64,000 nucleotides of DNA from NCBI GenBank assembly GCA_016866775.1, contig VGLJ01000011.1, positions 1 through 64,000 of the forward strand, given 5' to 3'. This DNA is from Candidatus Rokuibacteriota bacterium (GTDB lineage: Bacteria; Methylomirabilota; Methylomirabilia; Rokubacteriales; CSP1-6). The position numbers and the translations under genes were made by a program. Below, piece by piece: positions 1 through 64,000 of the stretch; positions within the stretch are counted from its first letter, which is position 1, and the number at the start of each line of letters is the position of its first letter. The notes under the pieces were generated by a model that was not told where the DNA came from, ran no database searches, and was given only the letters and a program-made list of their open reading frames with translations.

Positions 1-101
1 GCGACCCGCTCGTCCCGCTCCACCATTGCCACGACGGCGTTGATCTCCCGCGCTCCCGCGGGCTGGACCGGCAGGTGCAGCTGCGTCGGCATCCGGCGCA
101 T
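1..101 (-). CDS. Partial CDS, N-terminus only (possibly IS-associated)
   Basis: Reading leftward from an ATG at 101, an open frame of 33 codons runs off the left edge of the window. A purine-rich GAGGGAGGA lies directly upstream of the ATG and could serve as ribosome binding site; a second in-frame ATG at 92 has more usual spacing. The peptide begins MRRMPTQLHLPVQPAGA and continues with a stretch resembling the N-terminus of proteins carried by some unclassified insertion sequences, but that is only an impression. Too little is present to assign a function. Confidence 0.4.
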   Translation of the reverse strand, partial: MRRMPTQLHLPVQPAGAREINAVVAMVERDERV

Positions 102-451
102 TCCTCCCTCTGAGGATGCGCGTATTATTACGCACACGCGGGAAGAGCCCAAGTACATACGTGCTCACGCCGGGGCTATGTCAGGAGTCCTGAAATTAAT
201 CCCCGCCTCCGCGACCCATGTAGGTGTCCTGCCCCGATTTTTCGCTTGACACATTTCTCGAGGGCATCGGCTTCGATCGAATATCGATCCGCAAATTCCT
301 CGCTGAAGATGCCCGCCATCGTCGTGAGCGCGCGTTGCGGCGCACGAGCGAAAAAATCAGGGTTGGCGCGCCGATCGTCGCTCCTGATGGCGCGTAAAGG
401 CCTCCGAATTCGAGGTGTAGAGTCGCCGCACCAAGAAAGATGGAGAGCGCT
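102..451. other. Intergenic region, no supported gene
   Basis: About 350 bases between a leftward partial gene and the rightward HNH gene. It holds a small AT-rich inverted repeat at 120-133 (GCGTA, four-base TTAT loop, TACGC) that could belong to the promoter or operator of the leftward gene. Several open frames cross the stretch, but none has a convincing start, ribosome binding site or recognisable protein. Nothing else is seen. Confidence 0.5.
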
Positions 452-1861
452 ATGAAGACTCCCGAGCCGCAGATGCATTCCGACCTGGATCGCCTCGGTG
501 ATGAGATCGCTGAATTGTCCGCGCATCTCGAGGCGGCGACCGCAAGGCTGCTCGATCGCATCCGAGAGTTCGATGCGCGTGGTGGGTGGAACAATGGCTT
601 TCGTTCGTGCGCCGCGTGGCTGAGCTGGCGCGTTGGTCTCGATCCCGGTGCGGCGCGTGAACGGGTCCGAGTCGCCCGTGCCTTGGGAACGCTGCCGCGT
701 CTCGCCGCGGCCCTCGCGCGCGGTGAGATCTCGTACGCGAAGGTCCGCGCCATCACTCGCGTGGCGACAGCCGACACCGAGGAGCGTTTGCTTGCCGTCG
801 CCCGGGCTGGGACCGCCGAACACGTCGCGCACATTGTGCGGGGCTGGCGCTACGTCGACCGGCAAGCGGAGGCGCGCGAGGCCAAGCGTCGGTACGTCCT
901 TCGGGGTCTGCAGGTGTATCCGGCCGACGACGGGACAGTAGTCGTTCGAGGGCAACTGACCGCGGAGGCGGGCGCGCTCCTGCTTCGGGCACTGGATGCC
1001 GCCCGCGAGAAACTCTACCCTCGCCCGCACAGCGCCCAGAGTGCCCTCGCCACCGTGCAAAACGTTTCCGCGGAAACGCCGACGTTCCCACAGCAACGTG
1101 CCGACGCGCTCGTGTCGCTCGCCGAGACCGCACTCCGCCACGGGCTCGATCCCGGGGCACCGGGCGAGCGCTATCAAGTCGTCGTGCACATCGATGCGCC
1201 GGTCCTGGCGGATGGCGATCAGCCCGGCCAGTCAGTGCTCGAAGACGGGGCGCGCGTTTCCGCGGAGACGTCACAGCGACTCGCGTGCGACGCGAGCCGT
1301 GTCGTCGTGCGCGAGGACGCCGATGGACGGCTCGTCGAGATCGGCGCGCGAACTCGGACGATTCCGCCGGCGCTTCGGCGTGCGCTACACCACCGCGATC
1401 AGGGCTGCCGGTTCCCGGGCTGTGGTGTCCGCATCGCGGAGGGGCATCACATCGAACACTGGGCACGCGGCGGCCCCACGACGCTGTCGAATCTCGCCCT
1501 CCTGTGCCGGCGACATCACCGCGCGGTGCACGAGGAGGGCTATCAGATCGAGCGGAACAAGCACGGCGGGCTGACGTTTCGCCGGCCGAACGGCTGGGCG
1601 ATTCCTGATGTCCCGGCCGCGCCGGCGGTACCCGCCGATCCGCTGAATGCGCTGCGAGACACCAACGGCGCGGACGCAGTCAACGTGAACTCGCACACGC
1701 TCACTCCGGAGTGGCGCGGGGAACGCCTGGATGTCGGCTACGCGATCGACGTCCTGCACCCGAGGGCGACTGCGGCACGACCTGGAGAGTGTCCGCCGAC
1801 TGACGAGTGTCCGCCGACTGATGAAGAGCACCCATCGCCGGATGGAGATCTCGCGAGCTAG
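452..1861 (+). CDS. DUF222 / HNH endonuclease (13E12-repeat type)
   Basis: A 469-residue protein with an N-terminal DUF222-like helical region and a C-terminal HNH nuclease. The HNH part is plain: a CRFPGCG zinc knuckle near residue 318, GHHIEHW near 331, and CRRHHRAVH near 352, which gives the Cys4 zinc site plus catalytic histidines. Such proteins are abundant in actinobacteria and some soil phyla and are thought to be nicking or homing-type nucleases; their cellular role is poorly known. The start at 452 is preferred over the ATG at 440 because GGAG at 442-445 is correctly spaced for it. The C-terminus carries two copies of ECPPTD from a tandem repeat. Neighbours give no functional hint. 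Confidence 0.85.
   Translation: MKTPEPQMHSDLDRLGDEIAELSAHLEAATARLLDRIREFDARGGWNNGFRSCAAWLSWRVGLDPGAARERVRVARALGTLPRLAAALARGEISYAKVRAITRVATADTEERLLAVARAGTAEHVAHIVRGWRYVDRQAEAREAKRRYVLRGLQVYPADDGTVVVRGQLTAEAGALLLRALDAAREKLYPRPHSAQSALATVQNVSAETPTFPQQRADALVSLAETALRHGLDPGAPGERYQVVVHIDAPVLADGDQPGQSVLEDGARVSAETSQRLACDASRVVVREDADGRLVEIGARTRTIPPALRRALHHRDQGCRFPGCGVRIAEGHHIEHWARGGPTTLSNLALLCRRHHRAVHEEGYQIERNKHGGLTFRRPNGWAIPDVPAAPAVPADPLNALRDTNGADAVNVNSHTLTPEWRGERLDVGYAIDVLHPRATAARPGECPPTDECPPTDEEHPSPDGDLAS
1787..1821 (+). repeat. Two-copy 18-base tandem repeat inside the HNH gene
   Basis: The 17-base word GAGTGTCCGCCGACTGA occurs at 1787 and again at 1805, one base apart, so the unit is 18 bases and keeps the frame. 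It encodes ECPPTD twice near the C-terminus of the HNH protein. This is ordinary slippage-type coding repetition. Confidence 0.8.
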
Positions 1862-1895
1862 CGGCCTCGCTTCGAGAGACGCGCGGGGTACGCGC

Positions 1896-3152
1896 CTATC
1901 GCTCACCCGCTTCCGCGCCCGCGCCCAGCACCGACCGGCCCGTCGCGCGCAGCAGCTTCCGGTCGGCGTCGGCGTCCGGCGCCGGCGGCACCTTCACGAC
2001 GAGGTCCTGCGTGAACGTCGGAATCGCGCGCCCGGCCGGCCATTGCGTCCCGAACGGGTCCTGGCCGGACGCCACCGCGCGGATGCCGTCGCTCACGATC
2101 TTGCGCAGCATCATCACGCCGCGGTCCGTCGACGCGAGGCGCTCCAGCGCGTGGACGGCGATCGTCCGCTGGCTCGACTGCGCGTCGAAGTCGGCGGGGA
2201 AGCGCTGGCGCTCGGCATATGGGCGGTCGTCGGATTGGCCGAAGCCGGGCTGCGCAACCTGCTCCGCGGTGAGACCCCACGCCGGATCGACCTGCGCGAG
2301 CTCGAAGTTCGTCGTGTGCGTGTCGTCGTTCGGGACGGCCCAGCGGATGATCAGCGGGCGGCTCGCGGCCTTGGGCGCCGCCGCCTCTTCGATCTCGCGC
2401 GTGAACTGGTGGACGTTCGGCGGCATGAAGTCGCACACGCGCACCCACACGAGGTCGTCGATGCGGCGCGTGGCGATGTAGACCATGCCCGCCTCCGTCA
2501 GCGCCCAGTCGAGCTCGGGGACCACGCCGAAAGCCGGCGTGAATTGATATCCGCTGCTGAGCGCGTGGAGGAACGCCGTGTGCACCGGGTCCATGCTGTT
2601 GTCCTTCACCTGGAGCCAGTTGCACGGCAGCGTGAACTTCGCGGCCGGCATCAGCGTGTGGCCCGCCACCTCGTACGAATCCCACAATGGAAACGACGGG
2701 CGACGCTCCGGCGGGCCGAGATACGCGAACACCAGTCCCGCGAACTCGTGCGTCGGGTACGCGCCCTGCCACACGCGCTCGTGCAGGCGGCTGCCGCGCG
2801 GCTCGCCCGGTGTCTCGAGGCAGCGGCCGTCGACGTCGTAGACCCACCCGTGATAGCAGCAGCGAATGCCGTGCTCGACCGGAATGCCGTACTCGAGCGA
2901 CGTCCCGCGATGCGCGCAGTGAAGATGCAGGACGCCGACGCGCCCGCTGCGATCGCGGAACACGACCAGGTCTTCGCCGAGGATGCGCACGCGCAGCGGC
3001 GTCTCCGTCAGATCGCGCGCGAACGCGACGGGCTGCCAGAACCGGCGCAGATATTCGCCGCACGGCGTGCCCGGGCCGACCTGCGTGAGCTCGGAATCCG
3101 GCGGCGGCACGTCGCGACGGTGATAGCCGTCGAATGCGTGATCGCGAGACAT
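1896..3152 (-). CDS. Rieske non-heme iron oxygenase, alpha subunit type
   Basis: A 418-residue protein of the aromatic ring-hydroxylating / O-demethylating oxygenase class, expected to use electrons from a separate reductase to hydroxylate or demethylate a small, often aromatic, substrate in the cytoplasm. The Rieske [2Fe-2S] ligands are Cys79-x-His81 and Cys98-x2-His101. The mononuclear iron motif is Asp188-x2-His191-x4-His196. The frame opens upstream at 3194, but that start would lie inside the preceding gene; the ATG at 3152 sits 10 bases after that gene's stop and begins MSRDHAFDGY. No ferredoxin or reductase gene is adjacent, so the electron donor lies elsewhere. The substrate cannot be told from sequence. 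Confidence 0.88.
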   Translation of the reverse strand: MSRDHAFDGYHRRDVPPPDSELTQVGPGTPCGEYLRRFWQPVAFARDLTETPLRVRILGEDLVVFRDRSGRVGVLHLHCAHRGTSLEYGIPVEHGIRCCYHGWVYDVDGRCLETPGEPRGSRLHERVWQGAYPTHEFAGLVFAYLGPPERRPSFPLWDSYEVAGHTLMPAAKFTLPCNWLQVKDNSMDPVHTAFLHALSSGYQFTPAFGVVPELDWALTEAGMVYIATRRIDDLVWVRVCDFMPPNVHQFTREIEEAAAPKAASRPLIIRWAVPNDDTHTTNFELAQVDPAWGLTAEQVAQPGFGQSDDRPYAERQRFPADFDAQSSQRTIAVHALERLASTDRGVMMLRKIVSDGIRAVASGQDPFGTQWPAGRAIPTFTQDLVVKVPPAPDADADRKLLRATGRSVLGAGAEAGER

Positions 3153-3162
3153 CGGCCGTAGC

Positions 3163-3774
3163 TTAACGCAGCGCGACCTGCGTCGAGCCGTCACCCTGAA
3201 AGACGTAGCGGAACGTGACGCATCCGGGCCGCGATCCGGGGCAGTAGTACCCGAGCATCTCGAGCTTCGCGTAGCGGCCGTCCGTCGTTCGCACCGCCCA
3301 CACCTGCGGCTTCGGCGTCAGGATGTGCGAGAAGAACCCGTACTCGTACCAGCCGGCGATCGCGGGATTGCGCGGGTCGGTCGTGCCCTCGTTCTCGCGA
3401 TAGCCCTGCGCGGGGACCGTGCGCACGTCGTCGAACCGGACACGTCCGAGATCGAGCACACCCGCGCGGCCGGAGAACCCCGGCCCGCTGTTCGCGATGA
3501 CCTGATACCGGCGGAACGCGAGATCCCAATCCGCCGCGTCGTCCACGACGGCGCCGAGACGGAACGAGAAGCGGCGCCACGTCTCACCGCTGGTCGCGTC
3601 GACGGTGTAGACGCGCGGGCCGATCAGCGCGCGGCCCGCGTCCTGCGGCGCGCCGGCCGTCGGCGTGTACATCGGCACGTCCGGCGTGCGCAGCGTCAGC
3701 GCCACGAGCGCCGCCGCCGCGAGCGCGACGGCGACGACCGCCACGACCGGCATCGCGACGCGCCTCCCTGCCAT
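3163..3774 (-). CDS. HmuY-like secreted or membrane-anchored protein
   Basis: A 203-residue protein with one strongly hydrophobic N-terminal segment (residues about 8-28), then a soluble domain. The segment SGETWRRFSF followed by DWDLAFRRYQ resembles the HmuY family, which in Porphyromonas binds heme but is widely found in other phyla with unknown ligand. A pair of cysteines near the C-terminus (GYYCPGSRPGC) could form a disulfide outside the membrane. It lies 10 bases upstream of the Rieske gene and is probably co-transcribed with it. It faces away from the TRAP binding-protein gene at 3836. A heme role would be guesswork. Confidence 0.6.
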   Translation of the reverse strand: MAGRRVAMPVVAVVAVALAAAALVALTLRTPDVPMYTPTAGAPQDAGRALIGPRVYTVDATSGETWRRFSFRLGAVVDDAADWDLAFRRYQVIANSGPGFSGRAGVLDLGRVRFDDVRTVPAQGYRENEGTTDPRNPAIAGWYEYGFFSHILTPKPQVWAVRTTDGRYAKLEMLGYYCPGSRPGCVTFRYVFQGDGSTQVALR

Positions 3775-3835
3775 CGCCGGTCGAGTCTACTGCTACACTA
3801 CCGGCCGGCAAACGGATCACTCCCAAGGAGGGCGC

Positions 3836-4858
3836 ATGTCGAAGCGCAGGACATTCCTGATCGCCGCGCTCGTCGCAAGCGGCGTCGCCGCCGCGCAGCC
3901 GGCGCTCGCGCAGACGACCACGCTCACGATGTCGTCGTGGGTGTCGCCGACGCACCACATCACCGCGGTCGTGCTGCAGGGCTGGGCCACCGAGGCGGAA
4001 AAAGTCACCAACGGCCGCGTGAAGTTCACGATGCTGCCGAAGCATCCGTCGGCGCCGCCCGGCACGTTCGACGCCGTGCGCGAAGGCCTCGTCGACCTGT
4101 CGTTCGTCACCGCGAGCTACACGCCGCAGCGCCACGTGATGCCGCTGATGCCGGAGCTCCCCGGCGCCGGCGACACCGCGCTCGCGAACTCCATCGCGTA
4201 CTCCCGCATCCACTGGAAGCACTTCCACAAGCTCGGCGAGTACAAGGGCGTGAAGCTGCTCGGCGTGTTCACGCACGGGCCGGGCCAGATGTTCACGAAG
4301 AAGCCCGTCCACTCGATCGCCGACGTCCAGGGTCTGAAGATCCGCACGGGTGGCGGCGTCGCCGAGAAGGTCGCGAAGGCGCTCGGCGCCTCGGCGTTCG
4401 TGAAGCCGGCGCCCGAGTCGTTCGAGCTGCTCAAGTCCGGCGTGGCCGACGGCGTGTTCTTCCCGATGGAGTCGGTGGTGTCGTTCAAGCTCGACACCGT
4501 GCTCGAGCAGGCCACGCTGTTCCCCGGCGGCATGTACAGCTCCGCGTTCGGCTTCTTCATGAACGAGGACAAGTGGAACAAGCTGCCCAAGCAGGATCAG
4601 GAAGCGCTCGAGAAGATCTCCGGCGAGTGGATCGCGCGCCACGCCGGCAAGTCGTGGGACGCCGCCGACGTGAAGGGCCTGGACGCGCTCAAGAAGTCGG
4701 GCGTGAAGATCGTCAACGCCAACAGCGAGCTCGTCGCCGAGGTCAAGAAGCGCTCCGCGCCGATCATCGACGAGTGGATCCAGCAGGCGAGCGCGAAGGG
4801 CGTGGACGCCAAGGCCATCCTCGCCGAGTTCCGCGAAGAGCTGAAGAAGGCGAAGTAA
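3836..4858 (+). CDS. dctP: TRAP transporter solute-binding protein, DctP family (copy 1)
   Basis: A 340-residue periplasmic binding protein of the DctP/TRAP type that captures an organic acid for a TRAP permease. The N-terminus is a classic signal peptide (MSKRRTFLIAALVASG, with a likely Ala-x-Ala cut near residue 26). Conserved family features include an Arg-containing 'GLKIRTGGG' segment and the 'GVADGVFFPMES' loop. The ATG at 3836 has an excellent AAGGAGG at 3825-3831. No permease gene follows in the same direction; the nearest DctQ-DctM pair is at 6069-7876 beyond a second, oppositely oriented dctP. This copy may therefore serve that permease or one elsewhere. Confidence 0.9.
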   Translation: MSKRRTFLIAALVASGVAAAQPALAQTTTLTMSSWVSPTHHITAVVLQGWATEAEKVTNGRVKFTMLPKHPSAPPGTFDAVREGLVDLSFVTASYTPQRHVMPLMPELPGAGDTALANSIAYSRIHWKHFHKLGEYKGVKLLGVFTHGPGQMFTKKPVHSIADVQGLKIRTGGGVAEKVAKALGASAFVKPAPESFELLKSGVADGVFFPMESVVSFKLDTVLEQATLFPGGMYSSAFGFFMNEDKWNKLPKQDQEALEKISGEWIARHAGKSWDAADVKGLDALKKSGVKIVNANSELVAEVKKRSAPIIDEWIQQASAKGVDAKAILAEFREELKKAK

Positions 4859-4869
4859 GCGCTTGTTCG

Positions 4870-4896
4870 CGAGGGGGGCTGTCGAGGCCCCCCTCG
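4870..4896. terminator. Strong hairpin between convergent genes
   Basis: A perfect 10-bp stem (CGAGGGGGGC / GCCCCCCTCG) with a 7-base loop lies between the stops of the two convergent dctP genes. No U-tract follows on either strand, so a classical intrinsic terminator is not certain. Its position suits a bidirectional terminator or an RNA-stabilising 3' structure. Confidence 0.55.
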
Positions 4897-4917
4897 AGAA
4901 TCCATCGCGTCTGCGAT

Positions 4918-6036
4918 CTATCGCTTCTGCCAGTAGTGCCGGACGGCAATTTCCATCGGCGGCGTCATGCGCTGCGCGTGCGCGACGGTCCTCTTCGCGT
5001 AGTCTCGCTGCGCCGCGAGCACCTTCGCGAAGAACGGGTTCTTCTGCGCCTCGGCGTCGAAGGTCTTGTCGATCGCGTCGAGCTCGGCGCGCAGGACTTC
5101 GTCCGGCGTGCGCAGGATCTGCACGCCGTGCTTGGCCGCGAGGTCTTCTGCCGCCTTCGCGTCCTGGTCGACCGTGTACGCGCTGAGCCGCGTGATCTCG
5201 GCCAGCGCCGCGTACTTCACGATCGCCTGGAGATCCGGCGGCAGCTCCCCCCACTTCTTCCGGTTCACGATGAGCTCGTGAAACGTGGGCGGCTGACGGA
5301 AGCTCGGCATGTAGTAATACTTCGCCGCCTGGTGGAACCCCATGACGATGTCGCGACTCGGGATCGCCCACTCGGCGCCGTCGATCACGCCGCGCTCCAG
5401 TGACGGCACGATGTCGCCGCCGGCCATGCCGACGGTGGCGACGCCCATGCGCCGGAACATCTCGAGCCCGATCCCCGACGACCGGAATTTCAGCTTCTTC
5501 AGATCCTCGAGGTTGTTCATCGGCTTCTTGACCCAGCCGAACGCCTCCCAGAACGGCTGGATCGTCGTGAAGTGCGCGACGACGTCCATTCTCAGCTCTT
5601 TCTGCAGCAGCTCGTTGTAGAGCTCCTGGCCGCCGCCGGAGTAGAGCCAGGCCGTGAACTCGTTCTGGCCCATGCCGAACGGCCCGCCGAGCGGCGAGCC
5701 GAAGAGCCCCGCCGCCGTGTTCTTCCCGGCCCACAGGCCGGGCCACGTCATCCCGCCGTCGAGCGCGCCGCGATTCACCGCGTCGAGCACTTCGAAGAAC
5801 CCGACGACGGCACCGACGGGAAGCGGCTCGATCTTCAGCCGACCGCCGGACATCTGCTCGATCGACTTGGCCAGCTCGATCAGCGAGCGATGCGGATAGT
5901 CGGTGATCGGGAACGAGCTCTGGACCTTCCAGACGAACGTCCGCGGCTGGGCGGGCGTCGCGGGCGCGATCAGCGCCGCGACGAGGGCGAGAACGGCGAG
6001 GACGGTGGCGAAAGCGAACAGGCGACGTGGACGCAT
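4918..6036 (-). CDS. dctP: TRAP transporter solute-binding protein, DctP family (copy 2)
   Basis: A 372-residue periplasmic binding protein with a signal peptide (hydrophobic residues about 6-25, Ala-rich cut site near 29). It belongs to the TRAP DctP superfamily and looks closest to the keto-acid / TakP-like branch: WKVQSSFP at the mature N-terminus, MSGGRLKIEPLP, and the ligand-loop region FRSSGIGLEMFRRMG near residue 185. The gene faces away from dctQ-dctM with only 32 bases between start codons, so the binding protein and permease probably share a divergent promoter region. It converges on dctP copy 1. Exact ligand unknown. Confidence 0.9.
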   Translation of the reverse strand: MRPRRLFAFATVLAVLALVAALIAPATPAQPRTFVWKVQSSFPITDYPHRSLIELAKSIEQMSGGRLKIEPLPVGAVVGFFEVLDAVNRGALDGGMTWPGLWAGKNTAAGLFGSPLGGPFGMGQNEFTAWLYSGGGQELYNELLQKELRMDVVAHFTTIQPFWEAFGWVKKPMNNLEDLKKLKFRSSGIGLEMFRRMGVATVGMAGGDIVPSLERGVIDGAEWAIPSRDIVMGFHQAAKYYYMPSFRQPPTFHELIVNRKKWGELPPDLQAIVKYAALAEITRLSAYTVDQDAKAAEDLAAKHGVQILRTPDEVLRAELDAIDKTFDAEAQKNPFFAKVLAAQRDYAKRTVAHAQRMTPPMEIAVRHYWQKR

Positions 6037-6068
6037 GGGCTCCTCCTTGCCTGATTCACCGCGGCGCC

Positions 6069-6581
6069 ATGATACCTTCCCGCCCTGTGAAGATTCCCGA
6101 GCACCGGTGGAAACGGCACGCCGAAGGTCTCCTCGGCGTGGCCGCTTCCATCATCCTCTTCCTCATGATGTTCCTCACGTTCGTCGACGTGGTCCTCCGC
6201 TACCTCTTCAACCGGCCGATCGCCAGCGCGTTCGAGCTCACCGAGCTCATGCTGGTCGTGCTGATCTTCGCGGGCCTGCCCCTCGTGTCCTGGGCGGACG
6301 AGCACGTCACGATGGATTTCATCGATCGCCTCCTCTCCCCTTCCGCCCGGCAGCGGCTGGAGCGCGGCGTCCACGTGATCAGCGCCGCGATCATGGCCTT
6401 CCTCACGTGGCAGGTGTGGCTGAAGGCCGACAAGATCTGGGGGTATCGCGACGCGACGGACGTGCTGCGCGTCGTCTACGGACCGTTCGTCTACTTCATG
6501 GCGGTGATGATCGGGCTCACCGGCGCGATCCACCTCTACAAGGCGTTCGGCCCCGGCACGGGGTCTGCCGTGCCGCAATGA
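6069..6581 (+). CDS. dctQ: TRAP transporter small permease, DctQ family
   Basis: A 170-residue membrane protein with four predicted helices (about residues 18-42, 55-78, 96-116 and 135-158), as expected for the DctQ subunit that joins DctM in the inner membrane. The FELTELMLVVLIF and ADEHVTMDF segments are typical of the family. The start is uncertain: the ATG at 6069 has no strong ribosome binding site, and a GTG a few codons downstream is possible. Its stop overlaps the dctM start as ATGA, so the two are translationally coupled. Confidence 0.9.
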   Translation: MIPSRPVKIPEHRWKRHAEGLLGVAASIILFLMMFLTFVDVVLRYLFNRPIASAFELTELMLVVLIFAGLPLVSWADEHVTMDFIDRLLSPSARQRLERGVHVISAAIMAFLTWQVWLKADKIWGYRDATDVLRVVYGPFVYFMAVMIGLTGAIHLYKAFGPGTGSAVPQ

Positions 6582-7876
6582 TCGAAGGGCTCGCCGGGCT
6601 GCTCCTCATGGTGGTGATCGCGTTCGTGCGCGTGCCGATCGCGCTCGCGATGGGCATCGTCGGCATCGTCGGCTACGCGTACATGCGCGACTGGAACTGG
6701 GCGGTCGCGTTCGCGATGACGCAGACGAAGATCTACGAGACCGGCCGCAACTACACGCTGTCCGTCATCCCGCTGTTCATCCTGATGGGCACGTTCATCG
6801 CGCGCGCCGGGATGGCCGAGGAGCTGTTCCGCGCCGCGTACGCGTTCGTCGGTCACACGCGCGGCGGGCTCGCGATGGCGACAGTCTGGGCGTCGGCCGC
6901 GTTCGGCGGCCCGTGCGGCTCCTCGATCGCCACCGCCGCCACGATCGCGAAGGTGGCGTACCCGCCGATGAAGCGGTTCGGGTACTCCGACAAGCTCGCG
7001 ACGGGCGCGATCGCGGCGGGCGGCACGCTCGGCATCATGGTCCCGCCGTCGACGCTGATGGTGATCTACGCGATCTTCACCGAGACCAACGTCGGCAAGC
7101 TGTTCGCGGCCGGCTTCATTCCGGGATTCGTGGGCGCCGTCCTCCTGTGCGGCGCGGTCCTCTACATGACGTGGCGCGACCCCGACGCCGGGCCGCCGGG
7201 AAGGCGCTCGAGCTGGGCCGAGCGCTGGCGCGCGCTCCGCGACGTGTGGGGCGTCACGGTCGTGTTCCTCTGGGTGATGGGCGGCATCTACGGCGGGCTC
7301 TTCACGGCGACGGAGGGCGCGGGCATGGGCGCGGTGGGCGCGCTCGCCTTCGCGCTCTGGCGGCGCGCGCTCACCTGGCAGACGCTCTACGTCTCGCTGG
7401 TCGAGAGCGCCCGGACGACCGCCATGCTGTTCATGATCCTGATCGGCGCCCTGATGTTCGCCGAGTTCGTCAACATCACGACGATGCCCGCGGGGCTCAA
7501 GGCGCTGGTCACCGAGTGGCAGCTCAGTCCGATCATGGTCGTCGCCGCGATCTGCGCGGTGTACGTCGTCCTCGGGACCGCGATGGAGGAGCTGTCGATG
7601 ATCCTCCTCACCATCCCCGTCTTCTTCCCCGTGGTCGTCCACCTCGGCTTCGACCCGATCTGGTTCGGTATCCTCATCGTCACCGTGGTGGAGATCGGCC
7701 TGATCAGCCCGCCTGTCGGCATGAACCTCTTCGTCATGAAGACGTTGCTCCCGAACGTCTCCACGGGCACGCTGTTCCGCGGCGTGATGCCGTTCGTGGT
7801 CGCCGACGTGGTCCGGCTCGCGCTCCTGATCGCGTTTCCCGCGCTGTCGCTGTGGCTGCCGAGCTTGATGAAGTAG
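6578..7876 (+). CDS. dctM: TRAP transporter large permease, DctM family
   Basis: A 432-residue inner-membrane transporter with about twelve hydrophobic segments, the normal DctM size. Family signatures visible include FGGPCGSSIATAATI near residue 109, GTLGIMVPPST near 149 and GLISPPVGMNLFVMK near the C-terminus. It uses a sodium or proton gradient to import the acid delivered by a DctP protein. It starts inside dctQ (ATGA) and leads directly into a catabolic run; an AGGAGG between the dctM stop and the next gene shows tight operon organisation. Confidence 0.92.
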   Translation: MIEGLAGLLLMVVIAFVRVPIALAMGIVGIVGYAYMRDWNWAVAFAMTQTKIYETGRNYTLSVIPLFILMGTFIARAGMAEELFRAAYAFVGHTRGGLAMATVWASAAFGGPCGSSIATAATIAKVAYPPMKRFGYSDKLATGAIAAGGTLGIMVPPSTLMVIYAIFTETNVGKLFAAGFIPGFVGAVLLCGAVLYMTWRDPDAGPPGRRSSWAERWRALRDVWGVTVVFLWVMGGIYGGLFTATEGAGMGAVGALAFALWRRALTWQTLYVSLVESARTTAMLFMILIGALMFAEFVNITTMPAGLKALVTEWQLSPIMVVAAICAVYVVLGTAMEELSMILLTIPVFFPVVVHLGFDPIWFGILIVTVVEIGLISPPVGMNLFVMKTLLPNVSTGTLFRGVMPFVVADVVRLALLIAFPALSLWLPSLMK

Positions 7877-7885
7877 GAGGCCCGT

Positions 7886-8626
7886 ATGAGAAAGCGGATC
7901 GGCGTGATGGTGCCCTCGACGAACACGACGTGCGAGGCCGACTTCCAGATGGTCGCGCCGCGCGGCTACACCGTCCACGGCCAGCGGCTCTGGCTCACCA
8001 ACGACGCGCTCGGCGAGGAAGGCATGCTGCGCATGAACGGCGAGATCGAGAGCGGCGCGCGCTATCTCGCCACCGCGCACGTCGACGCGATCTCGTACGG
8101 CTGCACGACCGGGAGCTTCTTCAAGGGGCCCGGGTGGGACCGCGAGATGATCGCCCTCATCGAGAAGACCGCGGGGGTGCCCGCGGTCGCGACGAGCCCG
8201 TCGGTCGTGGAGGCCCTGCGGTCGTTCGGCGCCCGGCGTATCTCCGTGGCGACGCCGTATCCGGAGTGGAACAACCAGCGGCTGCGCGCGTACCTCACGG
8301 CGCAGGGCTTCGAGGTGCTGAACCTCGAGGCCGAGCCGACCGCGGCGAAGGCCGGCAACCAGGGGATCAACGACCAGGACCCGGCGGTGGTCGTCGAGTT
8401 CGCGTCACGCGCGTGCCGCCCGGACGCCGACGCGCTCCTCTGCTCGTGCACCGCATGGCGGTCGGTCGAGGCCGTCGAGGAGATCGAGCGGCGCACCGGG
8501 AAGCCCGTCGTGACGTCGAACCAGTCGAGCATCTGGATGACGCTGCGCCGGCTCGGTCACACGGAGCCGATCGCGGGGTTCGGCCGGCTGCTGCGCAGCT
8601 TCCCGGCCGTCACGGCGGCGGCGTAG
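7886..8626 (+). CDS. Asp/Glu racemase-superfamily enzyme, maleate isomerase / arylmalonate decarboxylase-like
   Basis: A 246-residue enzyme of the two-cysteine Asp/Glu racemase superfamily. The first catalytic Cys lies in SYGCTTGSFF (near residue 73) and the second in LLCSCTAWRS (near residue 182). The N-terminal GVMVPSTNTTCE loop matches maleate cis-trans isomerases and arylmalonate decarboxylases, which act on dicarboxylates or malonates. A ribosome binding site (AGGAGG) precedes the ATG. Lying 9 bases after a TRAP dicarboxylate-type permease, it probably processes the imported acid. Which of the possible reactions (isomerisation, decarboxylation, racemisation) applies cannot be decided. 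Confidence 0.82.
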   Translation: MRKRIGVMVPSTNTTCEADFQMVAPRGYTVHGQRLWLTNDALGEEGMLRMNGEIESGARYLATAHVDAISYGCTTGSFFKGPGWDREMIALIEKTAGVPAVATSPSVVEALRSFGARRISVATPYPEWNNQRLRAYLTAQGFEVLNLEAEPTAAKAGNQGINDQDPAVVVEFASRACRPDADALLCSCTAWRSVEAVEEIERRTGKPVVTSNQSSIWMTLRRLGHTEPIAGFGRLLRSFPAVTAAA

Positions 8627-8628
8627 CG

Positions 8629-9447
8629 ATGCGCCTCGGCGTCAGCCTCCCCCGCACCGCGCCCGACGGCAGCCCGCTGACCGGCGACGCGTTCATCGAG
8701 GGCGCCCGGCTCGTCGAGCGCCTCGGCTTCGACCACGCGTGGTCGTTCGACGCGATCGGCCGCGGGTTCATCATTCCCGACCCGCTCATCGCGGTCTCCG
8801 TCGCGGCGGGCGTCACCTCGCGCATCGAGGTCGGCACCTGCATCCTCCAGGTCCCGCTGCGACGGCCGGTCGAGCTCGCGCACCGGATCCTCACCGCGCA
8901 TCTGATCTGTCGCGGCCGTCTCCTGCTGGGCGTCGGCGCCGGGTCGACGAAGGCCGACTTCGACGCGATCGGCGTGCCGTTCGAGACCCGGCTGCGCGAC
9001 ATGGACGAGTCGCTGGCGCTCATGCGACGGCTCTGGGCCGGCGAGAAGGTCGGCGCCGCGCAGCTCGGCCCGTGGCCGGCGGCGCTCGGCGGCCCGAACG
9101 TGCTCATCGGGAGCTGGCGCGGCAAGGAATGGATCCCGCGCGCGGCGAAGGCGTTCGACGGGTGGATCGCGTCGGGCGCGCGCAGCAACTTCGAGGCGAT
9201 CGCCGAGGGCATCACGCGCTACCGCGAGGCCGGCGGTACCCGCGCGATCGTCACCAACCTGGTCGTGGACCTCGACGCGCCGACGAAGGATGTCCCGGGC
9301 ACGGAGCCGTTCCACATGCGTTGCTCGCCGGCGGAGGCCGCCGCGCGGCTTCGCCGTCTGGCCGACCTCGGCTACGACGACGCCGTGCTCGTCCCGAAGG
9401 TCCACACGGAAGCGCACCTCGCCGCGCTGCGCGCGCTCGTGAAGTAA
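8629..9447 (+). CDS. LLM-class flavin-dependent oxidoreductase
   Basis: A 272-residue member of the bacterial luciferase-like (LLM) TIM-barrel family, which uses reduced FMN or F420 for oxygenation or hydride transfer. Visible features are the N-terminal MRLGVSLPRTAP strand, GTCILQVPLRRP (strand 4 region) and GRLLLGVGAGSTKADFDAIGV, the typical phosphate-binding turn. The ATG at 8629 follows the preceding stop by two bases. It is one of five LLM proteins in the window and part of the TRAP-linked run. The substrate is unknown. Confidence 0.85.
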   Translation: MRLGVSLPRTAPDGSPLTGDAFIEGARLVERLGFDHAWSFDAIGRGFIIPDPLIAVSVAAGVTSRIEVGTCILQVPLRRPVELAHRILTAHLICRGRLLLGVGAGSTKADFDAIGVPFETRLRDMDESLALMRRLWAGEKVGAAQLGPWPAALGGPNVLIGSWRGKEWIPRAAKAFDGWIASGARSNFEAIAEGITRYREAGGTRAIVTNLVVDLDAPTKDVPGTEPFHMRCSPAEAAARLRRLADLGYDDAVLVPKVHTEAHLAALRALVK

Positions 9448-9450
9448 GCC

Positions 9451-10470
9451 GTGGCGCACGTCCAGACCGTGCTCGGCCTGATCGCCCCCGAGGCGCTCGG
9501 GCCGACACTGATGCACGAGCACCTGCTGGTCGACATCCGTCCGCCGTCGAAGCGGGCGCCCGCCGACCTCGGACCCGAGCTTCGCCTCGACACGATCTGG
9601 GCGATCAACTACGGCACCCTGCCCGCCGCGCGGAACTATCTCCTCGACGACGCCGAGATCGCGACCGACGAAGTGCGACGGATGCTCGCGGCGGGTGGCC
9701 GCTCGATCGTCGAGCTGTCGTCGGGGGGCCTCGGTCCGCAGCCGGACGCGCTGGTGAAGATCGCGCGCGCGACGGGCGCGCACATCGTGATGGGCTGCGG
9801 CCACTACGTCGACGAGTATCAGCCGGCGGCGAACCGCGACCGCGGCGTCGACGACTTCGCGCGCGACATGATCACCGCCGCGAAGGACGGCGCGTGGGGC
9901 ACCGGCGTGCGCGCGGGGATCATCGGCGAGATCGGCTGCCAGGCGCCGTGGACGGAGCTCGAGCGGCGCGTGATGCGCGGCGCGCTGATCGCGCAGCGGG
10001 AGACCGGGCTCGCGGTGAACGTGCACCCGGGGCGTCATCCCGACCAGCCGCAGGAGGTCGCGGACTTCCTCCGCGCGCACGGGGGCACGATCGAGCGCAC
10101 GGTCATCAGCCACATCGACCGCACGATCTTCGATACCGAGCGAATGCTGCGCCTCGCCGACACCGGCTGCGTGCTCGAGTTCGATCTGTTCGGTCAGGAG
10201 AGCTCGTACTACCGGCTCGCGGACATCGACATGCCGAACGACGCCGTGCGCCTGCGCGCGATCCGCGCGCTCATCGCGCGCGGCCACCTCGCGCGCGTGG
10301 TGATCGCGCACGACATCTGCTACCGGACACGCCTCGTGGCCTTCGGCGGCCACGGGTACGGGCACATCTTCGCGAACGTGGTGCCGATGATGCGGCGGCG
10401 CGGATTCTCCGACGCCGAGATCCACGCGATCCTCGTCGACAACCCGCGGCGTCTCCTCACCGTCCGGTGA
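9451..10470 (+). CDS. Phosphotriesterase-family metal-dependent hydrolase
   Basis: A 339-residue amidohydrolase-fold enzyme of the phosphotriesterase family. The metal ligands are readable: HEH in LMHEHLLVD, Glu in IIGEIGC, His in VNVHPG, His in ISHIDRT and Asp in IAHDICYRT. Members hydrolyse lactones, organophosphates or similar esters. The presumed start is GTG at 9451, three bases after the LLM stop. The stop overlaps the next gene as GTGA. In context it probably opens a lactone or ester intermediate before CoA activation by the downstream ligase. Confidence 0.88.
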   Translation: MAHVQTVLGLIAPEALGPTLMHEHLLVDIRPPSKRAPADLGPELRLDTIWAINYGTLPAARNYLLDDAEIATDEVRRMLAAGGRSIVELSSGGLGPQPDALVKIARATGAHIVMGCGHYVDEYQPAANRDRGVDDFARDMITAAKDGAWGTGVRAGIIGEIGCQAPWTELERRVMRGALIAQRETGLAVNVHPGRHPDQPQEVADFLRAHGGTIERTVISHIDRTIFDTERMLRLADTGCVLEFDLFGQESSYYRLADIDMPNDAVRLRAIRALIARGHLARVVIAHDICYRTRLVAFGGHGYGHIFANVVPMMRRRGFSDAEIHAILVDNPRRLLTVR

Positions 10471-12107
10471 GCGCGCGGCCGTCGTACGACGAGGCCGTGG
10501 CGCGCTTCGTGTGGCGCGAGAGCCTCGACGCCCTCGGGTGGACGGCCGACGGCGACGTCAATCTCTGCGACACGATCGTCGGCCGCCACGCGCGGTCGGG
10601 CCGCATCGCGCTCCGCTGGTTCGGCAAGGCGGGCGCGCCCGGCACGGCGGGTGACGGGCGCACGCTCACGTTCGACGAGCTCGCGCGGCTCGCGAGCCGC
10701 GTCGCCGGGTTCCTCGCGAGCGCCGGCGTGACGAAGGGCGACCGCGTAGCGGGCTACCTGCCGCGCGTCCCGGAAACCATCGCGATCATGCTCGGCGCGT
10801 GGAAGATCGGCGCCATCTACGTGCCGATCTTCACGGGCTTCGGTCCCGACGCGATCGCGTTCCGTGTCGCTCACAGCGGCGCGCGGATCCTGTTCACACA
10901 CGCCGACTATCGCGACCGCGTGCCATCGCTGTCGGATGACACGCGGATCATTACGATCGATTCGGCAGTCGCGGAGGGCCGGGATGCATTCCCGGCCCGG
11001 AGCGAGGGGGGCGTGGGGGGTGCGTCTCGCACCCCCCAAGTACATCGTCACGATCCCGCGGTGCTGCTGTACACCTCGGGATCCACCGGGCCGCCGAAAG
11101 GCGTGAAGATCGCCACGAACTTTCCGCTCGCCGTTCATCCGTGGATCACGCTCGGCGTCGATCTGCGGCCGGATGACGTCTTCTGGCCCACCGGCGATCC
11201 GGGCTGGGGCTACGGCCTGATCTGCTACATGACCGCGCTCGCGCTCGGCGTCGCCGTCGTCAGCCACGAGGCGACGCCGACGGCGGAGGCCGCGCTGAAG
11301 CGGATCAGCGCGCTCGGCGTGACGAACCTCGCGACGACCCCGACGCTGCTGCGCGGGATCATGGCCCTCGGCGAGGCGGAGGTGCGCGCGCATCCCGTGC
11401 GCGTGCGGTGCGCGAGCAGCTGCGGCGAGCCGCTGAACGCGGAGGTCGTGGGCTTCTTCCAGAAGCTCTGGGGCGTGACCGTGATGGACCACTACGGCTC
11501 CAGCGAGTTCGGGCTGCCGATCGGCAACCTCGCCGCCGCGGACATGGCGGTGAAGCCGGGCTCGATGGGCCGCCCGATGCCGGGCGCGCGCGTCTCCATC
11601 GTCGACGACGACGGCATGGAGCTTCCCGCGGACACCGTGGGGCACATCGCCCTCGCGCCGAGCGAGACCGGCTACTACTCGCTCGGGTACTGGAGCGACG
11701 AGACGCGCACGGGGGAGCTGTTCCGTCGCGGCTGGATGACCGTCGGCGATCTCGGCCGGCGCGACGGGGACGGCTACTTCTGGTTCGAAGGCCGCGCGGA
11801 CGACGTGATCAAGAGCGCGGGCTACCGCATCGGCCCGTTCGAAGTGGAGAGCGCGATCCTCGAGCACCCGGCGGTCGCCGAAGCGGCCGTCGTCGGCAAG
11901 CCGGACGCGCTGCGCGGACACATCGTGAAGGCGTTCGTCGTCCTGCGCCCCGGTGCTGCAACGACGCCGTCGCTCGCGGATGAGATCGTCGAGGTCGTGA
12001 AGACGCGTCTCGGCCGCCCGCAGGCCCCGCGCGAGGTCGAGTTCGTGCGCGAGCTTCCGAAGACGGAGACCGGCAAGATCCAGCGGTTCGTGCTGCGGCG
12101 GCGCTGA
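10467..12107 (+). CDS. AMP-forming acyl-CoA synthetase / ligase
   Basis: A 546-residue ANL-superfamily enzyme that activates a carboxylate to its CoA thioester via an acyl-adenylate. Motifs: phosphate loop YTSGSTGPPKGVK (about residue 203), YGSSEFG (about 343), the hinge-region GRADDVIKSAGYRIGP, and the C-terminal catalytic Lys in PKTETGKIQR. It begins at a GTG overlapping the previous stop. Residues about 167-193, just before the phosphate loop, are encoded by a G-rich palindromic repeat that sits in frame (see 10964-11040) and are absent from the usual family layout as far as I recall it. The acid substrate is unknown; the operon suggests a short or aromatic acid derived from the TRAP cargo. 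Confidence 0.88.
   Translation: MSARPSYDEAVARFVWRESLDALGWTADGDVNLCDTIVGRHARSGRIALRWFGKAGAPGTAGDGRTLTFDELARLASRVAGFLASAGVTKGDRVAGYLPRVPETIAIMLGAWKIGAIYVPIFTGFGPDAIAFRVAHSGARILFTHADYRDRVPSLSDDTRIITIDSAVAEGRDAFPARSEGGVGGASRTPQVHRHDPAVLLYTSGSTGPPKGVKIATNFPLAVHPWITLGVDLRPDDVFWPTGDPGWGYGLICYMTALALGVAVVSHEATPTAEAALKRISALGVTNLATTPTLLRGIMALGEAEVRAHPVRVRCASSCGEPLNAEVVGFFQKLWGVTVMDHYGSSEFGLPIGNLAAADMAVKPGSMGRPMPGARVSIVDDDGMELPADTVGHIALAPSETGYYSLGYWSDETRTGELFRRGWMTVGDLGRRDGDGYFWFEGRADDVIKSAGYRIGPFEVESAILEHPAVAEAAVVGKPDALRGHIVKAFVVLRPGAATTPSLADEIVEVVKTRLGRPQAPREVEFVRELPKTETGKIQRFVLRRR
10964..11040 (+). repeat. G-rich palindromic element, copy D (in frame inside the acyl-CoA synthetase)
   Basis: About 77 bases starting GGCAGTCGCGGA, then a hairpin GGGCCGGGA-TGCA-TTCCCGGCCC, the bridge GGAGCGAGGGGGGCGT, and a second hairpin GGGGGGTGCG-TCT-CGCACCCCCC. 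The same order is found in copies A, B and C between genes. Here it is open in the gene's frame and encodes an AVAEGRDAFPARSEGG-type insert. Orientation is sense relative to the gene, unlike copies A-C, which are antisense to their neighbouring gene. Confidence 0.85.
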
Positions 12108-12129
12108 GCCGCCGCGAGAGGAGCGTTCC

Positions 12130-12525
12130 ATGGCGACGCCGCGCATGATCACCGCGCCCGGCACCACCTGGCCCGAGCGCTACACGTTCTCGCCCGCGCT
12201 GAAGGCCGGCACCCTGCTCTTCATCGCCGGCACGACCGCGGTCGACGACAAGGGCGCGCTCGTCGCGCCGGGCGACATCGTCGGCCAGACGCGCTTCATC
12301 CTCCAGAAGTTCGGCACGCTGCTGCGTGCCGCGGGCGCGGGCTTCGAGCACGTGGTGGAGACGACGGAATACATCACGACGACCGAGAACTACCGCGGGA
12401 CGGCGGCGGTGCGCCGCGAGTTCTTCCGCCCGCCCTACCCGGTGGCGACGGGCGTGATCGTGGCCGGATTGCTGCGGCAGGGCGCGCTGATCGAGATCTC
12501 GGCGGTCGCCGTCCTGCCCGACTAG
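12130..12525 (+). CDS. RidA (YjgF/YER057c/UK114) family enamine/imine deaminase
   Basis: A 131-residue trimer-forming RidA-like protein. Features include the GTLLFIAGTTAVDDKG strand and the C-terminal ALIEISAVAVLP strand with the conserved Glu. RidA proteins hydrolyse reactive enamine/imine intermediates; catabolic-operon members may act on a pathway-specific compound. I do not see the usual catalytic Arg of archetypal RidA in its standard setting, so this may be a subgroup with another role. It is the last gene of the TRAP-led run, 22 bases after the ligase, with a GAGAGGAGCG ribosome binding site. Confidence 0.85.
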   Translation: MATPRMITAPGTTWPERYTFSPALKAGTLLFIAGTTAVDDKGALVAPGDIVGQTRFILQKFGTLLRAAGAGFEHVVETTEYITTTENYRGTAAVRREFFRPPYPVATGVIVAGLLRQGALIEISAVAVLPD

Positions 12526-12929
12526 CGCGGGCGGATCAGACCGCCGCCGCCGGGGCCACCCATTCCCGGGCCGCCGAGGCCGCCGGGCATCCGGTCCGGC
12601 ACGATGATCTGCGACGCGGCTTCGCGGCGCAGCTGCTCGATCTCGCGGCGCGTGCGCTCGATCGCGGCTTCGGCGCCCGCCGAGAACTTGTCGACGGCCT
12701 CGCCGAGCGACCGGGCTTCGATCTCGAACACGAGCGGCAGCAGGCCGCCCGTCGTCAGGAGCTGGGTCTCGCCGACGTAGAGGATCGCGCGCGCCATGTC
12801 GGTCGTCCCGTCGCGCGTCACCGGCGTGAGCACGCGGATCGTGCCGATGCGGCGATCCGTATACGTGTCCTCACGATAGAGGGAGGCCGCGTCCATCTTC
12901 AGCTCGGGGGCGCCGGATTCGTCAGCCAT
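12522..12929 (-). CDS. Conserved hypothetical protein with Gly-rich tail
   Basis: A 135-residue protein that I do not recognise. It has a soluble alpha/beta N-terminal region (DRRIGTIRVLTPVTRDG), a helical segment rich in Glu and Arg (about residues 80-108) and a C-terminal tail of Gly-Pro-Met repeats. There is no signal peptide or membrane segment. The ATG at 12929 is preferred over the longer frame from 13037, because the extra N-terminus would be encoded by repeat element B. It converges with ridA, sharing four bases, and may be read with the LLM operon upstream. Confidence 0.6.
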   Translation of the reverse strand: MADESGAPELKMDAASLYREDTYTDRRIGTIRVLTPVTRDGTTDMARAILYVGETQLLTTGGLLPLVFEIEARSLGEAVDKFSAGAEAAIERTRREIEQLRREAASQIIVPDRMPGGLGGPGMGGPGGGGLIRPR

Positions 12930-12955
12930 GCCGGTCAGGGTAGCACGGGCGCCTC

Positions 12956-13034
12956 GGCACTCGCGGAGCGCGGCGGCTTTGCCGTCGCGCGGAGCGTGGA
13001 GGGCTTGGGGGGCGCACCTAGCGCCCCCCATCTC
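12956..13034 (+). repeat. G-rich palindromic element, copy B
   Basis: Begins GGCACTCGCGGA, then hairpin GCGCGGCGGC-TTT-GCCGTCGCGC, the bridge GGAGCGTGGAGGGCTT and a second hairpin GGGGGGCGCACCTAGCGCCCCCC ending ATCTC. It aligns throughout with copy A at 38243. It lies between the LLM gene and the 135-aa gene, both leftward, and supplies the LLM stop codon (13018-13020) inside its loop. Confidence 0.85.
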
Positions 13035-13896
13035 CAAAAGATCTGATGACGTCCCTGCCGTAGCGGAGGACGTCGTCCGGCGTCTTCACCTGCGCGGGCA
13101 GGCCCGCGCCCGAGCTGATGGGAACGGCCACGCGCGCGATCCCGCGCTTCGCCAGCGCCTCGATCTCCTTCACCTCGGTCGGCGCGGACACCGTGACCTC
13201 GATCGACGCGGGATCGCGCCCGGCCTCCTCCGCCGCCCGCCGCATCTCGTCGAACAGCTCCTGGGATGCGCCGCGCGCGGGGAAGTAGCCGTCGCCGAGA
13301 CGTCCGGCGCGGCGCGCCGCCGCCTTCGTGTCGCCGCCCACGATGATCGGGATCGGCGCCGCGGGCAACGGGCGGCAGAAGACGTCGTCGAAATTCACGA
13401 ACCGGCCGTGGACGCTCGCGCGCTCCTGCGTCCACAGCGTGCGCATCGCCGCGACGTACTCGTCCGTGCGCGGCCCGCGATCCTCGAACGGCACGCCGAG
13501 CGCCGCGAACTCCTCGGCGAGCCAGCCGACGCCGATCCCGAGCAGCGCCCGGCGGCCGCCCGCGAGGTGATCGAGCGTCGCAATCGCCTTCGCGGTGACG
13601 ACGGGATTGCGCTGCGGCAGGATCAGGATCGCCGTGCCCAGCTTGAGCGTCCGCGTCGCGGACGCGATGTACGCGAGCCAGATCAGCGGATCCGGGATCG
13701 GAAAGTCCTCGAGGCCGGATCCCATCTTCCCCGTCGGCGAGTACGGATACCGCGACTGGTAGGCGTGCGGCACCACGACGTGCTCGACCGTCCAGATCGA
13801 CTCGAAGCCCGCCGCCTCGGCCGCCTGCGCGAGCTCGACGGCGGCGGGACCGTTCGCGAAGCGGCCGAGGCTCGCGTACCGGAGCCCGAACTTCAC
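13018..13896 (-). CDS. LLM-class flavin/F420-dependent oxidoreductase
   Basis: A 292-residue luciferase-like TIM-barrel enzyme of the F420-dependent-type subgroup. Readable segments are MKFGLRYASLGRF, SIWTVEHVVVPHAYQSRYPY near residue 38, LKLGTAILILPQRNP, and RALLGIGVGWLAEEFAALG. It starts at a GTG overlapping the amidohydrolase stop (GTGA), so the two are co-translated. The last five residues (GDGGR) and the stop codon fall within repeat element B, so the natural C-terminus may have been altered by the element. Substrate unknown. Confidence 0.85.
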   Translation of the reverse strand: MKFGLRYASLGRFANGPAAVELAQAAEAAGFESIWTVEHVVVPHAYQSRYPYSPTGKMGSGLEDFPIPDPLIWLAYIASATRTLKLGTAILILPQRNPVVTAKAIATLDHLAGGRRALLGIGVGWLAEEFAALGVPFEDRGPRTDEYVAAMRTLWTQERASVHGRFVNFDDVFCRPLPAAPIPIIVGGDTKAAARRAGRLGDGYFPARGASQELFDEMRRAAEEAGRDPASIEVTVSAPTEVKEIEALAKRGIARVAVPISSGAGLPAQVKTPDDVLRYGRDVIRSFGDGGR

Positions 13897-15320
13897 GACG
13901 CCACCCAGCCGTACCAGCGATGACTCGGCGTGGCGCCTTCTTCCAGATACGCCATCTTCATCCGGCTCAGGTAGTCCTTCGGGATCTCGTTGCGCTTCGC
14001 GTTCACGTCGATGCCGAACGCGCGGGCGGCGTTGAGCCCGAAGATCTGCTCCTTCACCTGCCGCGTGAGCGGCGCGTACTTGTGCCCGTCGATGAGCGCC
14101 TGCGGGATCTCGAAGCGGCGGAACGCTTCGATCTGCCACTGCGGCGTGCCGTACCAGATCGAGTCCGTGCCCCACAGGACGTGGTCGGCGCCGAACGCGT
14201 CGACGACCTGCCCGATCAGGTGCGCGCACGCCGTCGGGTTCGTGGTGACGAGCTGACCGAACGTCGAGCCGAGCTCCATGTAGATGTTGCGGATCCCCGG
14301 CTCCTTCTTCTTCATCTGACAGAACTCGGTCGTCCACGGGACTTCACCCGTCGGCTTCGCCGCGTTCAGGCCGAGCAAGCCCGCGTGGTACGCCATGAAG
14401 TCGATGTCCGGGAAGTCCTTCGCGGCCTTGATCATGTCGCGCGGGTGGTTGTAGTCGGCGACGGGGCCGAGCGGCAGCCCTTTGTGGACGCAGAAACGCT
14501 TCACGCCGAGCTTGCGCGCGCGCTCGAGCATCGGGTACGCGATCTTCTCGTCGTCGAGGAACCAGCCGCGGTCGAAGCCCTTCGGGTTCGCGCCGGTGTA
14601 CGCCTTCCACGCGTCCACCTTCATCGCGCCCGCCTGCTGGTCCATGAAGTCGAGGTCGGCCTGGCCGAGCTGCGGGCTCACGAGCCCGTGCGCGAGCATC
14701 CGCCGCGACTGCGTGATGCGATTGATCTCGTCGCGGATGTGCGTCATCTCCTTCGGCGGCAGCACCGCTTCCCACGGGTACGGGCCGGGCGGCGTCGAGA
14801 TGAGCCCGACCGCCGTCTCGCTGTCGAAGAAGACTTCCTTCACGAAGTTCTCCCACGAGAGGTCGGCCATCGTGCCGCGATCCGAGGCAAGCTTGGGATT
14901 GAGCGGCCGCGAGCGCTGGCGCAGGCGCAGCAGCGCGTTCTTCGGGATGCCGCCCCTGCGTCCGCCTTCCGCGTCGGTCGGGTCGTAGCCCGCGCTCACG
15001 TAGTGGAGCTGCGCGTCGAGGATGAACAACGGGTCGCCACTGCGCGCGGCGAACGCGGACGGCTCCGCCGCTTCGACCGGCAGCACGTCGAAGAACCGGC
15101 CGAAGACGGCGTTCATCGCCAGCAGCGACGCCGCCATGCCGCCGCCGGTGCGCAGAAAGTCGCGCCGCGTGAGCCCGAGCCGCGGCGCGAGCCGGCCCGC
15201 GTCCGCGAGGATCCGGTGCTCGACCGCGCGCTGCTCCGGAGTCTGCGGCAGCGGCAGGAATTCTTCGTTCGAGACGAGCATGGTCGGCAGAGGGAGCTCG
15301 GTGCGGATACCCTGGCGCAT
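13893..15320 (-). CDS. Tat-exported amidohydrolase (amidohydrolase_2 type)
   Basis: A 475-residue TIM-barrel amidohydrolase-2 family protein with a twin-arginine export signal (TRRDFLRTGGGMAASLLA at about residues 50-67), so it probably acts outside the cytoplasmic membrane. The C-terminal half has the family-typical DIDFMAYHAG, NIYMELGSTFG and HVLWGTDSIWYG, where the final Asp is a metal ligand or catalytic residue. The HxH at the barrel start is replaced by DAQLHY, which resembles decarboxylase/hydrolase members with one His. A 50-residue stretch precedes the Tat motif, so a start at the internal ATG (MLVSNEEFLP, about 15281) is also possible. It is coupled to the LLM gene. Confidence 0.82.
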   Translation of the reverse strand: MRQGIRTELPLPTMLVSNEEFLPLPQTPEQRAVEHRILADAGRLAPRLGLTRRDFLRTGGGMAASLLAMNAVFGRFFDVLPVEAAEPSAFAARSGDPLFILDAQLHYVSAGYDPTDAEGGRRGGIPKNALLRLRQRSRPLNPKLASDRGTMADLSWENFVKEVFFDSETAVGLISTPPGPYPWEAVLPPKEMTHIRDEINRITQSRRMLAHGLVSPQLGQADLDFMDQQAGAMKVDAWKAYTGANPKGFDRGWFLDDEKIAYPMLERARKLGVKRFCVHKGLPLGPVADYNHPRDMIKAAKDFPDIDFMAYHAGLLGLNAAKPTGEVPWTTEFCQMKKKEPGIRNIYMELGSTFGQLVTTNPTACAHLIGQVVDAFGADHVLWGTDSIWYGTPQWQIEAFRRFEIPQALIDGHKYAPLTRQVKEQIFGLNAARAFGIDVNAKRNEIPKDYLSRMKMAYLEEGATPSHRWYGWVAS

Positions 15321-15349
15321 GGCGTAGTCTAACGCCGGGAGGAACGACG

Positions 15350-15868
15350 ATGGCGAGGATAGAGCCGCTCAGCATCAACCAGGTCGACGACGAGATCCGG
15401 CACCTCTGCGAGGAGGCCGAGCTCCAGACGGGCACGTCGGTCAGCGCCCGGACGCACGCGAAGAACCCGGTCGTCATGAAGGCGCTCGCGGCGTTGCGCG
15501 CCACGCTCGCCAAGGAAGGCAGTGTCGATCCGGTCATCCGCGAGCTCATGCGCCTGAAGGTCGCGTCGCTCAACGGGTGCCGGTACTGAATGAAGGCCCG
15601 CTATGCCGGGGCCCGGCAAGCAGGCGCGACGGAAGAGAAGATCGCGGCGATCGACGACGAGCGCTCGGACCGGCTGAGTCCGCGCGAGCGCATGGCGGTC
15701 CGCTACGCCGAGAAGCTGGCGGTCGATCACCGCAACGTCGACGACGCGTTCTGGGCGGAGCTGCGGCGTCACTTCTCCGAGGCCGACATCCTCGAGCTCA
15801 CCCTGCACGCCACGCTCTACATCGGCTTCGGACGGTTCAACGAGATCATCGGCCTGGAGCCCGCGTGA
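15350..15868 (+). CDS. AhpD / carboxymuconolactone decarboxylase-like selenoprotein (CxxU)
   Basis: Read through an in-frame TGA at 15587-15589, this is a 172-residue protein of the AhpD/CMD peroxidase-like fold. The frame gives LNGCRY, then the TGA, then MKARYAGARQAGATEEKI, which continues the family helix. The redox motif is thus Cys77-x-x-Sec80 where relatives have CxxC. The His normally found four residues after the second Cys is Arg84 here. The second half (MAVRYAEKLAVDHRNV and LHATLYIGFGRFNEI) is typical AhpD. Without read-through both halves would be meaningless. A hairpin 15 bases after the UGA (15605-15617) fits a bacterial SECIS. It overlaps the epoxide hydrolase start (GTGA). Probable role: thiol/selenol-dependent peroxide or adduct reduction. 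Confidence 0.85.
15605..15617 (+). promoter_or_regulatory. SECIS-like hairpin after the Sec codon of the AhpD-like gene
   Basis: GCCGG-GGC-CCGGC forms a 5-bp stem with a GGC triloop, starting 15 bases after UGA. Distance and small G-containing loop fit bacterial SECIS elements recognised by SelB. The same triloop recurs in both grdB genes. Confidence 0.55.
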
Positions 15869-16845
15869 CGGAAATTCTCCACCGGTTCGTCGAGACCAAC
15901 GGCCTCCGCATGCACGTCGCGGAGGCCGGCCGTGGGCCGCTCGTCATCATGTGCCACGGCTTCCCGGAGTCCTGGTACTCGTGGCGCCACCAGCTCGTGG
16001 CGCTGGCGAACGCGGGCTTCCACGCGGTCGCGCCCGACATGCGCGGTTACGGGCAGACGGACCGGCCCGAGGCGATCGATCAGTACACACTGCTTCATCT
16101 CGTCGGCGACATGGTCGGTCTCGCCAAGGCGTTCGGCGACAAGCCGGCCGTCATCGCGGGGCACGACTGGGGCGCACCCGTCGCGTGGCACGCGGCGCTG
16201 CTGCGCCCCGACGTCTTCCGCGCGGTGATCGGCCTGAGCGTGCCGTTCATCCCGCGCCGCGCCAGGCGGCCGACGACGGTGATGCCGCAGACGGACGACA
16301 CGATCTACTACCAGCTCTACTTCCAGGAGCCCGGCGTCGCCGAAGCCGAGCTCGAGCGTGACCCGCGCCACACGCTCCGCAGCGTCCTCTTCTGGGGCTC
16401 CGGCGACGCGCGATCGGAGCCGGTGAAGGTCGGCGGCGGCTCCGGGATGATCTCGCGCAGCCGCGGCTTCCTCGGCGGGCGCGACCTCACGGCGCCGGTC
16501 CCGCCGTGGCTCACCGAGGCGGACATCGACTTCTACGCGGGGGAATTCGCGCGGACGGGATTCCGCGGCGGGCTCAACTGGTACCGCAACATCGACCGGA
16601 GCTGGGAGCTGCTCGCGCCGTGGACGGGCGCGAAGGTCACGGTGCCGGCCCTCTACGTCGCCGGCGATCGCGACCTCGTCATGGGCTTCCGCGGGATGGA
16701 TCAGCTCCTGCCCGCGCTCACCATGTTCGTGCCGAACCTGCGCGAGACGATCATCCTGCCCGGCTGCGGCCACTGGACGCAGCAGGAGCGCGCCGACGAC
16801 GTGAACGCGGCGATGCTCAAGTTCCTGGCGCGCGAAGCGCTTTGA
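15865..16845 (+). CDS. Alpha/beta-hydrolase, epoxide hydrolase type
   Basis: A 326-residue soluble epoxide hydrolase-like enzyme. The oxyanion-hole region is CHGFPESWYSWRHQL, the nucleophile Asp is in AGHDWGAPVAWH (near residue 103), and the catalytic His is in PGCGHWTQQE near the C-terminus; a Tyr-rich cap (TIYYQLYF) supplies likely epoxide-polarising tyrosines. It converts epoxides to diols in the cytoplasm. Start is GTG at 15865, overlapping the stop of the Sec-containing AhpD-like gene, so the two are coupled and may detoxify reactive electrophiles together. The 3' end overlaps the convergent PRISE gene by 29 bases. Confidence 0.88.
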   Translation: MTEILHRFVETNGLRMHVAEAGRGPLVIMCHGFPESWYSWRHQLVALANAGFHAVAPDMRGYGQTDRPEAIDQYTLLHLVGDMVGLAKAFGDKPAVIAGHDWGAPVAWHAALLRPDVFRAVIGLSVPFIPRRARRPTTVMPQTDDTIYYQLYFQEPGVAEAELERDPRHTLRSVLFWGSGDARSEPVKVGGGSGMISRSRGFLGGRDLTAPVPPWLTEADIDFYAGEFARTGFRGGLNWYRNIDRSWELLAPWTGAKVTVPALYVAGDRDLVMGFRGMDQLLPALTMFVPNLRETIILPGCGHWTQQERADDVNAAMLKFLAREAL

Positions 16846-17908
16846 GGTCCTGAAACCGCCGGAACCACTTCCGGAACATGTCCTCGGTGTCCATGCAGTC
16901 GTGGAAACCCGCCTGCCGCGCCTTGATCGTGCTCACCAGCGTGGTCGGCGGCGGGCGCCTGGCGCCGTAGGCGAACTGCGCGTCCACGTAGTAGAAGCCC
17001 TGCCCCACGAAGTCCGCGAAGCGCTCGGGCGCGCGAAGGCCGTGGCGGCGCACGATCGCGGCCCACTCCGCTTCACGCGGCGGCATCGCCTCCGCGAGTG
17101 ACAGCGGCTCGTCGGGGCCGACGTCCATGCCGAGCGTGTCCGCGATCGCCGGCCACACCTGGCGCCACTCGAACACGTCGCCGTTGTTGATGTTGAAGAT
17201 CTCGTTCGCGCACGCGGGCGACGTCGCCGCCCACGCGCAGGCGCGCGCGAGCAGGTCCGCGTCGACGGCTTCGCGCACCCACGGCGGCCCGCCGGGAAAC
17301 GCGAGCGGCCGGCCTTCCTCGCGGAGCAGCTCGGCGTAGACGCCGATCGCCGGGATCAGGTTCATGTGGCTCCCGAAGGACTCGCCGAAGATCACCTGCG
17401 GCCGCAGGATGGTCCAGGACCACGCCTGCCCGCGCTGCCGCTCGCGCAGGTAGTCCTCCTGCAGCCAGTAGAAGTTCTCGTGGACGTGACGCGGCTGCCG
17501 CTCCTTCGCCGGAATCGCGATCGGACCGAGATGGGCGCCGTACGCCTTCGTGCCCTGCAGGAGCGTGACGTGCTCGAGCCCGCGCGCCGCCGCGCGCAGC
17601 GGCTCGAAGAGGTGCTCCAGCATCACGCGGTTCGTCTCCATCTGATCGCGCTCGCGCCAGCCGCGGATCAGTCCCGGCTTCTCGTACAGCGCGGCGTAGA
17701 CGAGGTGCGTGACCTCGCACATGCCGCCGAACACCTCCGCGCAGCGTGCGCGGTCGGTGAGATCGACCGAGATCAGCTCGACGCCGTCGAGACCTTCCGG
17801 GAGGCGGCGCGACACCGCGAGCACCTTGAAGCCCGGCAGCGACGCGAAGTGCTTCGCCGCCGCGAAGCCGACGAGCCCGGACGCGCCGGCGACGAGAACG
17901 GTGGGCAC
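16817..17908 (-). CDS. PRISE-type SDR (progesterone 5-beta-reductase / iridoid synthase-like NAD(P)H reductase)
   Basis: A 363-residue extended SDR. The N-terminal nucleotide-binding motif is VLVAGASGLVGFAAAKHF; the middle has TLLQGTKAYGAH and NFYWLQEDYL, where the atypical Tyr-Trp-containing motif replaces YxxxK as in PRISE enzymes that reduce activated enones at the beta position. The C-terminal FNINNGDVFEWRQVWP is also characteristic. Such bacterial proteins reduce enone-bearing small molecules. The start is three bases from the CoA-transferase stop, so they form an operon. The natural substrate is unknown. Confidence 0.82.
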   Translation of the reverse strand: MPTVLVAGASGLVGFAAAKHFASLPGFKVLAVSRRLPEGLDGVELISVDLTDRARCAEVFGGMCEVTHLVYAALYEKPGLIRGWRERDQMETNRVMLEHLFEPLRAAARGLEHVTLLQGTKAYGAHLGPIAIPAKERQPRHVHENFYWLQEDYLRERQRGQAWSWTILRPQVIFGESFGSHMNLIPAIGVYAELLREEGRPLAFPGGPPWVREAVDADLLARACAWAATSPACANEIFNINNGDVFEWRQVWPAIADTLGMDVGPDEPLSLAEAMPPREAEWAAIVRRHGLRAPERFADFVGQGFYYVDAQFAYGARRPPPTTLVSTIKARQAGFHDCMDTEDMFRKWFRRFQDLKALRAPGT

Positions 17909-17911
17909 CGG

Positions 17912-19108
17912 CTACTTCGGGACGCGCGTTGCACCGGACGCGAGGAGGGCGTCGATCTCGCCGGCCGCGAGCCCGGCCTCGCGCAGGATCTCGACGCTGT
18001 GCTCCCCGAGGCGCGGCGGCAGCCGCCGGATCGACGCCGGCGTGGTGCCGTAGTGCGCCGGGATGCCGGGCAGCCGCATCTTCCCTTCGCTCGGGTGATC
18101 CACGAGCTGCCAGAACCCGGTCGCTTCGAGATGCGGATCGGTGAGCAGCGACTCCAGCGAGTTCACGATCATCGCCGGGATGTTGTTCGCGTCGAGCGCG
18201 GCGAGCCACTCGGCATTGGTGCGCGCCGGCGCGATCCGGCCGATCTCCTCGTAGAGGAACTCGATGTGCTGGAGGCGCGAGCCGAGCGTCGCGTAGCGCG
18301 GATCGTCGGCGAGGTCCTGCCGCCCGGCGATCTTGAAGAAGTCGCGCCAGTTCTTGTCGGTGTAGGGCAGGATCGCGAGGAAGCCGTCCTTCGTCTTGTA
18401 CGGGCGGCGATAGCGGTTGAGCACGCGCTTGTAGCCGACACTGTCGAGCGGCGGCACGAACGTCTCGCCGTAGAGGTGCTCCACCATCACCCACGCGGCC
18501 AGGCTCTCGAACATCGGCACCTCGACTTCCTGGCCCTGGCCGGTGCGCGCCTTGTGATAGAGCGCGGCGAGCACGGCGGCGAGCACGGTCATCGAGCTGG
18601 TCTTGTCGGCCACGATGGTCGGCACGTACCGCGGCTCGTTGGCGAGCGGCGTCAGCGTGGAGGCGACGCCCGACACCGCCTGGATGATGTCGTCGTACGC
18701 GGGCTTCTCGCCGTACGGACCGGCGGCCCGGAAGCCGTAGGTGCCCACGTAGATCAGACCGGGATTCAGGGCGCGGAACGCCTCGTACGACATGCCCAGG
18801 CGCTTGGCCGCTTGCGGCCGGTAGTTGTGCAGGAGCACGTCGGCGTTCGACGCGAGACGCCGCAGCACGCTCCGCGCGTCGTCCTTCTTGAGGTCGAGCA
18901 CGATCGAGCGCTTGTTGCGGTTGACGGCGAGGAAGAACGCGCCCATGTCGGGGTTGCGCATGGGGCCGAGCTGGCGCGTGGTGTCGCCCTCGGGCGGCTC
19001 GACCTTGATGATGTCGGCACCGAGGTCGCCCAGCTGCTGCGCGGCCCACGGCCCGAGCACGACGGTGGTGCAGTCGACGACGCGGACACCGGTCAATGGT
19101 CCTGACAT
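17912..19108 (-). CDS. CoA-transferase family III (CaiB/BaiF)
   Basis: A 398-residue family III CoA-transferase that moves CoA between carboxylic acids. Family landmarks: MSGPLTGVRVVDCTTVVLGP, GADIIKVEPPEGD, NRNKRSIVLDLKK, and the GQGQEVEVPMFESLAAW segment. At the position of the catalytic Asp of formyl-CoA transferase I read Glu (MFES rather than MQDA), a variant that I believe occurs in other CaiB-like subgroups. It starts upstream of and runs into the PRISE reductase, suggesting that a CoA thioester is made and then an enone-type bond is reduced. It faces away from the EamA transporter. Confidence 0.87.
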   Translation of the reverse strand: MSGPLTGVRVVDCTTVVLGPWAAQQLGDLGADIIKVEPPEGDTTRQLGPMRNPDMGAFFLAVNRNKRSIVLDLKKDDARSVLRRLASNADVLLHNYRPQAAKRLGMSYEAFRALNPGLIYVGTYGFRAAGPYGEKPAYDDIIQAVSGVASTLTPLANEPRYVPTIVADKTSSMTVLAAVLAALYHKARTGQGQEVEVPMFESLAAWVMVEHLYGETFVPPLDSVGYKRVLNRYRRPYKTKDGFLAILPYTDKNWRDFFKIAGRQDLADDPRYATLGSRLQHIEFLYEEIGRIAPARTNAEWLAALDANNIPAMIVNSLESLLTDPHLEATGFWQLVDHPSEGKMRLPGIPAHYGTTPASIRRLPPRLGEHSVEILREAGLAAGEIDALLASGATRVPK

Positions 19109-19146
19109 GACGCTGATCCTACTCCGTCCCGTGCTAGCGTCGCGCG

Positions 19147-20109
19147 ATGCGCGAGCGACAGGAAGGCATCGCGTTCCTGGCCACGGTCGTCGTCGCCTGG
19201 GGCCTCACGTGGCCCGTGAACAAGCTCGTGCTCGCGGCCGTGCCGCCGCTGTGGGCGGTGACGCTGCGGTCGATGATCGCCGCGGTCGTGCTCTTCGCGC
19301 TCGCGCTCGCCGTCGGCCGGCTGATCATTCCGCCGCGCGCGGACGTGCCGGTGCTGCTGAGCATCACGCTGCTGCACATGGTCGGCTTCACGGTGCTGAC
19401 GAGCTTCGGCCTCGCGGTCGTGCCGGCGGGCCGCTCGGTGGTCCTCGCCTACACGACCCCGCTGTGGGTCACACCGGGCGCGCGCCTCTTTCTCGGTGAG
19501 CCGCTCACCGCGCGCCGCGCGGTCGGCGTGCTCATCGGTCTCGCCGGCCTGGCGGTTTTGTTCAACCCGTTCGCGTTCGACTGGACGAGCCGCGAGGCGG
19601 TCGTCGGCAACGCCGCGATCCTGGGCGGTGCGTTCCTGTGGGCCGGCAGCATCATCCACATCCGCGGCCATCGCTGGCGCGCGACGCCGTTCCAGCTCCT
19701 GCCGTGGGAATTGCTGCTCGCGACGGTGATCCTGCTGCCGCTGTCGCTCACGCTCGAGGGCGCGCCGGCGTGGGCGTGGACGCCGGCGTTGATCGCGTTG
19801 CTCGCGTACGGGGGAATTCCCGGGACGGGACTTCCCTACTGGGCGATCGCGATGGCGACGCGGCGTCTGCCCGCGGTGACGATCTCGCTCGGCCTCCTCG
19901 CGACGCCGGCGTTCAGCGTGGTCGTCGCCACGCTGTGGCTGGGCGAGCCGCTCACGGCGTCGCTGGTGATCGCGATCGTGCTGATCCTCGGTGGAATTTG
20001 TTGGGACATGGGGGGCTCCGGGCGCCCCCCAAGCCCCCCACGCTCCGGGCCCGGAATGAATCCGGGCCCTCCGCGAGTGCCCTCTAGCCCCCGGGCTCGA
20101 GCCGGATGA
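19147..20109 (+). CDS. DMT-superfamily transporter, EamA type
   Basis: A 320-residue inner-membrane protein with ten predicted helices in two EamA repeats; the signatures WGLTWPVNKLVLAAVPP near the start and VVVATLWLGEPLTAS in the second repeat are typical. Members export amino acids or other metabolites. The membrane part ends near residue 287 (LILGGICWD). The remaining tail of about 30 residues, rich in Gly, Pro, Arg and Ser, is encoded by repeat element C, so the original C-terminus has probably been replaced. It overlaps the convergent sugar dehydrogenase by 26 bases. Confidence 0.86.
   Translation: MRERQEGIAFLATVVVAWGLTWPVNKLVLAAVPPLWAVTLRSMIAAVVLFALALAVGRLIIPPRADVPVLLSITLLHMVGFTVLTSFGLAVVPAGRSVVLAYTTPLWVTPGARLFLGEPLTARRAVGVLIGLAGLAVLFNPFAFDWTSREAVVGNAAILGGAFLWAGSIIHIRGHRWRATPFQLLPWELLLATVILLPLSLTLEGAPAWAWTPALIALLAYGGIPGTGLPYWAIAMATRRLPAVTISLGLLATPAFSVVVATLWLGEPLTASLVIAIVLILGGICWDMGGSGRPPSPPRSGPGMNPGPPRVPSSPRARAG
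20005..20081 (-). repeat. G-rich palindromic element, copy C
   Basis: On the minus strand it reads GGCACTCGCGGA, hairpin GGGCCCGGA-TTCA-TTCCGGGCCC, bridge GGAGCGTGGGGGGCTT, then the second hairpin GGGGGGCGCCCGGAGCCCCCC and ATGTC. It forms the 3' end of the EamA gene and abuts the stop of the convergent dehydrogenase gene. Confidence 0.85.
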
Positions 20110-21229
20110 TGCGGCCGCGCGGATGGTCCGTGAGGAGATAGACGAAGCCGTCGGGCCCCTGGCGGACGTTGCGGACGCGCTCCCCTGGCGCGATGACGTG
20201 GCGCTCCTCGTGCTGCACGCGGCCGTCGGCGAGCCTGAGCCTGACGAGCCGTCCCGGCTGGAGCGAGCCCACGAGCAGATCGCCGCGCCAGTCGGGGAAC
20301 TTGTCCGCGGTGTAGAAGGTCGCCCCGGACGGCGCGATCACCGGATCCCAGTAGTACACCGGCTGCTCCATCCCGGCCTTGTGCGTGCCGATGCCGATCT
20401 GCGCGCCCGAGTAGTCGCGGCCGTACGTGATCACCGGCCAGCCGTAGTTCTTGCCGGCTTGCGGCTGGTTCAGCTCGTCGCCGCCGCGCGCGCCGTGCTC
20501 CACCGTCCACAGCCGGTCCTGCGCGTCGAGCGTCGCCGCCTGGATATTGCGGTGACCGTATGACCAGATCTCCGGTCGCGCGCCCTCGCGGCCGACGAAC
20601 GGATTGTCCTTCGGCACGGAGCCGTCGGCGTTGATCCGGACGATCTTGCCGAGCGTGTCGCCGAGGTTCTGCGCGTGCTCGAGCTGGAGGAAGCGATCGC
20701 CCAGCGTCACGAACAGCGTGCCGTCGCGACGGAAGACGAGGCGCGAGCCCCAGTGCTTGCCGCCGCCGACCTTCGGCTGCTGCCGCCAGATCACCTTCGT
20801 GTCGTCGAGACCGCGCTCTCCGAGACGCCCGCGCGCCACCGCGGTGCTCGCGCCACCGTCGCCGGGCTCGGCGAAGGAGAGATAGACGAGACGGTCCTGC
20901 GCGAAGCTCGGGCTCAGCGCGACGTCGAGCAGGCCACCCTGATCGCCGGCGCGGACCTTCGGCACGCCGTCGACGGGCGCCGACAGCTCGCCCTCGCGCG
21001 AGACGAGACGCAGGCGCCCCGGCCGCTCGGTCACGAGCATGCGTCCGTCGGGCAGGAACGCGAGACCCCACGGGTGCTCGAGCCCGCGCGCGACGTCGAC
21101 CTGGCGCGCCGGCAGCCGGCTGTCCTTCGGCGTGGGCGAGCGTGGAGCGTCCTGTGCGAGGGCGGGCACGACCGCGGCGATCGCCGCGGCGCAGATCACG
21201 AGAAAGATGCGAAGTCGCTCGGTGTTCAT
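20084..21229 (-). CDS. PQQ-dependent sugar dehydrogenase (soluble aldose dehydrogenase, YliI-like)
   Basis: A 381-residue secreted beta-propeller enzyme of the glucose/sorbosone dehydrogenase family. A signal peptide occupies the first 25 or so residues (RIFLVICAAAIAAVVPALAQ). Family segments include GLEHPWGLAFLPDGRMLVTE, GDQGGLLDVALSPSF, and GHRNIQAATLD, with His residues placed for the PQQ site. It would oxidise sugars in the periplasm and pass electrons to the respiratory chain. Its ATG lies at the point where the upstream DapA-like gene should stop, with a likely ATGA junction. The 3' end touches repeat C. Confidence 0.87.
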   Translation of the reverse strand: MNTERLRIFLVICAAAIAAVVPALAQDAPRSPTPKDSRLPARQVDVARGLEHPWGLAFLPDGRMLVTERPGRLRLVSREGELSAPVDGVPKVRAGDQGGLLDVALSPSFAQDRLVYLSFAEPGDGGASTAVARGRLGERGLDDTKVIWRQQPKVGGGKHWGSRLVFRRDGTLFVTLGDRFLQLEHAQNLGDTLGKIVRINADGSVPKDNPFVGREGARPEIWSYGHRNIQAATLDAQDRLWTVEHGARGGDELNQPQAGKNYGWPVITYGRDYSGAQIGIGTHKAGMEQPVYYWDPVIAPSGATFYTADKFPDWRGDLLVGSLQPGRLVRLRLADGRVQHEERHVIAPGERVRNVRQGPDGFVYLLTDHPRGRIIRLEPGG

Positions 21230-22127
21230 GGGGGAATTGTCCCTCGCGGCCCGCCCCCTCGGTCGCCTTCAACGTCCGGTCGAGCTCATCGGCGAGCGAC
21301 GACGAGATCCGTGTCAGCGGCAGCCGGCGCTCCGGCGACGCGATCAGGCCCTGGCGCCAGACGCAATGCTTGATCGGCATCGGATTCGCTTCCTTGAAGA
21401 GCAGCGGAACGAGCGCCTCGAGCCGCGCCCACTCCCGGCGCGCGCCCTGGTGATCGTTCGCCGCCATGCGCTCGTACACGCGGAGGAACCGCTCGGTGTC
21501 GACGTGCGACGACGCGAGAATCCCGCCGTCGGCGCCGTGGGCGAGCATCGTGTAGAGCCACGGGTCGTCGCCGGTCAGCACGGCGAATCCCTTCGGGCGC
21601 AGGCGCAGCAGCTCGATCGACTGCGCGAGGTTGCCCGAGGAGTCCTTCACGCCGACGATGTTCGGCAGCTCCCCCAGCCGCAGCAACGTCTCGTTCGCGA
21701 GGTTGATGCTCGTGCGGTAGGGAATGTTGTAGATCAGGATCCGCTTGTCGGTCGCCTCGGCGATCCGCGTGAAGTGCTCCCGCATCCCGTCCTGGCTCGG
21801 CCGGTTGTAGTACGGGCACACCGAGACGATGCCCGGGAACGCGTAACGCTGGAGGCGCTTCAGGGTCTTCAAGACCTTCGCCGTCGCGTTGCCGCCGATG
21901 CCGACGAACACCGGCACGCGCCCCGCGACGAGGCTCACGGTGCGATCGACGATCGCCTCCATCTCGTCCTCGTCGATCGTCGGCCCCTCGCCCGTCGTTC
22001 CCAGCGGGAACACGCCGCTCACGCCCCGCGCGAGGTAGTGCGCGAGCATCCGGTCGTAGCTCGCGAAGTCGACGCTCCCGTTCACGAACGGCGTGATGAT
22101 CGGCAGCCAGATCCCTGAGAGTGCCAT
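21226..22127 (-). CDS. DapA-family aldolase (dihydrodipicolinate synthase-like), 3' end probably frameshifted
   Basis: A class I aldolase/lyase of the DapA family, about 300 residues. Readable sites: FPLGTTGEGPT (Thr-Thr phosphate or carboxylate loop, near residue 45), the Tyr of LIYNIPYRT (near 135), and the Schiff-base Lys of IVGVKDSSG (near 163). Members cleave or form 2-keto acids. In the sequence as given the frame does not stop: it runs on to 19836 through the next gene. A one-base gap in the C5 run at 21254-21258 would restore a stop exactly overlapping the next ATG (CCATGA), the junction style used across the window. I give the coordinates of that restored end. It could be a sequencing error or a real mutation. 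Confidence 0.82.
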
Positions 22128-22165
22128 TCTCGTTCTCCTGGCGACGACGCCCCAGAAACGACAAA

Positions 22166-22191
22166 GGCCCGCGACCGGGTGGTCGCGGGCC
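22166..22191 (-). terminator. Intrinsic-terminator-like hairpin
   Basis: An 11-bp perfect stem (GGCCCGCGACC / GGTCGCGGGCC) with a 4-base loop, followed on the minus strand by TTTGTCGTTTC. It lies between the transposase remnant and the dapA-like gene, so it probably ends leftward transcription from the remnant, or acts as a leader structure for dapA. Confidence 0.6.
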
Positions 22192-22223
22192 TCGAAGGTC
22201 CGAAGACGTCGTCGAGTCTGGGG

Positions 22224-22829
22224 TTAGGGAACGTCTCCCTTCACGCGCTTGAGGCGAAGCATGGGCGCCGTCATTAAGGCCCAGGCCGCGGTGGCGCCGG
22301 TGCGGACGACCGTCCCGTCGACATCGAGGGTCAGACGGGGCACGTCGAGGCGCGCGAGCGACTCGAGCACGAGTTCCTGGTTGAGCTGGATCGGCGGGCG
22401 GAGCGTCACGTGCGTGAATCGGCGCAGCCAATTGGTGACCGTGCGCGCCGAGGGCATCCGAGCCAGCCCGCTGAATCGGCGGACGAGCGGATCGCCGACG
22501 AGATACTTCAGGTGCTCCACCCGTCGCGCCCCGACGTAGAACAGCGCGAGCAGCAGCAGACTCAGCCGTGCGCCGCCGTAGTCGCCGCCGAGGTCCGCGC
22601 ACGCGCGACGCAATCGTGGGTACAGGCCGAGCCGGCGTACATAGCGGTGGAGCAGCTCGAGTCCGCCGTACGACGTCAGCTGCTGCGGGATGAACTCGAT
22701 CGGCAAATCGCGCTTGACCACCTGCCGCAAGCTGCCTACGCTCAAACGCATCAGAGGGGCCTCCCCGGATCGAAGAGTGACGTGGGCACGTCCACTCCTT
22801 TGATACGTCGGAAAGCCCCTCTGATGCAT
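22224..22829 (-). mobile_element. Remnant of an IS1380-type transposase gene
   Basis: An open frame of 201 codons whose first two thirds resemble the N-terminal part of IS1380-family transposases: FYVGARRVEHLKYL, ARTVTNWLRRFTH, and the first catalytic-Asp motif LTLDVDGTVVRTGA. Full-length proteins of this family have over 400 residues. Here the Asp motif is followed within about 25 residues by a stop, with MLRLKRVKGDVP looking like a much later part of the transposase, so an internal deletion is likely. The remaining catalytic residues are absent and the element should be inactive. The real start could be the internal ATG at 22751. I could not find convincing terminal repeats. Confidence 0.65.
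22748..22827. repeat. 13-bp inverted repeat at the 5' side of the transposase remnant
   Basis: GCATCAGAGGGGC at 22748-22760 and its reverse complement at 22815-22827 flank a 54-base spacer. The pair covers both candidate start codons of the transposase remnant. It may be a translational or transcriptional control structure, or a leftover IS end. Confidence 0.6.
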
Positions 22830-22955
22830 GTCAGCCGCCGATCGATTCCCGTTCTATTTTCGGATTGGGGCTAACTGGCAGTCGCCGGGCCGCGCGAAGT
22901 TCTTTCACCGGCTAGCGTCGTTCTCCCGGGGTCTCGAGCTGGTTTCGTGTGGTTC

Positions 22956-23798
22956 TTACGGTATATTCCTCTCGCCCTCCTTGATCGAGACGCGCCAGTG
23001 GATGCGGTCTTCCTCGGGTGGATAGTCGCCCGCCGCCTTGTGGTACGAGCAGCGGTTGTCCCAGATGACGATGTCGCCCTTGCGCCACTTGTGGCGGTAC
23101 TGGGCGTCGGGATGGATCATCCGCTCGGTCAGCTCGTCGATCAGCGCGTCGCTTTCGGATTCGTCGACGCCCTCGATGCGGAGGATCTTGCCGGGATCGA
23201 AGTAGAGTCCCTTGCGCTTGGTCTCGGGGTGCGTGCGGGTGATCGGGTGGCGGACCGGCGTCCAGTTGCGGTCTTCCTCGTTCAGGAGCTGCGTCGCCTT
23301 CCGGCGCCCGCCGTACGTGAACACGCCGAGCCGTCCGTCGAGGCGCTCCTTCAGCCGCGGCGGTAGCGCGTCGTACGCCGCGTACATGCTGGCAAAGTGC
23401 GTGTCACCGCCGGTGCTCGGCACCGCGAGCGCATAGAGCTGCGTCGCCTTGAACGGCTCCTCGTCGTACGCGCCGTCGGTGTGCCAGCCCTCGGCCCCGC
23501 GCCGGTAGATCGCCATGTCGAGCGAGCCGTCGGCCTTGAACTTGTTGACGCCGAGGAAGGTGATCTCGGGGTAGTCGGGGTGCCGCGTGCTCTTCGAGGG
23601 GTGCGGAACCACGATGCCGAAGCGGCGGCTGTAGCGCAGGAACTCGTCGATCGTGAGCTCCTGGTCCGGGACGACCAGCACGTTGCCGTCGAGCCAGGCG
23701 CGATACAGCGGAGCGAAGCCCGCGTCGTCGAGCGTTGTGACGTCGACGCCGCGCACCTCGACGCCGATCTGCGGGCCCAGCCGGCGCACCTCGACCAT
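22956..23798 (-). CDS. TauD/TfdA-family 2-oxoglutarate-dependent dioxygenase
   Basis: A 280-residue Fe(II)/2OG oxygenase. The facial-triad start HTD is in GWHTDGAYDEEPF (near residue 105), the distal His in NRCSYHKAAGDYP, and the 2OG-binding Arg in RIHWRVSIKEG near the C-terminus. Members hydroxylate taurine, 2,4-D, sulfonates or similar acids in the cytoplasm. The gene stands alone, facing away from the aldo-keto reductase, with an unusually AT-rich stretch downstream next to the IS remnant. The substrate cannot be named. Confidence 0.88.
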   Translation of the reverse strand: MVEVRRLGPQIGVEVRGVDVTTLDDAGFAPLYRAWLDGNVLVVPDQELTIDEFLRYSRRFGIVVPHPSKSTRHPDYPEITFLGVNKFKADGSLDMAIYRRGAEGWHTDGAYDEEPFKATQLYALAVPSTGGDTHFASMYAAYDALPPRLKERLDGRLGVFTYGGRRKATQLLNEEDRNWTPVRHPITRTHPETKRKGLYFDPGKILRIEGVDESESDALIDELTERMIHPDAQYRHKWRKGDIVIWDNRCSYHKAAGDYPPEEDRIHWRVSIKEGERNIP

Positions 23799-23849
23799 CG
23801 GGCCGCATGGTGCGCCCGCGCCGGCGCGTCGTCAAGGTAGACTTCGGCC

Positions 23850-24680
23850 ATGCCGTCACATCCCGGGTTCCTCTACGGCACCGCGTGGAAGGAAGACCGC
23901 ACCGCCGCGCTGACCGAGCTCGCCCTGCGCACGGGGTTTCGCGGCATCGACACGGCGAACCAGCGCCGCCACTATCATGAGTCGGCGGTCGGCCGCGGGC
24001 TCGCCGCCGCGTATCGCGCCGGCGCCGTCACGCGCGCGGACCTGTTTCTCCAGACGAAGTTCACGTACCAGGCGGGCCAGGACCATCGCTTGCCGTACGA
24101 CGCCGACGCGAGCCTCTCCGCGCAGGTCGCGCAGTCGATGGCGAGCTCGCTCGAGCACCTCGAGACCGATCACGTCGACAGCTACGTACTGCACGGCCCC
24201 GCGTCGGGCTACGAGTGGACCGTTCACGACGCCGAGGTGTGGGCGGCGATGCGCGCCGAGCGCGACGCCGGGCGCACGCGGGTCCTCGGCGTCAGCAACG
24301 TCTCGCTGCGCCACCTCGAGCAGATGGCCGCCGCCGGCGCCGAGCTGCCGGCGTTCGTGCAGAACCGCTGCTTCGCGCGCTTCGGGTGGGACTACCACGT
24401 CCGCGTGTTCTGTGCGGAGCACGGCATCGTGTACCAGGGCTTCTCGCTGCTCACCGCGAACCCGGAGGTCCTGCCGCATCCGCTCGTGCGGAGCATCGCG
24501 TCGCGGAACGGGGCCACCCCGGCCCAGGTCGTCTTTCGCTTCGCGCTCGCGGTCGGGATGCTCCCGCTCACGGGCACGAGCAACGCCGAGCACATGAAGC
24601 AGGACCTCGCGAGCAACGAGATCGCGCTCTCCGACGAGGAGGTGCGCGCGATCGAAGCCGTGGCGGTGCGCGCGGGATGA
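23850..24680 (+). CDS. Aldo/keto reductase family protein
   Basis: A 276-residue NADPH-type aldo-keto reductase barrel. The catalytic Asp is in RGIDTANQRRHYHE (the Tyr position reads RRHYHES, where the usual Y is shifted), the Lys in LQTKFTYQAG, and the His in YVLHGP. The C-terminal PLTGTSNAEHM is the nucleotide phosphate-binding motif. It reduces aldehydes or ketones. Its stop overlaps the next gene as ATGA, so it is coupled to the enolase-superfamily enzyme and, through it, to an MFS transporter. Confidence 0.84.
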   Translation: MPSHPGFLYGTAWKEDRTAALTELALRTGFRGIDTANQRRHYHESAVGRGLAAAYRAGAVTRADLFLQTKFTYQAGQDHRLPYDADASLSAQVAQSMASSLEHLETDHVDSYVLHGPASGYEWTVHDAEVWAAMRAERDAGRTRVLGVSNVSLRHLEQMAAAGAELPAFVQNRCFARFGWDYHVRVFCAEHGIVYQGFSLLTANPEVLPHPLVRSIASRNGATPAQVVFRFALAVGMLPLTGTSNAEHMKQDLASNEIALSDEEVRAIEAVAVRAG

Positions 24681-25765
24681 AGATCACGCACGTCGCCGTC
24701 GATGTCGTGCGAGTGCCCGTGGACCGCCCCTACGTCGCGGGCGCGCGCGCCGTCGATGCCAACTGGCACGTGCTCGCGCGGATCACCACGTCCGACGGCG
24801 TCGAGGGCGTCGGCTACATCGTCTACCCGCGTCCCGATCTGATGACCGCGATCGGACACGCGGCGCGCGAGCTCGGCGAGACGCTGATCGGCATGAGCGT
24901 GCTCGAGCCCGAGGCCGCGTGGGACCGGCTCGCCCGTCGCGGCGACTGGGTCGGGCCGGGCGGGCTGCTGCACGCAGCACTCGCGCCGCTCGACATCGCC
25001 GTGTGGGACGCCGCGGGCAAGACGCTCGGCCAGCCGCTTCATCGGCTGCTCGGTGGCTATCGCGATCGCGTACCGACGTACGGAAGCGACGGGCTCTGGT
25101 ACAGCCTGTCGCCGGACGAGCTCGCCGCGTCCGCACGCCGTCACGTCGACGACGGCTTCGACGCGGTCAAGCTTCGCATCGGCAAGGAGCCGACCGCCGA
25201 GCGCGAGGCGGAGCGCGTCCGCGCGGTGCGCGAGGCCGTCGGCCCGGACGTCCGCATCATGGTGGATGCGACCGAGAGCTGGACGCTGCGGCAGGCGCGG
25301 GAGACCGGCCGCGTGCTGCAGGAGGCGGGCATCGCGTGGCTCGAGGACCCCGTGCACCATCTCGATCTGGCTGGACTCGCCGAGCTGCGCCGCGCGTTGA
25401 CGGTTCCGGTCACGGGCGGCGAGCATCTCTATCACCTCGACGCGTTCCGCGCGCTGCTCGAGGCGCGCGCCGTCGACGTCGTGATCCTCGATCTTGCGCG
25501 CGTCGGCGGCATCACGCCGTGGCGCAAGATCGCGGCGCTGGCGCAGGCGCATCGCGTGCCGGTGTGCGGCCACGTCGTGCCCGAGATCCAGGTGCATCTG
25601 CTCGCGGCCGTGCCGAACGGCCATCTCGTGGAGTACGTGCCGCGCTCCGCGGCGATCCTCGCGGCGATGCCCCGTCGCGAGCGCGGCGCGCTCGTCGCGC
25701 CGTCGGCGCCGGGCCTCGGGCTCGAGCTCGATGCCGACGCGGTCCAGCGCTACCGGGTCGCGTGA
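24677..25765 (+). CDS. Mandelate racemase / muconate-lactonizing enzyme family (enolase superfamily)
   Basis: A 362-residue enolase-superfamily enzyme. It shows the KLRIGK lysine pair region, metal ligands Asp in IMVDATESW, Glu in WLEDPVHHLD and Glu in TGGEHLYH, and the His-containing VCGHVVPEI strand near the C-terminus, the mandelate-racemase-type His/Lys acid-base arrangement. Such enzymes abstract an alpha proton from a carboxylate to racemise, dehydrate or cycloisomerise a sugar acid or aromatic acid. ATGA and GTGA overlaps tie it into a three-gene operon with an aldo-keto reductase and an MFS permease, consistent with sugar-acid or hydroxy-acid use. Confidence 0.88.
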   Translation: MKITHVAVDVVRVPVDRPYVAGARAVDANWHVLARITTSDGVEGVGYIVYPRPDLMTAIGHAARELGETLIGMSVLEPEAAWDRLARRGDWVGPGGLLHAALAPLDIAVWDAAGKTLGQPLHRLLGGYRDRVPTYGSDGLWYSLSPDELAASARRHVDDGFDAVKLRIGKEPTAEREAERVRAVREAVGPDVRIMVDATESWTLRQARETGRVLQEAGIAWLEDPVHHLDLAGLAELRRALTVPVTGGEHLYHLDAFRALLEARAVDVVILDLARVGGITPWRKIAALAQAHRVPVCGHVVPEIQVHLLAAVPNGHLVEYVPRSAAILAAMPRRERGALVAPSAPGLGLELDADAVQRYRVA

Positions 25766-27018
25766 CCGGCCCCTTCCGCGTCCGGAGCTTCCGGTTCCAG
25801 TGGCCGGCCGACCTCCTGACGTCGTGGGCGACGGAGATGGAGACGCTGATCCTCGGCTGGTACGTGATGGTCGACAGCGGCTCGGTGCTGATGCTGACCG
25901 CGTTCGGGTCGCTCCAGTCGCTCGGCACGCTCGCGTCGCCGGTCTTCGGCATGCTCGGCGATCGCCTCGGCGTCCGCACGATGCTCTGCACGATGCGCGC
26001 GGCGTACGTGCTCCTCGCGGCGGCCGTGACGGCGCTCGCGGCCTGGGACTGGCTGACCCCGGTCTGGGTGCTCGCGATCGCCACGCTCACCGGCATCGTG
26101 CGGCCCAACGACCTCGTGATGCGCAACGCGCTCATCGGCGAGACGATCCCGCCGCCCCAGCAGATGGGCGCTCTCGGCTTCTCGCGCGCCAGCCAGGACT
26201 CGGCGCGCGTCGCCGGCGCGCTCGCCGGCGCCGGGCTCTCGGCCGCGCTCGGCATCGGCACCGCGTACGTCTTCGTCACGCTGTTCTACGCCGCGAGCTT
26301 CGCGCTGACCTTCGGCGTCGCGCGCTCGCGGCCCGCGCCGGATCCCACGCGGGCGGCGCGCGGCGCCGAGGCGCGGCCGTCGCCCTATCGCGACGTGAAG
26401 GACGGCCTCGTCCACGTCGCGACGACGCCGGCGCTGCTCGCGGCGATGCTGCTGGCGTTCCTCATCAACATCTCGGCCTATCCGGTGACGAGCGGGCTCC
26501 TGCCGTACGTCGCGCGCGAGGTCTACACGGTCGACAGCACCGGTCTGGGCTGGCTCGTCGCGAGCTTCGGCCTCGGCGCGCTCGCCGGCTCGATCGTGAT
26601 CGTCGCGACGGGCGGTCCGCGACGCCCGGAGCGCGCGATGATCGTCTACGCGGCGCTCTGGTACGCGCTGCTGCTCGGCTTCGGGGCCGCGCGCGACGTC
26701 CGCGTCGGGCTCGCGTTGATGCTGGTCATCGGATTCGTGCAGAGCATCGCGATGATCTCGCTGATGGCCACCATGCTCGCCGCCGCCGAGGCGCGCTTCC
26801 GCACGCGCGTGATGGGCGCGCGTCAGCTCGCCGTCTACGGCATGCCCCTCGGGCTGATGGCGGCGGGCGTGCTGATCGGCCGGATGGGCTGGGCGGCGAC
26901 GGTCGGCATGTACTGCGCGGTCGGGCTCGTCTTCACGCTGGCCATCGGGCTCCGCTGGCGCGGGAGCCTCGGGCCGGCGCGGCGCGCGCTCACGCCGTCG
27001 ACGTCTCGAACTGCCTGA
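25762..27018 (+). CDS. MFS transporter (EntS-like exporter family shape)
   Basis: A 418-residue major facilitator protein with about twelve hydrophobic helices. The loop GDRLGVRTML between helices 2 and 3 is the MFS signature. The long stretch ARSRPAPDPTRAARGAEARPSP is the central cytoplasmic loop. The start is GTG overlapping the preceding stop. It overlaps the convergent peptidase gene by 29 bases. Substrate unknown; context suggests an organic acid or the product of the two upstream enzymes. Confidence 0.85.
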   Translation: MTGPFRVRSFRFQWPADLLTSWATEMETLILGWYVMVDSGSVLMLTAFGSLQSLGTLASPVFGMLGDRLGVRTMLCTMRAAYVLLAAAVTALAAWDWLTPVWVLAIATLTGIVRPNDLVMRNALIGETIPPPQQMGALGFSRASQDSARVAGALAGAGLSAALGIGTAYVFVTLFYAASFALTFGVARSRPAPDPTRAARGAEARPSPYRDVKDGLVHVATTPALLAAMLLAFLINISAYPVTSGLLPYVAREVYTVDSTGLGWLVASFGLGALAGSIVIVATGGPRRPERAMIVYAALWYALLLGFGAARDVRVGLALMLVIGFVQSIAMISLMATMLAAAEARFRTRVMGARQLAVYGMPLGLMAAGVLIGRMGWAATVGMYCAVGLVFTLAIGLRWRGSLGPARRALTPSTSRTA

Positions 27019-28771
27019 CCATCTCCCGCACCACGTCGAGGCTCGCCCGCCAGAACGCCTGCGCGCGAATGTCGATGCCGAACCGGCTGCCCAGTTCCGC
27101 CGCGCTGGCGAGGCCCGTCGACGCGAGCAGCTCGTCATAGCCCGCGCGGAAGCCGTCCGGGACCTTGCGATAGTGCGCGTAGAGCCCGAGGCCGAACAGG
27201 AGTCCGAACGTGTACGGCCAGTTGTAGAAGGAGCGGGCGGTGGAGTAGTAGTGCGGCTTCATCGCCCACATGTACGGGTGGAGCGTTGCCGCATCGAGCC
27301 CGTCGCCGTACGTCTCGCGCTGCGCCTCGAGCATCAGCGCGTTGAGCTCGCCGACCGACAGGTCGCGCCGCGCGCGCCGCTCGAACAGGCGCGACTCGAA
27401 GAGGAAGCGCGAGTGGATGTCGACGACGATCTGGCAGGCGCCCTGGAGCTGGTGCTCGAGGATCGCCAGCTTGTCCGCCGCCGAGTCGGCCTGCAGCGCG
27501 GCGTTGGCCACGATCGTCTCGCAGAAGATGCTGGCGGTCTCGGCGAGCGCCATCGGCGTGTCGCGCTGCATCGGCGTGCGCGTCGCGAGATTCGTGTTGT
27601 GGTACGCGTGGCCCAGCTCGTGCGCGAGCGTGCTCACGCTGCTGAAGCTCGGGCCGAAGTTGAGGAAGACGCGCGATTCGTCGCCCCGCACGCCCATGCA
27701 GAAGGCGCCGTCGCGCTTGCCTTCACGCGGCTCGGCGTCGATCCAGCGCTCGCGCAGCGCGCGTCGCGGCAGCTCGGCGAGCTTGGCGGAGTACGTGGCG
27801 AACTGCTCGACGACGAACGCGCCCGCGTCCTCGAAGGACCACGCGCGCACGCCTTCGCCGCCGACGGGCGCGAACAGGTCGTACCAGGGGAGGGATCGCT
27901 TGCCGAGCCGCCGCGCCTTGGCGCGAAGGTAGCGCCGGAAGTCGGGGAACGCCTCGCGACACGCCGCGTGCATCGCGTCGAGCGTCGGGCGATCGATGTT
28001 GTTGGCGAACAGCGCCGGCTCGAGGTCGTCGGTGAAGCCGCGGCGCCGGTTGAGCGTGTGGACCTCGCCCTTGATGCCGTTGAGCGCCGCCGCGAGCGGC
28101 ACGGCCGCGCGCTCCCACCCCTTCAGCTCCGCCTCGTACGCCGCCTTGCGGACGTCGGGGCTCGGATCGTGCGCGAGCGCGCGCACCGCGCTCATCGGCA
28201 GCGGTGCGGGCTTCCCCGCGACCTCCACGACGAGCTGCGAGGAGACGTTGCCGTGCAGGCGCGCCCACGCGATGCCGCTGGACGGGCCGAGCGACGCCGC
28301 GAGATCCTCCTCGGGCTCGGTCATCTGGTGGCGCGCGGCGCGCGCCGCCTTGCGCAGCGGAAACCCGTGCGCGCGCGCGGTGGCGGAGCGCTCGACGAGG
28401 GCGTCGACGTCCAGCGCGCCGATCCACGCGACGAAGCGCGTGCCGAGCTTGCGCAGCTCGACGAGGTGCTGCGAGAGCTCGCTGTCCCGCGCCTGCGCGG
28501 TCTCGTCGCGCGAGTTCGTGGCCACGAATGCGCTGACGTACGCGCCGACGGTGCGCAGCTCTTCCCCCAGCGCGTTCTGGCGCGGCACGATCGCGTCGAA
28601 GGCGGCGACGGTCTCGGAGTCGACTCTCGCGCCGTCGCCGCCGCGGATGCCGCGCCGGTCGAACTCGGCGCGGAGCTCGGCGATGCCGTCGACGGCGCGG
28701 GCGAACGCGGCGCGGAATTCCTCGCTGTCGAGGCTCGGGTAGACGGCGGTCATGTCCCAGCGCGGCGGCAT
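26990..28771 (-). CDS. pepF: M3-family oligoendopeptidase (PepF/M3)
   Basis: A 593-residue cytosolic zinc metallopeptidase of the thimet/oligoendopeptidase F family. The zinc motif HELGHAYH lies near residue 383, and the Glu ligand downstream is in ALAETASIFCETIV. The N-terminal helical oligomerisation region (about residues 20-200) is normal, and length matches the family. It trims short peptides. A start at the internal ATG six codons on (MTAVYPSLDS) is equally possible. No operon partner; it converges with the MFS gene and faces away from iclR. Confidence 0.92.
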   Translation of the reverse strand: MPPRWDMTAVYPSLDSEEFRAAFARAVDGIAELRAEFDRRGIRGGDGARVDSETVAAFDAIVPRQNALGEELRTVGAYVSAFVATNSRDETAQARDSELSQHLVELRKLGTRFVAWIGALDVDALVERSATARAHGFPLRKAARAARHQMTEPEEDLAASLGPSSGIAWARLHGNVSSQLVVEVAGKPAPLPMSAVRALAHDPSPDVRKAAYEAELKGWERAAVPLAAALNGIKGEVHTLNRRRGFTDDLEPALFANNIDRPTLDAMHAACREAFPDFRRYLRAKARRLGKRSLPWYDLFAPVGGEGVRAWSFEDAGAFVVEQFATYSAKLAELPRRALRERWIDAEPREGKRDGAFCMGVRGDESRVFLNFGPSFSSVSTLAHELGHAYHNTNLATRTPMQRDTPMALAETASIFCETIVANAALQADSAADKLAILEHQLQGACQIVVDIHSRFLFESRLFERRARRDLSVGELNALMLEAQRETYGDGLDAATLHPYMWAMKPHYYSTARSFYNWPYTFGLLFGLGLYAHYRKVPDGFRAGYDELLASTGLASAAELGSRFGIDIRAQAFWRASLDVVREMVRQFETSTA

Positions 28772-28794
28772 GGGAGCATGGTATCCTGAGCGCC

Positions 28795-29619
28795 GTGCCG
28801 AATACAGAACGTTATTCCAGAACCAGAACGTCGGCGGCCGGGCACCGCGCCGCGAACCGCGTGGTCGACATCCTCGAGCTGCTCGCCAAGAGTCCCGAGG
28901 GCCTGGCGCTCCGCGACGTGAGTGTCCGGCTCGCGGCGCCGAAGTCGAGCCTCCTGCCGCTCCTGCGCGCGCTCACCGCGCGCGGGTACCTCGTGCAGGG
29001 CCGCGCGGGCGACTACCGGATCGGCCCGGGCGCGCTCGGGCTGGGCACGGCGGGGCCGGCGCAGCGCGAGCTGATCGAGGTCGCGCGGCCCGCGGCCGTC
29101 GAGCTCATGCGCCGCACCGGCGAGACGGTCTTCGTCGGCACGCTGTCGAGCGATCGCCGCTCGGTCGTGTACGTCGACCGCGTGGAGAGCGACCATGTGA
29201 TCCGCTACGCGGCGGGCGTGGGCGACCGGCGGCCGCTGCACGCGACGTCGAGCGGCAAGGCGATCCTCGCGTTCCTGCCGGAGGAGGAGCGCCAGGAGAT
29301 CCTCAGGACGCTGCCGCTGGCGCGGCACACGGCGCAGACCGTGACGAGCCTGGCCGCGCTCCGCGCGTCGCTCGACGACGTCCACCGCACCGGGGTGTGC
29401 ATCACCATCGACGAGCTCGTCGCCGGCGCGTCGGGCATCGCCGCGCCGGTCTTCGACCATTTCGGGCGCGTGGCCGGGACGTGCGCGATCGGCGGCCCGA
29501 CGGAGCGTGTGCGGCCGCGCCTCAAGATGCTCGCGGGGGAAGTGAGGGCCGCCGCCCGCGCGCTCTCGGGACGGCTGGGGCATCGCGCGGACGAACGCAA
29601 GGGTGGGAGGACGTCATGA
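28795..29619 (+). CDS. IclR-family transcriptional regulator
   Basis: A 274-residue regulator with an N-terminal winged helix-turn-helix (about residues 20-80, NRVVDILELLAKSPEG and LRDVSVRLAAPKSSLLPLLRAL) and a C-terminal GAF-like effector domain (GDRRPLHATSSGKAILAF, and GVCITIDELVAGASGIAAPV). The start is GTG at 28795. Its stop overlaps the first LLM gene (ATGA), so it is probably the local, possibly autoregulated, control gene for the two LLM oxidoreductases and the MFS transporter that follow, sensing their substrate or an intermediate. Confidence 0.9.
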   Translation: MPNTERYSRTRTSAAGHRAANRVVDILELLAKSPEGLALRDVSVRLAAPKSSLLPLLRALTARGYLVQGRAGDYRIGPGALGLGTAGPAQRELIEVARPAAVELMRRTGETVFVGTLSSDRRSVVYVDRVESDHVIRYAAGVGDRRPLHATSSGKAILAFLPEEERQEILRTLPLARHTAQTVTSLAALRASLDDVHRTGVCITIDELVAGASGIAAPVFDHFGRVAGTCAIGGPTERVRPRLKMLAGEVRAAARALSGRLGHRADERKGGRTS

Positions 29620-30764
29620 AGGTCGGGGTCGCGCTCAACATGCTGCAGAAGGAAGGACGCTCCGACGCCGAGGTGTTCGCGGAGCACCTGGCGCTCGGCG
29701 ACCTGGCGGAGCCGCTCGGCTTCGACTCGCTCTTCGCGCTGGAGCACCACTTCACCGGGTACGCGATGTCGCCGGCGCCGACGCAGCTCCTCAGCTATTA
29801 CGCCGGGCGCACGAAGCGGATCACGCTCGGGACCGCGGTCATCGTGCTGCCCTGGCACGATCCGATCCGCGTCGCCGAGCAGATCGCGCTGCTCGACGTG
29901 ATGTCGGGCGGCCGCTGCGTGTTCGGCTTCGGCCGCGGCGCGGCGAGCGTCGAGTACGCGGGCTTCCGGATCCCGATGGAGGAAGCGCGCGCCCGCTTCG
30001 TCGAGTCCGCGAAGATCGTGGTCACCGCGCTCACGAACGACTCGTTCGAGTGGGACGGCGAGTTCTTCACGATCCCGCGCACCTCGATCCGGCCGCGGCC
30101 GATCTCGCATCCCGAGCGGCGCTTCTACGCGTCGTCCGTGAGCCCGGAGTCCGCGGAGATCATGGCGAAGCTGGGCTTCGGCGTGCTCGTCATCATGCAG
30201 AACGAGTGGCCGAAGGCGGCGCAGGACATCCAGCGCTACCAGGCGATCTCGCTGAGCGTGGGACACGCGCCGCGTCCGCCGATCATCCTCACGAACGTCT
30301 CGGTCGCCGACAGCCGCGCCGAGGCGCACGAGCGCGCCACGCGGTATCTCGCGCGCAAGTGGGACTCGATCGACACGCACTACCACTTCTCCGACGGCCA
30401 CCTCGCGACCGTGAAGGGCTACGAGTTCTACGGCGGGATGGCGAAGACGTACTCGAAGATGAAGGACGAGAGCTTCCGCAAGAAGGCGACGGAGTTCTAC
30501 GTGAAGATCCAGGTGACCGGCACGCCGGACGACTGCATCCAGCAGGTCGCCGAGATCCGCCGCCTCACCGGTGTCGATCACCTCGTCACGGAGTTCGGCT
30601 TCGGCGGGATGCCCCACGAGGAGGCCGAGCTCAACATGCGCCTCTTCGCGGATCGCGTGGTGCCGGTGCTCCAGCGCGACCCCGCGTTCACGGGCGCGGT
30701 CACGATCGCGGGCGCGCCCGCCGCGGTCTCGGACACGACGACCGGCGTCTTCGCGCCGGCGTAA
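29616..30764 (+). CDS. LLM-class flavin-dependent monooxygenase
   Basis: A 382-residue luciferase-like TIM-barrel protein. Typical segments are SLFALEHHFTGYAM (near residue 40), ITLGTAVIVLPWHDPIRVAEQIALLD, and GRCVFGFGRGAASVEYAGF. It resembles alkanal or limonene-type monooxygenases that act with reduced FMN and O2; a reductase gene is not adjacent. It overlaps iclR by ATGA and is followed by repeat element E and a second LLM gene, which it only partly resembles. Substrate unknown. Confidence 0.86.
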   Translation: MKVGVALNMLQKEGRSDAEVFAEHLALGDLAEPLGFDSLFALEHHFTGYAMSPAPTQLLSYYAGRTKRITLGTAVIVLPWHDPIRVAEQIALLDVMSGGRCVFGFGRGAASVEYAGFRIPMEEARARFVESAKIVVTALTNDSFEWDGEFFTIPRTSIRPRPISHPERRFYASSVSPESAEIMAKLGFGVLVIMQNEWPKAAQDIQRYQAISLSVGHAPRPPIILTNVSVADSRAEAHERATRYLARKWDSIDTHYHFSDGHLATVKGYEFYGGMAKTYSKMKDESFRKKATEFYVKIQVTGTPDDCIQQVAEIRRLTGVDHLVTEFGFGGMPHEEAELNMRLFADRVVPVLQRDPAFTGAVTIAGAPAAVSDTTTGVFAPA

Positions 30765-30767
30765 TCC

Positions 30768-30807
30768 AGGGGGTTTGGGGTCCTCAGTTGTGGGGCCCCA
30801 TGTCCAA
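30768..30807 (+). repeat. Short G-rich hairpin element, copy E (class II)
   Basis: Directly after the LLM stop: AGGGGGTTTGGGGTCCT, loop CAGTTGT, GGGGCCCC, then ATGTCCAAC. The stem is 8 bp with wobble pairs. It closely matches copy F at 39111 (minus strand) and shares the G-run/TT/G-run hairpin layout of the longer class I copies. It lies in the leader of the next LLM gene. Confidence 0.75.
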
Positions 30808-30821
30808 CGAAGGAGCGCTCG

Positions 30822-31877
30822 ATGGAGTTCGGCATCCTGTTCACGTCGCATCCGAATCACGCCAGCGAGCCGTACCCGCACCAGGACGTGCACGCGCGGG
30901 TCACGGCCCAGATCGAGGCGGCGGATGCGCTCGGCTACGACACCGCGTGGGTGGCGGAGCACCACTTCTCGAATCAGTACGGCATCATGCCCGACGTCTT
31001 CACGTACCTCGGGTACCTCGCCGCGCGCACGTCGCGTATCCAGCTGGGCACCGCGGTGGTCACGCTTCCGCTCTACGACCCGATTCGCGTGGTCGAGAAC
31101 ATGGCGTTCGTCGACATCCTCTCGGGCGGCCGCGTCGTGCTCGGGCTCGGCTCGGGCTATCGGCCGTACGAGTTCGAGGGCTTCGGGCGTGACTTCGAGG
31201 CCCGGCGCGACGTGCAGGAGGAAGCGATCGAGCTGATCCTGACGCTGCTCCACGAGCGGCGGGTCACGCACAAGGGCACGCACTTCCGCTCGACCATCGA
31301 CGGCGAGTTCGAGATCTTCCCGGTGAGCCGGCAGACGCCGCATCCGCCGCTCTACATGGCCGCGGGCACCGAGCGCTCGATGGCGTACGCCGCGCGGCAC
31401 GGCTTCGGGCTGATGCTGTCGACGCTGCCGTCGTTCGACACGCTCGCGCGGCAGATCGGCTTCTATCGCCGGCACGGCCCCGAGGCGCCGGCGCATCTCG
31501 CCGCGAATCCGGCGCACGGCAAGGTCGACGTCGCGCGCTGGGTCTACGTGGCGGAAACCGACGCGGACGCGAAGCGCGACAGCGAGGACGGCATCATCCG
31601 CCACCTGACGCACTTCCTGAGCGGCGCGACGGCCGGCTATCTCGGCAACGTGTCGGAGAAGGACCGCGCGGTGAAGCTCGACTACGGCGAGCTGGCGGCG
31701 ACCACGCTCCTGCACGGCTCGCCGGAGACCGTGACGCGCCGGCTGCGCGAGCTCCGCGACAAGACCGGGCTCACGTCGCTGCTGCTCCACTATCCGCCGT
31801 ACTACGGACACGAGAAGGCGATGCGGAGCCTGCGCCTCTTCGCCGAGCGCGTGATGCCGGATTTCCGGCGGGCGTAG
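30822..31877 (+). CDS. LLM-class flavin-dependent monooxygenase
   Basis: A 351-residue luciferase-like protein with AEHHFSNQYGIMPD near residue 46, IQLGTAVVTLPLYDPIRVVENMAFVD and GRVVLGLGSGYRPYEFEGFG. It is similar in plan to the preceding LLM enzyme but clearly a different subgroup. A good ribosome binding site (AAGGAG) lies 6 bases before the ATG, just beyond the hairpin of repeat E. An MFS gene begins two bases after its stop. The group iclR-LLM-LLM-MFS probably takes up and oxidises one type of compound. Confidence 0.87.
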   Translation: MEFGILFTSHPNHASEPYPHQDVHARVTAQIEAADALGYDTAWVAEHHFSNQYGIMPDVFTYLGYLAARTSRIQLGTAVVTLPLYDPIRVVENMAFVDILSGGRVVLGLGSGYRPYEFEGFGRDFEARRDVQEEAIELILTLLHERRVTHKGTHFRSTIDGEFEIFPVSRQTPHPPLYMAAGTERSMAYAARHGFGLMLSTLPSFDTLARQIGFYRRHGPEAPAHLAANPAHGKVDVARWVYVAETDADAKRDSEDGIIRHLTHFLSGATAGYLGNVSEKDRAVKLDYGELAATTLLHGSPETVTRRLRELRDKTGLTSLLLHYPPYYGHEKAMRSLRLFAERVMPDFRRA

Positions 31878-31879
31878 TC

Positions 31880-33145
31880 ATGTCGGTGGTCATCGCCCGC
31901 GCGCCGAGTGCGGTCTTCCAGCGGGCGGGCGCCGGCGCGTGGCGCGTCGTCGTCGCGACGTTCGTCACGCTCGGGCTCGCGTACGGCTTCTGGTACGCGT
32001 ACTCGGTCTTCCTCGTCGCGTTCCTGCGCGAGTTCGGCTGGAGCCGCTCGGTCGTCGCCGGGGCGTTCTCGCTGCTCGTCGTCATGCACGGCGTGTCGGG
32101 ACCGCCGCTCGGCTGGCTCGTCGAGCGCTTCGGCGCGCGCGCGGTGATCGCCACCGGGGGTGCGCTGCTGACCGGCTCGCTGCTCCTCGGCGCGCACATC
32201 GACGCCGTCTGGCAGCTCTACGTCGTCATCGGCGTGCTCGCCGCGCTCGGCGTGAGCGCCGCCGGCTGGGTGCCGTCGGTCGTGCTCATTCGCGCGTGGT
32301 TCCCGACGCACGTCGGCACTGCGCTCGGGATCGCCTCGGCCGGGATCGGCGTCGGGATCTTCGCGCTCGTGCCCATCACACAGCTCCTGATCGACGCGGT
32401 CGGCTGGCGCTGGGCGCTGCGCGTGCTCGCCGCGATGGTCGCCGTGTGGGTGATTCCGGCGACGCTCCTGCTCGTCCGCAATGCGGGCCACGCCGGCGCG
32501 CCGGTCGCACGCCCCGCCCTCGCGGCGACGTCGTCTCGTCCGCACTGGGCGGTCCGCACGGTCCTCCGCTCGTGGCGTTTCTGGATGACGGGCGCGGTGT
32601 TCTTCGCGGGCAGCGTGGCGACGCAGATGCTGCTCGTCCACCAGGTGGCCTACCTCGTCGATCACGGCGCCTCCGCGCTCGTCGGCGCGACCCTCGTGGG
32701 CGTCGTCGGCATCGCGAGCATCGTCGGCAAGACGGGCTGGGGCACGCTCTCCGATCGCGTCGGCCGCGAGCCCACGTACACGCTCGCCTTCGCGTGCGTC
32801 GCGCTCAGCGTCCTGTTCCTCGCGCTGGCCGGCGCTCACCCCCACTCGCCGCTGCCCTACGCGTACGCGATCCTCATCGGCGTCGGCTACGCGGTGACGG
32901 CGCCGCTCACGCCCGCGATCGCGAGCGATCTCTTCGGCGGCCCGCGCTTTCCGCGCATCTTCGGCCTGCTGCACTTCATGAACTCGCTCGGCGGCGCCGC
33001 CGGCCCGTGGATCGCGGGCTGGCTCTTCGATCGGACCGGCAGCTATGCGCTCGCGCTCCCGATCGCCGCCGGCACCGCGCTGCTCGCGCCGGCCTTGCTC
33101 TGGGTCGTGGCGCCGCGCCGTCCGAATCCGGCGCCGCGCGCGTGA
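31880..33145 (+). CDS. MFS transporter, oxalate/formate antiporter or monocarboxylate type
   Basis: A 421-residue membrane protein with twelve predicted helices. Helix 1 region TLGLAYGFWYAYSVFLVAFL and FGWSRSVVAGAFSLL followed by GPPLGWLVERFGARAV match the OFA / monocarboxylate-transporter-like MFS branch, whose members move small organic acids. It follows the second LLM gene by two bases in the IclR-headed operon and is therefore likely the importer or exporter for that pathway. The C-terminus is Pro/Arg-rich. It converges with the 2OG oxygenase gene. Confidence 0.86.
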   Translation: MSVVIARAPSAVFQRAGAGAWRVVVATFVTLGLAYGFWYAYSVFLVAFLREFGWSRSVVAGAFSLLVVMHGVSGPPLGWLVERFGARAVIATGGALLTGSLLLGAHIDAVWQLYVVIGVLAALGVSAAGWVPSVVLIRAWFPTHVGTALGIASAGIGVGIFALVPITQLLIDAVGWRWALRVLAAMVAVWVIPATLLLVRNAGHAGAPVARPALAATSSRPHWAVRTVLRSWRFWMTGAVFFAGSVATQMLLVHQVAYLVDHGASALVGATLVGVVGIASIVGKTGWGTLSDRVGREPTYTLAFACVALSVLFLALAGAHPHSPLPYAYAILIGVGYAVTAPLTPAIASDLFGGPRFPRIFGLLHFMNSLGGAAGPWIAGWLFDRTGSYALALPIAAGTALLAPALLWVVAPRRPNPAPRA

Positions 33146-33164
33146 TTCGCGCGGGACGTTCCCG

Positions 33165-34166
33165 TCAGCCGGTCGGCGCGGGCGTCAGTCCGGTCTTCGC
33201 GTACTTCAGGTCGCGATAGTCGCCCGACACCACGGGCGCGTGCTTCGCCCGCCCCTGCGAGGGCAGGCATTCGATGAGCACGTCGTAGTTCGGATGATTG
33301 AAGAACGCGATCGACAGCCGCGCGGCGCCGGGCCCCCCGGCCGGCGGTGGATTGACGACGCGGTGCATGTTCGAGAGCCATCGATCGTTCGTCCAGCGCA
33401 TCAGCAGATCCCCGATGTTCACGACGAACGTCGTCGGTGTCGTCGCGACGTCGATCCACATCCCACCGCGCGTCTGCACCTGCAACCCACCGGCCACATC
33501 CTCGCCGCTCAGGATCGTGAACCCGCCGTAGTCGGTATGCGCGCTGGCGCGGAGCTGACCCGCCTGCGGGGCCGCCGGCTGCGCCGGGTAGTAGTTCAGG
33601 CGCATGGTGCCGATCGAACGGTCGACCTTGTCGTCGAAGAACGCCTCGTCGACGTCGAGCCCGACGGCCGCCAGCCGCATCAGGAACACCACGAGATCGC
33701 TCATCTCGCGGTAGTACGCCGTCGCGGCCCGCTCGAATCCCGCCGGAGCGGCCGGCCAGATGTTCGGCTCGAAGTGCCGCCGGCCGAGCGCGCTCGTGTA
33801 GTACGCCGCGTCGTCGCGCGTGTCGACGGGACCGACGTGGAAGAACTCCTTGAGGTCCGGCGGCGCCGGCGCGTCGCGCGAGGCCGACAGCGTCTCGCCG
33901 CCGACCGGGTGGTAGCCGCGATTGGTCCCCGGCACGGGATGGCGCGCCGCCAGCTTCTCGGCGGCCGGCCGCGAGAAGAACGCGTGCCCGGCCGCGCGCA
34001 GGTCGTCGACGATGCGGTCCGGCACGCCGTGGCCGGTGATCGCGAAGAAGCCGATCTCGCGGCAGGCGTCGTCGATCGCCGCCGCGACACGCGCGCGCGC
34101 CGCCCGCGCGCCGTCGCGCGCCGGTGCCAGGTCGATGACCGGAACGATGGGAGTGGGGGTCGTCAC
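33165..34166 (-). CDS. 2OG-Fe(II) oxygenase, isopenicillin N synthase-like
   Basis: A 333-residue oxygenase with the DIOX_N domain (about residues 8-110: GFFAITGHGVPD) and the catalytic 2OG-FeII domain. Iron ligands are HTD in ASAHTDYGGFTIL and a distal His in SNMHRVVNPP; the Arg-x-Ser 2OG/carboxylate motif is in RLSIAFFNHPN. Members include gibberellin, ethylene and isopenicillin enzymes; in bacteria their roles are mostly unknown. The GTG start overlaps the SDR stop (GTGA), so hydroxylation by this enzyme and oxidation by the SDR may be sequential. Confidence 0.88.
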   Translation of the reverse strand: MTTPTPIVPVIDLAPARDGARAARARVAAAIDDACREIGFFAITGHGVPDRIVDDLRAAGHAFFSRPAAEKLAARHPVPGTNRGYHPVGGETLSASRDAPAPPDLKEFFHVGPVDTRDDAAYYTSALGRRHFEPNIWPAAPAGFERAATAYYREMSDLVVFLMRLAAVGLDVDEAFFDDKVDRSIGTMRLNYYPAQPAAPQAGQLRASAHTDYGGFTILSGEDVAGGLQVQTRGGMWIDVATTPTTFVVNIGDLLMRWTNDRWLSNMHRVVNPPPAGGPGAARLSIAFFNHPNYDVLIECLPSQGRAKHAPVVSGDYRDLKYAKTGLTPAPTG

Positions 34167-34921
34167 AGCGTCGAGAACACCGAGCCGCCGTCGACGACGA
34201 GCGTCTGCCCGCTCATGAACGCGCTGTCGTCGGAGGCCAGGAAGACCACCGCGCCTTCCACGTCCTCCGGAAACGCCTCGCGCTTGAGCGAGCGCGCACG
34301 CATGATCGCGTCGACCTGAAAGTCGGTGATCGCGGGGTTCGCCTGGACGGTGTCGCTCAGGATCAGGCCCGGCGCCACCGCGTTGACGGTGATCCCGTCG
34401 GGACCGAGCTCGCGCGCGAGCGCGCGGGTCATCGCGACCACCGCGCCCTTGGACGTGACGTAGTGGAGCAGCATCGCCGTGCCCTTGGCGACGATGGCCG
34501 AGGCGACGTTGACGATGCGGCCGCCCCGCTGCGCGCGCATGACCGGCGCCACGGCGCGCGCGCAGTTCCAGACGCCCTTCACGTTCACGGCCATCACGCG
34601 GTCCCACTCCGCGTCGGGGATCTCGTCGAACCGCTGCGGCCGGAGCGTCGCGAACACCGCGGCGTTGTTCACGAGCACGTCGACGCGGCCGAAGCGGGTG
34701 ACGGCGGCGTCGACCATCGCGCGGACGGCGGCCGCGTCGCTCACGTCCGTGCGCACGGCGAGCACGTGCTCGGCGGCCTCGAGCTTTTCCGCGGCGGGGA
34801 CGGGATCGACGACGTCCGCGATCACCACGCGGGCGCCCTCGGCGAGGAAGCGCCGGGCGTACGCGACGCCGATGCCCGCCGCCGCTCCCGTGATCACCGC
34901 GACCTTGCCGTCGAGACGCAT
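34163..34921 (-). CDS. Short-chain dehydrogenase/reductase (classical SDR)
   Basis: A 252-residue classical SDR: nucleotide motif TGAAAGIGVAYA at residues about 11-22, NNAAV at about 86, catalytic Ser in NVASAIVAKG, Tyr and Lys in HYVTSKGAVVAM, and the C-terminal MSGQTLVVDGGS. The acidic residue after beta2 (IADVVDP) suggests NAD preference. The ATG at 34921 lies 18 bases from the divergent Rieske gene start at 34940. It shares an operon with the 2OG oxygenase. It closely resembles the SDR at 42510, with the same HYVTSK and PEDV.GA motifs. Confidence 0.9.
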   Translation of the reverse strand: MRLDGKVAVITGAAAGIGVAYARRFLAEGARVVIADVVDPVPAAEKLEAAEHVLAVRTDVSDAAAVRAMVDAAVTRFGRVDVLVNNAAVFATLRPQRFDEIPDAEWDRVMAVNVKGVWNCARAVAPVMRAQRGGRIVNVASAIVAKGTAMLLHYVTSKGAVVAMTRALARELGPDGITVNAVAPGLILSDTVQANPAITDFQVDAIMRARSLKREAFPEDVEGAVVFLASDDSAFMSGQTLVVDGGSVFSTL

Positions 34922-34939
34922 GCGCCGCTCGAGGATACA

Positions 34940-36145
34940 ATGCCCGCGATGAGCGCACGCGTGCAGACGCAGTTCCGCGGCGAGACCGGGGACCTGGCGC
35001 ACCGCGTGCCGATCCTCGAGAAGCTCGCGCCGGCCCACTTCGAGCAGGAGCGCGCGAAGATCTTCCGGCGCGCGTGGCTGCCGGTGGCGCACGCCTCCGA
35101 CGTGCCGGAGCCCGGCAGCTATCTCGTGCGCAACCTGCCGACCCTGCAGACGTCGCTGCTCGTCGCGCGCGGGCGCGACGGGCAGGTGCGGAGCTTCCAC
35201 AACGTCTGCACGCACCGGGGCAACAAGCTCGTGCGCGAAGGGCACGGCTGCCGGCGCCAGTTCAGCTGCGGGTTCCACGGCTGGACGTTCTCGCCGGAGG
35301 GCGAGCTGCTGGTCGTCACCGACGAGCACCAGTTCCAGGATCTCGACAAGGCCTCGCTCGGCCTTCGGCCCGTGCACACCGAGGTGTGGGAAGACCTCGT
35401 GTTCGTGAACGTGGAGCCCGAGCCGCGCGAGCCGCTCCGCGCGTGGCTCGGCGAGCTGGCCGGCGACTACGGCGGATACTTCGCGCGACACGTGCGCGCG
35501 TCGAGCAATCGCGTGATCGTGAAGTGCAACTGGAACCTCTGCGTGAACTCGTTCACCGAGGGGTACCACACGCTCTACATCCACCGGAACTCGGTGCCGG
35601 ACTACCAGGGCGGCACGATCAACCCGCAGCGCCACCGGCCGCTGATGCAGATGTTCCGGCGCCACCATCGCTACTCGGCGCCCGCGAATCCCGACCACGT
35701 GCTCACGCCGGCCGAAGCGCTGGCGGTCAAGTACGGGCGGAAGATCCTGCCGGCGTTCGACGGCGACATGACCGGCATGCCGCCGGGCGTGAACCCCGCG
35801 CGCTACGAGCACTGGGCGTTCGACGTGGTGCAGTTCTTCCCGAACGTCGTGATCCTCTTCGGCAACCACTGGCACATCGAGCTCTTCTTCTGGCCGGTCG
35901 ACGCCACGACCACCGAGGTCGTGCAGGACTTCTGGTTCTACACGCCGGCCACGATCGGCGAGCGGGTCAGCCACCAGTTCTTCCTGAGCCGCGGCCGGCA
36001 GGTGTTCCTCGAGGACCTCACCACGCTCGAGGCGCAGCAGGAGATGCTGTCGTCCGGCGCGCTCACGCACCCGCAGCTCTCGCGGCAGGAGATGAGCCTC
36101 CAGCACCGCTACAAGGTCACGCAGGAGATGCTGGCGGCGCCATGA
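34940..36145 (+). CDS. Rieske non-heme iron oxygenase, alpha subunit
   Basis: A 401-residue ring-hydroxylating-type oxygenase. Rieske ligands are Cys90-x-His92 and Cys110-x2-His113; the mononuclear iron motif is Glu207-x2-His210-x4-His215, with Glu in the place of the more common Asp/Asn. The C-terminal domain is rich in aromatic residues. ATG 34940 is chosen over 34949 because GAGGA is well spaced before it. The stop overlaps the next gene (ATGA), a 118-aa protein that may be its small partner. An LLM enzyme follows. No reductase or ferredoxin is adjacent. Confidence 0.88.
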   Translation: MPAMSARVQTQFRGETGDLAHRVPILEKLAPAHFEQERAKIFRRAWLPVAHASDVPEPGSYLVRNLPTLQTSLLVARGRDGQVRSFHNVCTHRGNKLVREGHGCRRQFSCGFHGWTFSPEGELLVVTDEHQFQDLDKASLGLRPVHTEVWEDLVFVNVEPEPREPLRAWLGELAGDYGGYFARHVRASSNRVIVKCNWNLCVNSFTEGYHTLYIHRNSVPDYQGGTINPQRHRPLMQMFRRHHRYSAPANPDHVLTPAEALAVKYGRKILPAFDGDMTGMPPGVNPARYEHWAFDVVQFFPNVVILFGNHWHIELFFWPVDATTTEVVQDFWFYTPATIGERVSHQFFLSRGRQVFLEDLTTLEAQQEMLSSGALTHPQLSRQEMSLQHRYKVTQEMLAAP

Positions 36146-36498
36146 CGGACGTCGCGCTCCCGCCGGCCTTCGCCGACCTCGCGCCGTTCGCGGACTGGAT
36201 CCTGCCGGTCGAGCGTGACCGTCATCGCAAGCGCGTGACCAGCGACCTGGCGACGACGCGGCGGTTCTACGACGCCATGCTGCCGCGCATGGAGGCGGTC
36301 CTCACGTACCTGAACGGCCGGAGCTGGGAGACGCTCGACGCCGCCGACCGCACCCTGTTCGTCCTCGCGAGCGCGTTCATGGAAGTCTCGCATCCGATCG
36401 AGCTCGGGTGGAAGAGCACCGACATCGAGGACGCGTTCCCGTATCAGCGGCTCGAGTTCCTCTCCGTGTCCGCGCGCACGCCCTGGGGAGATCGATGA
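36142..36498 (+). CDS. Small uncharacterised protein of the Rieske operon
   Basis: A 118-residue protein that I do not recognise. It is soluble and mostly helical, beginning MTDVALPPAFADLAPFADWI, with a conserved-looking MLPRMEAVLTYLN helix and a C-terminal ELGWKSTDIEDAFPYQRLEF segment. It is coupled by ATGA overlaps to the Rieske oxygenase before it and to an LLM enzyme after it, so all three should be made together. By position it could be a small (beta-like) subunit or an assembly factor of the oxygenase, although it does not look like a known beta subunit (which is larger and cystatin-like). Confidence 0.75.
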   Translation: MTDVALPPAFADLAPFADWILPVERDRHRKRVTSDLATTRRFYDAMLPRMEAVLTYLNGRSWETLDAADRTLFVLASAFMEVSHPIELGWKSTDIEDAFPYQRLEFLSVSARTPWGDR

Positions 36499-37598
36499 AG
36501 GTCTACGCGTTCGACCTGATGCCGTGGCCCCACCTGACCGAGCCGTCGCACTACCCCGACTCGAACGCGCTCTTCGATCCGGAGAAGGGCCAGCGCGTCT
36601 ACGCCGAGCACCTCGAGCAGATGGCGCTCTACGAGGAATACGGGTTCGAGGCGATCTGCATCAACGAGCACCACGCGAAGCCGTACGGCCTGATGCCGTC
36701 GCCGAACCTCGTCGCCGCGGCGCTCACGCAGCGCACGCGGACGATCAAGATCGGCCTGCTGGGCAACCTCCCGGCGCTGCACGGGCACCCGGTCCGGCTC
36801 GCGGAAGAGGTCGCGATGCTCGACCTCATGTCCGGCGGCCGCATCATCTCGGGCTTCGTGCGCGGGGTGCCGCAGGAGTACCTCGCGCTCAGCGTGCCGC
36901 TCGGCGATGCGCGCGAGCGCATGCGCGAGGCGTGGGACCTCGTCATCAAGGCATGGACGTCGCGTGAGCCGTTCGAGTGGCGCGGCAAGTACTTCAGCTA
37001 CGACCGCGTCTGCATCTGGCCGCGGCCGCTCCAGCAGCCACACCCGCCGATCGTCCTGCCCGCCGACAGCGACGAGGGTCTCCAGACGGCGGCGAGCCGC
37101 CGGGTGCCGACGGGCGCCGCCTATCGGTCGGCCGCGCGGACGAAGGACGTCTTCGAGCGGTACCGGCGCTTCGCGGCGACCCACGGCTGGACGCCGCAGC
37201 CGTCGGACTGTCATGTCCTGCGCCACGTCTACGTGGGTGAGACGAGCGCGAAGGCCCGCGCGGAGGCCGAGCCGCATCTCGACTACTTCTGGCAGAAGCT
37301 CCTGAGCTATCACCGCGGCTCGATGAAGCTGCTCGGCCAGATCCCGCAGGGCCCGCCCGCGGTGAAGAGCGGGGCCGAGGACGTGCCGTTCTATGCGTTC
37401 GACTTCGACCTGACGCAGAAGGAAGGCATCACGCTCGTCGGCGACGCGGACGAGGTGGCCGGGATGATCAGCGCGCAGATGCGCGAGGTCGGCGCCGGCG
37501 TGCTGATGGGGCTGTTCCAGTTCGGCAGCATGCCGCACGACCTCGCGCGGAAGAACATCGAGCGCTTCGCGACGCGGGTGCTCCCGAAGCTCCGCTGA
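36495..37598 (+). CDS. LLM-class flavin-dependent monooxygenase
   Basis: A 367-residue luciferase-like enzyme: CINEHHAKPYGLMPSPN near residue 55, IKIGLLGNLPALHGHPVRLAEEVAMLD, and GRIISGFVRGVPQEYLAL. It begins inside the preceding small gene (ATGA) and ends one base before the RelE toxin stop from the other strand. As the third gene after a Rieske oxygenase it probably acts on the same substrate class. Substrate unknown. Confidence 0.86.
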   Translation: MKVYAFDLMPWPHLTEPSHYPDSNALFDPEKGQRVYAEHLEQMALYEEYGFEAICINEHHAKPYGLMPSPNLVAAALTQRTRTIKIGLLGNLPALHGHPVRLAEEVAMLDLMSGGRIISGFVRGVPQEYLALSVPLGDARERMREAWDLVIKAWTSREPFEWRGKYFSYDRVCIWPRPLQQPHPPIVLPADSDEGLQTAASRRVPTGAAYRSAARTKDVFERYRRFAATHGWTPQPSDCHVLRHVYVGETSAKARAEAEPHLDYFWQKLLSYHRGSMKLLGQIPQGPPAVKSGAEDVPFYAFDFDLTQKEGITLVGDADEVAGMISAQMREVGAGVLMGLFQFGSMPHDLARKNIERFATRVLPKLR

Positions 37599-37886
37599 TT
37601 AGCGCCGCGCCGCCAGCTCTTCATAGATCGATCGTCGATGACCGACCGCGACGATGCGAAGCACGCGTGCGCGGAGGTCGATCTCGTAGACGACACGGTA
37701 GCGCCGGACGCGATATCGCCACGTTCCTTCCAGTTCCCGGACGAGGGGCACGCCTTCGTGTGGATCCAGGGCCAACGCACGGAGTGCCGCGCGGACCCCG
37801 TGCGTCACATCCGGCGACAGGTGCCGGATGACGTCCGCGGCGTGAGGAGGGATGTCGAGGGTGAACCGGCGACTAGCGCCGGCCAC
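37599..37886 (-). CDS. RelE/ParE-family toxin
   Basis: A 95-residue toxin of the RelE/ParE fold. RELEGTWRYRVRRYRVVYEID is the typical beta-hairpin core with positively charged residues, followed by RVLRIVAVGHRRSIYEEL near the C-terminus. RelE-type members cleave mRNA on the ribosome. The start lies 14 bases inside the end of the upstream antitoxin gene, the usual translational coupling. The antitoxin gene is an unusual chimera (see 37873-38229). Confidence 0.88.
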   Translation of the reverse strand: MAGASRRFTLDIPPHAADVIRHLSPDVTHGVRAALRALALDPHEGVPLVRELEGTWRYRVRRYRVVYEIDLRARVLRIVAVGHRRSIYEELAARR

Positions 37887-38229
37887 GCCGCTTCGGCATC
37901 GTCAGCGGCTCGCCGAATACGTCTTCGAAGGAGAGCCCCTTGGCACCCCGGGCGTAGTGCTTCTCGCTCGCGCGAATCTGCCGCATGAGCTCGGGGTCAC
38001 TCAGAACGTCGATCGTCGCCTTGAGGCGCTCGTACTCGTCCACGTTCAGGAGCACAGCCGCCGCACGCCCGTTGCGGGTGACCTTGATCAGCTCATGCGC
38101 CTCGAGCTGCGCGTCGCACTGGCGGACGACGGCGTCGCTGACGCCTTCGACGCCGACGTGCAGTATCGCGGCGAGCCGCTGTCCGAGGCCGCGCAGGTAG
38201 CGCCGCTGCTTGCCGGTGAGCTCAGCCAT
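37873..38229 (-). CDS. Chimeric antitoxin: YhbY RNA-binding domain fused to Phd/YefM toxin-binding region
   Basis: A 118-residue single open frame made of two recognisable parts. Residues 1 to about 50 (LTGKQRRYLRGLG, HVGVEGVSDAVV, LEAHELIKV) match the N-terminal half of YhbY, the CRM-type ribosome-associated RNA-binding protein. From about residue 50 on (VTRNGRAAAVLLNVDEYERL, then LSDPELMRQIRASE and SFEDVFGEPL) it matches the last strands of the Phd/YefM fold and its toxin-neutralising tail. The usual Phd DNA-binding N-terminus is missing, and so is the YhbY C-terminal half. The junction lies at the shared word IKVTRNG. The RelE toxin gene follows directly. Regulation may thus be RNA- or ribosome-based. 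Confidence 0.82.
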   Translation of the reverse strand: MAELTGKQRRYLRGLGQRLAAILHVGVEGVSDAVVRQCDAQLEAHELIKVTRNGRAAAVLLNVDEYERLKATIDVLSDPELMRQIRASEKHYARGAKGLSFEDVFGEPLTMPKRRGRR

Positions 38230-38242
38230 GTGCGGATGTGCC

Positions 38243-38323
38243 GGCACTCGCGGAGGGCGACGGCTTCGCCGGCGCCCGGAGCGCGGGGGGCTTGGGGGGC
38301 CGCTGGAGGCGGCCCCCCATCTC
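38243..38323 (+). repeat. G-rich palindromic element, copy A
   Basis: Most complete copy. Begins GGCACTCGCGGA, then hairpin 1 (GGGCGACGGC-TTC-GCCGGCGCCC, imperfect), bridge GGAGCGCGGGGGGCTT, hairpin 2 (GGGGGGCCGC-TGGAG-GCGGCCCCCC) and ATCTC. It lies between an SDR gene and the antitoxin gene, both leftward. The SDR stop codon (38322-38324) overlaps its last bases. Confidence 0.87.
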
Positions 38324-39107
38324 AAGCAGCCGTCACCCCGCCGTCGACGGGCAGCGCGGCGCCGGTGATGAACGACGCCTCGTCGGAGAGCAGGAACAGC
38401 GCGGCGTTCGCGATCTCCTCCGGCTTGCCGGTGCGCTTGAGCGGCACGGAGTTCGCGGCGCGCTTGGCGACGAGCTCCTCCGGGTCCATGCCGGCCGTGG
38501 ACTTCTGATCGGGACGCGCGACGAACACGCGCAGCATCGGCGTGTCGATCGGGCCGGGGCAGACCGCGTTCACGCGGATGTTCTCGGGCGCGAGCCGCAG
38601 CGCGAGGCTCTTCACGAAGCCGACCACGCCGAACTTGCACATCGAGTAGACCGGGCTGAAGCCGGAGCCGACGAGCCCGGACGTGGACGCGGTGAACACC
38701 ATGCTGCCGCCGCCTCGGCGCCGCATCTCGGGAATCGCCGCCTCGGTCGTCACGAGCACCGTGCGGAGGTTGAGATCGACCGCGAGATCGAACGTGCTCA
38801 TGTCGATGCCTTCGACGGCGGCGGGCCCGGGATGCCCCACGTGGTTCCACACGAAGTCGAGCCCCTTGAAGCGATTGACGGTGTCCCAGACGATCCGGCG
38901 CGAGTCCTCGTCCTTCGTCAGATCGGCTGTGAGGCCGAGCGCCGTGCCACCCGCCGCCGTGATCTCGTCGACGACGCGCTTCACGCTCGTCGCGTCGATG
39001 TCGACGACGGCGACCTGCGCGCCCTCGCGCGCGAAGCGCAGCGCACCGGCACGGCCCATGCCCGACCCCGCCGCGGTGACGATGCCGATCTTGTTCGCCA
39101 AGCGCAT
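38322..39107 (-). CDS. Short-chain dehydrogenase/reductase (classical SDR)
   Basis: A 261-residue SDR: TAAGSGMGRAGA nucleotide motif near residue 11, VVDIDA after beta2 (NAD-type), catalytic Ser in TASTSGLVG, Tyr-x3-Lys in YSMCKFGVVGF, and SFITGAALPVDGG at the end. The usual NNAG is WNHVG, an uncommon variant. The ATG at 39107 follows directly after repeat element F, which supplies the upstream G-rich sequence; the longer frame from 39155 would be encoded by the repeat and is rejected. It probably shares a transcript with the binding protein upstream. Confidence 0.89.
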   Translation of the reverse strand: MRLANKIGIVTAAGSGMGRAGALRFAREGAQVAVVDIDATSVKRVVDEITAAGGTALGLTADLTKDEDSRRIVWDTVNRFKGLDFVWNHVGHPGPAAVEGIDMSTFDLAVDLNLRTVLVTTEAAIPEMRRRGGGSMVFTASTSGLVGSGFSPVYSMCKFGVVGFVKSLALRLAPENIRVNAVCPGPIDTPMLRVFVARPDQKSTAGMDPEELVAKRAANSVPLKRTGKPEEIANAALFLLSDEASFITGAALPVDGGVTAA

Positions 39108-39110
39108 GCC

Positions 39111-39162
39111 CAAACCCCCTTTGAACATGGGGGCCCCACAGCTGAGGACCCCCAAAACCCCC
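39111..39162 (-). repeat. Short G-rich hairpin element, copy F (class II)
   Basis: On the minus strand, from just after the binding-protein stop to the SDR start: GGGGGGTTTTGGGGGTCCT, loop CAGCTGT, GGGGCCCCC, ATGTTCAAA, GGGGGTTTGGG. The stem is 9 bp with wobble pairs. It matches copy E at 30768. The G-runs could also form a G-quadruplex in the SDR leader. Confidence 0.75.
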
Positions 39163-39897
39163 CTACGCGCGCGGGGCGACCGTCACCCCACGCGCGCCCG
39201 TGCGCTCGATCGCGCGCGCGACGAGCCCGGACGCCTTCGCGTCCTCGACCACCGACCGCAGATACGCGACCCCGGCGCTCTTGCCTTTCGGCACGCCGAT
39301 CGACTGCTGGACACCCATGAACCGTCCGTCGAGCATGCGCGAGCCCGGCAGCTTCGCCGCCAGCCCGAACAGCGCTTCCGTCAATCCGGCGAGCGCGTCG
39401 ACCTTGCCCGAGACGAGGAGATCGAACGCGGCGGGGGCGCCGTCGGTGGACGTGAGCTGCGCCTGCTTCAACGTCCGCTTGAGAAAGAGCTCGTAGTTCG
39501 CGCGCGCCGGCGCGGCCACGCGAATGCCCGCGCGATCGACCTCGGCCGCCGCGCGCAGCGGCGAGGAGCCCTGCACGAGATAGGTGGCCTCGATCTCGAG
39601 GTACGCGGCGGTGAAGTCGATGACGGTCTCGCGCGCGGGCTCGGAGCCGAGGAACGCCACGTCCCACGCCCCCTTGGACGCGTCGTCGACCATCACGCCG
39701 ACGAGGTCGTACGCGACGATCGTGAGGGGCACGCCGAGCCGGGAAGCGACCTCGCGCGCGAGGTCGATCGCGACGCCTTTCGACTCGCCGGTGGTCTTGT
39801 CCTTCGTGGCGAGGATGAAGTTGCCGTAGTTGATCGCCGCGCGGAGCGTCCCGGTCGGCGCGAGGTCGGTGCGGACGGCAGGCGTGTTCCGGCTCAT
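39163..39897 (-). CDS. Family-3 solute-binding protein domain, apparently without a signal peptide
   Basis: A 244-residue amino-acid-type (SBP_bac_3) periplasmic binding fold: LRAAINYGNFILATKDK, GVAIDLAREVASRLGVPL and AWDVAFLGSEPARETVIDFTAAY are characteristic. From the ATG at 39897 the protein begins MSRNTPAVRTDLAPTG, with no hydrophobic signal. The frame is open further upstream, but the extension overlaps the divergent lipoprotein gene start and is not a convincing signal either. It may be a cytoplasmic ligand-binding or regulatory protein, or the true start may be missed. No ABC permease genes adjoin it. Confidence 0.8.
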   Translation of the reverse strand: MSRNTPAVRTDLAPTGTLRAAINYGNFILATKDKTTGESKGVAIDLAREVASRLGVPLTIVAYDLVGVMVDDASKGAWDVAFLGSEPARETVIDFTAAYLEIEATYLVQGSSPLRAAAEVDRAGIRVAAPARANYELFLKRTLKQAQLTSTDGAPAAFDLLVSGKVDALAGLTEALFGLAAKLPGSRMLDGRFMGVQQSIGVPKGKSAGVAYLRSVVEDAKASGLVARAIERTGARGVTVAPRA

Positions 39898-39922
39898 GGT
39901 GCCGGATGCTAGCATTAACGTG

Positions 39923-40324
39923 ATGAAGCCGCCGACCGCCGCCCTGGTCGCCGTCCTCGCCCTCGTCGCCGGATGCGCCGCCGCGCCCGGCCTTTCGCCC
40001 TCGGCGTCCGTGACGACGACCATGCAGGGCTGGGAGCACTACTTCCGGATCGAGTCCACGCCGACGCCGAAGGCGGGCGGCACCGAGATCGAAGGCTACG
40101 TCCACAACAAGTACGGGCGCCCCGCCACCGTGCGCTTGCTCGGGCAGGCGCTCGATGCCTCGAACAACGTCGTCGGCCAGCGGATCGTGTGGGTGCCGGG
40201 CGGCGTCCCCCAGCTCAGCCGCGCCTACTTCAAGATTTCCGGCCTCCCGCCCGCCGACCATTACCGCGTCACGGTATGGTCCTTCGACATCACCGACACC
40301 GACTCGTCCCACCGGCGCTTCTGA
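39923..40324 (+). CDS. Small lipoprotein, FxLYD-like
   Basis: A 133-residue lipoprotein. The N-terminus MKPPTAALVAVLALVAGC has a lipobox (LVAGC) with Cys18 as the lipidation site. The mature part has a beta-rich segment EIEGYVHNKYGRPATVRLL followed by LDASNNVVGQ, a pattern like FxLYD-type domains that fold as small beta-sandwiches on the cell surface. It starts 25 bases from the divergent binding-protein gene. Function unknown. Confidence 0.75.
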   Translation: MKPPTAALVAVLALVAGCAAAPGLSPSASVTTTMQGWEHYFRIESTPTPKAGGTEIEGYVHNKYGRPATVRLLGQALDASNNVVGQRIVWVPGGVPQLSRAYFKISGLPPADHYRVTVWSFDITDTDSSHRRF

Positions 40325-40349
40325 CCTCAACCGCGGGCCCCGGCGCAGC

Positions 40350-40817
40350 CTGAACCGCCCCGCCCTCGATCGATTCCGTCACGCCCAGGACGCCGCGCAC
40401 GGCGGCTTCGCGACCGCCCTCGCCGAGCTGCGCGCCGGACGCAAGCGCAGCCACTGGATCTGGTACGTCTTCCCGCAGCTCGCCGGCCTCGGACGCTCGT
40501 CGACCGCGATCCACTACGGCATCGGAGACGCCGACGAAGCCGCCGCGTACCTGCGCGATCCCGTGCTCGGCGAGCGTCTGCTCACCGCGGCCGGCGCCGT
40601 GCGGTCGCACCTTTCCGCGCCGTCGCCGCCACGTCTCGACCGGCTGATGGGCTCCGAGATCGACGCGCTCAAGCTCGTGTCGTGCATGACGCTCTTCGCG
40701 ATCGTGGCGAAGCGCGTCGGCGCCGCCGCGATGGCCGAGCACGCGGACGCGATCCTGGACGCCGCCGCGCGGCAGGGCTACGCGCGGTGCGAGTTCACCG
40801 AGGCCGCGCTCGCCTGA
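40350..40817 (+). CDS. DUF1810 family protein
   Basis: About 155 residues of the DUF1810 family: LDRFRHAQDAAHGGFATAL at the start, then AGRKRSHWIWYVFPQLAGLG, the hallmark motif, and MGSEIDALKLVSCMTLFAIV. No ATG, GTG or TTG lies near the expected N-terminus; a CTG at 40350 is the best nearby candidate and I use it with reservation. The frame is open upstream through the lipoprotein gene, so a missed start or a lost base is possible. The biochemical function of the family is unknown. Confidence 0.72.
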   Translation: MNRPALDRFRHAQDAAHGGFATALAELRAGRKRSHWIWYVFPQLAGLGRSSTAIHYGIGDADEAAAYLRDPVLGERLLTAAGAVRSHLSAPSPPRLDRLMGSEIDALKLVSCMTLFAIVAKRVGAAAMAEHADAILDAAARQGYARCEFTEAALA

Positions 40818-40850
40818 CGCGGCTACAATCCGCGCCAGGAGGGACCTGGC

Positions 40851-42467
40851 GTGGACGACATCCTGATCCGCGGTGGCTACGTCGTCGACGGCAGCGGCGC
40901 CGCGGGGCGCGAGGCCGACCTCGCGCTGCAAGGCGGCCGCATCGCGGCGATCGAGCCGCGCTCGTCGCGGCCCGCGCGGCGCGTGATCGACGCGCGAGGC
41001 CAGGTCGTCGCGCCCGGCTTCATCGACATCCACACGCACTCCGACTTCACGCTGCCGCTCAACCCGCGCGCGGAGTCGAAGATCCGGCAGGGCGTGACGA
41101 CGGAAGTCGTCGGCAACTGCGGCTTCTCCGTGGCGCCCGCGCTCCCCGGCCGCGCCGCGATGCTCCGCGAGTATCTCGCGTCGAGCGCGCCGTGGCTGCC
41201 GTTCCGCGAGACGACGTTCGCCGAGTACGTCGCGAGCTTCCCGCCCACGGCCGTCAACGTGATCCTCCAGGTCGGCCATCACACCCTGCGCCTCATGGCG
41301 GCGGGCATGGAGAAGCGGCCGCTGACCGGCGGCGAGCGCGCGGTGATGACCACGCTGCTCGAAGAGGCGCTCGCGGCCGGGGCGTGGGGACTCTCGTCCG
41401 GCCTCTTCACGGCGCCCGGCGGCTACGCGGACCCCGAGGAAATCCACGGGCTCGCGCGCGTGCTCGCACGCCATCGCGCGGCGTACGCGTCGCACATCCG
41501 GGACGAGGCCGATCACGTCTTCGACGCGGTTCGCGAAGCGATCGCCGTCGCCGAGACGACCGGCGTGCACGTGCAGATCGCGCACCTGAAGCTGTCCGGC
41601 ACCGACAACTGGGGCGGCGCCGCGCGGCTGCTCGCGGAGATCGAGGCGGCGCGCCTGCGCGGCCTGCCGGTCGACGTCGACGCGTATCCGTACGACACCG
41701 CGACCAATCCGCTCCGGAACCTGCTGCCGCGCTGGATCATGGACGGCGGCATCCCGGCGATGCTGGAGCGCCTCGCGCGCCGCGACACCCGCACGCGGCT
41801 CAGACAGGACATCGCCCGCGACGGACTGACGAACTTCGGTCGCATCCCGTCGTGGGACGTGGTGCGCGTCGCCGTCGCGCCGCACCTGCCCGACCAGGCG
41901 GGGCGCACCTTCGGCGACATCGCGCGCGGCCGGAACGTCGATCCGCTCGACGCGGTGTGCGACTTCGTGGTCGCCGATCGCGGCGAGACCCGCATCCTGA
42001 TCACGTCGATGGCCGACGGGGACGTGCGCGCGATCACCGGCGCGCCGTGGGTCCTCGCGGGATCGGACGCGAACGCGCTGGCCGTGTCCGGCGTCACCGG
42101 ACAAGGCAAGCCGCACCCGCGCAGCTACGGCACGCACGCACGCCTGCTCGGACCGTGCGTCCGCGACTGGAAGCTGTTCCCGCTCGAGACCGCCGTGGAC
42201 AAGACGACCGGCGGCGCGGCGCGCGCGCTCGGGCTCGCGGACCGCGGGCTGCTGCGCGCGGGGTTCCGGGCCGACGTGGCGGTTTTCGACCCGGCGCGGA
42301 TCGCCGACCTGTCGACGTATCCCGAGCCGCACCGCTACGCGATCGGCGTGTCGACCGTGATCGTCAACGGCGCCGTCGTGATCGACGGCGGCGACCACAC
42401 CGGCGCCACGCCCGGCCGCGTGTTACGACGCGGCGTGGACGGCACCCCGCCGTCGAGACAGGCCTGA
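40851..42467 (+). CDS. N-acyl-D-amino-acid deacylase (D-aminoacylase family)
   Basis: A 538-residue amidohydrolase-superfamily enzyme that removes the acyl group from N-acyl-D-amino acids. The metal-site motif GFIDIHTHSDFT lies near residue 57; the family Cys is in VVGNCGFSVAP; His residues follow in YASHIRDEAD and QIAHLKLSG; the catalytic Asp is in LAGSDANALA. The C-terminus FRADVAVFDP is the usual beta-sandwich. The start is GTG at 40851 with GGAGGGACC upstream. A G-rich hairpin (element G) follows the stop directly and separates it from the convergent SDR. Confidence 0.9.
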   Translation: MDDILIRGGYVVDGSGAAGREADLALQGGRIAAIEPRSSRPARRVIDARGQVVAPGFIDIHTHSDFTLPLNPRAESKIRQGVTTEVVGNCGFSVAPALPGRAAMLREYLASSAPWLPFRETTFAEYVASFPPTAVNVILQVGHHTLRLMAAGMEKRPLTGGERAVMTTLLEEALAAGAWGLSSGLFTAPGGYADPEEIHGLARVLARHRAAYASHIRDEADHVFDAVREAIAVAETTGVHVQIAHLKLSGTDNWGGAARLLAEIEAARLRGLPVDVDAYPYDTATNPLRNLLPRWIMDGGIPAMLERLARRDTRTRLRQDIARDGLTNFGRIPSWDVVRVAVAPHLPDQAGRTFGDIARGRNVDPLDAVCDFVVADRGETRILITSMADGDVRAITGAPWVLAGSDANALAVSGVTGQGKPHPRSYGTHARLLGPCVRDWKLFPLETAVDKTTGGAARALGLADRGLLRAGFRADVAVFDPARIADLSTYPEPHRYAIGVSTVIVNGAVVIDGGDHTGATPGRVLRRGVDGTPPSRQA

Positions 42468-42507
42468 GGGGGGCTTGGGGGGGCCGCTAGAGGCGGCCCC
42501 CCATCTG
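42468..42507 (+). repeat. G-rich palindromic element, copy G (half element)
   Basis: GGGGGGCTTGGGGGGGCCGC, loop TAGAG, GCGGCCCCCC, ATCTG: the bridge and second hairpin of the class I element without the first hairpin. It fills the gap between the convergent deacylase and SDR stops, where it could act as a bidirectional terminator, though it has no U-tract. Confidence 0.8.
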
Positions 42508-42509
42508 AC

Positions 42510-43274
42510 TCAATGCATCTGGGCGCCGCCGTCGGCGACCAGCGTCTGGCCGGTGATGAAGTCGCTCTCCGCCGAGCAGAAGAAGATGGCGGCCCCGACC
42601 ACGTCCTCCGGCACCTCCGTGCGCTTGATCGCGCGCGCCTGCAGGCGCTGCGCGTTCTGCGCGTCGCGCGCGGGATCGACGTCGTCCATGCTGATGATGA
42701 GCCCGGGCGCGATCGCGTTCACCGTGATGCGGTGCTCGCCCAGCTCGCGCGCCAGGGAGCGCGTGATGCCGATGACGCCGGCCTTCGACGTCACGTAGTG
42801 CAGCGCGTTCGGCGCCCCGTAGAACACGGTGCCCGAGCTGATGTTGACGATCTTGCCGTAGCGCCGCGCCTTCATCGCCGGCACGACGGCGCGGCAGCAG
42901 AGGAACACGCCGCGCACGTTGACGGCCATCAGCCGGTCCCACTCCTCGACCGGAATCTTCTCGAACGGCACGCGTGACATCGCCGGCCGCTGGAACACCG
43001 CGGCGTTGTTGATGAGGCCGTCGATGCGTCCGAAGCGGTCGAGCGTCGCCTGCGCCATCCGCTCGGTGTCGGCGGCGTCGGCCACGTCCGTGCGCACCGC
43101 CAGCGCGTCGTGCCCGTCCTTCGCCAGCGCGCGCACGAGATCGTCGGCGTGCGCCCGCTCGAGGTCCGCGACGACGACCTTCGCGCCCTCGCGCGCGAGC
43201 CCTTCGCAATACGCGCGGCCGATGCCTTGCGCGCCGCCCGTCACGATGATCACGCGGTCCTGCAACCGGCTCAT
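42510..43274 (-). CDS. Short-chain dehydrogenase/reductase of the grdA-grdC operon
   Basis: A 254-residue classical SDR: TGGAQGIGRAYC near residue 12, VVADLERA (NAD-type), NNAAVF, Ser in NISSGTVFYG, Tyr-x3-Lys in HYVTSKAGVIG, and FITGQTLVADGG. It lies 14 bases after grdA on the same strand, so it probably belongs to the same transcript as the selenoprotein A and C genes and the ABC transporter upstream. It may oxidise or reduce the substrate or product of the reductase system. Closely similar to the SDR at 34163. Confidence 0.88.
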   Translation of the reverse strand: MSRLQDRVIIVTGGAQGIGRAYCEGLAREGAKVVVADLERAHADDLVRALAKDGHDALAVRTDVADAADTERMAQATLDRFGRIDGLINNAAVFQRPAMSRVPFEKIPVEEWDRLMAVNVRGVFLCCRAVVPAMKARRYGKIVNISSGTVFYGAPNALHYVTSKAGVIGITRSLARELGEHRITVNAIAPGLIISMDDVDPARDAQNAQRLQARAIKRTEVPEDVVGAAIFFCSAESDFITGQTLVADGGAQMH

Positions 43275-43288
43275 GACAGCCTCCCGCT

Positions 43289-43750
43289 TTAGGTGGTCGC
43301 CGTCTTCCGCGCCTCGCGCAGGCCGGCGAGGATCGCGTCGCGATCGAGGCTCATCTCCATCAGCGCCACCTGCGCCTCGTAGACGTCGCCCGGCACCTGG
43401 TCTTTCACTTCCGGCTCGAACACGTGCAGCACGGGGAGCCCCAACGGGACTCCGGCCAACGGGCCCGCGTACGACGGATCACCGGTGACGACGGTCTGCG
43501 CGAGCGTCTGCGTGCTTTCCGCGTCGGGAGTGCCGAGCAACACCACCACGTCGCTCCCGTGCTCGTCCGCGACCCGCTTCACCGCCGCCTGATCCTCGAG
43601 GCCCATGGCGCCCGCCGCCGTTCAGACGTAACAGGCGGTCAGCGTGAGCACCACGTCGGCGCCCGCCTTGCTCGCGCATTCCGCCAGCGCGGGCCCCGGC
43701 ACGCCGTCGCGCTCGCCGAGCGCGATGACTTTCCTTCCTCGAAGCTCCAT
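43289..43750 (-). CDS. grdA: Glycine-reductase-type selenoprotein A (GrdA-like)
   Basis: Read through the in-frame TGA at 43622-43624, this is a 153-residue protein closely matching GrdA, the small redox selenoprotein that carries the carboxymethyl-selenoether from protein B to protein C. The motif is Cys40-Tyr-Val-Sec43 followed by TAAGAMGLEDQ, as in classical GrdA (CxxU then TAAGAM). The C-terminus (VPGDVYEAQVALMEMSLD) also matches. If TGA were a stop only 42 residues would be made. I see no clear small hairpin after this UGA. Start at ATG 43750; grdC begins upstream, 26 bases away. Confidence 0.92.
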
Positions 43751-43776
43751 GTCATCTCCTCCAGAGGCGCGCCTCT

Positions 43777-45216
43777 TCACCCGTTGCGCTCCACGATCAG
43801 CGAGATGCCGTCGGAGAGCTGGGTCATCCGTCCGAGGAAGAGGCTGCCCTTCCCCGTGAACATCGTACGCGTGAGCGTGCCCTTCGTGAGCCCCCGCAGC
43901 GCGTGGCCGAGGTACGGGATCGCCGAGGCGATGTGGCCCTGCGTGGGCGAGAACCCCGGCATGCCGCGCGTCCGCACGAACTGACCGATATCGGCGCGCT
44001 CGATCAGCTTCTCGACCACGGCCAGACTCGCGAGCGTGCGGTAGTTGTTGAGCGGCACGTTGCCGCTGCCCGCGGGCTCCGTCGCCTCCGGGTTGTGCAG
44101 CTCGAGCGAGAAGCGGTCGACGTCGAGCAGCGTGAGCCCGAGACGGCCGAGCGGCTCGGTGTAGAGCGCCTTCACCACCGCGAGCGGCGCCGAGCCCGAG
44201 CCGACCTCGTGACGACCGACCGCGTCGAGCCGCAGCACGGGCGAGGTTCCGTCGTCGCGCGCGACGTGCGCGGCGAAGCCGGCGAGGACGTCCTCGACGA
44301 TCGGCATCTCGTGCTTCAGGTGGCCCTGGAACTTCATGCCGAGCTTCGCGAGCGAGCCGCCCGCGAGGACCACCACGTCGTCGTGCAGCCCGGACGCGAC
44401 CATCGCGCCCGCGAGCATGAGCGCGTGCATCGGACCGCAGCAGAACGCCTTCACGTCGCTGCCGGTCGCGCGCGTGCACCCCGCCCATTCCGCCACGGCC
44501 TTCGCGACGTTGCCGCCGCCGCGCTGATAGCGGTCGCCCACGGCCTCCTCGCCGCAGTTGATGACGTACCGGACGTCCGTCGCCGCCACGGCACCCGGCC
44601 GCGCGAGGAGGTGACGGAGCGCGAGCGCCGCCGTCGCCTTGCACGCGAGGTTCTCCATCAGGACCTGGCCGGTGAGCGTGTCGTCCTCGTCGTGGCCCGG
44701 GAGCATGGCGCCGAGGAGACGGCCGTCGACGCCGAGCAGCGGCACCGCGCGATGCTTCTCGATCCGCTCGCGTATCACGTCGGGGGCGACGCCCGACGGC
44801 ACGGCCGGACGGCCGGAGTCGCGCCCGATGAGCGGATGCGTGTCGAGCGCGGTCCGCGCACGATCGGCGACGTCGCGATCGAGCGCGAGCAGGTCGAAGC
44901 CGTCGCACGCCGCCAGCAGCCCGAGGAATTCGTGCTCGGGCATGATCTCGCCGTCGGGGCCGAAGCGTTGGGCCCCGCCGACCGGATGGCGATGCCATGG
45001 CGTAGCGTGCGCGGCGAGGTCGTCGACGCCGACGTTGCCGATGAAGACCTGGTTCGGCGCGTAGCCGCACGCCGCGTCCCAGTCGCGGAGGTACGGAAGC
45101 AGGTAGCCGAGCGGGGCATCCACGCGCCGGAGCTCGCGCAGGGGCTTCGAGCCGAGCCTGACGAAGCTCGGCGCGTGCGCGAGCACGAGCGAGACGTCGC
45201 GGATGACCGGCCTCAT
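43777..45216 (-). CDS. grdC: Glycine-reductase-type component C, beta subunit (GrdC-like)
   Basis: A 479-residue protein of the GrdC family, a thiolase/FabH-like fold that receives the acyl group from selenoprotein A. Strong landmarks: VLAHAPSFVRLGSKPLRE at the N-terminus, INCGEEAVGDRYQRGGGN, ATGSDVKAFCCGPMHAL (a conserved Cys), LGMKFQGHLKHEMPIVEDVL and MPGFSPTQGHIASAIPYLG. In clostridia GrdC works with GrdD (PlsX-like) to release acetyl phosphate. No grdD is present in this window, so the final acceptor could be phosphate via a distant GrdD, or something else. It follows the ABC binding-protein gene by two bases. Confidence 0.9.
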   Translation of the reverse strand: MRPVIRDVSLVLAHAPSFVRLGSKPLRELRRVDAPLGYLLPYLRDWDAACGYAPNQVFIGNVGVDDLAAHATPWHRHPVGGAQRFGPDGEIMPEHEFLGLLAACDGFDLLALDRDVADRARTALDTHPLIGRDSGRPAVPSGVAPDVIRERIEKHRAVPLLGVDGRLLGAMLPGHDEDDTLTGQVLMENLACKATAALALRHLLARPGAVAATDVRYVINCGEEAVGDRYQRGGGNVAKAVAEWAGCTRATGSDVKAFCCGPMHALMLAGAMVASGLHDDVVVLAGGSLAKLGMKFQGHLKHEMPIVEDVLAGFAAHVARDDGTSPVLRLDAVGRHEVGSGSAPLAVVKALYTEPLGRLGLTLLDVDRFSLELHNPEATEPAGSGNVPLNNYRTLASLAVVEKLIERADIGQFVRTRGMPGFSPTQGHIASAIPYLGHALRGLTKGTLTRTMFTGKGSLFLGRMTQLSDGISLIVERNG

Positions 45217-45218
45217 CG

Positions 45219-46178
45219 TCAGGGCTTGTAGGTGACCTTCGCGGGCTGGAGCTTGCGCAGCAGCTCCGGATAGACGAACGCGTTGTAGTCGACGGGCTTC
45301 GCGAGCTTGCCCTGCCCCTTCAGCTGCGACTCGGCCAGCCGGAACATGTCGATCGTGGTGGGGCTCAGCTCCATGTCGAACGTGAGCTTCGTCATGAGCT
45401 GCTCGACCATCGACTGATCGAGATTCTTGAGGAAATTGGAGACGTCCCTGGCCGCGCGCTTGCGGTCCTTGTTGATGATGTCGGTCGCCTCGACGAGGGC
45501 CTTCATGAACCCTTCCGCCTGCGCCGGGTGCTTCGTGATCCATCCGCGATTCATGTAGATGTAGACACCCTGCTCCAGGATGCCTTCCTGATCCTTCAGG
45601 ATCTTCGTGTTCTTGACCGCGGCCAGCCCGCGCGTCACCCACGGCTCCCACACCGCGTACGCGTCGATGTTGCCGCGCTCGAGCGCCGCCACCATCTCCG
45701 GCGCCTCGACGTGGACGACCGTGTAGTCGGCCGGCTTGAGCTTCAGCTTGTCGATCATCGCCAGCCAGAAGACCTCGCCGCCGGAGCCGCGGGCGACGCC
45801 GACCTTCTTGCCCTTCAGCTGATCGAGATTGTCGATGTTGCGGCCGACGACCGCGAGCCAGCGCACCAGCCGCGTGGCCTGCGCGGCCACGACCACGTTG
45901 GGATCGAGGTTGTGGTTGGCGACGCCGGCGATCTCCGAGCCGAAGGCGGATTCGATCTGGCCGTTGACGAGGAAGGCCACCATCGCGGAGCCCGACGGCC
46001 CGGTGTTGATGCGGACGTCGAGCCCGTGCTTCTTGAAGAGGCCTTCCTCCTGCGCGACGTAGTAGGCGGAGAACACGGGGTCGACGCCCGTGGCGATCGT
46101 CATCTTCGTTTGCGCCCACGCGAGAACGCTCCACGCGAGGAGACCCACCACCAGGCACAGCGCGCCGCGAATCCTCAT
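45219..46178 (-). CDS. ABC transporter substrate-binding protein, SsuA/NMT1 type
   Basis: A 319-residue periplasmic binding protein of the sulfonate/nitrate/taurine group. Signal peptide residues 1-22 (LCLVVGLLAWSVLAWA). The mature part shows VFSAYYVAQEEGLFKKHGLDV, a family hallmark, then IESAFGSEIAGVANH and AYAVWEPWVTRG. It delivers a small organic compound to the permease and ATPase encoded upstream. Being sandwiched between these and grdC-grdA suggests that the ligand is the substrate of the selenoenzyme system or its precursor. Ligand identity unknown. Confidence 0.9.
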   Translation of the reverse strand: MRIRGALCLVVGLLAWSVLAWAQTKMTIATGVDPVFSAYYVAQEEGLFKKHGLDVRINTGPSGSAMVAFLVNGQIESAFGSEIAGVANHNLDPNVVVAAQATRLVRWLAVVGRNIDNLDQLKGKKVGVARGSGGEVFWLAMIDKLKLKPADYTVVHVEAPEMVAALERGNIDAYAVWEPWVTRGLAAVKNTKILKDQEGILEQGVYIYMNRGWITKHPAQAEGFMKALVEATDIINKDRKRAARDVSNFLKNLDQSMVEQLMTKLTFDMELSPTTIDMFRLAESQLKGQGKLAKPVDYNAFVYPELLRKLQPAKVTYKP

Positions 46179-46203
46179 GACGTTTTCCTCCCGGGCCGAC
46201 CGC

Positions 46204-46965
46204 CTAGGTGGTCGGCGAGTACTTCCCCGCGAACGTGTAGATGCTCCAGCGGAACATACGATCCACGGCGAACCCGAGCAACCCCAGGGTCACCAGCGAG
46301 ACGAAGATGTCGTCGACCAGCATGAACAGCCGCCCGTCCCACAGCATCTTGCCGAGCCCGTCGTTGGCGGCAATGAGCTCCGCGGCCACGATGGTCGTGA
46401 AGGAGTTCGCCATGGCCAGCCGCATCCCGGTGAGGATGTACGGCAGCGTCGCCGGCAGCGCCACGTGGAGGAAGATCTGCGCCCGCGTGGCGCCGAGCGA
46501 TTCCGCGGCGCGGATCTTGTTGGGCGCGATGGCCGAGACGCCCGCGGCCGTGTTCAGGATGACGATGAAGATCGTCGTGTAGATGATGAGGAAGATCTTG
46601 GACGCCTCGCCGATGCCGAACCAGATGACGGCGACGGTGATCATCGCCACCGACGGGATGAAGCGCAGGAACTCGGTGTACGGCTCCAGGAGCTTGCGCA
46701 CGGGGCGGAACGAGCCCATCGCCAGGCCGATCGGCATGCCGAGCACCGAGCCCGCGATGAACCCCATCAGGATGCGCTGGAGGCTCGCCGAGAGGTTGTC
46801 ACACAGGACGCCGTTGCGCAGGAGCACGACGCCTTTCTTGAACACGACCGCGGGCGGCGGAAACAGCACGGAGCTCACGAGGTACACGGAGGCGAGGTGC
46901 CAGATGACGAACAGGCTCGCGAACCCCACCACGTACCCGCCGTACACGCTCCACAGGCGCCGCAT
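46204..46965 (-). CDS. ABC transporter permease, SsuC/TauC type
   Basis: A 253-residue inner-membrane permease with about six helices of the BPD_transp_1 family. The EAA loop is readable as AAESLGATRAQIFLHVALPATLPYILTG (near residue 150), where the ATPase docks. It lies between the ATPase and the binding protein, with a 2-base gap to the former. Length and layout are normal for SsuC/TauC. Confidence 0.9.
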   Translation of the reverse strand: MRRLWSVYGGYVVGFASLFVIWHLASVYLVSSVLFPPPAVVFKKGVVLLRNGVLCDNLSASLQRILMGFIAGSVLGMPIGLAMGSFRPVRKLLEPYTEFLRFIPSVAMITVAVIWFGIGEASKIFLIIYTTIFIVILNTAAGVSAIAPNKIRAAESLGATRAQIFLHVALPATLPYILTGMRLAMANSFTTIVAAELIAANDGLGKMLWDGRLFMLVDDIFVSLVTLGLLGFAVDRMFRWSIYTFAGKYSPTT

Positions 46966-46967
46966 CG

Positions 46968-47750
46968 CTAGCGCGTCCGCGCGATGGCCGCGGCGACCTC
47001 GTCGCGGATCATCGCGTAGACCTGCCTGTAGTACGCGAGGAACGTGTCGTCCGTGCGGTTGCGCGCGCCGTTCAGCGCCACGTCGACCACGCCCTTCACG
47101 CCGGAGCGCGGACCGGCGCGCATCACGCCGATGCGCTGCCCGAGCGTGACCGCCTCGTCGATGTCGTGGGTGATGAACAGGACGGTGGTGCGCTCGGCCT
47201 GCCAGATATTCGCGAGCTCCTCCTGCATCAGCGCGCGTGTCTGCGCGTCGAGCGCGGCGAACGGCTCGTCCATCAGCAGCATCGTCGGCTCGTTCGCGAG
47301 CACCCGCGCGATCTGGATGCGCTGCTTCATGCCGCCGGACAGCTCGGCGGGATACTTCTGCGCCTGGCCCGTGAGACCGACGAGATCGAGGTACCGCATC
47401 GCTCGCTCTCGGCGCTCCGCCTTCGGGACGCGCCGCATGCGCAGGCCGAACTCGACGTTCTCGATCGCGGTGAGCCAGCCGTACAGCGAGTCGTCGCCTT
47501 GAAACACCACGGCCCGGTCGCGACTCGCGCCGGTGACCGGGCGGCCGTCCATCAGGATCTCGCCGGCCGTGGGCGCCTCGAATCCCGCGAGCATCCTCAG
47601 CACGGTCGTCTTGCCGCAGCCGCTCGGCCCGAGCAGGCAGAAGAACTCCCCGGCCTCGATGTCGAGGCTGAAGTGCTCGACCGCGTGATAGTCGACGCCC
47701 TGCAGCGACCGGTACGTCTTCTCGACGTCACGAAACGAGACGAGCGGCAT
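46968..47750 (-). CDS. ABC transporter ATP-binding protein, SsuB/TauB type
   Basis: A 260-residue ATPase: Walker A LLGPSGCGKTTVLR near residue 42, Q-loop VVFQGDDSLYGWL (an aspartate replaces the common E/P region), signature LSGGMKQRIQIARVLA, Walker B LLMDEPFAALD and the His switch FITHDIDEA. The C-terminal 60 residues are typical of the nitrate/sulfonate importers. The start at ATG 47750 faces away from vapB across a 66-base AT-rich gap, which probably contains promoters for both. Confidence 0.92.
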   Translation of the reverse strand: MPLVSFRDVEKTYRSLQGVDYHAVEHFSLDIEAGEFFCLLGPSGCGKTTVLRMLAGFEAPTAGEILMDGRPVTGASRDRAVVFQGDDSLYGWLTAIENVEFGLRMRRVPKAERRERAMRYLDLVGLTGQAQKYPAELSGGMKQRIQIARVLANEPTMLLMDEPFAALDAQTRALMQEELANIWQAERTTVLFITHDIDEAVTLGQRIGVMRAGPRSGVKGVVDVALNGARNRTDDTFLAYYRQVYAMIRDEVAAAIARTR

Positions 47751-47780
47751 GGCAGTCGAGAGCCTAGCAGAGCGGCTCGA

Positions 47781-47816
47781 GGATATCCATGTCGACATCA
47801 TGATATATTTCGATCG
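47781..47816 (+). promoter_or_regulatory. Putative vapBC promoter and operator
   Basis: An AT-rich island in GC-rich surroundings. It holds the 10-bp palindrome ATGTCGACAT at 47789-47798 and a TATATT (-10 like) at 47804-47809, just 7 bases before the vapB start, which would give a very short leader. The palindrome is the expected kind of operator for VapB autoregulation and could also affect the divergent ABC operon. Confidence 0.5.
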
Positions 47817-48011
47817 ATGGCCAAGCGTCTGGTGGACATCGACGAGAGGGCGCTCGCTGCCGCGAAAGCGGAGCTCGGGACGAAGACCTTGAAGGATACG
47901 GTCAACGAGGCGCTGCGCCGCGCGGCGCCCGCCCGTGATCGCCGCGTCTCGAAGGCGCTGGATACGCTCGCGAAGGCGAAGCTGCGGGATCGGGCCGCGG
48001 CGTGGCGCTGA
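47817..48011 (+). CDS. vapB: VapB-type antitoxin
   Basis: A 64-residue ribbon-helix-helix antitoxin of the VapB / DUF2191 type. MAKRLVDIDERALAAAKAELGTKT is the RHH DNA-binding part (KRLVDID strand, then helix), followed by a basic C-terminal tail that would wrap the toxin. The vapC start lies 10 bases inside its 3' end, as usual for the pair. ATG at 47817, immediately after the AT-rich promoter island. Confidence 0.85.
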   Translation: MAKRLVDIDERALAAAKAELGTKTLKDTVNEALRRAAPARDRRVSKALDTLAKAKLRDRAAAWR

Positions 48012-48415
48012 CGCATCTCGTCGATACCAGCGTTCTGACCCGGCTGGCTCATCCAACGGTCCGCACCGCGCTCGAACCACTTGCCGCCGCCGGCCAGGTC
48101 GCACGCGCCGGTATTTCCGACCTCGAGGTCGGCTTCTCGGCGCGCAACCTTTCCGAGTGGACGCGGCTCACGTCCGCGCTCGCGGCATTCCCCCTCATCG
48201 AAACCGAAGCCGGGCACGTGCAACGTGCTCGACAGGTTCAGCGCTTGCTTGCCGGCCGTGGGCTCCGAGGGCGGAAAGTTCCGGATCTGCTGATCGCCGC
48301 CGCCGCCGAGGCGAACGGCCTTACCCTGCTCCACTACGACGCGGATTTCGACATGATCGCCCGCGTGACGGGGCAGCCTTGCACGTGGATCGCGCCGGCT
48401 GGCACGATCGACTAA
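48002..48415 (+). CDS. vapC: VapC-type PIN-domain toxin
   Basis: A 137-residue PIN ribonuclease. Acidic active-site residues are readable: Asp in HLVDTSVLTR (near residue 8), Glu in ISDLEVGFS, Asp in KVPDLLIAAAAE (near residue 94) and Asp in LHYDADFDMI. VapC toxins cleave tRNA or rRNA. The start is GTG overlapping vapB. Its stop is adjacent to the stop of the convergent DsbA-like selenoprotein gene with no gap. The pair sits between the two grd operons and may stabilise this region. Confidence 0.88.
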   Translation: MALTHLVDTSVLTRLAHPTVRTALEPLAAAGQVARAGISDLEVGFSARNLSEWTRLTSALAAFPLIETEAGHVQRARQVQRLLAGRGLRGRKVPDLLIAAAAEANGLTLLHYDADFDMIARVTGQPCTWIAPAGTID

Positions 48416-49111
48416 TCATCGCGACGTTCCGCTCCCTTCGATCGTGCTCTGGCCGGCGACCGCACGCTGCGCCTCGGGCGCCAGCGGGATCACGCCGCCA
48501 GGCTCGCCGGCCAGGATCCAGTCGATGAGCTCGCGGTAGCGCTCCGTCGGAACCGCGCCCGGGATCGAGAGCTTCTCGTTCAGGATCACCGTCGGCAAGC
48601 CCGAGACGCCGAACCACGCCGCGCCCTCGGCGCAGTCGCGCAGCACGGCTTCGTACGCGTCGCCCGCGAAGTCGGCGTCGAAGCGCGCGAGGTCCAGGCC
48701 CGCCTCGCGCACCAGGGTTCGCAGGACGTCCGGGCGCGCGATGTCGAGATGGTCGCGGAAGAGCGCGGTGAAGAGCCGCGCGTGGAAGCGCTGGAACGGC
48801 TCGCCGCCCTGACGCTCGGCGCACTTCGCCGCGGCCAGCGCGGGAATGCTCGACGACGGCAGCGGCGTGTCGAGCGCGGGCGGCACGAACGCGGCGCGCC
48901 GCTCCTGGGCGCCGATGCGCGCCCAGCCTTCGCGCGTCTTCTGCGTCACGCGGCGGTCCGGCTGCGCGGTCGGGATCAACGGGAACGTACGCCAGTGGAG
49001 ACTGACGCGGCTCCCGTACGCCTCCTCGATCTCACGCAGCCGCACCGCGGCGTTGTAGCACCACGGTCAGAGGTAGTCGGAGAAGACGTCGAGGCGGACC
49101 GGCGAAGTCAT
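48416..49111 (-). CDS. DsbA/FrnE-like selenoprotein with a UPWC active site
   Basis: A 231-residue thioredoxin-fold protein of the DsbA-like FrnE/HCCA-isomerase group, read through an in-frame TGA at 49067-49069. The N-terminus is LDVFSDYL, then Sec15, then PWCYNAAVRL, so the redox motif is Sec-Pro-Trp-Cys where relatives have CPWC. The cis-Pro loop is present (FGVSGLPTVILNEK, about residue 180). No signal peptide, so it is cytoplasmic. Its ATG overlaps the stop of grdB-1 (ATGA), showing translational coupling to the selenoenzyme. A 6-bp stem with 10-base loop begins right after the UGA. A likely role is electron delivery to, or repair of, the Grd selenoproteins, in place of thioredoxin; this is inference. 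Confidence 0.87.
49045..49066 (-). promoter_or_regulatory. SECIS-like hairpin after the Sec codon of the DsbA-like gene
   Basis: On the minus strand CCGTGG pairs with CCGCGG (one G-U pair) around the 10-base loop TGCTACAACG, starting directly after UGA. It differs from the compact triloop hairpins of the other Sec genes and is a weaker SECIS candidate. Confidence 0.4.
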
Positions 49112-50424
49112 GCCGACGAAAAGACCGTGGGCTTCGCGACCTCCGTCCGGAGCGCCTGCAGCGCCTGCTCGACGATGCGCCGTCGCAACGCCTTTTCGTC
49201 GTCGGGCGACAGCTCCGCATTCCCGAGCGGGTGGATGATGCCCGCGGCGGGCACGATGCGGTTCGCGCCGACCATGACCGCGACCGGCGTCATCGTCGAC
49301 ACCTGCACCGTCGGCAGGCCCGCACGCTCGAGCTCTCGCGCGATCGCTGCGCCGCAGCGAGTGCTCGTCCCTCAGGTGGACGTGAGGATCACGGCGTCGA
49401 CGCCCGCCGCGCGCAGCTTCTCGGCGATCTCGGCGCCCATGCGAGCACTCTGCGCCAGCGTGGTGGCGACGCCGACCGTCGAATACACGGTCTCGTGCAG
49501 CTTGCCGATCGCGCCGCGCTGCTCGAGCTCGCGCGCGACGTCGACCGGCACGAGCCGGTGCGGGTCCTGCTTGACCCACGTCGTGTCGTAGCCGCGATGC
49601 GGGTTCTCGTACTGCGCGGCGTCGAGCGCGTCCTTGCCTTCGATGCTGTACGCGCCGTAGCGCGTCGCGTTCAGCGCCTCGATGCCGTCGGGATTTCCCT
49701 TCGGGACGAGACCGCCGTCGGTGACGAGCGCGATCGTCGCGCCCTCCAGCGTCTTCACCAGCCTCGGCGCCGGCACGCTCGCGAACGACGGGCGCGGCAC
49801 CTCGCTCGCGAACGGCCGGCCGGCGAGCTTGTCGAGCAGCATGGCGGTCGCGCGCTCGGCGGCGGTGGTCTCCGTGACGACGTTGCGGGTCACGCCGCGC
49901 GCGAAGTAGCCCTCGGCGGCCGGCGCGCCGATCTTCTCGCCTCGCGCGAGCTTGAGCCCGAGCGCGACGAGCCGCTGCGCCTCGGGCAGCATCCGCGTGG
50001 CCTCGGCGCCGGTCTGCACGATGTAGACCGACCGGCGATACAGATCCACGCCGGGATTCTCCGCGTGCATGCCGGTGACGGCGGGGACCGTGAGCTGCGC
50101 CTGCACCGCCGCGCAGAGCGCGCCGCACGCCACGCCGTAGCGGCCGGCGAGGAACGCGGGACCGGCGACCACGAGATCGGGCTTCGCGGCGGCCACGAGG
50201 GCCACCATCGCGGCGAGCGCGCGGTCCGACTGCTCGGCGGCGTAGTTGTCGCCGCAGATCACCGTGGCGACCACGGTGCCCGCGTCGCCCAGCGCCTGCT
50301 GCACGGCGCGCGCGGCGCCGACCGCGCCGTCCCGGCTCAGCGGCTCGACCCCGGCCTTCTCCTCGCCGCCGATCTGGCCGAAGAACTGGTTGACGTAGCA
50401 GACGACGCGCAGCCGCTCCGGCAT
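49108..50424 (-). CDS. grdB: Glycine/sarcosine/betaine-reductase-type component B, gamma subunit (GrdB-like, copy 1), selenoprotein
   Basis: A 438-residue protein read through TGA at 49372-49374. It closely follows GrdB along its length: RVVCYVNQFFGQIGGEEKAG at the start, VICGDNY, VAGPAFLAGRYG, ALVTDGGLVPKGNPD, then DAVILTST-Sec351-GTSTRCG and a C-terminus with MVGANRIVPAAGI and IHPLGN. GrdB's Sec attacks the substrate bound on GrdE and passes the acyl part to GrdA. The motif here is UxxSxxC; copy 2 has UxxCxxC. A 7-bp triloop hairpin lies 11 bases after the UGA. Start and stop overlap grdE-1 and the Sec-DsbA gene (ATGA on both sides). Substrate specificity unknown. Confidence 0.93.
49344..49360 (-). 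promoter_or_regulatory. SECIS-like hairpin after the Sec codon of grdB-1
   Basis: On the minus strand TCGCTGC-GGC-GCAGCGA forms a perfect 7-bp stem with a GGC triloop, beginning 11 bases after UGA, the distance expected for SelB recognition. The coding sequence there (RCGAA) also constrains these bases. Confidence 0.6.
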
Positions 50425-51710
50425 CACCGCACCTCCGCCATCATCGTCGTGGCGCCGATCTGCTCGATGGCGCCGCACAGCGTTCCGTAGGTCGCGCGCA
50501 TCTCCCCCGAGAGCTTCGGCGCCAGATCGTCGGCGCCGATCACGCGCTCCATGGCGGGAAACGCGAGGAGCTCCTGGCCGCCGCCGACGTTGACCATCGC
50601 GTCCACCCCGGGGAAGTCGAACAGGATCATGCCCTCGGCGCTGCCGTCGGTCGACATGTCCTCGACGATGACCGTCGTCTTCACGCCGAGCGCCTCGCAG
50701 TGCGCGGCCGCCTGGGCCATGTCCACGTGCGGCGCGCCGCCGCCGATCTTCGTGAGGATCGCGCCGTCCGCGCCGAGCGTGTGTGCCACGAGCCCCGCGG
50801 TGAGGAACGCCGACCGGACGCGCTCGGGCTCGGTCGCGTGAGCCACCGTGACGACGACGCCGGCGAACCAGAGCGTGCGGCCGTGCCGCGCGTAGAGCGA
50901 GCGGATGATCGGATGGTGCTGGATCGCCCACGTGGTGGCGTTGCGGCCCATGAACCCGCGGACCACGCCGCCGTCGAGCACTTCGTTCGGGTGGACGATC
51001 GTCGGGAGCATCCGCCGGATCGGATCGCCGTAGAGGATCCCTTCGTCGACACCGGTCGGACGCTGATGCGAGTGGATCTGGAAGACGTACGCCACACGCG
51101 GCAGGTGCGCGAGCTCCGCGGGGACGCGCGGTGACGGCGGCAGCTCGAACACCTCGGTGCGTGCGGGCTCCGCATCGCGTGCCGCCTGCGCGAGCACGAC
51201 ACCGGCCTTCAGCGCCGCGAGCCTCACGGCCGCGAGATACTCGGAGCGCGCCGTGCCCGCCGCAGGCCACGCGGAGATCACGAGGTTGTGCGTGCGGCCG
51301 AACCGCGACAGCTCGGCGTTCGGTCCCGCCATGTCGATCACCGCGAGCGCGCCCGCCACCTGGTCGGATTGCTGATCCGTCGCGACGACCGCCACGCCCG
51401 CGATCGCGGCGGTACGCCCGTGCCCCGCCTTCGCGATGGGCCCGAGCACGCCGGGAAAGTCGACGCCGCCGTCCAGCTTCGCGCGCGGCGCGATCACGTC
51501 GAAGACCCGCCCGATCCGCACGCGCTCGCCCGGGTGGACGGCGTCGAGTCGCACGCCGGCGAGCCGCGGATCGGTCGAGAGCTGCGCGCGCAGCGCCTCG
51601 AGATCGACCTCGAGGCGCCCGCCGGTGAGCCGCGCCGGCGCGCCCGCGAGCGCCGTGGCAGGCGCGACCGTGAGCTCGCGCACCTCGAACCACCGAAGCT
51701 CCAGCCTCAT
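50424..51710 (-). CDS. grdE: Component B proprotein-like subunit (GrdE-like, copy 1), apparently without pyruvoyl cysteine
   Basis: A 428-residue protein of the GrdE length and pattern: ELRWFEVRELTVAP at the start, DAVHPGERVRIGRVFDVIAPR, VIDMAGPNAE, PTIVHPNEVLDGGVV, IIRSLYARHGRTL, and LGADGAILTKIGG. Classical GrdE is cut at Asn241-Cys242 to create a pyruvoyl group that binds the amino acid. In the aligned segment (LDGGVVRGFMGRNATTWAI) there is no Cys; the only two cysteines lie far downstream. So this copy should not make a pyruvoyl group, and the substrate need not be an amine. ATGA overlap with grdB-1. It follows the hydroxyacid dehydrogenase by 8 bases. Confidence 0.88.
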   Translation of the reverse strand: MRLELRWFEVRELTVAPATALAGAPARLTGGRLEVDLEALRAQLSTDPRLAGVRLDAVHPGERVRIGRVFDVIAPRAKLDGGVDFPGVLGPIAKAGHGRTAAIAGVAVVATDQQSDQVAGALAVIDMAGPNAELSRFGRTHNLVISAWPAAGTARSEYLAAVRLAALKAGVVLAQAARDAEPARTEVFELPPSPRVPAELAHLPRVAYVFQIHSHQRPTGVDEGILYGDPIRRMLPTIVHPNEVLDGGVVRGFMGRNATTWAIQHHPIIRSLYARHGRTLWFAGVVVTVAHATEPERVRSAFLTAGLVAHTLGADGAILTKIGGGAPHVDMAQAAAHCEALGVKTTVIVEDMSTDGSAEGMILFDFPGVDAMVNVGGGQELLAFPAMERVIGADDLAPKLSGEMRATYGTLCGAIEQIGATTMMAEVR

Positions 51711-51718
51711 GCCGTGCG

Positions 51719-52696
51719 CTAGCCCAGCAGGCCCCGGAGCTCTGGGACCACCCATAGAGGGTCCTGCCCCGACTCCATGCGCAGGATGTTGTCGAAGCCG
51801 TTGCGGTACGCCTTCGTCCAGTTGTCCCACGTCGGCCCGGCGCTGTGCGGCGTGAGCGCGACGTTCGGCAGCGAGAACAATGGATGGTTCTGCTTCGGCG
51901 GCTCCTCGACCATCACGTCGAGGCCGGCCGCGGCGATCGTCCCGGAGGTGAGCGCCTGGTGGAGCGCGTCCTCGTCGACCACGGGGCCGCGGCACGTGTT
52001 GACGAGGATCGCGCTCTTCTTCATCATCGCGAACTGCTTCGTGGACATCATCTTCCGCGTGACGTCGGTCAGGGGCACGTGGAGCGTGATGACGTCCGAG
52101 GTGCGGAGGATCTCGGTCAGCAGCGCGTAGCGCACGCCGAGCGTGTCCTCCTGGTCCTCGCTGAGCCGGACGATGTCGTAGTAGCGCACGTCCATGTCGA
52201 AGCCCTGCACCCGGCGCGCGACCTTCTTGCCGATGTTGCCGAGGCCGATGATCCCCAGCCGCTTGCCCTCGACCTCATAGGTGCGCGTGGCCACGGCGTC
52301 GCCCACGCGCCACTTCCCCGCCGCGACGTTGTTGTGGTGCCACACGAGCTTCTTGAGCACCGCGAGCATGAGCATCACCGCGTGCTCGGCGACGGCGACG
52401 GAGTTGGCGCCGCCGTTGTTCGACACCGGCACCCTCGCCTTGCGCGCGGCCTCGATGTCGACGCGGTCGTAGCCCGCGCTCGTGAGCTGGACGAGCTTGA
52501 GCTTCGGCGCCGCGCGGAAGAACTCGTTGCCGATGCCGGTCCGCGGCGAGCCGAGGTAGTACTCGGCCTCGCCGGCGACGTCGTAGAACTCCGGCTTGCT
52601 CGGATCGGCGACGATCAGCTCCAGGCCGGGCGGCAGCAGATCCTGGGCGATCTCCATGATGGGCGCGGGCTGGGGCGGCGTCAGGATCTTGGTCAC
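51719..52696 (-). CDS. D-isomer-specific 2-hydroxyacid dehydrogenase
   Basis: A 325-residue NAD-dependent dehydrogenase of the D-lactate/phosphoglycerate type. The nucleotide motif is LGIIGLGNIGKKVARR near residue 150, the catalytic Arg is in LVNTCRGPVVDE, the Glu in GLDVMVEEPPK and the His in VALTPHSAGPTWDN. It interconverts a 2-hydroxy acid and a 2-keto acid. Placed between a peptide-type binding protein and grdE-1 on the same strand, it may make or use the substrate of the selenoreductase, or supply the redox balance. Spacing to both neighbours is short. Confidence 0.88.
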   Translation of the reverse strand: MTKILTPPQPAPIMEIAQDLLPPGLELIVADPSKPEFYDVAGEAEYYLGSPRTGIGNEFFRAAPKLKLVQLTSAGYDRVDIEAARKARVPVSNNGGANSVAVAEHAVMLMLAVLKKLVWHHNNVAAGKWRVGDAVATRTYEVEGKRLGIIGLGNIGKKVARRVQGFDMDVRYYDIVRLSEDQEDTLGVRYALLTEILRTSDVITLHVPLTDVTRKMMSTKQFAMMKKSAILVNTCRGPVVDEDALHQALTSGTIAAAGLDVMVEEPPKQNHPLFSLPNVALTPHSAGPTWDNWTKAYRNGFDNILRMESGQDPLWVVPELRGLLG

Positions 52697-52718
52697 GATG
52701 GCCTCCTTGGGACGAGGC

Positions 52719-54263
52719 TCACTTCGCCTTGAGCTTCAGGTCTTCGTACGGCGCCGACCACGGATAGTCGCTGATGAGCCCGAGTCCCGACTCCGCCACG
52801 CGCGGGCCGTAGGCGGGGAGAAGGGCGAGCTGCCAGATCGGAAGCACCATGACCTTCTCGTGGACGAGCCGCTGGACGCGATGAAGGATCGCCTCGCGCT
52901 TCTTCGGATCGAGCTCGCCCGCCTGTTCCCGGAAGAGCCCGTCGATGTCGGGATACCCTCCGTAGGCGTAGGCGCCTCCCGAGATCACGAACGGCTCCAT
53001 GCGCGTGGCCGCGTTGCCGAAGATGCCGCTCAAGCCGTAGATCACGTTCTTCAGCTTCTTCTCCTGGTACGCCTTGACGAACGCCGCGCGCTCGAGCGGG
53101 CGCAGCGTCGCCTTGATCCCGACGGCGCGGAGGTCGTTGAGGATCGGCTCGGCATACGTGGCGGCGCCGGCGTCGGCCCACAGGTCGCCCGCGTCGAACC
53201 CGTTGGGATACCCCGCTTCCGCGAGGAGCTGCTTCGCCTTCGCCGGATCGTGCGGGTAGAGCGGCGGCTGCCAGAAGAAATCGGCGCTGACCGGGATGAT
53301 GGTGCCGGTGATCCGGGAATGGCCGAGCGTCAGGGCCTGGTTGACGCCCTGGCGATCGACGGCGTGGCTGGCCGCGAGGCGCACGCGGCGGTCGCGCCAG
53401 GGCGAGGTCGCGTCCCACTGGTCGGCGAAGACGAGCCAGTGCGTGGACATGAACAGCGTCGGCCTGAGCGTGAGCCCGGGCGTCCGCTTCACCTCCTCGG
53501 CCAGCTCGCCGGTGACGTTGTAGGCGATGTCGGCTTCTCCGCGCTTGAGCATCGCGAGGCGGGTGGTGCCGTCGGGGACCGCCTTGAGGACCAGGCGCTT
53601 CACGCTCGGCGTCTTGCGCCAGTACCCGTCGAACGCCTCGAGCACCAGCTCGATGCCGGGAGTGAAGGAAACGAAGCGGTAGGGGCCGGCGCCGATCGGC
53701 GCCTTCTTGAAGCCGTCGTCACCCACCTTCTCGACGTACTTCTTCGGCACGATCCACGCGGCGCCGGTGGCCGGGGTGCCGTAGTACGTCAGGAAGTCGG
53801 GCCACGGCTGCTTGAGCCGGACGCGGACGCGCCCGGGATCGGGGGTGTCGACGGACGCCACCTTCTCCTTGAGCACTTTCGACGACACGCCGCGATAACG
53901 CTCGAACGAGTACTTGACGTCGTCGGCCGTCAGCAGCTCGCCGTTGTGGAACTTCACGCCCTTCCGGAGCACGAACTCGTAGACGAGTCCGTCCGCCGAC
54001 GCGGTCCACGACTCCGCGAGGCTCGGCGTCATGATCTTGCCAGGCATCGGCTTCACGAGGCCGTCGTGCAGCGCGTAGAGGAACATGAACGGCGTGATCA
54101 GGCCCGGCGTCTCCGCGGGCTCGAACAGCGAGGGCGCAGGCGTGAAGTGCAGCGCCCACGTCATCTGTCCCGCCGGCGGCTCGGCCGCGTGCGTTTCGGC
54201 GGGCGCGGCAGCCATGAGAGCCAGCACCCCGGCCAGGATCACCCCCGTGCGTCGCCTCGTCAT
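52719..54263 (-). CDS. ABC transporter substrate-binding protein, family 5 (oligopeptide/dipeptide type)
   Basis: A 514-residue SBP_bac_5 protein with a signal peptide (RRRTGVILAGVLALMAAAPAETHA). Typical segments: LAESWTASADGLVYEFVLRKGVKFHNGELLTADDVKYSFERYRG near residue 85, AAWIVPKKYVEKVG, and FKKAPIGAGPYRFVSF. Such proteins bind peptides, nickel complexes, opines or other solutes. The ATG at 54263 is preferred over 54275 because it begins MTRRRTG. No family-5 permease genes are adjacent; it lies inside the grd-like run and may capture the substrate of that system. Confidence 0.87.
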   Translation of the reverse strand: MTRRRTGVILAGVLALMAAAPAETHAAEPPAGQMTWALHFTPAPSLFEPAETPGLITPFMFLYALHDGLVKPMPGKIMTPSLAESWTASADGLVYEFVLRKGVKFHNGELLTADDVKYSFERYRGVSSKVLKEKVASVDTPDPGRVRVRLKQPWPDFLTYYGTPATGAAWIVPKKYVEKVGDDGFKKAPIGAGPYRFVSFTPGIELVLEAFDGYWRKTPSVKRLVLKAVPDGTTRLAMLKRGEADIAYNVTGELAEEVKRTPGLTLRPTLFMSTHWLVFADQWDATSPWRDRRVRLAASHAVDRQGVNQALTLGHSRITGTIIPVSADFFWQPPLYPHDPAKAKQLLAEAGYPNGFDAGDLWADAGAATYAEPILNDLRAVGIKATLRPLERAAFVKAYQEKKLKNVIYGLSGIFGNAATRMEPFVISGGAYAYGGYPDIDGLFREQAGELDPKKREAILHRVQRLVHEKVMVLPIWQLALLPAYGPRVAESGLGLISDYPWSAPYEDLKLKAK

Positions 54264-54314
54264 GCCGGCCTCCATGTCATCGACGCGGTGGCGCGGACCA
54301 CCACGAAGAGAACG

Positions 54315-55625
54315 TCACTCGGTGCAGCTCAGGCTGCCGAACCCATAGTGGTCGTCGTACCGCCACGGCGGCGGCAGCGGGCCGGCGGTCGGCAGGCTCG
54401 CGTCCGCGCCGGCGTGCAGGCCGATCGCCGAGCCGCGCAGGATCTTCTTCGTCGGCACCCCGATCACGCGCGCCACCGCGGGCGCCTCCGGCACGGCGAG
54501 CGTGACGTTCTTGAAGAAGCTCGTGCTCACGATGGCGTCGGCCTCGGGCAAGGGCTCGAGCATCGTCGGCGCGCCCTCGGTGGCGTCGTCCTCGCTCGTG
54601 AGGAAGACGGTCTTGATCCCGAGGCGCTCGCAGGCCTGGATGCTCCGCACCACCTCGATGAACTCGTTGCCGCCGGCGTCCCACGTGACCACCGCGCCGT
54701 CCGCGCCGAGCTGCTTGGCGAGCTTGGCCGTCTGGTTGGCCATGAGCTGCTTCTCGGTCTGCGTGGTCCACTCCGTGCGCAGCGAGATCACCCCGAGGAA
54801 GTTCCAGTCCCGGCCGTGCCGTCTATAGAGGTCGAGAAACAACGGGTTGTTGGCGACCGTCCACGACATGGCGTACGCCGTGCGGTACGGCCCCGTGAGC
54901 GCGCCGTCGAGGATCTCGTTGGGATGGAGGTACCACGGCGGCGTGAGCTGCGTCAGCCCGTAGGTCGCCGTGCAGAACGCCGTCGGCGATCCGGACATCG
55001 CCTGCGGCGAGTGCACGCACCAGATGTAGACGACCTTCGGCAGCGACGGATCGACCGGCCCGAGCTCGAACACTTCCGTCTCGGGCGGCGTCAGCCCGCG
55101 CACCGCTTCGGCGAGGCGATCCGCGACCGTCAGCGCCGCCTTGTGCACGGCGTAGTTCTTCACCTCTTCGCCCAGGCCGGCGTCGGGCTCGACGACCAGG
55201 CAGACGTTGAAGAGCCGCGCATACGGGTACATCTCGCCGTAGGGGCCGGACATGTCGAGGTACGTCTCGACGAAGTCGCCGCCGGCGTCGTGCCAGTTGA
55301 CGCTGGAGACCTCGACGACGCCGAGGCCCGCGAGCCGGTGCGTGCGGCCGGTGCCGACGGTCGTGATCTCGCGGTCGCAGATGCCCGGATAGCAGACGCC
55401 GCGCCCCTCGACCTTCACGCGCGGCTCGATGACGTCGCGCACCGGCCAGATGCGCACGGATTCGCCGGGATGCGCGATCTCGAGCTCGGCGGTGGCGATG
55501 CGCGGGTCCTGGCGCACGGCGGCGAGGACGGCGTCGCGATCGATGGTGAGGCGGCCGGCGTCGTACCGCGTGCTCGCGCCGAACGTGACGTCGTGAACCG
55601 GGAAGGTGCCCATCTCGAGACGCAT
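54315..55625 (-). CDS. grdE: Component B proprotein-like subunit (GrdE-like, copy 2), apparently without pyruvoyl cysteine
   Basis: A 436-residue GrdE-family protein: RLEMGTFPVHDVTFGAST, IAHPGESVRIWPVRDVIEPRVKVEG (very close to classical GrdE), YLDMSGPYG, WYLHPNEILDGALTG, NNPLFLDLYRRHGRD, and GADGAVVTWDAGGNEFIEV. At the position where Cys242 of clostridial GrdE gives the pyruvoyl group the sequence reads GALTGPYRTAYAMSW, with no cysteine; cysteines at about 203 and 218 lie before it. It is therefore also a poor candidate for self-cleavage. Its start overlaps the stop of grdB-2 (ATGA). It differs clearly from copy 1, so the two B components probably serve different substrates. Confidence 0.88.
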   Translation of the reverse strand: MRLEMGTFPVHDVTFGASTRYDAGRLTIDRDAVLAAVRQDPRIATAELEIAHPGESVRIWPVRDVIEPRVKVEGRGVCYPGICDREITTVGTGRTHRLAGLGVVEVSSVNWHDAGGDFVETYLDMSGPYGEMYPYARLFNVCLVVEPDAGLGEEVKNYAVHKAALTVADRLAEAVRGLTPPETEVFELGPVDPSLPKVVYIWCVHSPQAMSGSPTAFCTATYGLTQLTPPWYLHPNEILDGALTGPYRTAYAMSWTVANNPLFLDLYRRHGRDWNFLGVISLRTEWTTQTEKQLMANQTAKLAKQLGADGAVVTWDAGGNEFIEVVRSIQACERLGIKTVFLTSEDDATEGAPTMLEPLPEADAIVSTSFFKNVTLAVPEAPAVARVIGVPTKKILRGSAIGLHAGADASLPTAGPLPPPWRYDDHYGFGSLSCTE

Positions 55626-56959
55626 CACTTGCGCTCCTGCATGGGATCGAAGAGCGTCGGCCCGGGCACCGCGACCGTGATCGCGGCGAGCGCCGTCCGC
55701 ACGATGTGCATCCCGAACGCGTAGTCCTTCTCGGGGCTCAGTGTCGGATCGCCGCACACGTGCTCGATGCGCGCGCCGCGGATGACCCGGTTGGCGCCGG
55801 TCGTCAGCGCGAAGTTGTAGATGGCGGAGATCATCCCCACCGGAATCCCCACCCGCTCGATCTCTTTCGCGATCGTTGCGCCGCAACGATTGCAGGTCCC
55901 TCAGGTGGCGACGAGCAGCGCGCCGTCGACCCCTCCTTGCTTCAGGTCCGCGGCGATGCTGCGCCCGTGCCCCGCGGAGACCGCGACCGGCGTGCTGACG
56001 CCCGGCAGCGCGTAGATGTGCTCGTGCACCGCGCCGATCGCGCCCTGGCGCTCGAGGTCGCGCAGGAACGACAGCGGCAGGATGTAGTTCGGGTTGCTGT
56101 TCACGAGGTGGTTGAAGTATCCCGCGTGATATGCCTCCCACTCTTTCGGCGAGAGCGATTCCAGCTCCGCGACCGAGTGGCGGTGATACCGCACGGCGTT
56201 CGCCGACACCTGCTTGTCGGGGTTGCCCTTCCGCACGAGCCCGCCGGTGGTGACCATGGCGATGCGCGCGCGCGTGAGGTCGGCGATCGGGGCCGCGGGC
56301 GGCACACGTTCGGGCGCCGAGTACGGCACTTCCGAGCGATACGGCCGGCCGTGCAGCTTGTCGAGGAGCATGTCGAGCGCGCGCTGAAAGCCGGGACGGC
56401 CGCGGTCGTACACGCGGCGCCGTCCTTGCGGCAGATAGCCTTCGACTTCCGCCGGGCCGAGCGTCTCGCGACGGCCGAGACGTTGCGCGAGTGGAGCGAG
56501 CGCGGCAAGCGCCGCCGGCATCGACGTGGTCGACGTGCCGGTCGGCAGGATCGTGATCCCGCGGCGCGCCGCGGACGCGCCGGGGTTCTCCGGATGCATC
56601 GCGGTGACCGCGGCCAGGCCGCGATCCTGCGCGATCCTGCACACCTGCGCGCACGCGAGCCCGTAGCGGCCGGAGCCGAAGGCGGGGCCGGCAACCACGA
56701 CGTCGGGCTTGAGGCGGTCCAGCTCGGTGGCCACGGCGCGAGCGAACTCCTCCGCGCGGTCGTTGGCGAAGTTGTCGCCGCAGACGATCGTGGCCTCGAT
56801 CCGCGCGCCGGCGCCGAGCGCGGTCTCGAGCACCCGCCCCGGGCCGACGGCGCCGGGCGTCACGCTGACGCCGACGTCCGCCTTGTCCTCGCCCCCGACG
56901 CCCCCGAAGAACTGATTGACGTAGTGCACGACGCGGACCGGGCTCTTCATGCGCGCCAT
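55625..56959 (-). CDS. grdB: Glycine/sarcosine/betaine-reductase-type component B, gamma subunit (GrdB-like, copy 2), selenoprotein
   Basis: A 444-residue GrdB-family selenoprotein read through TGA at 55901-55903. It begins RVVHYVNQFFGGVGGEDKAD, followed by IVCGDNFAND, VAGPAFGSGRYGLAC, MVTTGGLVRKGNPDK and YIPLSFLRDL-like middle parts, then GALLVAT-Sec353-GTCNRCGATIAKEIERVGIP. The motif UxxCxxC is intact. Past residue 375 it departs from copy 1 (ALTTGANRVIRGARIEH), so the substrate pocket may differ. A perfect 8-bp triloop hairpin lies 10 bases after the UGA. First gene of the run; ATG at 56959, with MKSPVRV at 56950 as alternative. Confidence 0.93.
55872..55890 (-). promoter_or_regulatory. 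SECIS-like hairpin after the Sec codon of grdB-2
   Basis: On the minus strand ATCGTTGC-GGC-GCAACGAT forms a perfect 8-bp stem with a GGC triloop, starting 10 bases after UGA. It shares loop and spacing with the grdB-1 hairpin although the stem bases differ at paired positions, so base pairing itself looks conserved. Confidence 0.65.
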
Positions 56960-57105
56960 TCTATCCGGGGTTGGCGGTGCCGGGGCTGCGGGCGACCGAC
57001 TGCGCGGGATTGCTCCGACCCGGCCGCGGCCGGAGCGCGGCGTGGACGTGCGGCGCGGCGGCGCGTGAACGACACGCGTGGCGGTCGTTCAGCGGGGCGC
57101 GGGCA

Positions 57106-59418
57106 CTAGCGCCGCGGCAGCGGGCCGAAGACCGGCGGCGGGATGCGACGCTTCGACGCCGCTTCGTACGCCGACGCGATCTTCAGCGTGATGTCCTCCT
57201 TGCCCGGCTCGCAGCGGAACACCAACGAGAACGGCAGGCCGGGCTCCGGGATCGTCGTCGGCGTGGTCGACGGCGTCGCGACGTAGCGCGTGCCGTCCGG
57301 TGACAGCGTGAAGACCGGGTCGTAGACCGTGGTGACGTAGCCCGCCGGTACCAGGACTTCCGTGAGCCCCGCGTTCGGGCCGTAGAACGACTCCGGGCTC
57401 AAGTTGCTGCGGCCGCCGCGCGGCTGGTGCGCGCCCCCGATCTTGCCCGGCGGCCACGGCGTGTGCAGCCGGACGAGCGCGTCGAGCCGGTTCTCGAGGA
57501 TCACCATCATGTCGACGCGCCGGAGCAGCTCGCGCAGCATGATCCGCTCGGTCACGCCCTGGCGGCCGTCGAGCCGGTTGCGCGGATCGGCGACCTCCTC
57601 CCAGTTCTTGAACGCCGCGCGCTGATCGTCGCCCCAGAACTTCGAGCGCGCGTTGAGCTGCGCGAAGTCGGTCAGCGTCTCGCGCAGGCCGCGCTGCTTC
57701 CAGTCCTCCGCGCGCCGCGTGAGGTACTGCGGGACCTGGAAGCGGAACGTCGGCGCGAGCTCCTGCTCCTGGACGGTGGCGATGTCGAGGTTCACCGGCG
57801 GCGCGATCCGGCCCTCGGCCAGCGCGACGCAGTAGTCGATCGGCGTCATCGTGCCCGTGCCGAACACCTTGCCGGCCACGAACTCGGTGGGCACGATCGC
57901 GGACGCGAACTCCTTGAACAGCGGCTGGCCGTCGGCGCCGAGGCGGAACAATACGTCGGGCATGAAGAGCGGGACCAGACGGGCCAGCGCGCGCTGGAAG
58001 TCCATGCTCATGACCTCGGCGTCGGGATCGCGCGTCCCGTGCCGATGCGTCGACTCGACCAGCGTCGCGCCCAGCGCGCCCCCGAGAACAGTTTTGATCT
58101 CTTTCGCCGCCGCGGTGACGATCGGCACCTCGGTCATCGACCCCGGCGGGATCACCATCGACTCGCGGATCACGCCGATCCTGATACCCTTCAGCGCGCC
58201 CGGCGTGCCGGCCATCCTCGCGTGGCTCGCGTACGGCGTGGCGAGGATCGACGAGCGCGGGACCGTCGTGAACGGATCACGCGGGTCGTAGTACCCGCGG
58301 ACCGGATCCTTCAGCGCGTCGAGCACCCTCGCGCAGTCGGTGATCGTGCGGCACAGGATCCCGGTGCGGTCGCAGTAGATGTCGGCGCCGATCGCCCCGC
58401 CGACGAAGCCGAGCAGCGCCTTGTGCGGCAGGATCAGCGCCACCGCGTTGTGGTTCGCGGGCCCGCGCGTCGACGCGCGCGTCTCCTCGCCGAGGCTCGC
58501 CATCACGAGGTTCGCGCTCACCGAGACGCCCGAGCCCGAGCTCGAGCCGAGCGACGCGGAGCGCGTGGTGTCGTACGGGTTCGCCGGATTGCCGCCCCAG
58601 CTCGTGCGCTGGTAGCCGAGCGTCGACGGCAAGACCGCCGCCGGCTTGTGCCGCCCGCCCGGATCCCCGGCGCGGCCGTTGTACTCCGTGCTCACGGCCT
58701 TCGCGTAAACGATCGCGCCCTTCTTGCGAAGCTGATCGACGAGCCCGTGGTCGCGCGCGGGGAAGTCGATGTCGTACGCCGCGTCCCCGCCGCTCGTGCT
58801 CCGCATGTCCTTCGTGTCGAACGGATCCTTGAAGGAGAAGACGACGCCGTAGAGCGGCATCGCGTCGAGGTCGGGATGACGGCCGTACTTGGCGTCCAGC
58901 TCGGCCGCTTGCTCGAGCGCGTCGGGATAGTGGCGGAAGATCTCGCACGCCGGTGGCGCGCCGGCCGGCAACGGGCCCTTCGACGGATGCCGGTCGTACT
59001 CGCCGCGGCACGTGACCGACCGCTCACCGCGGATGTTGAGCGTGGCGAGCGCGTTCACCTGGCCCGCGCTCGGAATGCCCGTGATCATCCCGTACTGCTG
59101 CTGCACCGATGAATCGGAGGCGGTCGCTTCCATCCGGCCGTACTCGAGCGGCGGGCCCTCGTACCTGTCGAGATCGGGAAAGACGGTCGACGCGCTGACG
59201 GTCTCCGTGGGGAACGTGAGCGGTGCGCCCGCGCGGATCGTTCCCGTCGCCGTCTTGACCGGCGCGCCGTCCGCGGTCACCAGCAGGCTCGCGACGCCGT
59301 TGAACGCACGGGCGCGCGCGAGGTAGCGCTCGACCATCTCCACGCACGTGATCTCGCCCGCCCGGATCGCGGCGTGCAGTTCGTCGATCGTCGCCTCTTC
59401 GAGCCGGAACCCCGCCAT
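57106..59418 (-). CDS. Large amidase-signature enzyme
   Basis: A 770-residue amidase, much longer than the usual 450-550. The Ser-cisSer-Lys site is readable: Lys in YGVVFSFKDPFDTKDM (near residue 200), cis-Ser in STSGGDAAYD, and the nucleophile in SASLGSSSGSGVSVSANL (near residue 285). The extra length lies before the Lys (an insert with TASDSSVQQQYGM) and after the core, with a beta-rich C-terminal part. It hydrolyses an amide bond of unknown substrate. No signal peptide. ATG 59418 has GGGAGGCG upstream; the frame upstream of it is not supported. It lies 146 bases upstream of grdB-2 on the same strand and could belong to the same transcript. Confidence 0.85.
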   Translation of the reverse strand: MAGFRLEEATIDELHAAIRAGEITCVEMVERYLARARAFNGVASLLVTADGAPVKTATGTIRAGAPLTFPTETVSASTVFPDLDRYEGPPLEYGRMEATASDSSVQQQYGMITGIPSAGQVNALATLNIRGERSVTCRGEYDRHPSKGPLPAGAPPACEIFRHYPDALEQAAELDAKYGRHPDLDAMPLYGVVFSFKDPFDTKDMRSTSGGDAAYDIDFPARDHGLVDQLRKKGAIVYAKAVSTEYNGRAGDPGGRHKPAAVLPSTLGYQRTSWGGNPANPYDTTRSASLGSSSGSGVSVSANLVMASLGEETRASTRGPANHNAVALILPHKALLGFVGGAIGADIYCDRTGILCRTITDCARVLDALKDPVRGYYDPRDPFTTVPRSSILATPYASHARMAGTPGALKGIRIGVIRESMVIPPGSMTEVPIVTAAAKEIKTVLGGALGATLVESTHRHGTRDPDAEVMSMDFQRALARLVPLFMPDVLFRLGADGQPLFKEFASAIVPTEFVAGKVFGTGTMTPIDYCVALAEGRIAPPVNLDIATVQEQELAPTFRFQVPQYLTRRAEDWKQRGLRETLTDFAQLNARSKFWGDDQRAAFKNWEEVADPRNRLDGRQGVTERIMLRELLRRVDMMVILENRLDALVRLHTPWPPGKIGGAHQPRGGRSNLSPESFYGPNAGLTEVLVPAGYVTTVYDPVFTLSPDGTRYVATPSTTPTTIPEPGLPFSLVFRCEPGKEDITLKIASAYEAASKRRIPPPVFGPLPRR

Positions 59419-59540
59419 TGACGCCTCCCGCCGGCACGGCCATGGCCGCAGCGTGGTTCGGAGTATGCCTGAGCGGGATGACGTCAGGATCGGCCGTGCC
59501 GCCGACCTTGATCCCGGCGTGCGCGGCTCACGCGCGGCCG

Positions 59541-59837
59541 TCAGTTGCGCGAGGCCACCCGCCGGAACGCGATGGAAGGAGGCGTCAGGCTGTCCGGATC
59601 CACCGGGACTCCGAGGCGCTTCAGGACCCTGCACGAATCGGACGCGGGCTCGACGTGGGTGAGCCCGGATCGCCGCGTCAGCTCGTCCACGCGATACGCG
59701 CATGCGACGCTCTGCCACTGACGCGCCTGGCGGTACTGCTCGTAGCCCCAGCTGAGCGGCGTGAGGATGAGCGCGAGCATCACCAGCGTGCGGAGCATCT
59801 TGAGGGCGACTTCGACTTCGTGCCGAAAGATTCGCAT
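59541..59837 (-). CDS. Small membrane-anchored protein, unrecognised
   Basis: A 98-residue frame with one hydrophobic segment (LRTLVMLALILTPLSWGY, about residues 15-32) followed by a short soluble part with two cysteines (VACAYRVDEL and SDSCRVLKR) that could form an exported disulfide. I do not recognise the family. The ATG at 59837 is chosen; the internal MLRTLVML start is also possible. The frame is open further upstream but passes through a lower-GC non-coding region. Modest support only. Confidence 0.45.
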   Translation of the reverse strand: MRIFRHEVEVALKMLRTLVMLALILTPLSWGYEQYRQARQWQSVACAYRVDELTRRSGLTHVEPASDSCRVLKRLGVPVDPDSLTPPSIAFRRVASRN

Positions 59838-60169
59838 CTGACTCCCGAGGCAAATGGTCCCGCGATGCGCGGGGCGTACTTCGTGTCCCCCGCGCATTCT
59901 CGCCGCTGGAGCAATATTGTCAAGGCGCAAACTGACGCACGCGCATCGACGACGACGAATCGTGTGACGATTCTTGTCCCGCGCCGAATTGCGACGGGCG
60001 GATGCGCGCTTGCGCTGTGGCGTGCGCGCCATAGCCTGCACGCCACAGTGAGTCAGCCTGTCACTTTTCGTCGCCAATTTGGGCGAGACACATAGTTGTG
60101 CGCAGGACTCGGCCGCGCAGTAGGATTCCTCCGACGCGCCACGCCCCACGGACCCGAGAGGAGAAGGTC
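59838..60169. other. Intergenic region with lower GC, likely divergent promoters
   Basis: About 330 bases between a small leftward gene and the rightward gene at 60170. It is less GC-rich than its surroundings (for example AGCAATATTGTCAAGG near 59910), as expected for promoter DNA. I see no convincing gene, repeat or RNA in it. Confidence 0.5.
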
Positions 60170-61624
60170 ATGCACAGGCCCGTCCGGTTCGCCGACGACA
60201 TCGAGCCGCTGGTGCAGTTCATCGAGGAGACCGAGCCCAGCCGGATCCTCGAAGCCACCCTGGGCAAGTTACGCGACGGCCTGTCCGTCAAGAAGCTCCT
60301 GACCGCGTCGGCGCTCGCGGTGACTCGCTCCTCCGACTTGCCGCCGGGCCACCATGGCGGGCCGCTCCACCCGCTCGTCGGACTCCACGCGCTCCACAAC
60401 ACGGTCGAGCGCGTGTCGGGCGAGCAGCGCTTCCTGCCCGTCCTCCAGCACGTCGCGCTGTCGAACAAGCACATCAACCATCCCAACATGGGCCCGTACA
60501 TCCTGGCGGATGCCGAGCCCGTGGATTCCGGCGGCGTCGAGGCGACGAAGAAGGCCTTCTTCGCCTGCGTGGACCGCGGCCTGTACAACGGTGCCGATCG
60601 TCACTTCCTCTGGCTCTGGGACAACATCCCTCACGGCGAGGCGCTGGACCTGCTGCTGACGGTGGCGATCCCGAAGAACGCGCTCGACGATCACTACTTC
60701 ATCTTCCCCATGTTCACGTGGCGGGCGCTCGACTGGCTGGGACGCGAGTACACGCCGTTCCTGATGCGTCCCGCCGTCCGGTACGTGAGCCGGTTCCCCA
60801 CGCCGCCTCCGCTCAAGGACATCGAGCCGCTGCTCGAGGAGTACGAGCTCCTGAGGCGCCCGCTGGGGTTCCATACGAGCCCCGAGGAAACCCCCGCGAT
60901 CGGCGAGCTGGGCGAGGCGATCACCCGTTGCGACACCTACGCGGAGATCCCGCGGATGCTCGCGAGGGCGCTCGCGGACGGACTGTCGCTCCAGGGCACC
61001 GGAGAAGCCCTGTCGATCGGCGCGGCCGGCCTGTTCATGCGATCCCTCACCGGGAACCCGATGGACGTGCACCTGCATACGGGCGCGAACCTGCGCCGGT
61101 ATCTCCTGAAGCTCGAGGGCGTGAGCCTGCGCAACAAGCTGCTGGCGCTGCTGACGTGGCACACGGGGCCCGAGGTCCGCTCGACGCAGAACCGCATGGA
61201 GCCGCCGCCGCAGCCTGATCCGGCGGCGGTCGCCGCGCTCCCCCATCGCAGCCAGGCCGCGTTGCTGGATGCGCTCGAGGAGAGCATCTTCACGCAGCCG
61301 CCGACCGACTGGTCGAAGGTCACCAACCTCGGCCAGATGCGCGCGGTGCCCGAGGTGAAGAACACCGTGAACCTCGCGCAGCAGTACGCCGACCTCGGCT
61401 ACGAGCCGGACGCGCTCATCAGCCGTCTCGCCCGGATCGTCGTGCACGACAACTTCACCGAGATGCACGCCTTCAAGCACCACCAGGCGACGTTCGAGGA
61501 GTTCCACGCCACCCGGCTGCCGTGGCGCTGGCGTCACCTCGTGAGCGCGGCCCAGGCGTCGGCGATCTCCTACGGCAAGAACATGGAGGTCTACGAGGAG
61601 GCGATCGAGCTCCTCCACGCGTAA
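60170..61624 (+). CDS. Uncharacterised 484-aa helical protein (distantly questin-oxidase-like?)
   Basis: A 484-residue soluble, mostly helical protein that I cannot place with certainty. It contains several His-rich motifs: PPGHHGGPLHPLVGLHALHN (near residue 60), ALSNKHINHPNMGPY, and MHAFKHHQATFEEFH near the C-terminus. The HPLVGLHALHNTVE segment faintly recalls the questin oxidase-like family (HPLIHLGYALE), which would make it a cofactor-poor oxygenase, but this is weak. The ATG at 60170 has GAGAGGAGAAGG just upstream. A decayed copy of codons 338-369 lies at 63868-63963. It precedes the broken CHAT gene in the same direction. Confidence 0.75.
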   Translation: MHRPVRFADDIEPLVQFIEETEPSRILEATLGKLRDGLSVKKLLTASALAVTRSSDLPPGHHGGPLHPLVGLHALHNTVERVSGEQRFLPVLQHVALSNKHINHPNMGPYILADAEPVDSGGVEATKKAFFACVDRGLYNGADRHFLWLWDNIPHGEALDLLLTVAIPKNALDDHYFIFPMFTWRALDWLGREYTPFLMRPAVRYVSRFPTPPPLKDIEPLLEEYELLRRPLGFHTSPEETPAIGELGEAITRCDTYAEIPRMLARALADGLSLQGTGEALSIGAAGLFMRSLTGNPMDVHLHTGANLRRYLLKLEGVSLRNKLLALLTWHTGPEVRSTQNRMEPPPQPDPAAVAALPHRSQAALLDALEESIFTQPPTDWSKVTNLGQMRAVPEVKNTVNLAQQYADLGYEPDALISRLARIVVHDNFTEMHAFKHHQATFEEFHATRLPWRWRHLVSAAQASAISYGKNMEVYEEAIELLHA

Positions 61625-61667
61625 GGTCGGCGATCGTCCACACTCGATTAGCCCGTCGAGCGCGACC

Positions 61668-63776
61668 ATGACCGTCGGGCGGCGTCGCAGGAATCGGATC
61701 GCACAGGGCGGGGCTCTCGTGGCCCTCGTGTCGCTCATGGCCGCGTGCCGAGCCACGACTCCGCCGGCCATGACCCTGGAAGAGGCCAGGCAGGTCGCCG
61801 CGTCCTTCACCGGCGCGGCGTTCGTACCTCCGCCGCGGACGATCACCGACGTCGTCCCGCTGCTGCAGCCGGATGCGCACTCCCGCGCGTTCATGGTGGA
61901 CGCCCGCCGCCGCAGTCTCCGTGCGCCGCCGTCCGAATCCGTCGGCTCGAGTCCGCGATCAGCGTCTCCGTCGGCATCCACGGCGAGGACCACGTGGCGA
62001 CGGCGGGGCTGCGCGGGCTCTTCGCGATTGCTCGGCTCGCGCTCCGCGGCCCCCACGAGGCGCTGAGCGAGTTCGCGGCGGCGGCGAAGGTCCTGATGGA
62101 TCGCGCGGGCGAGGTCGAAGACGAGGCGACCACACGCGGAGAACGCGACCAGCGGCAGCGCTGGATCCTCACGGCGTCCATCGACGCGCTGAGCCAGATC
62201 GCGTCGACCCGTGACGGCGCGGCGGCCGAGACCTTCAGGCTCGCAGACATCGTCCGAGGACGATTCGTCCAGCGGGCGCTCGACGCGACCGCGGCGCGCA
62301 GCGCGGCACGGACTCCGGCGCTCGCCGATCTCGTCCGGCGGGAGCAGGATGCGGCGAAGCAGCTGGCGGCGCTCCACGGCCGGTTGACGGCGGCGTATGG
62401 GGGTCCCATGAGCGCGGCGGCCGTCGCCGACCTCCGGGCCGGCATCGACGTCTTGCGACAAGCACGACACGTGCTCGCGCAGCGGATCGCCCGCGAGTTT
62501 CCGGCGTATGCGCAGCTCGTTCGTCCGGCGCCCGTGACGGCGGAGGAGGCGCGCGCGGCGCTGCGCAGCGGGGAGGCGCTCATCGCGACCCTCGTGACCG
62601 AGGACCGCACGTACGTCTGGGCGGTGTCGCCCGGACGGCCCGTGGTGTTCACGAGCGTGCCCCTCGGCGAGAAGTCGCTGGAGGAGAAGGTCGTTCGCCT
62701 GCGGCGGGCGCTGGACCCTCGCGCTCAGCGGCTCGGAGAGATTCCGGCCTTCGACCTGGCGGCAGCGCATGAGCTTTACCGGCAGTTCCTGGCGCCGGTG
62801 CGGTCAGGCTGGGGCGGCGCCGACGGTCTGCTGATCGTCGGCCATGGACCACTCGGCCAGGTACCGTTCGCGTTGTTGCCGACCGAGGTCGTCGGCGCGG
62901 TGCCGGAGCGCGAACCGTTGTTCGCCGGATATCGCCAGGTCCCCCGGTTGATTCGGCAGCATGCGGTGACGGCGCTGCCGTCGGTGAGCGCGCTGGTGAC
63001 GCTGAGGCGCCTGGTGGCGAGCTCGGCCGAGCGCAGAGTCCAGGGAGCCGTGGGCCGAAGGCGGGTCCACACGTTCGCCGACGGGGCTCGCACTCCGGGA
63101 TGTCGCGGTCTCTCCCGGCGCGGACGTGGAAACACGGACGCTGGCCATGCTTCCGCGCCTGCCCGACACGGCCGACGAAATCCGCAGCATCGCCCGGGCG
63201 GTCAACGCCGATCCCGAGCGCGACGTATTCCTCGGGCGGGCGGCGAACGAGCACGTGGTGAAGAGTGCCGGCCTCACGGGGTATCGCGTCGTCGCGTTTG
63301 CGACGCACGGTCTTGTCCCCGGAGACCTGGACGGTCTGACGCAACCCGCCCTGGCGCTGACGGCGCCGGAGGTGGCGGAGGTCGGTGGCGACGGGCTTCT
63401 CACGATGGAAGAGATCCTCGCGCTGAAGCTGAACGCGGACTGGGTGGTGCTTTCGGCATGCAACACCGCGAATGCCGCCGGGGTGGGAGCCGAGGCGCTG
63501 TCGGGCCTCGGCCGGGCGTTTTTCTACGCAGGCGCGCGAGCGCTGCTCGTGACGCACTGGCCGGTGGAGACGACGTCGGCACGGGCGCTGACGACCGACC
63601 TCTTCGCGCGACAGGCGAGCCACCCGGACGTGACGCGGGCCAGGGCGCTGCAGCAGACGATGAACGCGCTGATCGACGATGCCGTGCGAGTCGATCCCGC
63701 GACAGGACGGGCGATCTTCAGCTACGCGCATCCGATCTTCTGGGCACCGTTCGCTCTCGTCGGTGACCCGGGCTGA
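61668..63776 (+). pseudogene. CHAT-domain (caspase-like) protease gene with two compensating frameshifts
   Basis: Three consecutive frames make one protein. 61668 to about 61930 gives a signal/lipoprotein-like N-terminus (LVALVSLMAACRATTPP). About 61905 to 63060, in another frame, gives a helical middle and the start of the CHAT domain (LLIVGHGPLGQVPFALLPTE). About 63060 to 63776, back in the first frame, gives the catalytic His (VAFATHGLVPGD) and Cys (VVLSACNTANAAG) and the end (YAHPIFWAPFALVGDPG). The first junction fits a one-base loss, the second a one-base gain. Either the assembly has two indels or the gene is decaying. CHAT proteins of this size carry N-terminal helical repeats and cleave proteins, sometimes in defence; no partner gene is visible here. 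Confidence 0.8.
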
Positions 63777-63867
63777 CCGCCGTCGTTCGTGACGTGCGGC
63801 GGTCCGAGGCGGCACGTCCGCTTCGCCCCGAGCGCGGGCAGGACTTACCACCTTGCGCGCCCGACGA

Positions 63868-63963
63868 TCGACCCAGAATCGCATGGAGCCGCGGCCGCAG
63901 CCGGATCCCGCGGCCGTCGCGGCGCTCCCTCATCGTCGCCAGGCCGACCTGCCGGATGCGCTC
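63868..63963 (+). pseudogene. Decayed 96-bp duplicate of part of the 60170-61624 gene
   Basis: Translated in one frame it gives STQNRMEPRPQPDPAAVAAL and then PHRRQADLPDAL, nearly the same as residues 338-369 of the protein encoded at 60170-61624 (bases 61181-61276). The two segments are equal in length without gaps. Sequence on either side does not match, so this is a gene fragment left by a duplication or recombination. It lies near the right edge. Confidence 0.8.
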
Positions 63964-64000
63964 CTCCTACGTTTTCAGCTGACTACGTTTCCAGCTGCCG

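Follow-up and report, generated by a model that had tools for sequence, protein, structure and literature searches.

The window, i.e., the whole 64,000-nt stretch of DNA analysed here, contains on its plus strand the gene of an AMP-forming acyl-CoA synthetase (hereafter the ligase), and within the reading frame of this gene lies one copy, copy D, of a short repeat with two hairpins. Three further copies of the repeat are found elsewhere in the window. Copy D is located on contig C11 of the host assembly, a 5.13-Mb MAG of 159 contigs with 97.5% completeness and 1.6% contamination. The features are as follows.

10467..12107 (+), acyl-CoA synthetase (AMP-forming) gene that carries copy D, identified from Pfam, PDB relatives and the coding model
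10960..11043 (+), copy D, two-hairpin element within the ligase gene, with its core at 10963-11038, identified by covariance model R1 and BLAST
10976..10998 (+), hairpin 1 of copy D, GGGCCGGGA / TCCCGGCCC, 9 bp, from fold and covariation
11014..11038 (+), hairpin 2 of copy D, GGGGGGTGCG / CGCACCCCCC, from fold and covariation
12952..13035 (+), intergenic copy between two minus-strand genes, 85.1 bits; the right-hand gene ends inside the copy
20004..20085 (-), copy at the 3' end of a plus-strand gene, 88.4 bits; convergent context according to the gene caller
38239..38324 (+), intergenic copy between two minus-strand genes, 68.9 bits

The ligase frame runs uninterrupted for 546 aa and contains the Pfam domains AMP-binding (6e-69) and AMP-binding_C (6e-26). 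Its relatives in the PDB include 5u2a, and its nearest named relatives are from Candidatus Rokuibacteriota MAGs, which makes Rokubacteria the presumed lineage of the host. Orthologues L032-L037 align with it from end to end at 61-67% identity, and no orthologue above 67% identity was found. The frame is not a product of chance, because the orthologues align over their full length and the invariant residues of the acyl-CoA synthetase family are retained, with the motifs intact. Thus, the intact coding frame described in the original prediction was borne out, and so was its claim that copy D matches the intergenic elements. Over 10960-11043, copy D scores 101.9 bits (E=4.3e-17) against covariance model R1, whose training copies include copy D itself; a BLAST comparison, which is independent of R1, scored 40 copies in the host genome with copy D as the query, the nearest other copy being 95% identical over 84 nt. 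In copy D, hairpin 1 is flanked by GGA/GGA and then by an outer CGC:GCG stem (10970-10972 with 11002-11004), and the predicted fold has an energy of -55.2 kcal/mol (z -6.0). The copy nearest to copy D appears twice, at C115:51-134 and C59:68-151; because these are the ends of two contigs and have the same flanks, they are probably one locus that was split or duplicated in the assembly.

The element is an 84-nt unit of two unlike hairpins. In 26 aligned copies, the common layout from 5' to 3' is CGGCACTCGCGGAG, hairpin 1, CGGAGCG, GGGGGGCTTGGGGGG and hairpin 2, which ends in CCCCCCAT. The structure was tested on these 26 copies using a named structure of 23 pairs. Overall, 97.8% of the cells are paired, a count that is biased towards the structure since it was drawn from the same 26 sequences; unaffected by this bias are the changes on both sides of a pair, which occur in 8 of the 23 pairs. 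Six of these are among the nine pairs of hairpin 1 and two are in hairpin 2, where seven pairs are invariant. The observed covariation score was matched by none of 500 shuffles, and shifting the pairing partners abolishes the signal. The edge profile displays a conserved left edge and, beyond the last C run, a conserved A/T-rich segment some 11 nt long; inverted ends are not obvious. Five of the six frames are open in the consensus, which is rich in G+C. No Rfam family matched the element at gathering score, the sole match in the window being SECIS_4, elsewhere in the window, and a known Rfam family was therefore rejected as the identity of the element. The literature searched contained no description of repeats of this kind from Rokubacteria.

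At E<=0.01 and with scoring limited to 150 candidates, the covariance model finds at least 148 copies in the host genome. A sample of 395 kb, taken irrespective of copies and for the most part from contigs C1 and C2, contained eight strong matches, each of them one of the 148, and a few weak copies came to light only in the individual loci retrieved. These counts are from a draft MAG, in which short repeats may be misassembled.

Genes were called with a home-made caller, whose codon-usage model was trained on sequence from the host genome. By these calls, 93 of the 148 copies are in tandem context, 38 are between convergent and 5 between divergent genes, 10 are inside genes and 2 could not be placed, compared with 285 tandem, 58 divergent and 58 convergent background gaps in 20 unselected stretches. 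The divergent context is thus rare (5 of the 136 placed intergenic copies). The copies adjoin stop codons closely: for genes on the same strand, the stop codon is a median of 5 nt from the element start, and for genes on the opposite strand, it is a median of 1 nt from the element end. Of the reading frames nearby, about 50 terminate inside or past the element, and 22 opposite-strand genes have their stop 52-54 nt within it, on or adjoining a TGA formed by the hairpin 1 loop, although these frame-end figures are approximate because a few overlaps are second, reverse-strand model matches to one copy. A DNA glycosylase and a RecQ helicase (L200 1446-2084 and L250 678-2555) end in element-coded tails (e.g., ...HMGGARRAPHAPRAPGRD*), and the repeat therefore also makes C-terminal extensions.

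The ten copies within open frames lie in recognisable conserved proteins, nine of them in the sense of the gene.

Ligase (window): copy D, sense
HtpG: L157, sense
LigD: L201, sense, near a protein end
Amidohydrolase: L217, sense
LarC: L221, sense
FAD-binding oxidoreductase: L224, sense, near a protein end
GcvT/YgfZ-like protein: L257, sense
Ceramidase-like protein: L259, sense
LpxB: L242, sense
PBP with PASTA domain: L297, antisense, weak (54 bits)

Apart from the ligase, larC and htpG were the genes compared with relatives for empty sites, and both gave them. For larC, 11 relatives do not have 20-27 aa exactly at the element position, and for htpG, the sole close orthologue found (L327, 73% identical) does not have 19 aa. 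No element was found in the 11 larC genes or in the htpG of L327, and two matches in L339 fall outside larC. In comparison with PDB sequences, HtpG has about 20 residues more than that of E. coli, with some native loop residues lost, and LarC has about 24 residues more than its solved relative and comes close to a simple insertion; the alignments of LpxB and LigD with PDB sequences are broken or lengthened in the element region. The original prediction had inferred that the element has moved and can create new protein segments, and these data, i.e., at least 148 copies, copies in frame within genes, and empty sites in the larC and htpG of relatives, agree with it on both counts. Decay of the hairpins in coding copies was not significant (p 0.07-0.4), their predicted stability being about the same, and a preferred reading frame was not supported, with 5 of 9 sense copies showing one phase at both ends, which is too few to count.

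In the ligase, about 26 element-coded residues (SAVAEGRDAFPARSEGGVGGASRTPQ) end shortly before YTSGSTGPPKG. At this place, in the interval from a conserved strand that ends I-[TV]-[IV] to R-[RH]-x-[DE]-P-A-V-L-L-Y-T-S-G-S, the native linker of the orthologues is roughly 25-37 residues long and includes a D-[IVL]-x-F motif. In the ligase, this interval comprises 27 residues, of which the element codes for 26, and D-[IVL]-x-F is not kept in register; relative to the closest orthologue, L032, the net gain of the ligase is about one residue. No orthologue shares the segment, and their differing linkers gave no element match beyond chance, even by the covariance model with its filters off. The outcome that would have refuted the original prediction, orthologues sharing the 25-residue segment, was thus not observed. 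Because orthologues lacking the element possess a native linker that is about as long, copy D stands, as judged by alignment, in place of the native linker relative to orthologues 61-67% identical to the ligase. This contradicts the claim that the element adds about 25 residues, and an insertion that lengthened the ligase is rejected by the orthologue lengths. At orthologue identities of 67% or less, a one-step replacement would look the same as an insertion after which the old linker was lost. In an AlphaFold model built with 23 sequences (mean pLDDT 88.6), residues 165-172 and 176-184 have pLDDT under 50 and lie between strands 158-162 and 195-200, while the remaining fold is confident. The model thus presents the element-coded segment as a disordered loop before the P-loop, and it supports the predicted linker region before the ATP-binding loop.

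Matches at E<=0.001 were found in 32 of the 99 relatives searched (the table rows include the host). All matching relatives belong to the host's own family, and none to other families of the order or class. The copy counts in relatives are lower bounds because the model was built from the host genome. Their copies keep the two-hairpin plan and the invariant G-rich stretch, with changed stem sequences. Tandem arrays of two or three element units occur in some relatives (L172, L174 and L181). One relative of another genus (L171, G035:C95:2676-2759) has a copy at 92.8 bits, with the other copies of this MAG at about 54 bits or less; this copy may be a recent transfer or contamination of the MAG.

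Rickettsia provides the best-known cases of in-frame palindromic repeats, and the original prediction drew a parallel with the Rickettsia palindromic elements (RPEs). Many RPEs lie in frame inside Rickettsia genes and add tens of residues (PMC10969869), and the element resembles them in being a dispersed palindromic repeat that is found both between genes and in frame in unrelated genes. RPE-4 and RPE-6 are counted as intragenic CGTC repeats (PMC3733652). Unlike RPEs, the Rokubacterial element has another length and sequence (the direct comparison being by the CGTC tag alone), most of its copies are outside genes, copy D replaced a linker, and the host is of a free-living uncultured lineage far from Rickettsia. 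The parallel thus holds for behaviour, with in-frame copies in 10 genes, but, as judged by the CGTC end tag, which is not enriched, it does not extend to membership by descent.

A second comparison is with the tagged REPs of Di Nocera and colleagues (2013), which lie near gene 3' ends, mostly between unidirectional or convergent genes, with some supplying stop codons and some inside ORFs (PMC3733652). The element shares with these GTAG/CGTC REPs its place next to gene 3' ends, its rarity between divergent genes, the supply of stops and its presence inside ORFs, but differs from them in being an 84-nt unit of two unlike hairpins, in having no end tags and in the absence of a RAYT (Y1). In 26-nt end windows of the 148 copies, GTAG/CTAC and CGTC/GACG are at or below genomic background at both ends, and membership of the tagged REPs was rejected on this ground. 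No Y1 (IS200/IS605-type) transposase, PF01797, was found in the host genome (a 97.5% complete MAG), and only a few genomes of the host's family carry PF01797, with no association with the element; mobilisation of the RAYT/IS200 type was therefore rejected. Seven pairs of closely spaced copies were also read by eye, and between them lie genes for DNA glycosylase, RecQ, MurG, an LpxI-like protein and others, but no transposase. Prokaryotic MITEs (ERIC and similar), as summarised in PMC10969869 citing Delihas 2007, are short non-coding repeats for which in-frame fusions are possible. The element is likewise a short repeat able to form in-frame fusions, whereas it has no visible overall terminal inverted repeat and no identified parent insertion sequence. 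With neither tags nor REP transposase found, and with REP-like placement and RPE-like in-frame copies, the element is therefore best classed as a new REP-like family with RPE-like behaviour, a member of neither.

Our assessment, with a probability of about 85%, is that copy D is a member of this dispersed, REP-like two-hairpin Rokubacterial family, and that it landed in frame and replaced a disordered linker. A native Gly/Arg-rich linker that resembles the repeat by accident or common ancestry is hardly credible: linkers of comparable length do occur at the same place in the orthologues, but they have no credible model match and share the D-[IVL]-x-F motif that is not in register in the ligase, and at 61-67% identity there is no element-free orthologue with the same segment. 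The 95% DNA identity to another copy over 84 nt and the model match (E=4e-17) with both hairpins intact argue against it as well, so that accidental similarity is rejected by BLAST, the covariance model and the element-free orthologues together. Very unlikely, too, is an artefact in which short-read assembly fused two genes, or put in a repeat copy, at the element. Such errors are conceivable in a MAG of 159 contigs with some copies at contig ends, where C115 and C59 resemble two ends of one locus, but the two halves of the ligase align collinearly, in a single frame, with the same orthologues, at full length and 61-67% identity, and at least nine other genes have in-frame copies; chimeric joins would rarely preserve gene identity and frame.

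Other alternatives concern what the element does and how it spreads. It may primarily serve at mRNA 3' ends as a functional RNA module (a terminator, 3' stabiliser or processing signal), its dispersal being a by-product and the in-gene copies rare mis-placements. We consider this quite conceivable, if somewhat short of even odds, and it concerns function and is compatible with the above explanation of copy D. It is consistent with the covarying stems, with the copies adjoining stop codons and being rare between divergent genes, and with the two-hairpin architecture and invariant G-rich stretch kept in relatives despite the changed stems, but the element occupies only about 150 sites in a 5.1-Mb genome and contains no U-tract of the intrinsic-terminator kind. 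Moreover, the hairpins of in-gene copies have about the same predicted stability, and structure alone therefore cannot tell functional copies from passive ones. That the copies spread through recombination, homologous or by microhomology (gene conversion or template switching), with a stretch of similar length overwritten and no transposase involved, is rather unlikely. It would fit the replacement of a ligase linker of nearly equal length, the loss of some native loop residues in HtpG and the absence of a Y1 transposase from the host genome, but LarC carries nearly a simple insertion, and the apparent replacement in the ligase could be a later loss of a redundant native linker.

Under the preferred reading of copy D as a family member that landed in frame, the element would multiply by non-autonomous transposition or recombination-mediated copying, and its copies would survive mainly just beside stop codons, where they may form strong hairpins in mRNA 3' ends, as their positions suggest. 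Some in-gene copies would have kept the frame because the consensus is G+C-rich and open in most frames, and in the cell these would be translated as loops rich in Gly, Ala, Arg and Ser. In the ligase, copy D would have taken over from a linker ahead of the P-loop that was variable and disordered, with little change to either length or fold; the enzyme presumably remains active, and any benefit of the segment is conjectural. Decidedly speculative is the broader proposal of a hitherto undescribed class of repeats, in a single Rokubacterial family, that multiplies without a REP transposase, can overwrite variable linkers in coding sequence with segments of near-equal length, supplies interchangeable linkers and C-terminal tails, and keeps RNA structure at gene ends.

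RPE-like behaviour is now seen in a distant uncultured lineage, with copies in housekeeping genes such as htpG, larC, lpxB and ligD and with empty sites in relatives, and the family offers a free-living test case for repeats turning into protein segments. The ligase copy indicates that a repeat can substitute for a native linker, beyond merely lengthening a protein, and the element also flags conserved two-hairpin structures of putative function at gene ends.

Elsewhere in the window, the Rfam SECIS_4 match (55863-55900 (-), 42.3 bits) lies immediately 3' to a TGA codon located in frame within a gene on the minus strand, in the context ...LLVATUGTCNRCGATIAKEIERVG..., with a similar stretch at 49312-49404. 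This gene likely codes for a selenoprotein resembling selenoprotein B of glycine/betaine-type reductases.

Follow-up and report, generated by a model that had tools for sequence, protein, structure and literature searches.

An antitoxin gene of one uncultured bacterium in which the first half of YhbY appears to replace the DNA-binding half

Introduction

What becomes of a toxin-antitoxin pair when its antitoxin exchanges DNA binding for something else? Domain shuffling in antitoxins normally exchanges one DNA-binding module for another. At the locus described here a crossover appears to have inserted an RNA-binding half-domain and removed the DNA-binding half and the operator, with the reading frame unbroken. 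The locus lies in a 64,000-nucleotide stretch (the window) of contig VGLJ01000011.1, from a Candidatus Rokuibacteriota bacterium. We asked where the two parts of the gene come from, whether the toxin and the toxin-binding segment are preserved, and what the exchange would mean for control of the pair.

Results

The antitoxin gene occupies positions 37873-38229 of the minus strand, as an open frame of 118 codons plus stop, free of internal stops and frameshifts and with a Pfam match in each half. Residues 4-54 correspond to positions 1-51 of the 84-position CRS1_YhbY profile (54.2 bits, cut-off 27), and residues 44-94 to positions 23-73 of 74 in PhdYeFM_antitox (PF02604; 38.6 bits, cut-off 29.8). 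The preliminary description of this DNA had read the gene as a single frame joining the N-terminal half of YhbY to the last part of Phd/YefM, and both matches exceed their curated cut-offs. Neither parent domain is complete. On the YhbY side, the CRM domain lacks profile positions 52-84 (33 of 84), and the score against the YhbY equivalog TIGR00253 is 45.9 bits, below the cut-off of 78.5. The DNA-binding domain of Phd/YefM has the order b1-a1-a2-b2-b3-a3 (PMC11980606); in the chimera nothing matches before profile position 23, and the PISEVKARLPEL-like start of close intact antitoxins is absent, in line with the earlier claim that this half had been replaced. Judged from its sequence, the antitoxin gene of this one uncultured bacterium has thus lost its DNA-binding half, and in its place stands the N-terminal half of a protein of ribosome assembly.

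The YhbY-derived half (residues 1-50; 38080-38229, minus strand) was delimited by identity to intact yhbY. It is mostly conserved and shares the GxxG frame and both N-terminal CRM helices with E. coli YhbY (1LN4), HI1333 (1JO0) and 1RQ8, but these have a full CRM domain, the remainder of which is absent from the chimera. The loop itself, G26-V-E-G29, has a hydrophobic residue where the nearest intact relatives, with GHEG, GHDG or GRDG, have H or R. Compared with intact yhbY of the phylum and of locus L061, this half gave pN values of 0.10-0.19 and pS values of 0.30-0.44 (0.10 and 0.43, pN below pS, for the nearest); its pN is slightly above that among most intact yhbY genes, and change before the fusion is inseparable in these values from change after it.

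The parents could be recognized in other genomes. Intact yhbY from four genomes of the same family (G015, G017, G035 and G062) is 72-82% identical to residues 1-50 and diverges thereafter. Intact phd-relE pairs occur in one genome of the same family (G021), one of the same class (G053) and dozens elsewhere, among them many Nitrospira, proteobacterial and acidobacterial genomes; their gene order is that of the chimera pair, and identity to close intact homologues is mostly 55-77% for the chimera tail and mostly 43-65% for the toxin. Only 4 of 57 genomes of the family have an intact yhbY, so the group seems able to do without this factor of ribosome assembly. In a synteny comparison, the genes flanking orthologues of a luciferase-like neighbour differed from those at the locus, identity was only 38-41% for the dehydrogenases close to yhbY in G015 and G017, and the comparison marked no site for the recombination.

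Pairwise DNA alignments and an exact-match scan placed the crossover in the stretch GAGCTGATCAAGGTC (38080-38094, minus strand), which shares its codon register with GAGGAGATCNNNGTC of phd. Identity to yhbY extends through GAGCTGATCAAGGTC(A) and identity to phd begins at GTCACCCGCAACGG; the earlier placement of the join, at IKV/VTRNG, was accurate, one homology stopping and the other starting at IKV|TRNG. The look-alike stretch is 15 bases long, of which about 4 exact bases are common to both parents at the switch (GTCA, 38079-38082). In the Phd order this position is strand b2, a strand common to the YhbY and Phd folds.

The same join was found in none of 57 genomes of the family, 95 of the phylum or 84,980 species genomes, and viral contigs (searched by junction pattern and by protein) and plasmids yielded at most one of the two halves. 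Scans with exact peptides, as used in this search, reach close relatives only, so that independent, distant fusions could escape them. The lack of a second genome, which the preliminary description had named as a refuting outcome, speaks against a spread, selected family but leaves the existence of the chimera untouched; a singleton gives no means of showing selection for the fused form. Among the papers found to name both words, none describes a YhbY-antitoxin fusion.

Directly downstream of the chimera, and overlapping it by 14 nt, is a gene with a GTG start for a 95-residue protein of the RelE/ParE fold (37599-37886, minus strand; PF05016, 42.5 bits; PDB alignments to 2khe, 3g5o_B and 9g12_A), which agrees with the RelE neighbour first described. 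Antitoxin and RelE-fold toxin genes are thus adjacent in one operon, as in type II systems. The best solved relatives of the toxin include M. tuberculosis RelE2 (3G5O) and RelE1 (9G12), and its R59, R64, R84 and Y88 align with R60, R65, R85 and Y89 of RelE1, substitution of which lowers RelE1 toxicity (PMC12620021). 16S rRNA is cut by RelE1 and probably by RelE2 as well (PMC12620021).

The M. tuberculosis systems RelBE2 (Rv2865-Rv2866) and RelBE1 are likewise two-gene pairs. The Phd/RelB2-derived tail of the chimera (residues 51-118; 37876-38079, minus strand), delimited by homologue identity, a conservation table and the PDB match to the 3g5o and 9g12 antitoxins, comprises strand b3, helix a3 and the toxin-wrapping helices. 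Chimera and RelB antitoxins align over the b2-b3 hairpin and these helices; the Phd-like N-terminal domain for dimerisation and DNA binding is complete in the RelB antitoxins, whereas the chimera has YhbY in place of the first elements of that domain. The toxin-neutralising tail had been called intact. This stands insofar as the segment is conserved overall, but three conserved positions are substituted (P56A, E71A and F91H). Of these, the toxin-facing position 71 aligns with E50 of RelB1, which forms a salt bridge to the catalytic R65 of RelE1 (PMC12620021) and has alanine as its equivalent in the chimera. With the toxin intact, which argues for some neutralisation, and the tail largely conserved, the chimera most likely still neutralises RelE.

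A structure predicted for the chimera had mean pLDDT values of 39-55 in the YhbY half, where the underlying alignment held three sequences only, and of 77-85 in most of the tail. An intact homologue modelled as a control reached a mean of 81.8, with 79-88 over residues 1-90. Viral contigs held no further yhbY with which to deepen the alignment. In the chimera model, the helix of residues 32-43, from YhbY, is followed by the hairpin 48-52/55-60. Foldseek and VIA-align placed model residues 19-113 on residues 4-98 of RelB/Phd antitoxins (3g5o, 9g12 and 3oei; Z about 5), with an rmsd of 6.9-7.7 Å over 81-85 residues, a superposition that includes the low-confidence N-terminal half. Phd/RelB-type antitoxins came top when this low-confidence-N-half model was compared with the PDB, and no YhbY chain was among the matches listed; at that confidence the ranking weighs neither for nor against a YhbY-like fold. 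The model suggests that the YhbY half may stand in topologically for the N-terminal elements of Phd.

In 54 of 61 intact homologues the antitoxin gene is closely preceded by the 16-bp palindrome GACCAGAATTCTGGTC, with 3 mismatches or fewer; it is exact in 25 and has a single mismatch in 24 (49 of 61 with 0-1), and base-shuffled controls almost never gave fewer than 4 mismatches. Its distance to the gene is nearly fixed, and the homologues that do not have it are mostly distant ones. The bearers are the phd-relE family of loci L006-L058, L130 and L135. From its position, symmetry and conservation, GACCAGAATTCTGGTC is probably the operator of this widespread family.

Close intact antitoxins of the family thus combine the PISEVKARLPEL-like start with, in nearly all cases, GACCAGAATTCTGGTC; the chimera has neither. 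In its upstream region (38230-38293, minus strand) the best match to the palindrome has 7 mismatches, which is chance level, and no copy with 2 or fewer mismatches occurs anywhere in the genome. The loss of DNA control therefore goes beyond what was first claimed: as far as the sequence tells, the DNA-binding half and the palindrome, a putative operator, are lost together, as would be expected had a yhbY locus supplied all of the sequence ahead of the crossover. This region bears no clear similarity to the sequences upstream of known yhbY genes, so we infer its yhbY origin. Promoter and terminator scans found no promoter-like site or terminator there.

Beyond this region, directly 3' of the stop codon that ends the short-chain dehydrogenase gene upstream, sequence folding revealed a hairpin, GGGGGGCCGCCTCCAGCGGCCCCCC (38294-38318, minus strand). 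The hairpin GGGGGGCCGCCTCYAGCGGCCCCCC has 28 copies in the genome at 3 or fewer mismatches, compared with 0 for the reversed control; its copies in the window are at 38294-38318 and 42478-42502. From its place after the dehydrogenase stop, and having no T run, the copy at 38294 could represent an atypical terminator or a REP-like element; it may end the dehydrogenase transcript. The genes around the locus (34163-42467) are of catabolic type: two short-chain dehydrogenases, a Rieske ring-hydroxylating oxygenase, a luciferase-like monooxygenase, a solute-binding protein and an amidohydrolase.

Discussion

We put at about 60% the probability that the locus is a real, lineage-specific gene chimera encoding a RelE antitoxin that has escaped transcriptional autoregulation. 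An illegitimate crossover over the 15-base look-alike stretch would have set the 5' portion of a host-type yhbY, and probably the region preceding that gene as well, before the 3' part of a phd-relE pair. The pieces exchanged would be topologically similar, YhbY b1-a2-b2 for Phd b1-a1-b2, and the product should still be able to offer both the b2-b3 hairpin and the helices that wrap the toxin, a further reason to expect that it neutralises RelE. Having lost the DNA-contacting half and the operator, the chimera would no longer be self-repressing, would be without conditional cooperativity, and would be driven by whatever promoter lies upstream. The YhbY half would then be mainly a substitute structural cap. 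Several observations tell against this reading: the fusion is a singleton, the YhbY half is modelled at low confidence (though from three YhbY sequences only), E71A takes away the acid equivalent to E50 of RelB1, no promoter-like site precedes the gene, pN is slightly raised, and synteny marks no site for the recombination.

The gene could also be a recent or decaying by-product of recombination: unselected, with a toxin that is weakly active or poorly expressed, at a locus being lost. Occurrence in one genome only would fit this, as would the three substitutions at conserved tail positions and the lack of a recognisable promoter. We nevertheless consider it doubtful, given a frame open over all of its codons and an intact toxin with four conserved key residues; a cell with an active toxin and no antitoxin would be expected to suffer.

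The preliminary description had proposed an antitoxin that docks on rRNA or the ribosome. The YhbY half would bring the pair to rRNA or to the pre-50S particles with which YhbY associates (PMC4021458), ribosomal-RNA binding would have been gained in exchange for the binding of operator DNA, and the RelE-family toxin would be kept and set free on the ribosome, or on subunits under assembly, and not be under promoter control. That this half is mostly conserved, GxxG frame and CRM helices included, is in keeping with the proposal, and so is the presence of rRNA cutters (RelE1, and probably RelE2) among the nearest solved toxins (PMC12620021). It sits poorly, however, with a CRM domain cut at position 51 of 84 and scoring well short of the YhbY equivalog, a GVEG loop where the nearest intact yhbY genes have H or R, an N-terminal half modelled at low confidence, alanine for the conserved toxin-facing glutamate, and a fusion seen once; we find the proposal improbable. 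A chimeric assembly or library artefact uniting two unrelated genes is very improbable even in a draft genome of 159 contigs that is probably metagenomic, and with a join in no second genome, because the roughly 4 exact bases that the parents share at the switch are far fewer than an assembler k-mer; moreover, reading frame and structural register are preserved across the join, and the genome has no second yhbY besides the chimera half and no close phd copy elsewhere.

If, as we favour, this is a real chimera released from autoregulation, the toxin pair is probably uncoupled from its usual self-control. The palindrome GACCAGAATTCTGGTC of the widespread phd-relE family is a new side result and is directly testable. 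The locus itself would be a natural experiment on the survival of a toxin-antitoxin pair that no longer regulates itself, and on the smallest part of an antitoxin's N-terminal domain that suffices to hold the toxin.

Follow-up and report, generated by a model that had tools for sequence, protein, structure and literature searches.

Glycine reductase is the textbook example of ATP formation via acetyl phosphate in strict fermenters. The locus described here lies in the window, by which we mean the whole 64,000-nucleotide stretch of DNA that was analyzed, and it shares with the clostridial enzyme (GrdABCDE) a GrdA with a CxxU motif, a GrdB containing selenocysteine (Sec), a GrdE-type partner, and a GrdC. 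It differs from that enzyme in having no GrdD, no C-terminal tail on GrdC, and no cysteine at GrdE position 242; in addition, its GrdB proteins fail both the glycine model and the corresponding motif, and neither thioredoxin (Trx) nor thioredoxin reductase (TrxB) is encoded in the cluster. Judged from its sequence, the system is not a classical clostridial one.

With the betaine (GrdH/GrdI) and sarcosine (GrdF/GrdG) reductases, the locus has in common the use of alternative B components that feed one GrdA. The betaine reductase subunit GrdI has been reported to be unprocessed (PMC10838667), which is also how we read the GrdE proteins of the window; unlike these two systems, however, the window's proteins fall below the GrdH, GrdF, and GrdG cut-offs and its GrdB proteins lie outside the betaine clade. 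The fluoroacetate reductase of Synergistota (FarB/FarE) likewise has a pyruvoyl-free E subunit, FarE being reported as unprocessed (PMC10838667), but the window proteins fail the FarE model, the neighboring genes differ, and the FarB/FarE host also has grdABCDEX. A literature search restricted to open PubMed Central papers returned no report of a GrdD-less system.

Gene content and layout of the locus

The window comes from a Rokubacteriales metagenome-assembled genome (MAG) of an uncultured soil bacterium (5.13 Mb in 159 contigs, 97.5% complete, 1.6% contaminated), and the closest relatives of its GrdC are Candidatus Rokuibacteriota records with 83–87% identity. A preliminary description of this DNA had named GrdA, GrdC, two GrdE–GrdB pairs, an importer, a solute-binding protein, a dehydrogenase, and a short-chain dehydrogenase; all of these were recovered with Pfam and NCBIfam models, at coordinates that agreed exactly or nearly so. 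A DsbA-family gene beside GrdB1 had been overlooked. All named genes of the grd locus are on the minus strand, as follows.

55625–56950, minus: GrdB2, selenoprotein B of pair 2 (PF07355, 376 bits; TIGR01918, 407 bits)
55863–55900, minus: SECIS_4 element that immediately follows the Sec codon of GrdB2 (Rfam RF01990; 42.3 bits against a gathering threshold of 38)
54315–55625, minus: GrdE2, partner of GrdB2 (PF09338, 282 bits; overlaps the GrdB2 stop)
52719–54275, minus: family-5 extracellular solute-binding protein (PF00496, 259 bits)
51719–52696, minus: D-2-hydroxyacid dehydrogenase (PF02826, 215 bits; below all NCBIfam cut-offs)
50424–51710, minus: GrdE1 (PF09338, 290 bits)
49108–50424, minus: GrdB1, selenoprotein B of pair 1 (PF07355, 463 bits; TIGR01918, 523 bits)
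48416–49111, minus: DsbA-family thioredoxin-fold protein (PF01323, 83 bits; 4-base overlap with GrdB1)
45219–47749, minus: SsuABC-type importer as a whole, comprising the following three genes
46968–47749, minus: importer ATPase (from open reading frame and sequence; co-directional with the permease, gap of 2 bp)
46204–46965, minus: importer permease (PF00528, 99 bits)
45219–46178, minus: SsuA/NMT1-type substrate-binding protein (PF09084, 80 bits; TIGR01728, 118 bits, below the cut-off of 163.5)
43777–45216, minus: GrdC, component C beta (NF040746, 594 bits; above the cut-off of 450)
43289–43750, minus: GrdA (PF04723, 188.6 bits; NF040748, 192 bits, above the cut-off of 130)
42510–43274, minus: short-chain dehydrogenase (PF13561, 207 bits; 14 bp downstream of GrdA)

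Gene spacing suggests two transcription units. The first would run from GrdB2 through GrdE2, the family-5 solute-binding protein, the hydroxyacid dehydrogenase, GrdE1, and GrdB1 to DsbA, with gaps of no more than 39 bp and three overlaps; the second would comprise the ABC ATPase, the permease, the substrate-binding protein, GrdC, GrdA, and the short-chain dehydrogenase, with gaps of no more than 26 bp. The 666 bp between the two units contain a plus-strand gene pair that, by reading, resembles VapBC.

GrdA was found in 9 of the 60 related genomes that were searched, the host included. Two Rokubacterial layouts could be distinguished: type 1, with hydroxyacid dehydrogenase–GrdE1–GrdB1–DsbA–(other genes)–GrdC–GrdA, and type 2, with GrdB2–GrdE2–GrdC–GrdA. 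The window holds both B types together with a GrdC and GrdA of type 1 (83–92% identical), and the hydroxyacid dehydrogenase upstream of GrdE1 is kept in type-1 Rokubacterial loci (L058–L061). Scanning of GTDB genomes recovered 230 GrdC relatives, of which the best 80 were taken for examination of their loci; these 80 include Chloroflexota, Myxococcota, Thermodesulfobacteriota, Bacillales, Entotheonella, Acidimicrobiia, Acidobacteriota, and others. The relatives are for the most part MAGs, and the window is itself from a single MAG. Genes for E, B, C, and A are consecutive in many of the 80 loci, and in the Bacillales loci trxB and trx are interleaved with the grd genes.

Selenocysteine codons and machinery

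In-frame TGA codons had been noted in GrdA and both GrdB genes; they are located at 43622–43624 in GrdA (motif CYVU), 49372–49374 in GrdB1 (UGTSTRC), and 55901–55903 in GrdB2 (UGTCNRC). The Sec column holds U in 92 of 93 aligned GrdA sequences and in all 81 aligned GrdB sequences. A SECIS_4 element occupies the same place as that of GrdB2 in loci L045 and L047, and the GrdB1 codon is backed by a sub-threshold SECIS_4 match (26.4 bits at 49334–49371); folding energies behind the UGA codons of GrdA and DsbA were uninformative. The Sec machinery is present in the host genome, with tRNA-Sec, SelA and SelB genes that adjoin each other, and SelD, whose own reading frame crosses a TGA. On the strength of the conserved column, the SECIS_4 matches, and this machinery, the TGAs of GrdA and both GrdB proteins are Sec codons and not chance stops; column conservation rules out chance readthrough.

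Absence of GrdD and truncation of GrdC

As the preliminary description remarked, the window contains no grdD, and none was found in the whole 97.5%-complete host genome, in which the single PF02504 protein is PlsX-like and no classical operon with grdD lies elsewhere. The GrdD model NF040747 gave only weak cross-hits, with nothing above cut-off, in all 30 genomes with a related GrdC or GrdA (the host plus 29). The model performs as expected, since 46 of 150 control genomes from the phylum of one relative pass, with scores of up to 601 bits. The missing grdD is a trait common to all related genomes tested and not a gap in the window, a point that had been understated.

Ten of the genomes passing NF040747 were examined, and each of their 12 GrdC copies adjoins a GrdD, with TrxB/Trx-like genes nearby. 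Each of the 12 ends in a tail (for example, DKEEVRKMIAEAMRSFANTLKAE) that extends 33–43 residues past the reference point, compared with none of 83 GrdC proteins in the GrdD-less set (maximum of 22 residues past the reference point, median of 7). The window GrdC likewise lacks this C-terminal helix. In the GrdC tree, which like all trees here was produced by a quick search with SH-aLRT support only, a branch with 100% support parts the GrdD-less from the GrdD-partnered set. From its co-occurrence with GrdD, the tail is presumed to be a GrdD-docking element, and it offers a one-look sequence test for the type of system that a genome carries.

The two B components

The pyruvoyl group of Clostridioides difficile GrdE is at residue 242 (PMC9908766), and the canonical GrdE proteins examined have cysteines at or about positions 242 and 246 within VSGNCVSACDKN. 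In the alignment, both cysteines, Cys242 included, are gone from GrdE1 and GrdE2, the two columns holding Gly/Met and Thr/Arg, and the processing loop is shortened. Loss of the cysteines and loop arises three times on the GrdE tree, with GrdE1 and GrdE2 in separate clades. A serine or threonine as a substitute pyruvoyl site was considered and is disfavored, because canonical GrdE, too, has the T/S-aromatic pair that follows the loop. By analogy with the unprocessed FarE and GrdI, loss of the pyruvoyl site points to substrates that would not need a Schiff base. Sequence searches of the PDB with GrdE1 and GrdB1 found nothing, and comparison of an AlphaFold model of GrdE1 (pLDDT 88) with PDB folds gave no convincing match (best E value 0.018).

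Membership of the broad family is clear, with NF040748, NF040746, and TIGR01918 all scoring above cut-off. The substrate-specific models gave a different outcome: against the glycine model TIGR01917 (cut-off of 602 bits), GrdB1 and GrdB2 scored 480 and 351 bits, and against the betaine GrdH model (cut-off of 775) they scored 471 and about 368 bits, with a GrdH control passing at 800. Scores with the GrdH and GrdF models ranged from 367 to 505 bits (cut-offs of 775 and 800), those with the sarcosine GrdG model from 217 to 227 bits (cut-off of 780), and the FarE model returned 164 and 138 bits (cut-off of 675). Both GrdB proteins also fail the GrdB and GrdF motifs of PMC9751293, the GrdF motif being applied without a characterized GrdF as positive control; 8 of 12 canonical GrdB copies carry the GrdB motif, as do three members of the GrdD-less set (L088, L103, and L112).

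In a tree built without a sarcosine reference, GrdB1 and GrdB2 belong to separate clades that contain neither the glycine nor the betaine references, and neither pair falls inside a known glycine or betaine clade. The earlier proposal that a host outside the clostridia has two divergent B components served by a single A/C pair was borne out. It also withstood the two outcomes that the preliminary description had named as refuting it, a genome bin lacking selenocysteine machinery and B pairs firmly inside known clades together with a complete classical operon elsewhere. Their placement in separate clades suggests that the two B components would act on two different compounds, and the clades mark possible new substrates.

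Fate of the acetyl group

The predicted model of GrdC (pLDDT 91.8) is closest to FabH with acetyl-CoA, OleA, SpoVAD, and thiolases, with modest TM-scores of 0.49–0.55 by target length, and the FabH-aligned region contains an invariant cysteine, Cys259. Given this FabH-like fold and the invariant cysteine, transfer of the acetyl group from Cys259 to CoA is most plausibly the simplest outlet, with hydrolysis to acetate as the main alternative. Acetate kinase was found in all five GrdD-containing genomes tested and was not found in 15 of 26 GrdD-less genomes, the host among the 15; matches to the acetate kinase family, one being weak, were obtained in the other 11, which may reach acetyl phosphate by a different route. 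A search of the host genome for phosphotransacetylase (PF01515) found none. An exit of the acetyl group to CoA would fit the failure to find GrdD, the presumed docking helix, acetate kinase, and phosphotransacetylase, although PlsX, a PduL-type phosphotransacylase, or a different acyl acceptor may take the place of CoA.

Two full-length heme-copper oxidases are encoded in the host genome, and such oxidases are also present in the other Rokubacterial, Bacillales, and Entotheonella genomes tested. None was found in the members of Syntrophus and Acetothermia tested, nor did any exceed the cut-off in the three GrdD-containing genomes tested.

We lean toward the view that the locus represents a GrdD-less branch of the family, in which two non-pyruvoyl B components charge one GrdA, GrdC passes the acetyl group to CoA, and DsbA resets GrdA. 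The catalytic steps of this proposal are borrowed from the clostridial enzyme, and its product and substrates are putative. GrdB1–GrdE1 and GrdB2–GrdE2, both pyruvoyl-free, would each bind a small acid of the X-CH2-COOH type; the selenolate of GrdB would then displace X, and the carboxymethyl group would pass to the single selenoprotein GrdA. Reduction of the selenoether on GrdA would yield an acetyl thioester on GrdC, probably at Cys259. From there the acetyl group would move to CoA, the likely acceptor, by reversal of the acylation half-reaction of FabH, and would enter respiratory metabolism instead of supplying acetyl phosphate for ATP. The (seleno)DsbA encoded alongside would take over from thioredoxin the task of resetting oxidized GrdA.

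More tentative, and in our estimation somewhat short of probable, is the wider proposal of a widespread second lineage of glycine reductase-type systems that dispenses with acetyl phosphate. CoA would receive the acetyl group from a GrdC that has no tail, and selenium chemistry would thereby let respiring bacteria in several phyla use small substituted acids for assimilation or respiration; the pyruvoyl-free B components of the window would act on substrates new to the family, and their reductant would be a DsbA containing selenocysteine. Such a branch, without GrdD or the presumed docking helix, often without acetate kinase, and present in genomes that encode cytochrome oxidases, would, if real, separate selenium chemistry from substrate-level phosphorylation. 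Glycine reductase-type selenium chemistry would then reach soil and marine bacteria as well as Bacillus-type genomes with oxidases.

Failure to find GrdD, acetate kinase, and phosphotransacetylase would fit equally with a GrdD-less system that releases acetate, in which the thioester on GrdC is hydrolyzed and the acetyl group is not conserved, the function being that of an electron sink or detoxification route. Relatives of GrdB and GrdE in Cloacibacillus reduce fluoroacetate to acetate and fluoride (PMC10838667). We nevertheless regard acetate release as unlikely, given that Cys259 of GrdC is invariant and that the fold is one suited to passing acyl groups to CoA or ACP, and a conserved GrdC would be needless if the thioester were wasted.

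Less probable again is that the locus was acquired by transfer as a classical reductase of glycine, sarcosine, or betaine and still makes acetyl phosphate, its grdD having been lost in assembly, left unassembled, or replaced by PlsX. GrdA and GrdC do reach the family cut-offs, PlsX is a relative of GrdD present in the host genome, and that genome is a MAG. An assembly gap is, however, an unlikely reason for the missing gene because grdD is absent from 30 of 30 related genomes with a model that works, and GrdC is tail-less throughout the GrdD-less set. The classical reading is further opposed by the failure to find acetate kinase and phosphotransacetylase in the host genome, by the failure of both B pairs against the substrate-specific models (glycine, sarcosine, betaine) and against the motifs, and by the loss of the GrdE cysteines from both GrdE proteins.

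A DsbA-family protein and possible electron supply

The DsbA-family gene is the candidate for resetting oxidized GrdA. Its first active-site codon is a TGA (49067–49069, codon 15) in the context SDYL-U-PWC, which would give a UPWC active site. In positional orthologues, the same codon is TGA in loci L058 and L059 and TGC in L056, L057, L060, and L061, as is typical of Sec/Cys pairs. That this TGA is a genuine stop or an assembly error, with the gene truncated or internally started and outside the system, is very unlikely: a standard-code reading frame of 209 amino acids does begin downstream and no Rfam SECIS match was found at the codon, but the window, L058, and L059 have TGA exactly where four orthologues have the TGC of CPWC, the upstream frame is conserved, and the short form would be without its active site. 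A DsbA-like selenoprotein (PF01323, UxxC) is listed in passages of two reviews (PMC9312934 and PMC13188914), and it shares with the window protein a DSBA domain and a UxxC motif, in which the Sec of the window protein is putative. The window gene differs in overlapping GrdB1 within a grd operon, a link that is absent from those passages.

The window was correctly described as having no trx or trxB. Among 86 loci searched, the window included, thioredoxin genes occur in 31, thioredoxin reductase genes in 21, and glutaredoxin genes in 3. Close relatives of the DsbA protein occur in seven of the loci, namely the window and six Rokubacterial ones of type 1, and in these seven no gene for thioredoxin, thioredoxin reductase, or glutaredoxin was found. 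The (seleno)DsbA stands in the place where other loci have thioredoxin, and this co-occurrence at the level of the locus suggests that it serves GrdA, although a thioredoxin encoded elsewhere in the genome may do so. An eighth DsbA match, in locus L110, is weak and distant.

Linked transporters

Import of the substrates by the linked transporters, as put forward in the preliminary description, did not hold up as a general link. In the window the SsuABC genes form an operon with GrdC (2-bp gap), but they are not conserved in the orthologous type-1 loci examined, and in L043, L044, L058, L059, and L061 other genes fill the interval between DsbA and GrdC. Because of this lack of conservation, and because neighbors vary among other members, the importer is a weak substrate clue at most and was set aside. 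Neighbors in other members include, by reading, TRAP-like genes (L114 and L048) and TctABC-like genes (L100), as well as a Pfam-tested polysaccharide deacetylase in L079.

Probable and candidate additional selenoproteins of the genome

The genome that contains the window holds two further genes with in-frame TGA codons:
C31, 24695–25639: SelD, the reading of which passes through one TGA
C30, 9904–11097 of comparison locus L051: PrdB-like selenoprotein candidate, in which an in-frame TGA separates two ORFs

A SelD with one TGA read through was also found in all four of the other Rokubacteriales genomes tested; SelD is thus probably a selenoprotein itself. In a model search, the PrdB-like candidate scored 146 bits with TIGR04483, against a cut-off of 300. 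A gene resembling it adjoins GrdC in another related locus (L107, 8735–9928).

Genes surrounding grd clusters

The following neighbors were recorded in the window and in related loci:
Window 47749–48415, plus strand: VapBC-like toxin–antitoxin pair, so read from its sequence only, in the interval that separates the two grd transcription units
Window 57106–59440, minus strand: amidase-family gene directly upstream of GrdB2 (PF01425, 95 bits)
L058, 12749–13438: AroM gene (PF07302, tested in this locus)
L059, 13231–13923: AroM gene
L079, 7599–9484: polysaccharide-deacetylase-like gene
L087, 15734–17631: polysaccharide-deacetylase-like gene

Both AroM genes lie directly downstream of GrdA in type-1 Rokubacterial loci; a gene of AroM-like appearance is also located close to grd in Brevibacillus (L101, 13350–14024). 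The deacetylase-like genes, one of which was tested against Pfam, adjoin GrdB2/E2-type genes in marine Chloroflexi and may offer a clue to the substrate.

Among the Bacillales, Grd clusters lacking GrdD and including TrxB and Trx were found in L062, L066, L077, L080, L083, L096, L099, L101, and L115. With 728 bits, the Ammoniphilus B subunit stays below the 775-bit cut-off of the betaine GrdH model. As in the window, two B/E pairs, or parts thereof, share a single cluster in two other genomes, one from Chloroflexi and one from Blastocatellia (L105 and L092).

Follow-up and report, generated by a model that had tools for sequence, protein, structure and literature searches.

The 64,000-nucleotide stretch of DNA analyzed here (the window), from Candidatus Rokuibacteriota, an uncultured soil and groundwater bacterium, probably encodes a glycine-reductase-type system in which GrdA and GrdC are shared by two substrate components, B1-E1 and B2-E2, both without a pyruvoyl group. 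The Asn-Cys processing site was absent from both GrdE homologues of the window, E1 and E2, in an alignment of 110 family members. Judged from the sequences, each B-E pair is most likely a pyruvoyl-free substrate component that would act on a 2-substituted acid carrying its own good leaving group. The missing Cys is not exceptional, since it has already been published for two sister enzymes, FarE, which acts on fluoroacetate, and betaine-specific GrdI (PMC10838667). Less expected are the restriction of the pyruvoyl site to one clade in our sample, with Cys-less E proteins in many phyla, and the presence of GrdC with no detectable GrdD in several Cys-less genomes. No paper treating Rokubacteria together with glycine reductase was found in the literature collection searched.

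Gene content and selenocysteine codons

The window carries two complete GrdB(Sec)-GrdE pairs together with a Sec-containing GrdA, GrdC, and a DsbA-like selenoprotein. The features of the locus are as follows.

43289-43750, minus strand: GrdA selenoprotein A, 153 amino acids (NF040748, 192 bits, cut-off 130)
43777-45216, minus strand: GrdC, component C subunit beta, 479 amino acids (NF040746, 594 bits, cut-off 450)
45219-47749, minus strand: NMT1/sulfonate-type ABC transporter, comprising binding protein (SsuA family), permease (TauC/SsuC type), and ATPase (limits approximate)
48416-49117, minus strand: DsbA-like thioredoxin-fold selenoprotein with UPWC (PF01323, 93 bits)
49108-50424, minus strand: GrdB-like selenoprotein B2, 438 amino acids (TIGR01918, 523 bits, cut-off 65)
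49333-49371, minus strand: SECIS-like hairpin, the B2 equivalent of the B1 hairpin, recurring in orthologues
50424-51710, minus strand: GrdE-like subunit E2, 428 amino acids, full-length, without the pyruvoyl Cys (PF09338, 290 bits, cut-off 22)
51719-52696, minus strand: D-2-hydroxyacid dehydrogenase (PF02826, 215 bits)
52719-54275, minus strand: ABC substrate-binding protein of family 5 (peptide-type), separating the B1-E1 and B2-E2 pairs (PF00496, 259 bits)
54315-55625, minus strand: GrdE-like subunit E1, 436 amino acids, full-length, without the pyruvoyl Cys (PF09338, 282 bits, cut-off 22)
55625-56959, minus strand: GrdB-like selenoprotein B1, 444 amino acids (TIGR01918, 407 bits, cut-off 65)
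55862-55900, minus strand: SECIS-like hairpin immediately 3' of the B1 Sec codon, recurring in orthologues

The start of B2 overlaps the stop of E2, and the stop of B1 overlaps the start of E1. GrdA and GrdC are full, neighboring genes, and in the alignment GrdC retains the FabH-like Cys (AFCCGP). The D-2-hydroxyacid dehydrogenase adjoins E2 in four further Rokubacterial genomes, where it is 85 to 87% identical.

Each of the four selenoproteins contains an in-frame TGA: at 49372-49374 in B2 (LTSTUGTSTRCG; kept in orthologues), at 55901-55903 in B1 (LVATUGTCNRCG; kept in 10 orthologues), at 43622-43624 in GrdA (CYVUTAAGAM), and at 49067-49069 in the DsbA-like protein, for which four orthologues have TGA and two have CPWC. 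The B1 and B2 hairpins had z scores of -1.8 and -0.3, respectively, and compensatory stem changes were found among the hairpins of B1, B2, and the paralogues L147 and L148. Hairpins 3' of the TGA codons of B2, GrdA, and the DsbA-like protein were not clearly better than those of shuffled sequences, and the assignment of Sec in GrdA and the DsbA-like protein therefore draws on codon conservation and known motifs. The machinery for Sec decoding is present, with SelB (381 bits) and tRNA-Sec (70 bits) together on contig C43.

The cleavage site in E1 and E2

The initial annotation had proposed that both GrdE homologues lack the Cys that becomes the pyruvoyl cofactor, and the two segments that it quoted were located on the minus strand.

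50928-50978, minus strand: E2 segment LDGGVVRGFMGRNATTW, residues 246-262 of P0002, aligned counterpart of the GrdE cleavage loop
54861-54911, minus strand: E1 segment LDGALTGPYRTAYAMSW, residues 239-255 of P0001, aligned counterpart of the GrdE cleavage loop

The pyruvoyl column is occupied by Phe254-Met255 in E2 and by Tyr247-Arg248 in E1, and neither protein has a Cys at the cleavage site in the 110-member alignment. E2 has only two Cys residues in total (339 and 413), and the closest of the seven in E1 is residue 218. In the alignment, 24 of the 110 family members have N-C at this column, and none of the remaining 86 has a Cys there. These 24 classical sequences read SGN-C at the site, within MDGAIVSGNCVSACDKN or LDGAMVSGNCVSACDKN, in agreement with the clostridial motif given in the initial annotation, and the numbering given there, Asn241-Cys242, is matched exactly in protein L069 of Thermovirga. 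Sequence, profile, and fold searches found no solved structure for the GrdE family, and the structural guidance consequently comes only from two AlphaFold models (pTM of 0.89 for E2) and the secondary structure that they predict. The site lies in the same strand-to-helix loop, which has 8 residues in E2 versus 12 in the classical protein; by both alignment and models, the E1 and E2 loops are approximately 4 residues shorter.

The Cys was missing from all sampled Rokubacterial orthologues (9 of 9 for E2 and 12 of 12 for E1), for which dN was 0.07 to 0.27 versus a dS of 0.52 to 0.72 (dN/dS of approximately 0.13 to 0.45), indicating purifying selection. Since the absence is fixed in orthologues with dN below dS, sequencing error and decay can both be dismissed. 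With the Cys missing and the loop shortened, GrdE-type Asn-Cys self-cleavage to a pyruvoyl group is impossible at this site, and the inference that E1 and E2 would have no GrdE pyruvoyl is sound.

The same state is widespread. In the sample of 110 PF09338 sequences, which is biased toward our queries, the Cys-bearing E proteins (24 of 110) form one clade, explained by one change on the tree, and most members lack the pyruvoyl Cys, as do E1, placed well outside the Cys clade, and E2, also outside these 24 rows. Cys-less E proteins were found in Rokubacteria, Acidobacteria, Chloroflexi, Entotheonella, Pseudomonadota, Myxococcota, Hydrogenedentota, Bacillota, Spirochaetota, and Synergistota, and their genes mostly adjoin a Sec-encoding GrdB. 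Two groups of clostridial proteins without the Cys, SGNYVWPAFKVP and DGNWSHPNVKTP, were considered as GrdI and rejected when their B partners scored under the GrdH cut-off; true GrdI sequences were for this reason added separately. The absence of the Cys was confirmed here in GrdI (SGSFM-PCSSK) and in FarE, in which the loop is deleted.

The lack of GrdE-type self-cleavage is thus supported, but the further step, from the absence of a Schiff base to a non-amine leaving group, was not supported as stated. Betaine reductase releases trimethylamine and fluoroacetate reductase releases fluoride. Both enzymes are without the Cys, and since the group expelled from betaine is an amine, the missing Cys does not imply a non-amine leaving group.

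Alternatives to a pyruvoyl-free substrate component

Whether the substrate is held as a Schiff base by the pyruvoyl group of GrdE is itself disputed: Schiff-base use of carbonyl cofactors in general is described in PMC9908766, but according to Andreesen 2004, as cited there, the GrdE pyruvoyl only keeps GrdB active and a distinct carbonyl on GrdB binds glycine. A Schiff base may therefore form even where GrdE has lost its pyruvoyl, and amine reduction could persist in the window with the carbonyl on GrdB and the GrdE pyruvoyl merely accessory. This explanation fits the reported evidence that glycine reductase contains two carbonyls (PMC9908766), with glycine binding assigned to GrdB in the 2004 work cited therein, as well as the retention in B2 of the Ser of TSTUG, a suggested carbonyl source (PMC10838667). 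However, B1 has VATUG, with this Ser absent in most orthologues, no radical SAM protein or other maturase was recognized in the operon, and the GrdB carbonyl has never been located, a 2023 search having been unsuccessful (PMC9908766). We consider the explanation unlikely.

A narrower version of the pyruvoyl-free explanation, in which E2-B2 is a dehalogenase resembling fluoroacetate reductase (FarE-FarB of Synergistota), is distinctly unlikely. E2 and FarE both lack the cleavage Cys, have a shortened loop, and are joined in the E tree with weak support (79), and B2 (UGTSTRC) shares UxxSxxC with FarB (UGTSSRC), neither of which has the leading Cys of the CxxC that follows Sec. These suggestive likenesses are set against FarE model scores of 138 bits for E1 and 164 bits for E2, far under the cut-off of 675, and a B tree that places B2 near GrdB and GrdH rather than FarB, although a joint clade was not rejected (p-AU of 0.30). 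In addition, neither farA (transporter) nor farC (radical SAM) was recognized among the annotated neighbors, and E2-B2 was not assigned as FarE-FarB.

It is very improbable that a different residue, a Ser or Thr near the site, gives rise to a pyruvoyl or ketoacyl group in E1 and E2. Nearly all family members have a Thr (or Ser) immediately behind the loop (T261 of E2), but classical GrdE, which uses Cys, has it just as regularly, and the E1 and E2 loops contain no conserved Asn-Ser, Asn-Thr, or Asn-Cys. The chance that the E genes are decaying remnants that lost the Cys by drift is practically nil: nothing was found in its favor beyond the Cys loss itself, and it is refuted by the open frames, the dN/dS values given above, orthologue identities of mostly 78 to 90% across genera of the family, and regular pairing with a Sec-encoding GrdB.

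GrdC without GrdD and comparison with known reductases

The half-missing acetyl-phosphate module is an odder fact than the absence of the Cys. GrdD is the usual partner of GrdC and takes part in acetyl-phosphate formation. None of 60 genomes of the order had GrdD above the cut-off, with a PlsX-like match only, and the positive controls scored 614 bits (Geosporobacter) and 566 bits (Thermovirga). Because the source genome is assembled in 159 contigs and is 97.5% complete, the absence of a single gene from it says little, a concern that the search across the order meets in part. Several genomes with a Cys-less E retain GrdC with GrdD not detected, and these genomes may therefore lack the final, energy-conserving part of the textbook reaction. 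Full GrdC was not detected in three E-bearing genomes (G013, G030, and G031), and GrdC may thus be dispensable for the action of a B-E pair.

For the pyruvoyl-free pairs of the window, we propose that E1 and E2 would remain single-chain and shape the binding pocket of a 2-substituted carboxylic acid, whose alpha carbon would be attacked by the selenocysteine of GrdB, expelling the leaving group without imine activation, as precedented by trimethylamine from betaine and fluoride from fluoroacetate. The carboxyalkyl group would then move to the selenocysteine of GrdA, the selenoether would be cleaved by thiols, possibly those of the DsbA-like selenoprotein, and the acyl group would be taken up by GrdC on its Cys. 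With GrdD missing, the reaction would probably end not in acetyl-phosphate but in a thioester passed to CoA or ACP, or in a free acid. That the whole constitutes selenium-dependent reductive cleavage through GrdA and GrdC without GrdD, delivering the acyl group of a 2-substituted acid to CoA/ACP or central metabolism, is a tentative proposal, about which we are somewhat more doubtful than confident. If it is true, the classical pyruvoyl, acetyl-phosphate-forming enzyme would be one specialized branch of a much wider family.

Among known systems, D-proline reductase (PrdA-PrdB) is distantly homologous and is likewise a B-E pair, functioning without GrdA and GrdC, but unlike E1 and E2, PrdA is a Cys-processed pro-protein; E1 scored only 28 bits against the PrdA cut-off of 700, and E2 was not among the matches listed. 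The genome of the fluoroacetate reducer C. porcorum MFA1 also has ordinary glycine reductase genes, including grdD (PMC10838667). Betaine reductase (GrdH-GrdI) resembles the window pairs in combining a Sec-GrdB with a GrdE-fold partner that has no Asn-Cys and, in the case of GrdI, is not a pro-protein (PMC10838667). Unlike E1 and E2, GrdI retains a loop of full length (SGSFM-PCSSKW) and is placed with the Cys clade in the tree (support of 99), and B1 (367 bits) and B2 (471 bits) fell under the GrdH cut-off of 775. Glycine and sarcosine reductases (GrdE/GrdG with GrdB/GrdF) share PF09338 and PF07355, the Sec motif, GrdA, and GrdC with the window system and differ from it in having both the Asn-Cys pyruvoyl site and GrdD.

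Cleavage site of the two GrdE homologues

The two GrdE homologues of the window, E1 and E2, each adjoin a GrdB-like gene (B1 and B2, respectively), with overlapping stop and start codons.

55625-54315, minus strand: E1, full-length PF09338 protein
51710-50424, minus strand: E2, full-length PF09338 protein

The initial annotation held that both proteins (50424-55625) lack the cysteine that becomes the pyruvoyl cofactor, and this was confirmed by a family alignment, structural models, and orthologues. We aligned 110 distinct family members, drawn from named genome contigs in addition to 60 genomes of the order to which the window belongs. The pyruvoyl column was occupied by Asn-Cys, in the motif SGNC-V-[SA]-ACDK, in 24 members and by other residues, never Cys, in 86, proportions that are biased because the sampling used Cys-less queries. 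At this column E2 carries Phe-Met and E1 carries Tyr-Arg, and the cleavage loop of each is approximately 4 residues shorter than in classical members. AlphaFold models of E2 (pTM 0.89) and L069, a classical GrdE-type protein of Thermovirga (pTM 0.91), were compared by secondary structure, and the site segment formed the same strand-to-helix loop in both, with 8 residues in E2 versus 12 in L069 and no Cys at the site in E2. The Asn-Cys pair of L069 lies at residues 241-242, the literature position, and the modified Clostridioides difficile peptide begins at residue 242 (PMC9908766). All 12 E1 and all 9 E2 orthologues likewise lack the Cys, and purifying selection acts on both genes. A separate Cys pair, CYPGIC (residues 78 and 83 of E1, window 55377-55394), is kept in 11 of the 12 E1 orthologues and is not found in E2.

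The missing Cys is not unusual within the family. On an unrooted tree built with the site columns left out, the Cys and no-Cys states require one change, either a gain or a loss. A single change still sufficed after the addition of GrdI (betaine reductase) sequences, chosen as partners of GrdH genes above the GrdH cut-off, and FarE (fluoroacetate reductase) sequences from a FarE-model search, all but one of whose loci exceeded the FarE cut-off. Support in the extended tree was 74 for the Cys clade alone and 99 for the Cys clade plus GrdI. In the alignment, the GrdI loop reads SGSFM-PCSSKW, and the FarE loop is shortened at the site. For both FarE and betaine-specific GrdI, lack of the Cys had been described before (PMC10838667).

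Selenocysteine genes and component C

An in-frame TGA occupies the known Sec site of B1 and of B2 and is conserved in all orthologues read. Each TGA is followed by a hairpin, and when the two genes are compared with each other and with the paralogues L147 and L148, the stem shows compensatory changes. SelB and tRNA-Sec share one contig of the genome. Further genes of the cluster are as follows.

43777-45216, same strand as E1 and E2: GrdC, 594 bits (cut-off, 450), active-site Cys kept
Same strand as E1 and E2: GrdA, Sec in CYVUTAAGAM, 192 bits (cut-off, 130)
48416-49117, minus strand: DsbA-like protein, UPWC with TGA, adjacent to and downstream of B2

Four relatives share the UPWC (TGA) form of the DsbA-like motif with the window, and two more have CPWC instead. 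PMC13188914 lists DsbA-like UxxC selenoproteins, in passages that make no link to a Grd operon. The window's protein may supply electrons to GrdA.

Other Rokubacteria carry one module of B1-E1, in some cases with GrdC-GrdA, and a second of D-2-hydroxyacid dehydrogenase-E2-B2-DsbA-(AraC regulator)-GrdC-GrdA. The dehydrogenase (51719-52696), which accompanies E2-B2 in four further genomes as well, is a possible clue to the substrate. Where relatives carry the AraC regulator, the window has an apparent VapBC-type toxin-antitoxin pair, within the cluster but on the opposite strand (47800-48415, plus), judged by eye from a short RHH-like and a PIN-like open reading frame.

The acetyl-phosphate-forming component of clostridial glycine reductase consists of GrdC plus GrdD (PMC9908766). 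GrdD exceeded its cut-off in none of the 60 genomes of the order, where PlsX-like fragments were the only matches. The identical search readily matched Geosporobacter and Thermovirga, gave a split, sub-threshold match in an Acidobacterium (G060), and found no GrdD in Desulfofundulus, Desulfosporosinus, Entotheonella, or the sampled Betaproteobacteria. This pattern of absence is consistent across genomes, mostly drafts. The window's GrdC (43777-45216) stands without GrdD, which was likewise not found in several other Cys-less genomes. Three genomes, G013 (locus L134), G031 (L141), and G030 (L148), have a B-E pair and no full GrdC match; either they are incomplete or the pair functions without component C.

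Mechanism and leaving group

From the missing Cys, the initial annotation had gone on to deduce a reaction without a Schiff base and possibly with a leaving group other than an amine. This deduction is sound only in part. A non-amine leaving group does not follow, because betaine reductase, which also lacks the Cys, releases an amine, trimethylamine. Evidence for two carbonyls in glycine reductase is given in PMC9908766, which also describes Schiff-base use in general and cites a proposal that glycine is bound by a GrdB carbonyl rather than the GrdE pyruvoyl. According to PMC10298544, the carbonyl was never clearly identified; the Ser of the Sec motif has been suggested as its source (PMC10838667). 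That Ser is missing from the B1 motif, VATUG, and kept in B2.

The best reading of the E1/E2 system is a pyruvoyl-free component B. The Sec codons, the component genes, and the missing cleavage site can be read directly from the DNA. E would remain a single chain, and Sec would attack a 2-substituted acid whose leaving group is self-sufficient, followed by transfer to GrdA and passage of the acyl group to GrdC, with a final product presumably other than acetyl-phosphate.

Relation to known reductases

As GrdG, E1 and E2 scored 227 and 217 bits versus a cut-off of 780, and as FarE, 138 and 164 bits versus 675; profile searches also ruled out PrdA (D-proline reductase pro-protein) for E1 and E2 and GrdH for B1 and B2. 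The E and B trees disagree on the kinship of E2-B2 with FarE-FarB, and the two pairs have in common the short loop and UxxSxxC. We have filed the system as a putative variant within the glycine/betaine/fluoroacetate reductase superfamily.
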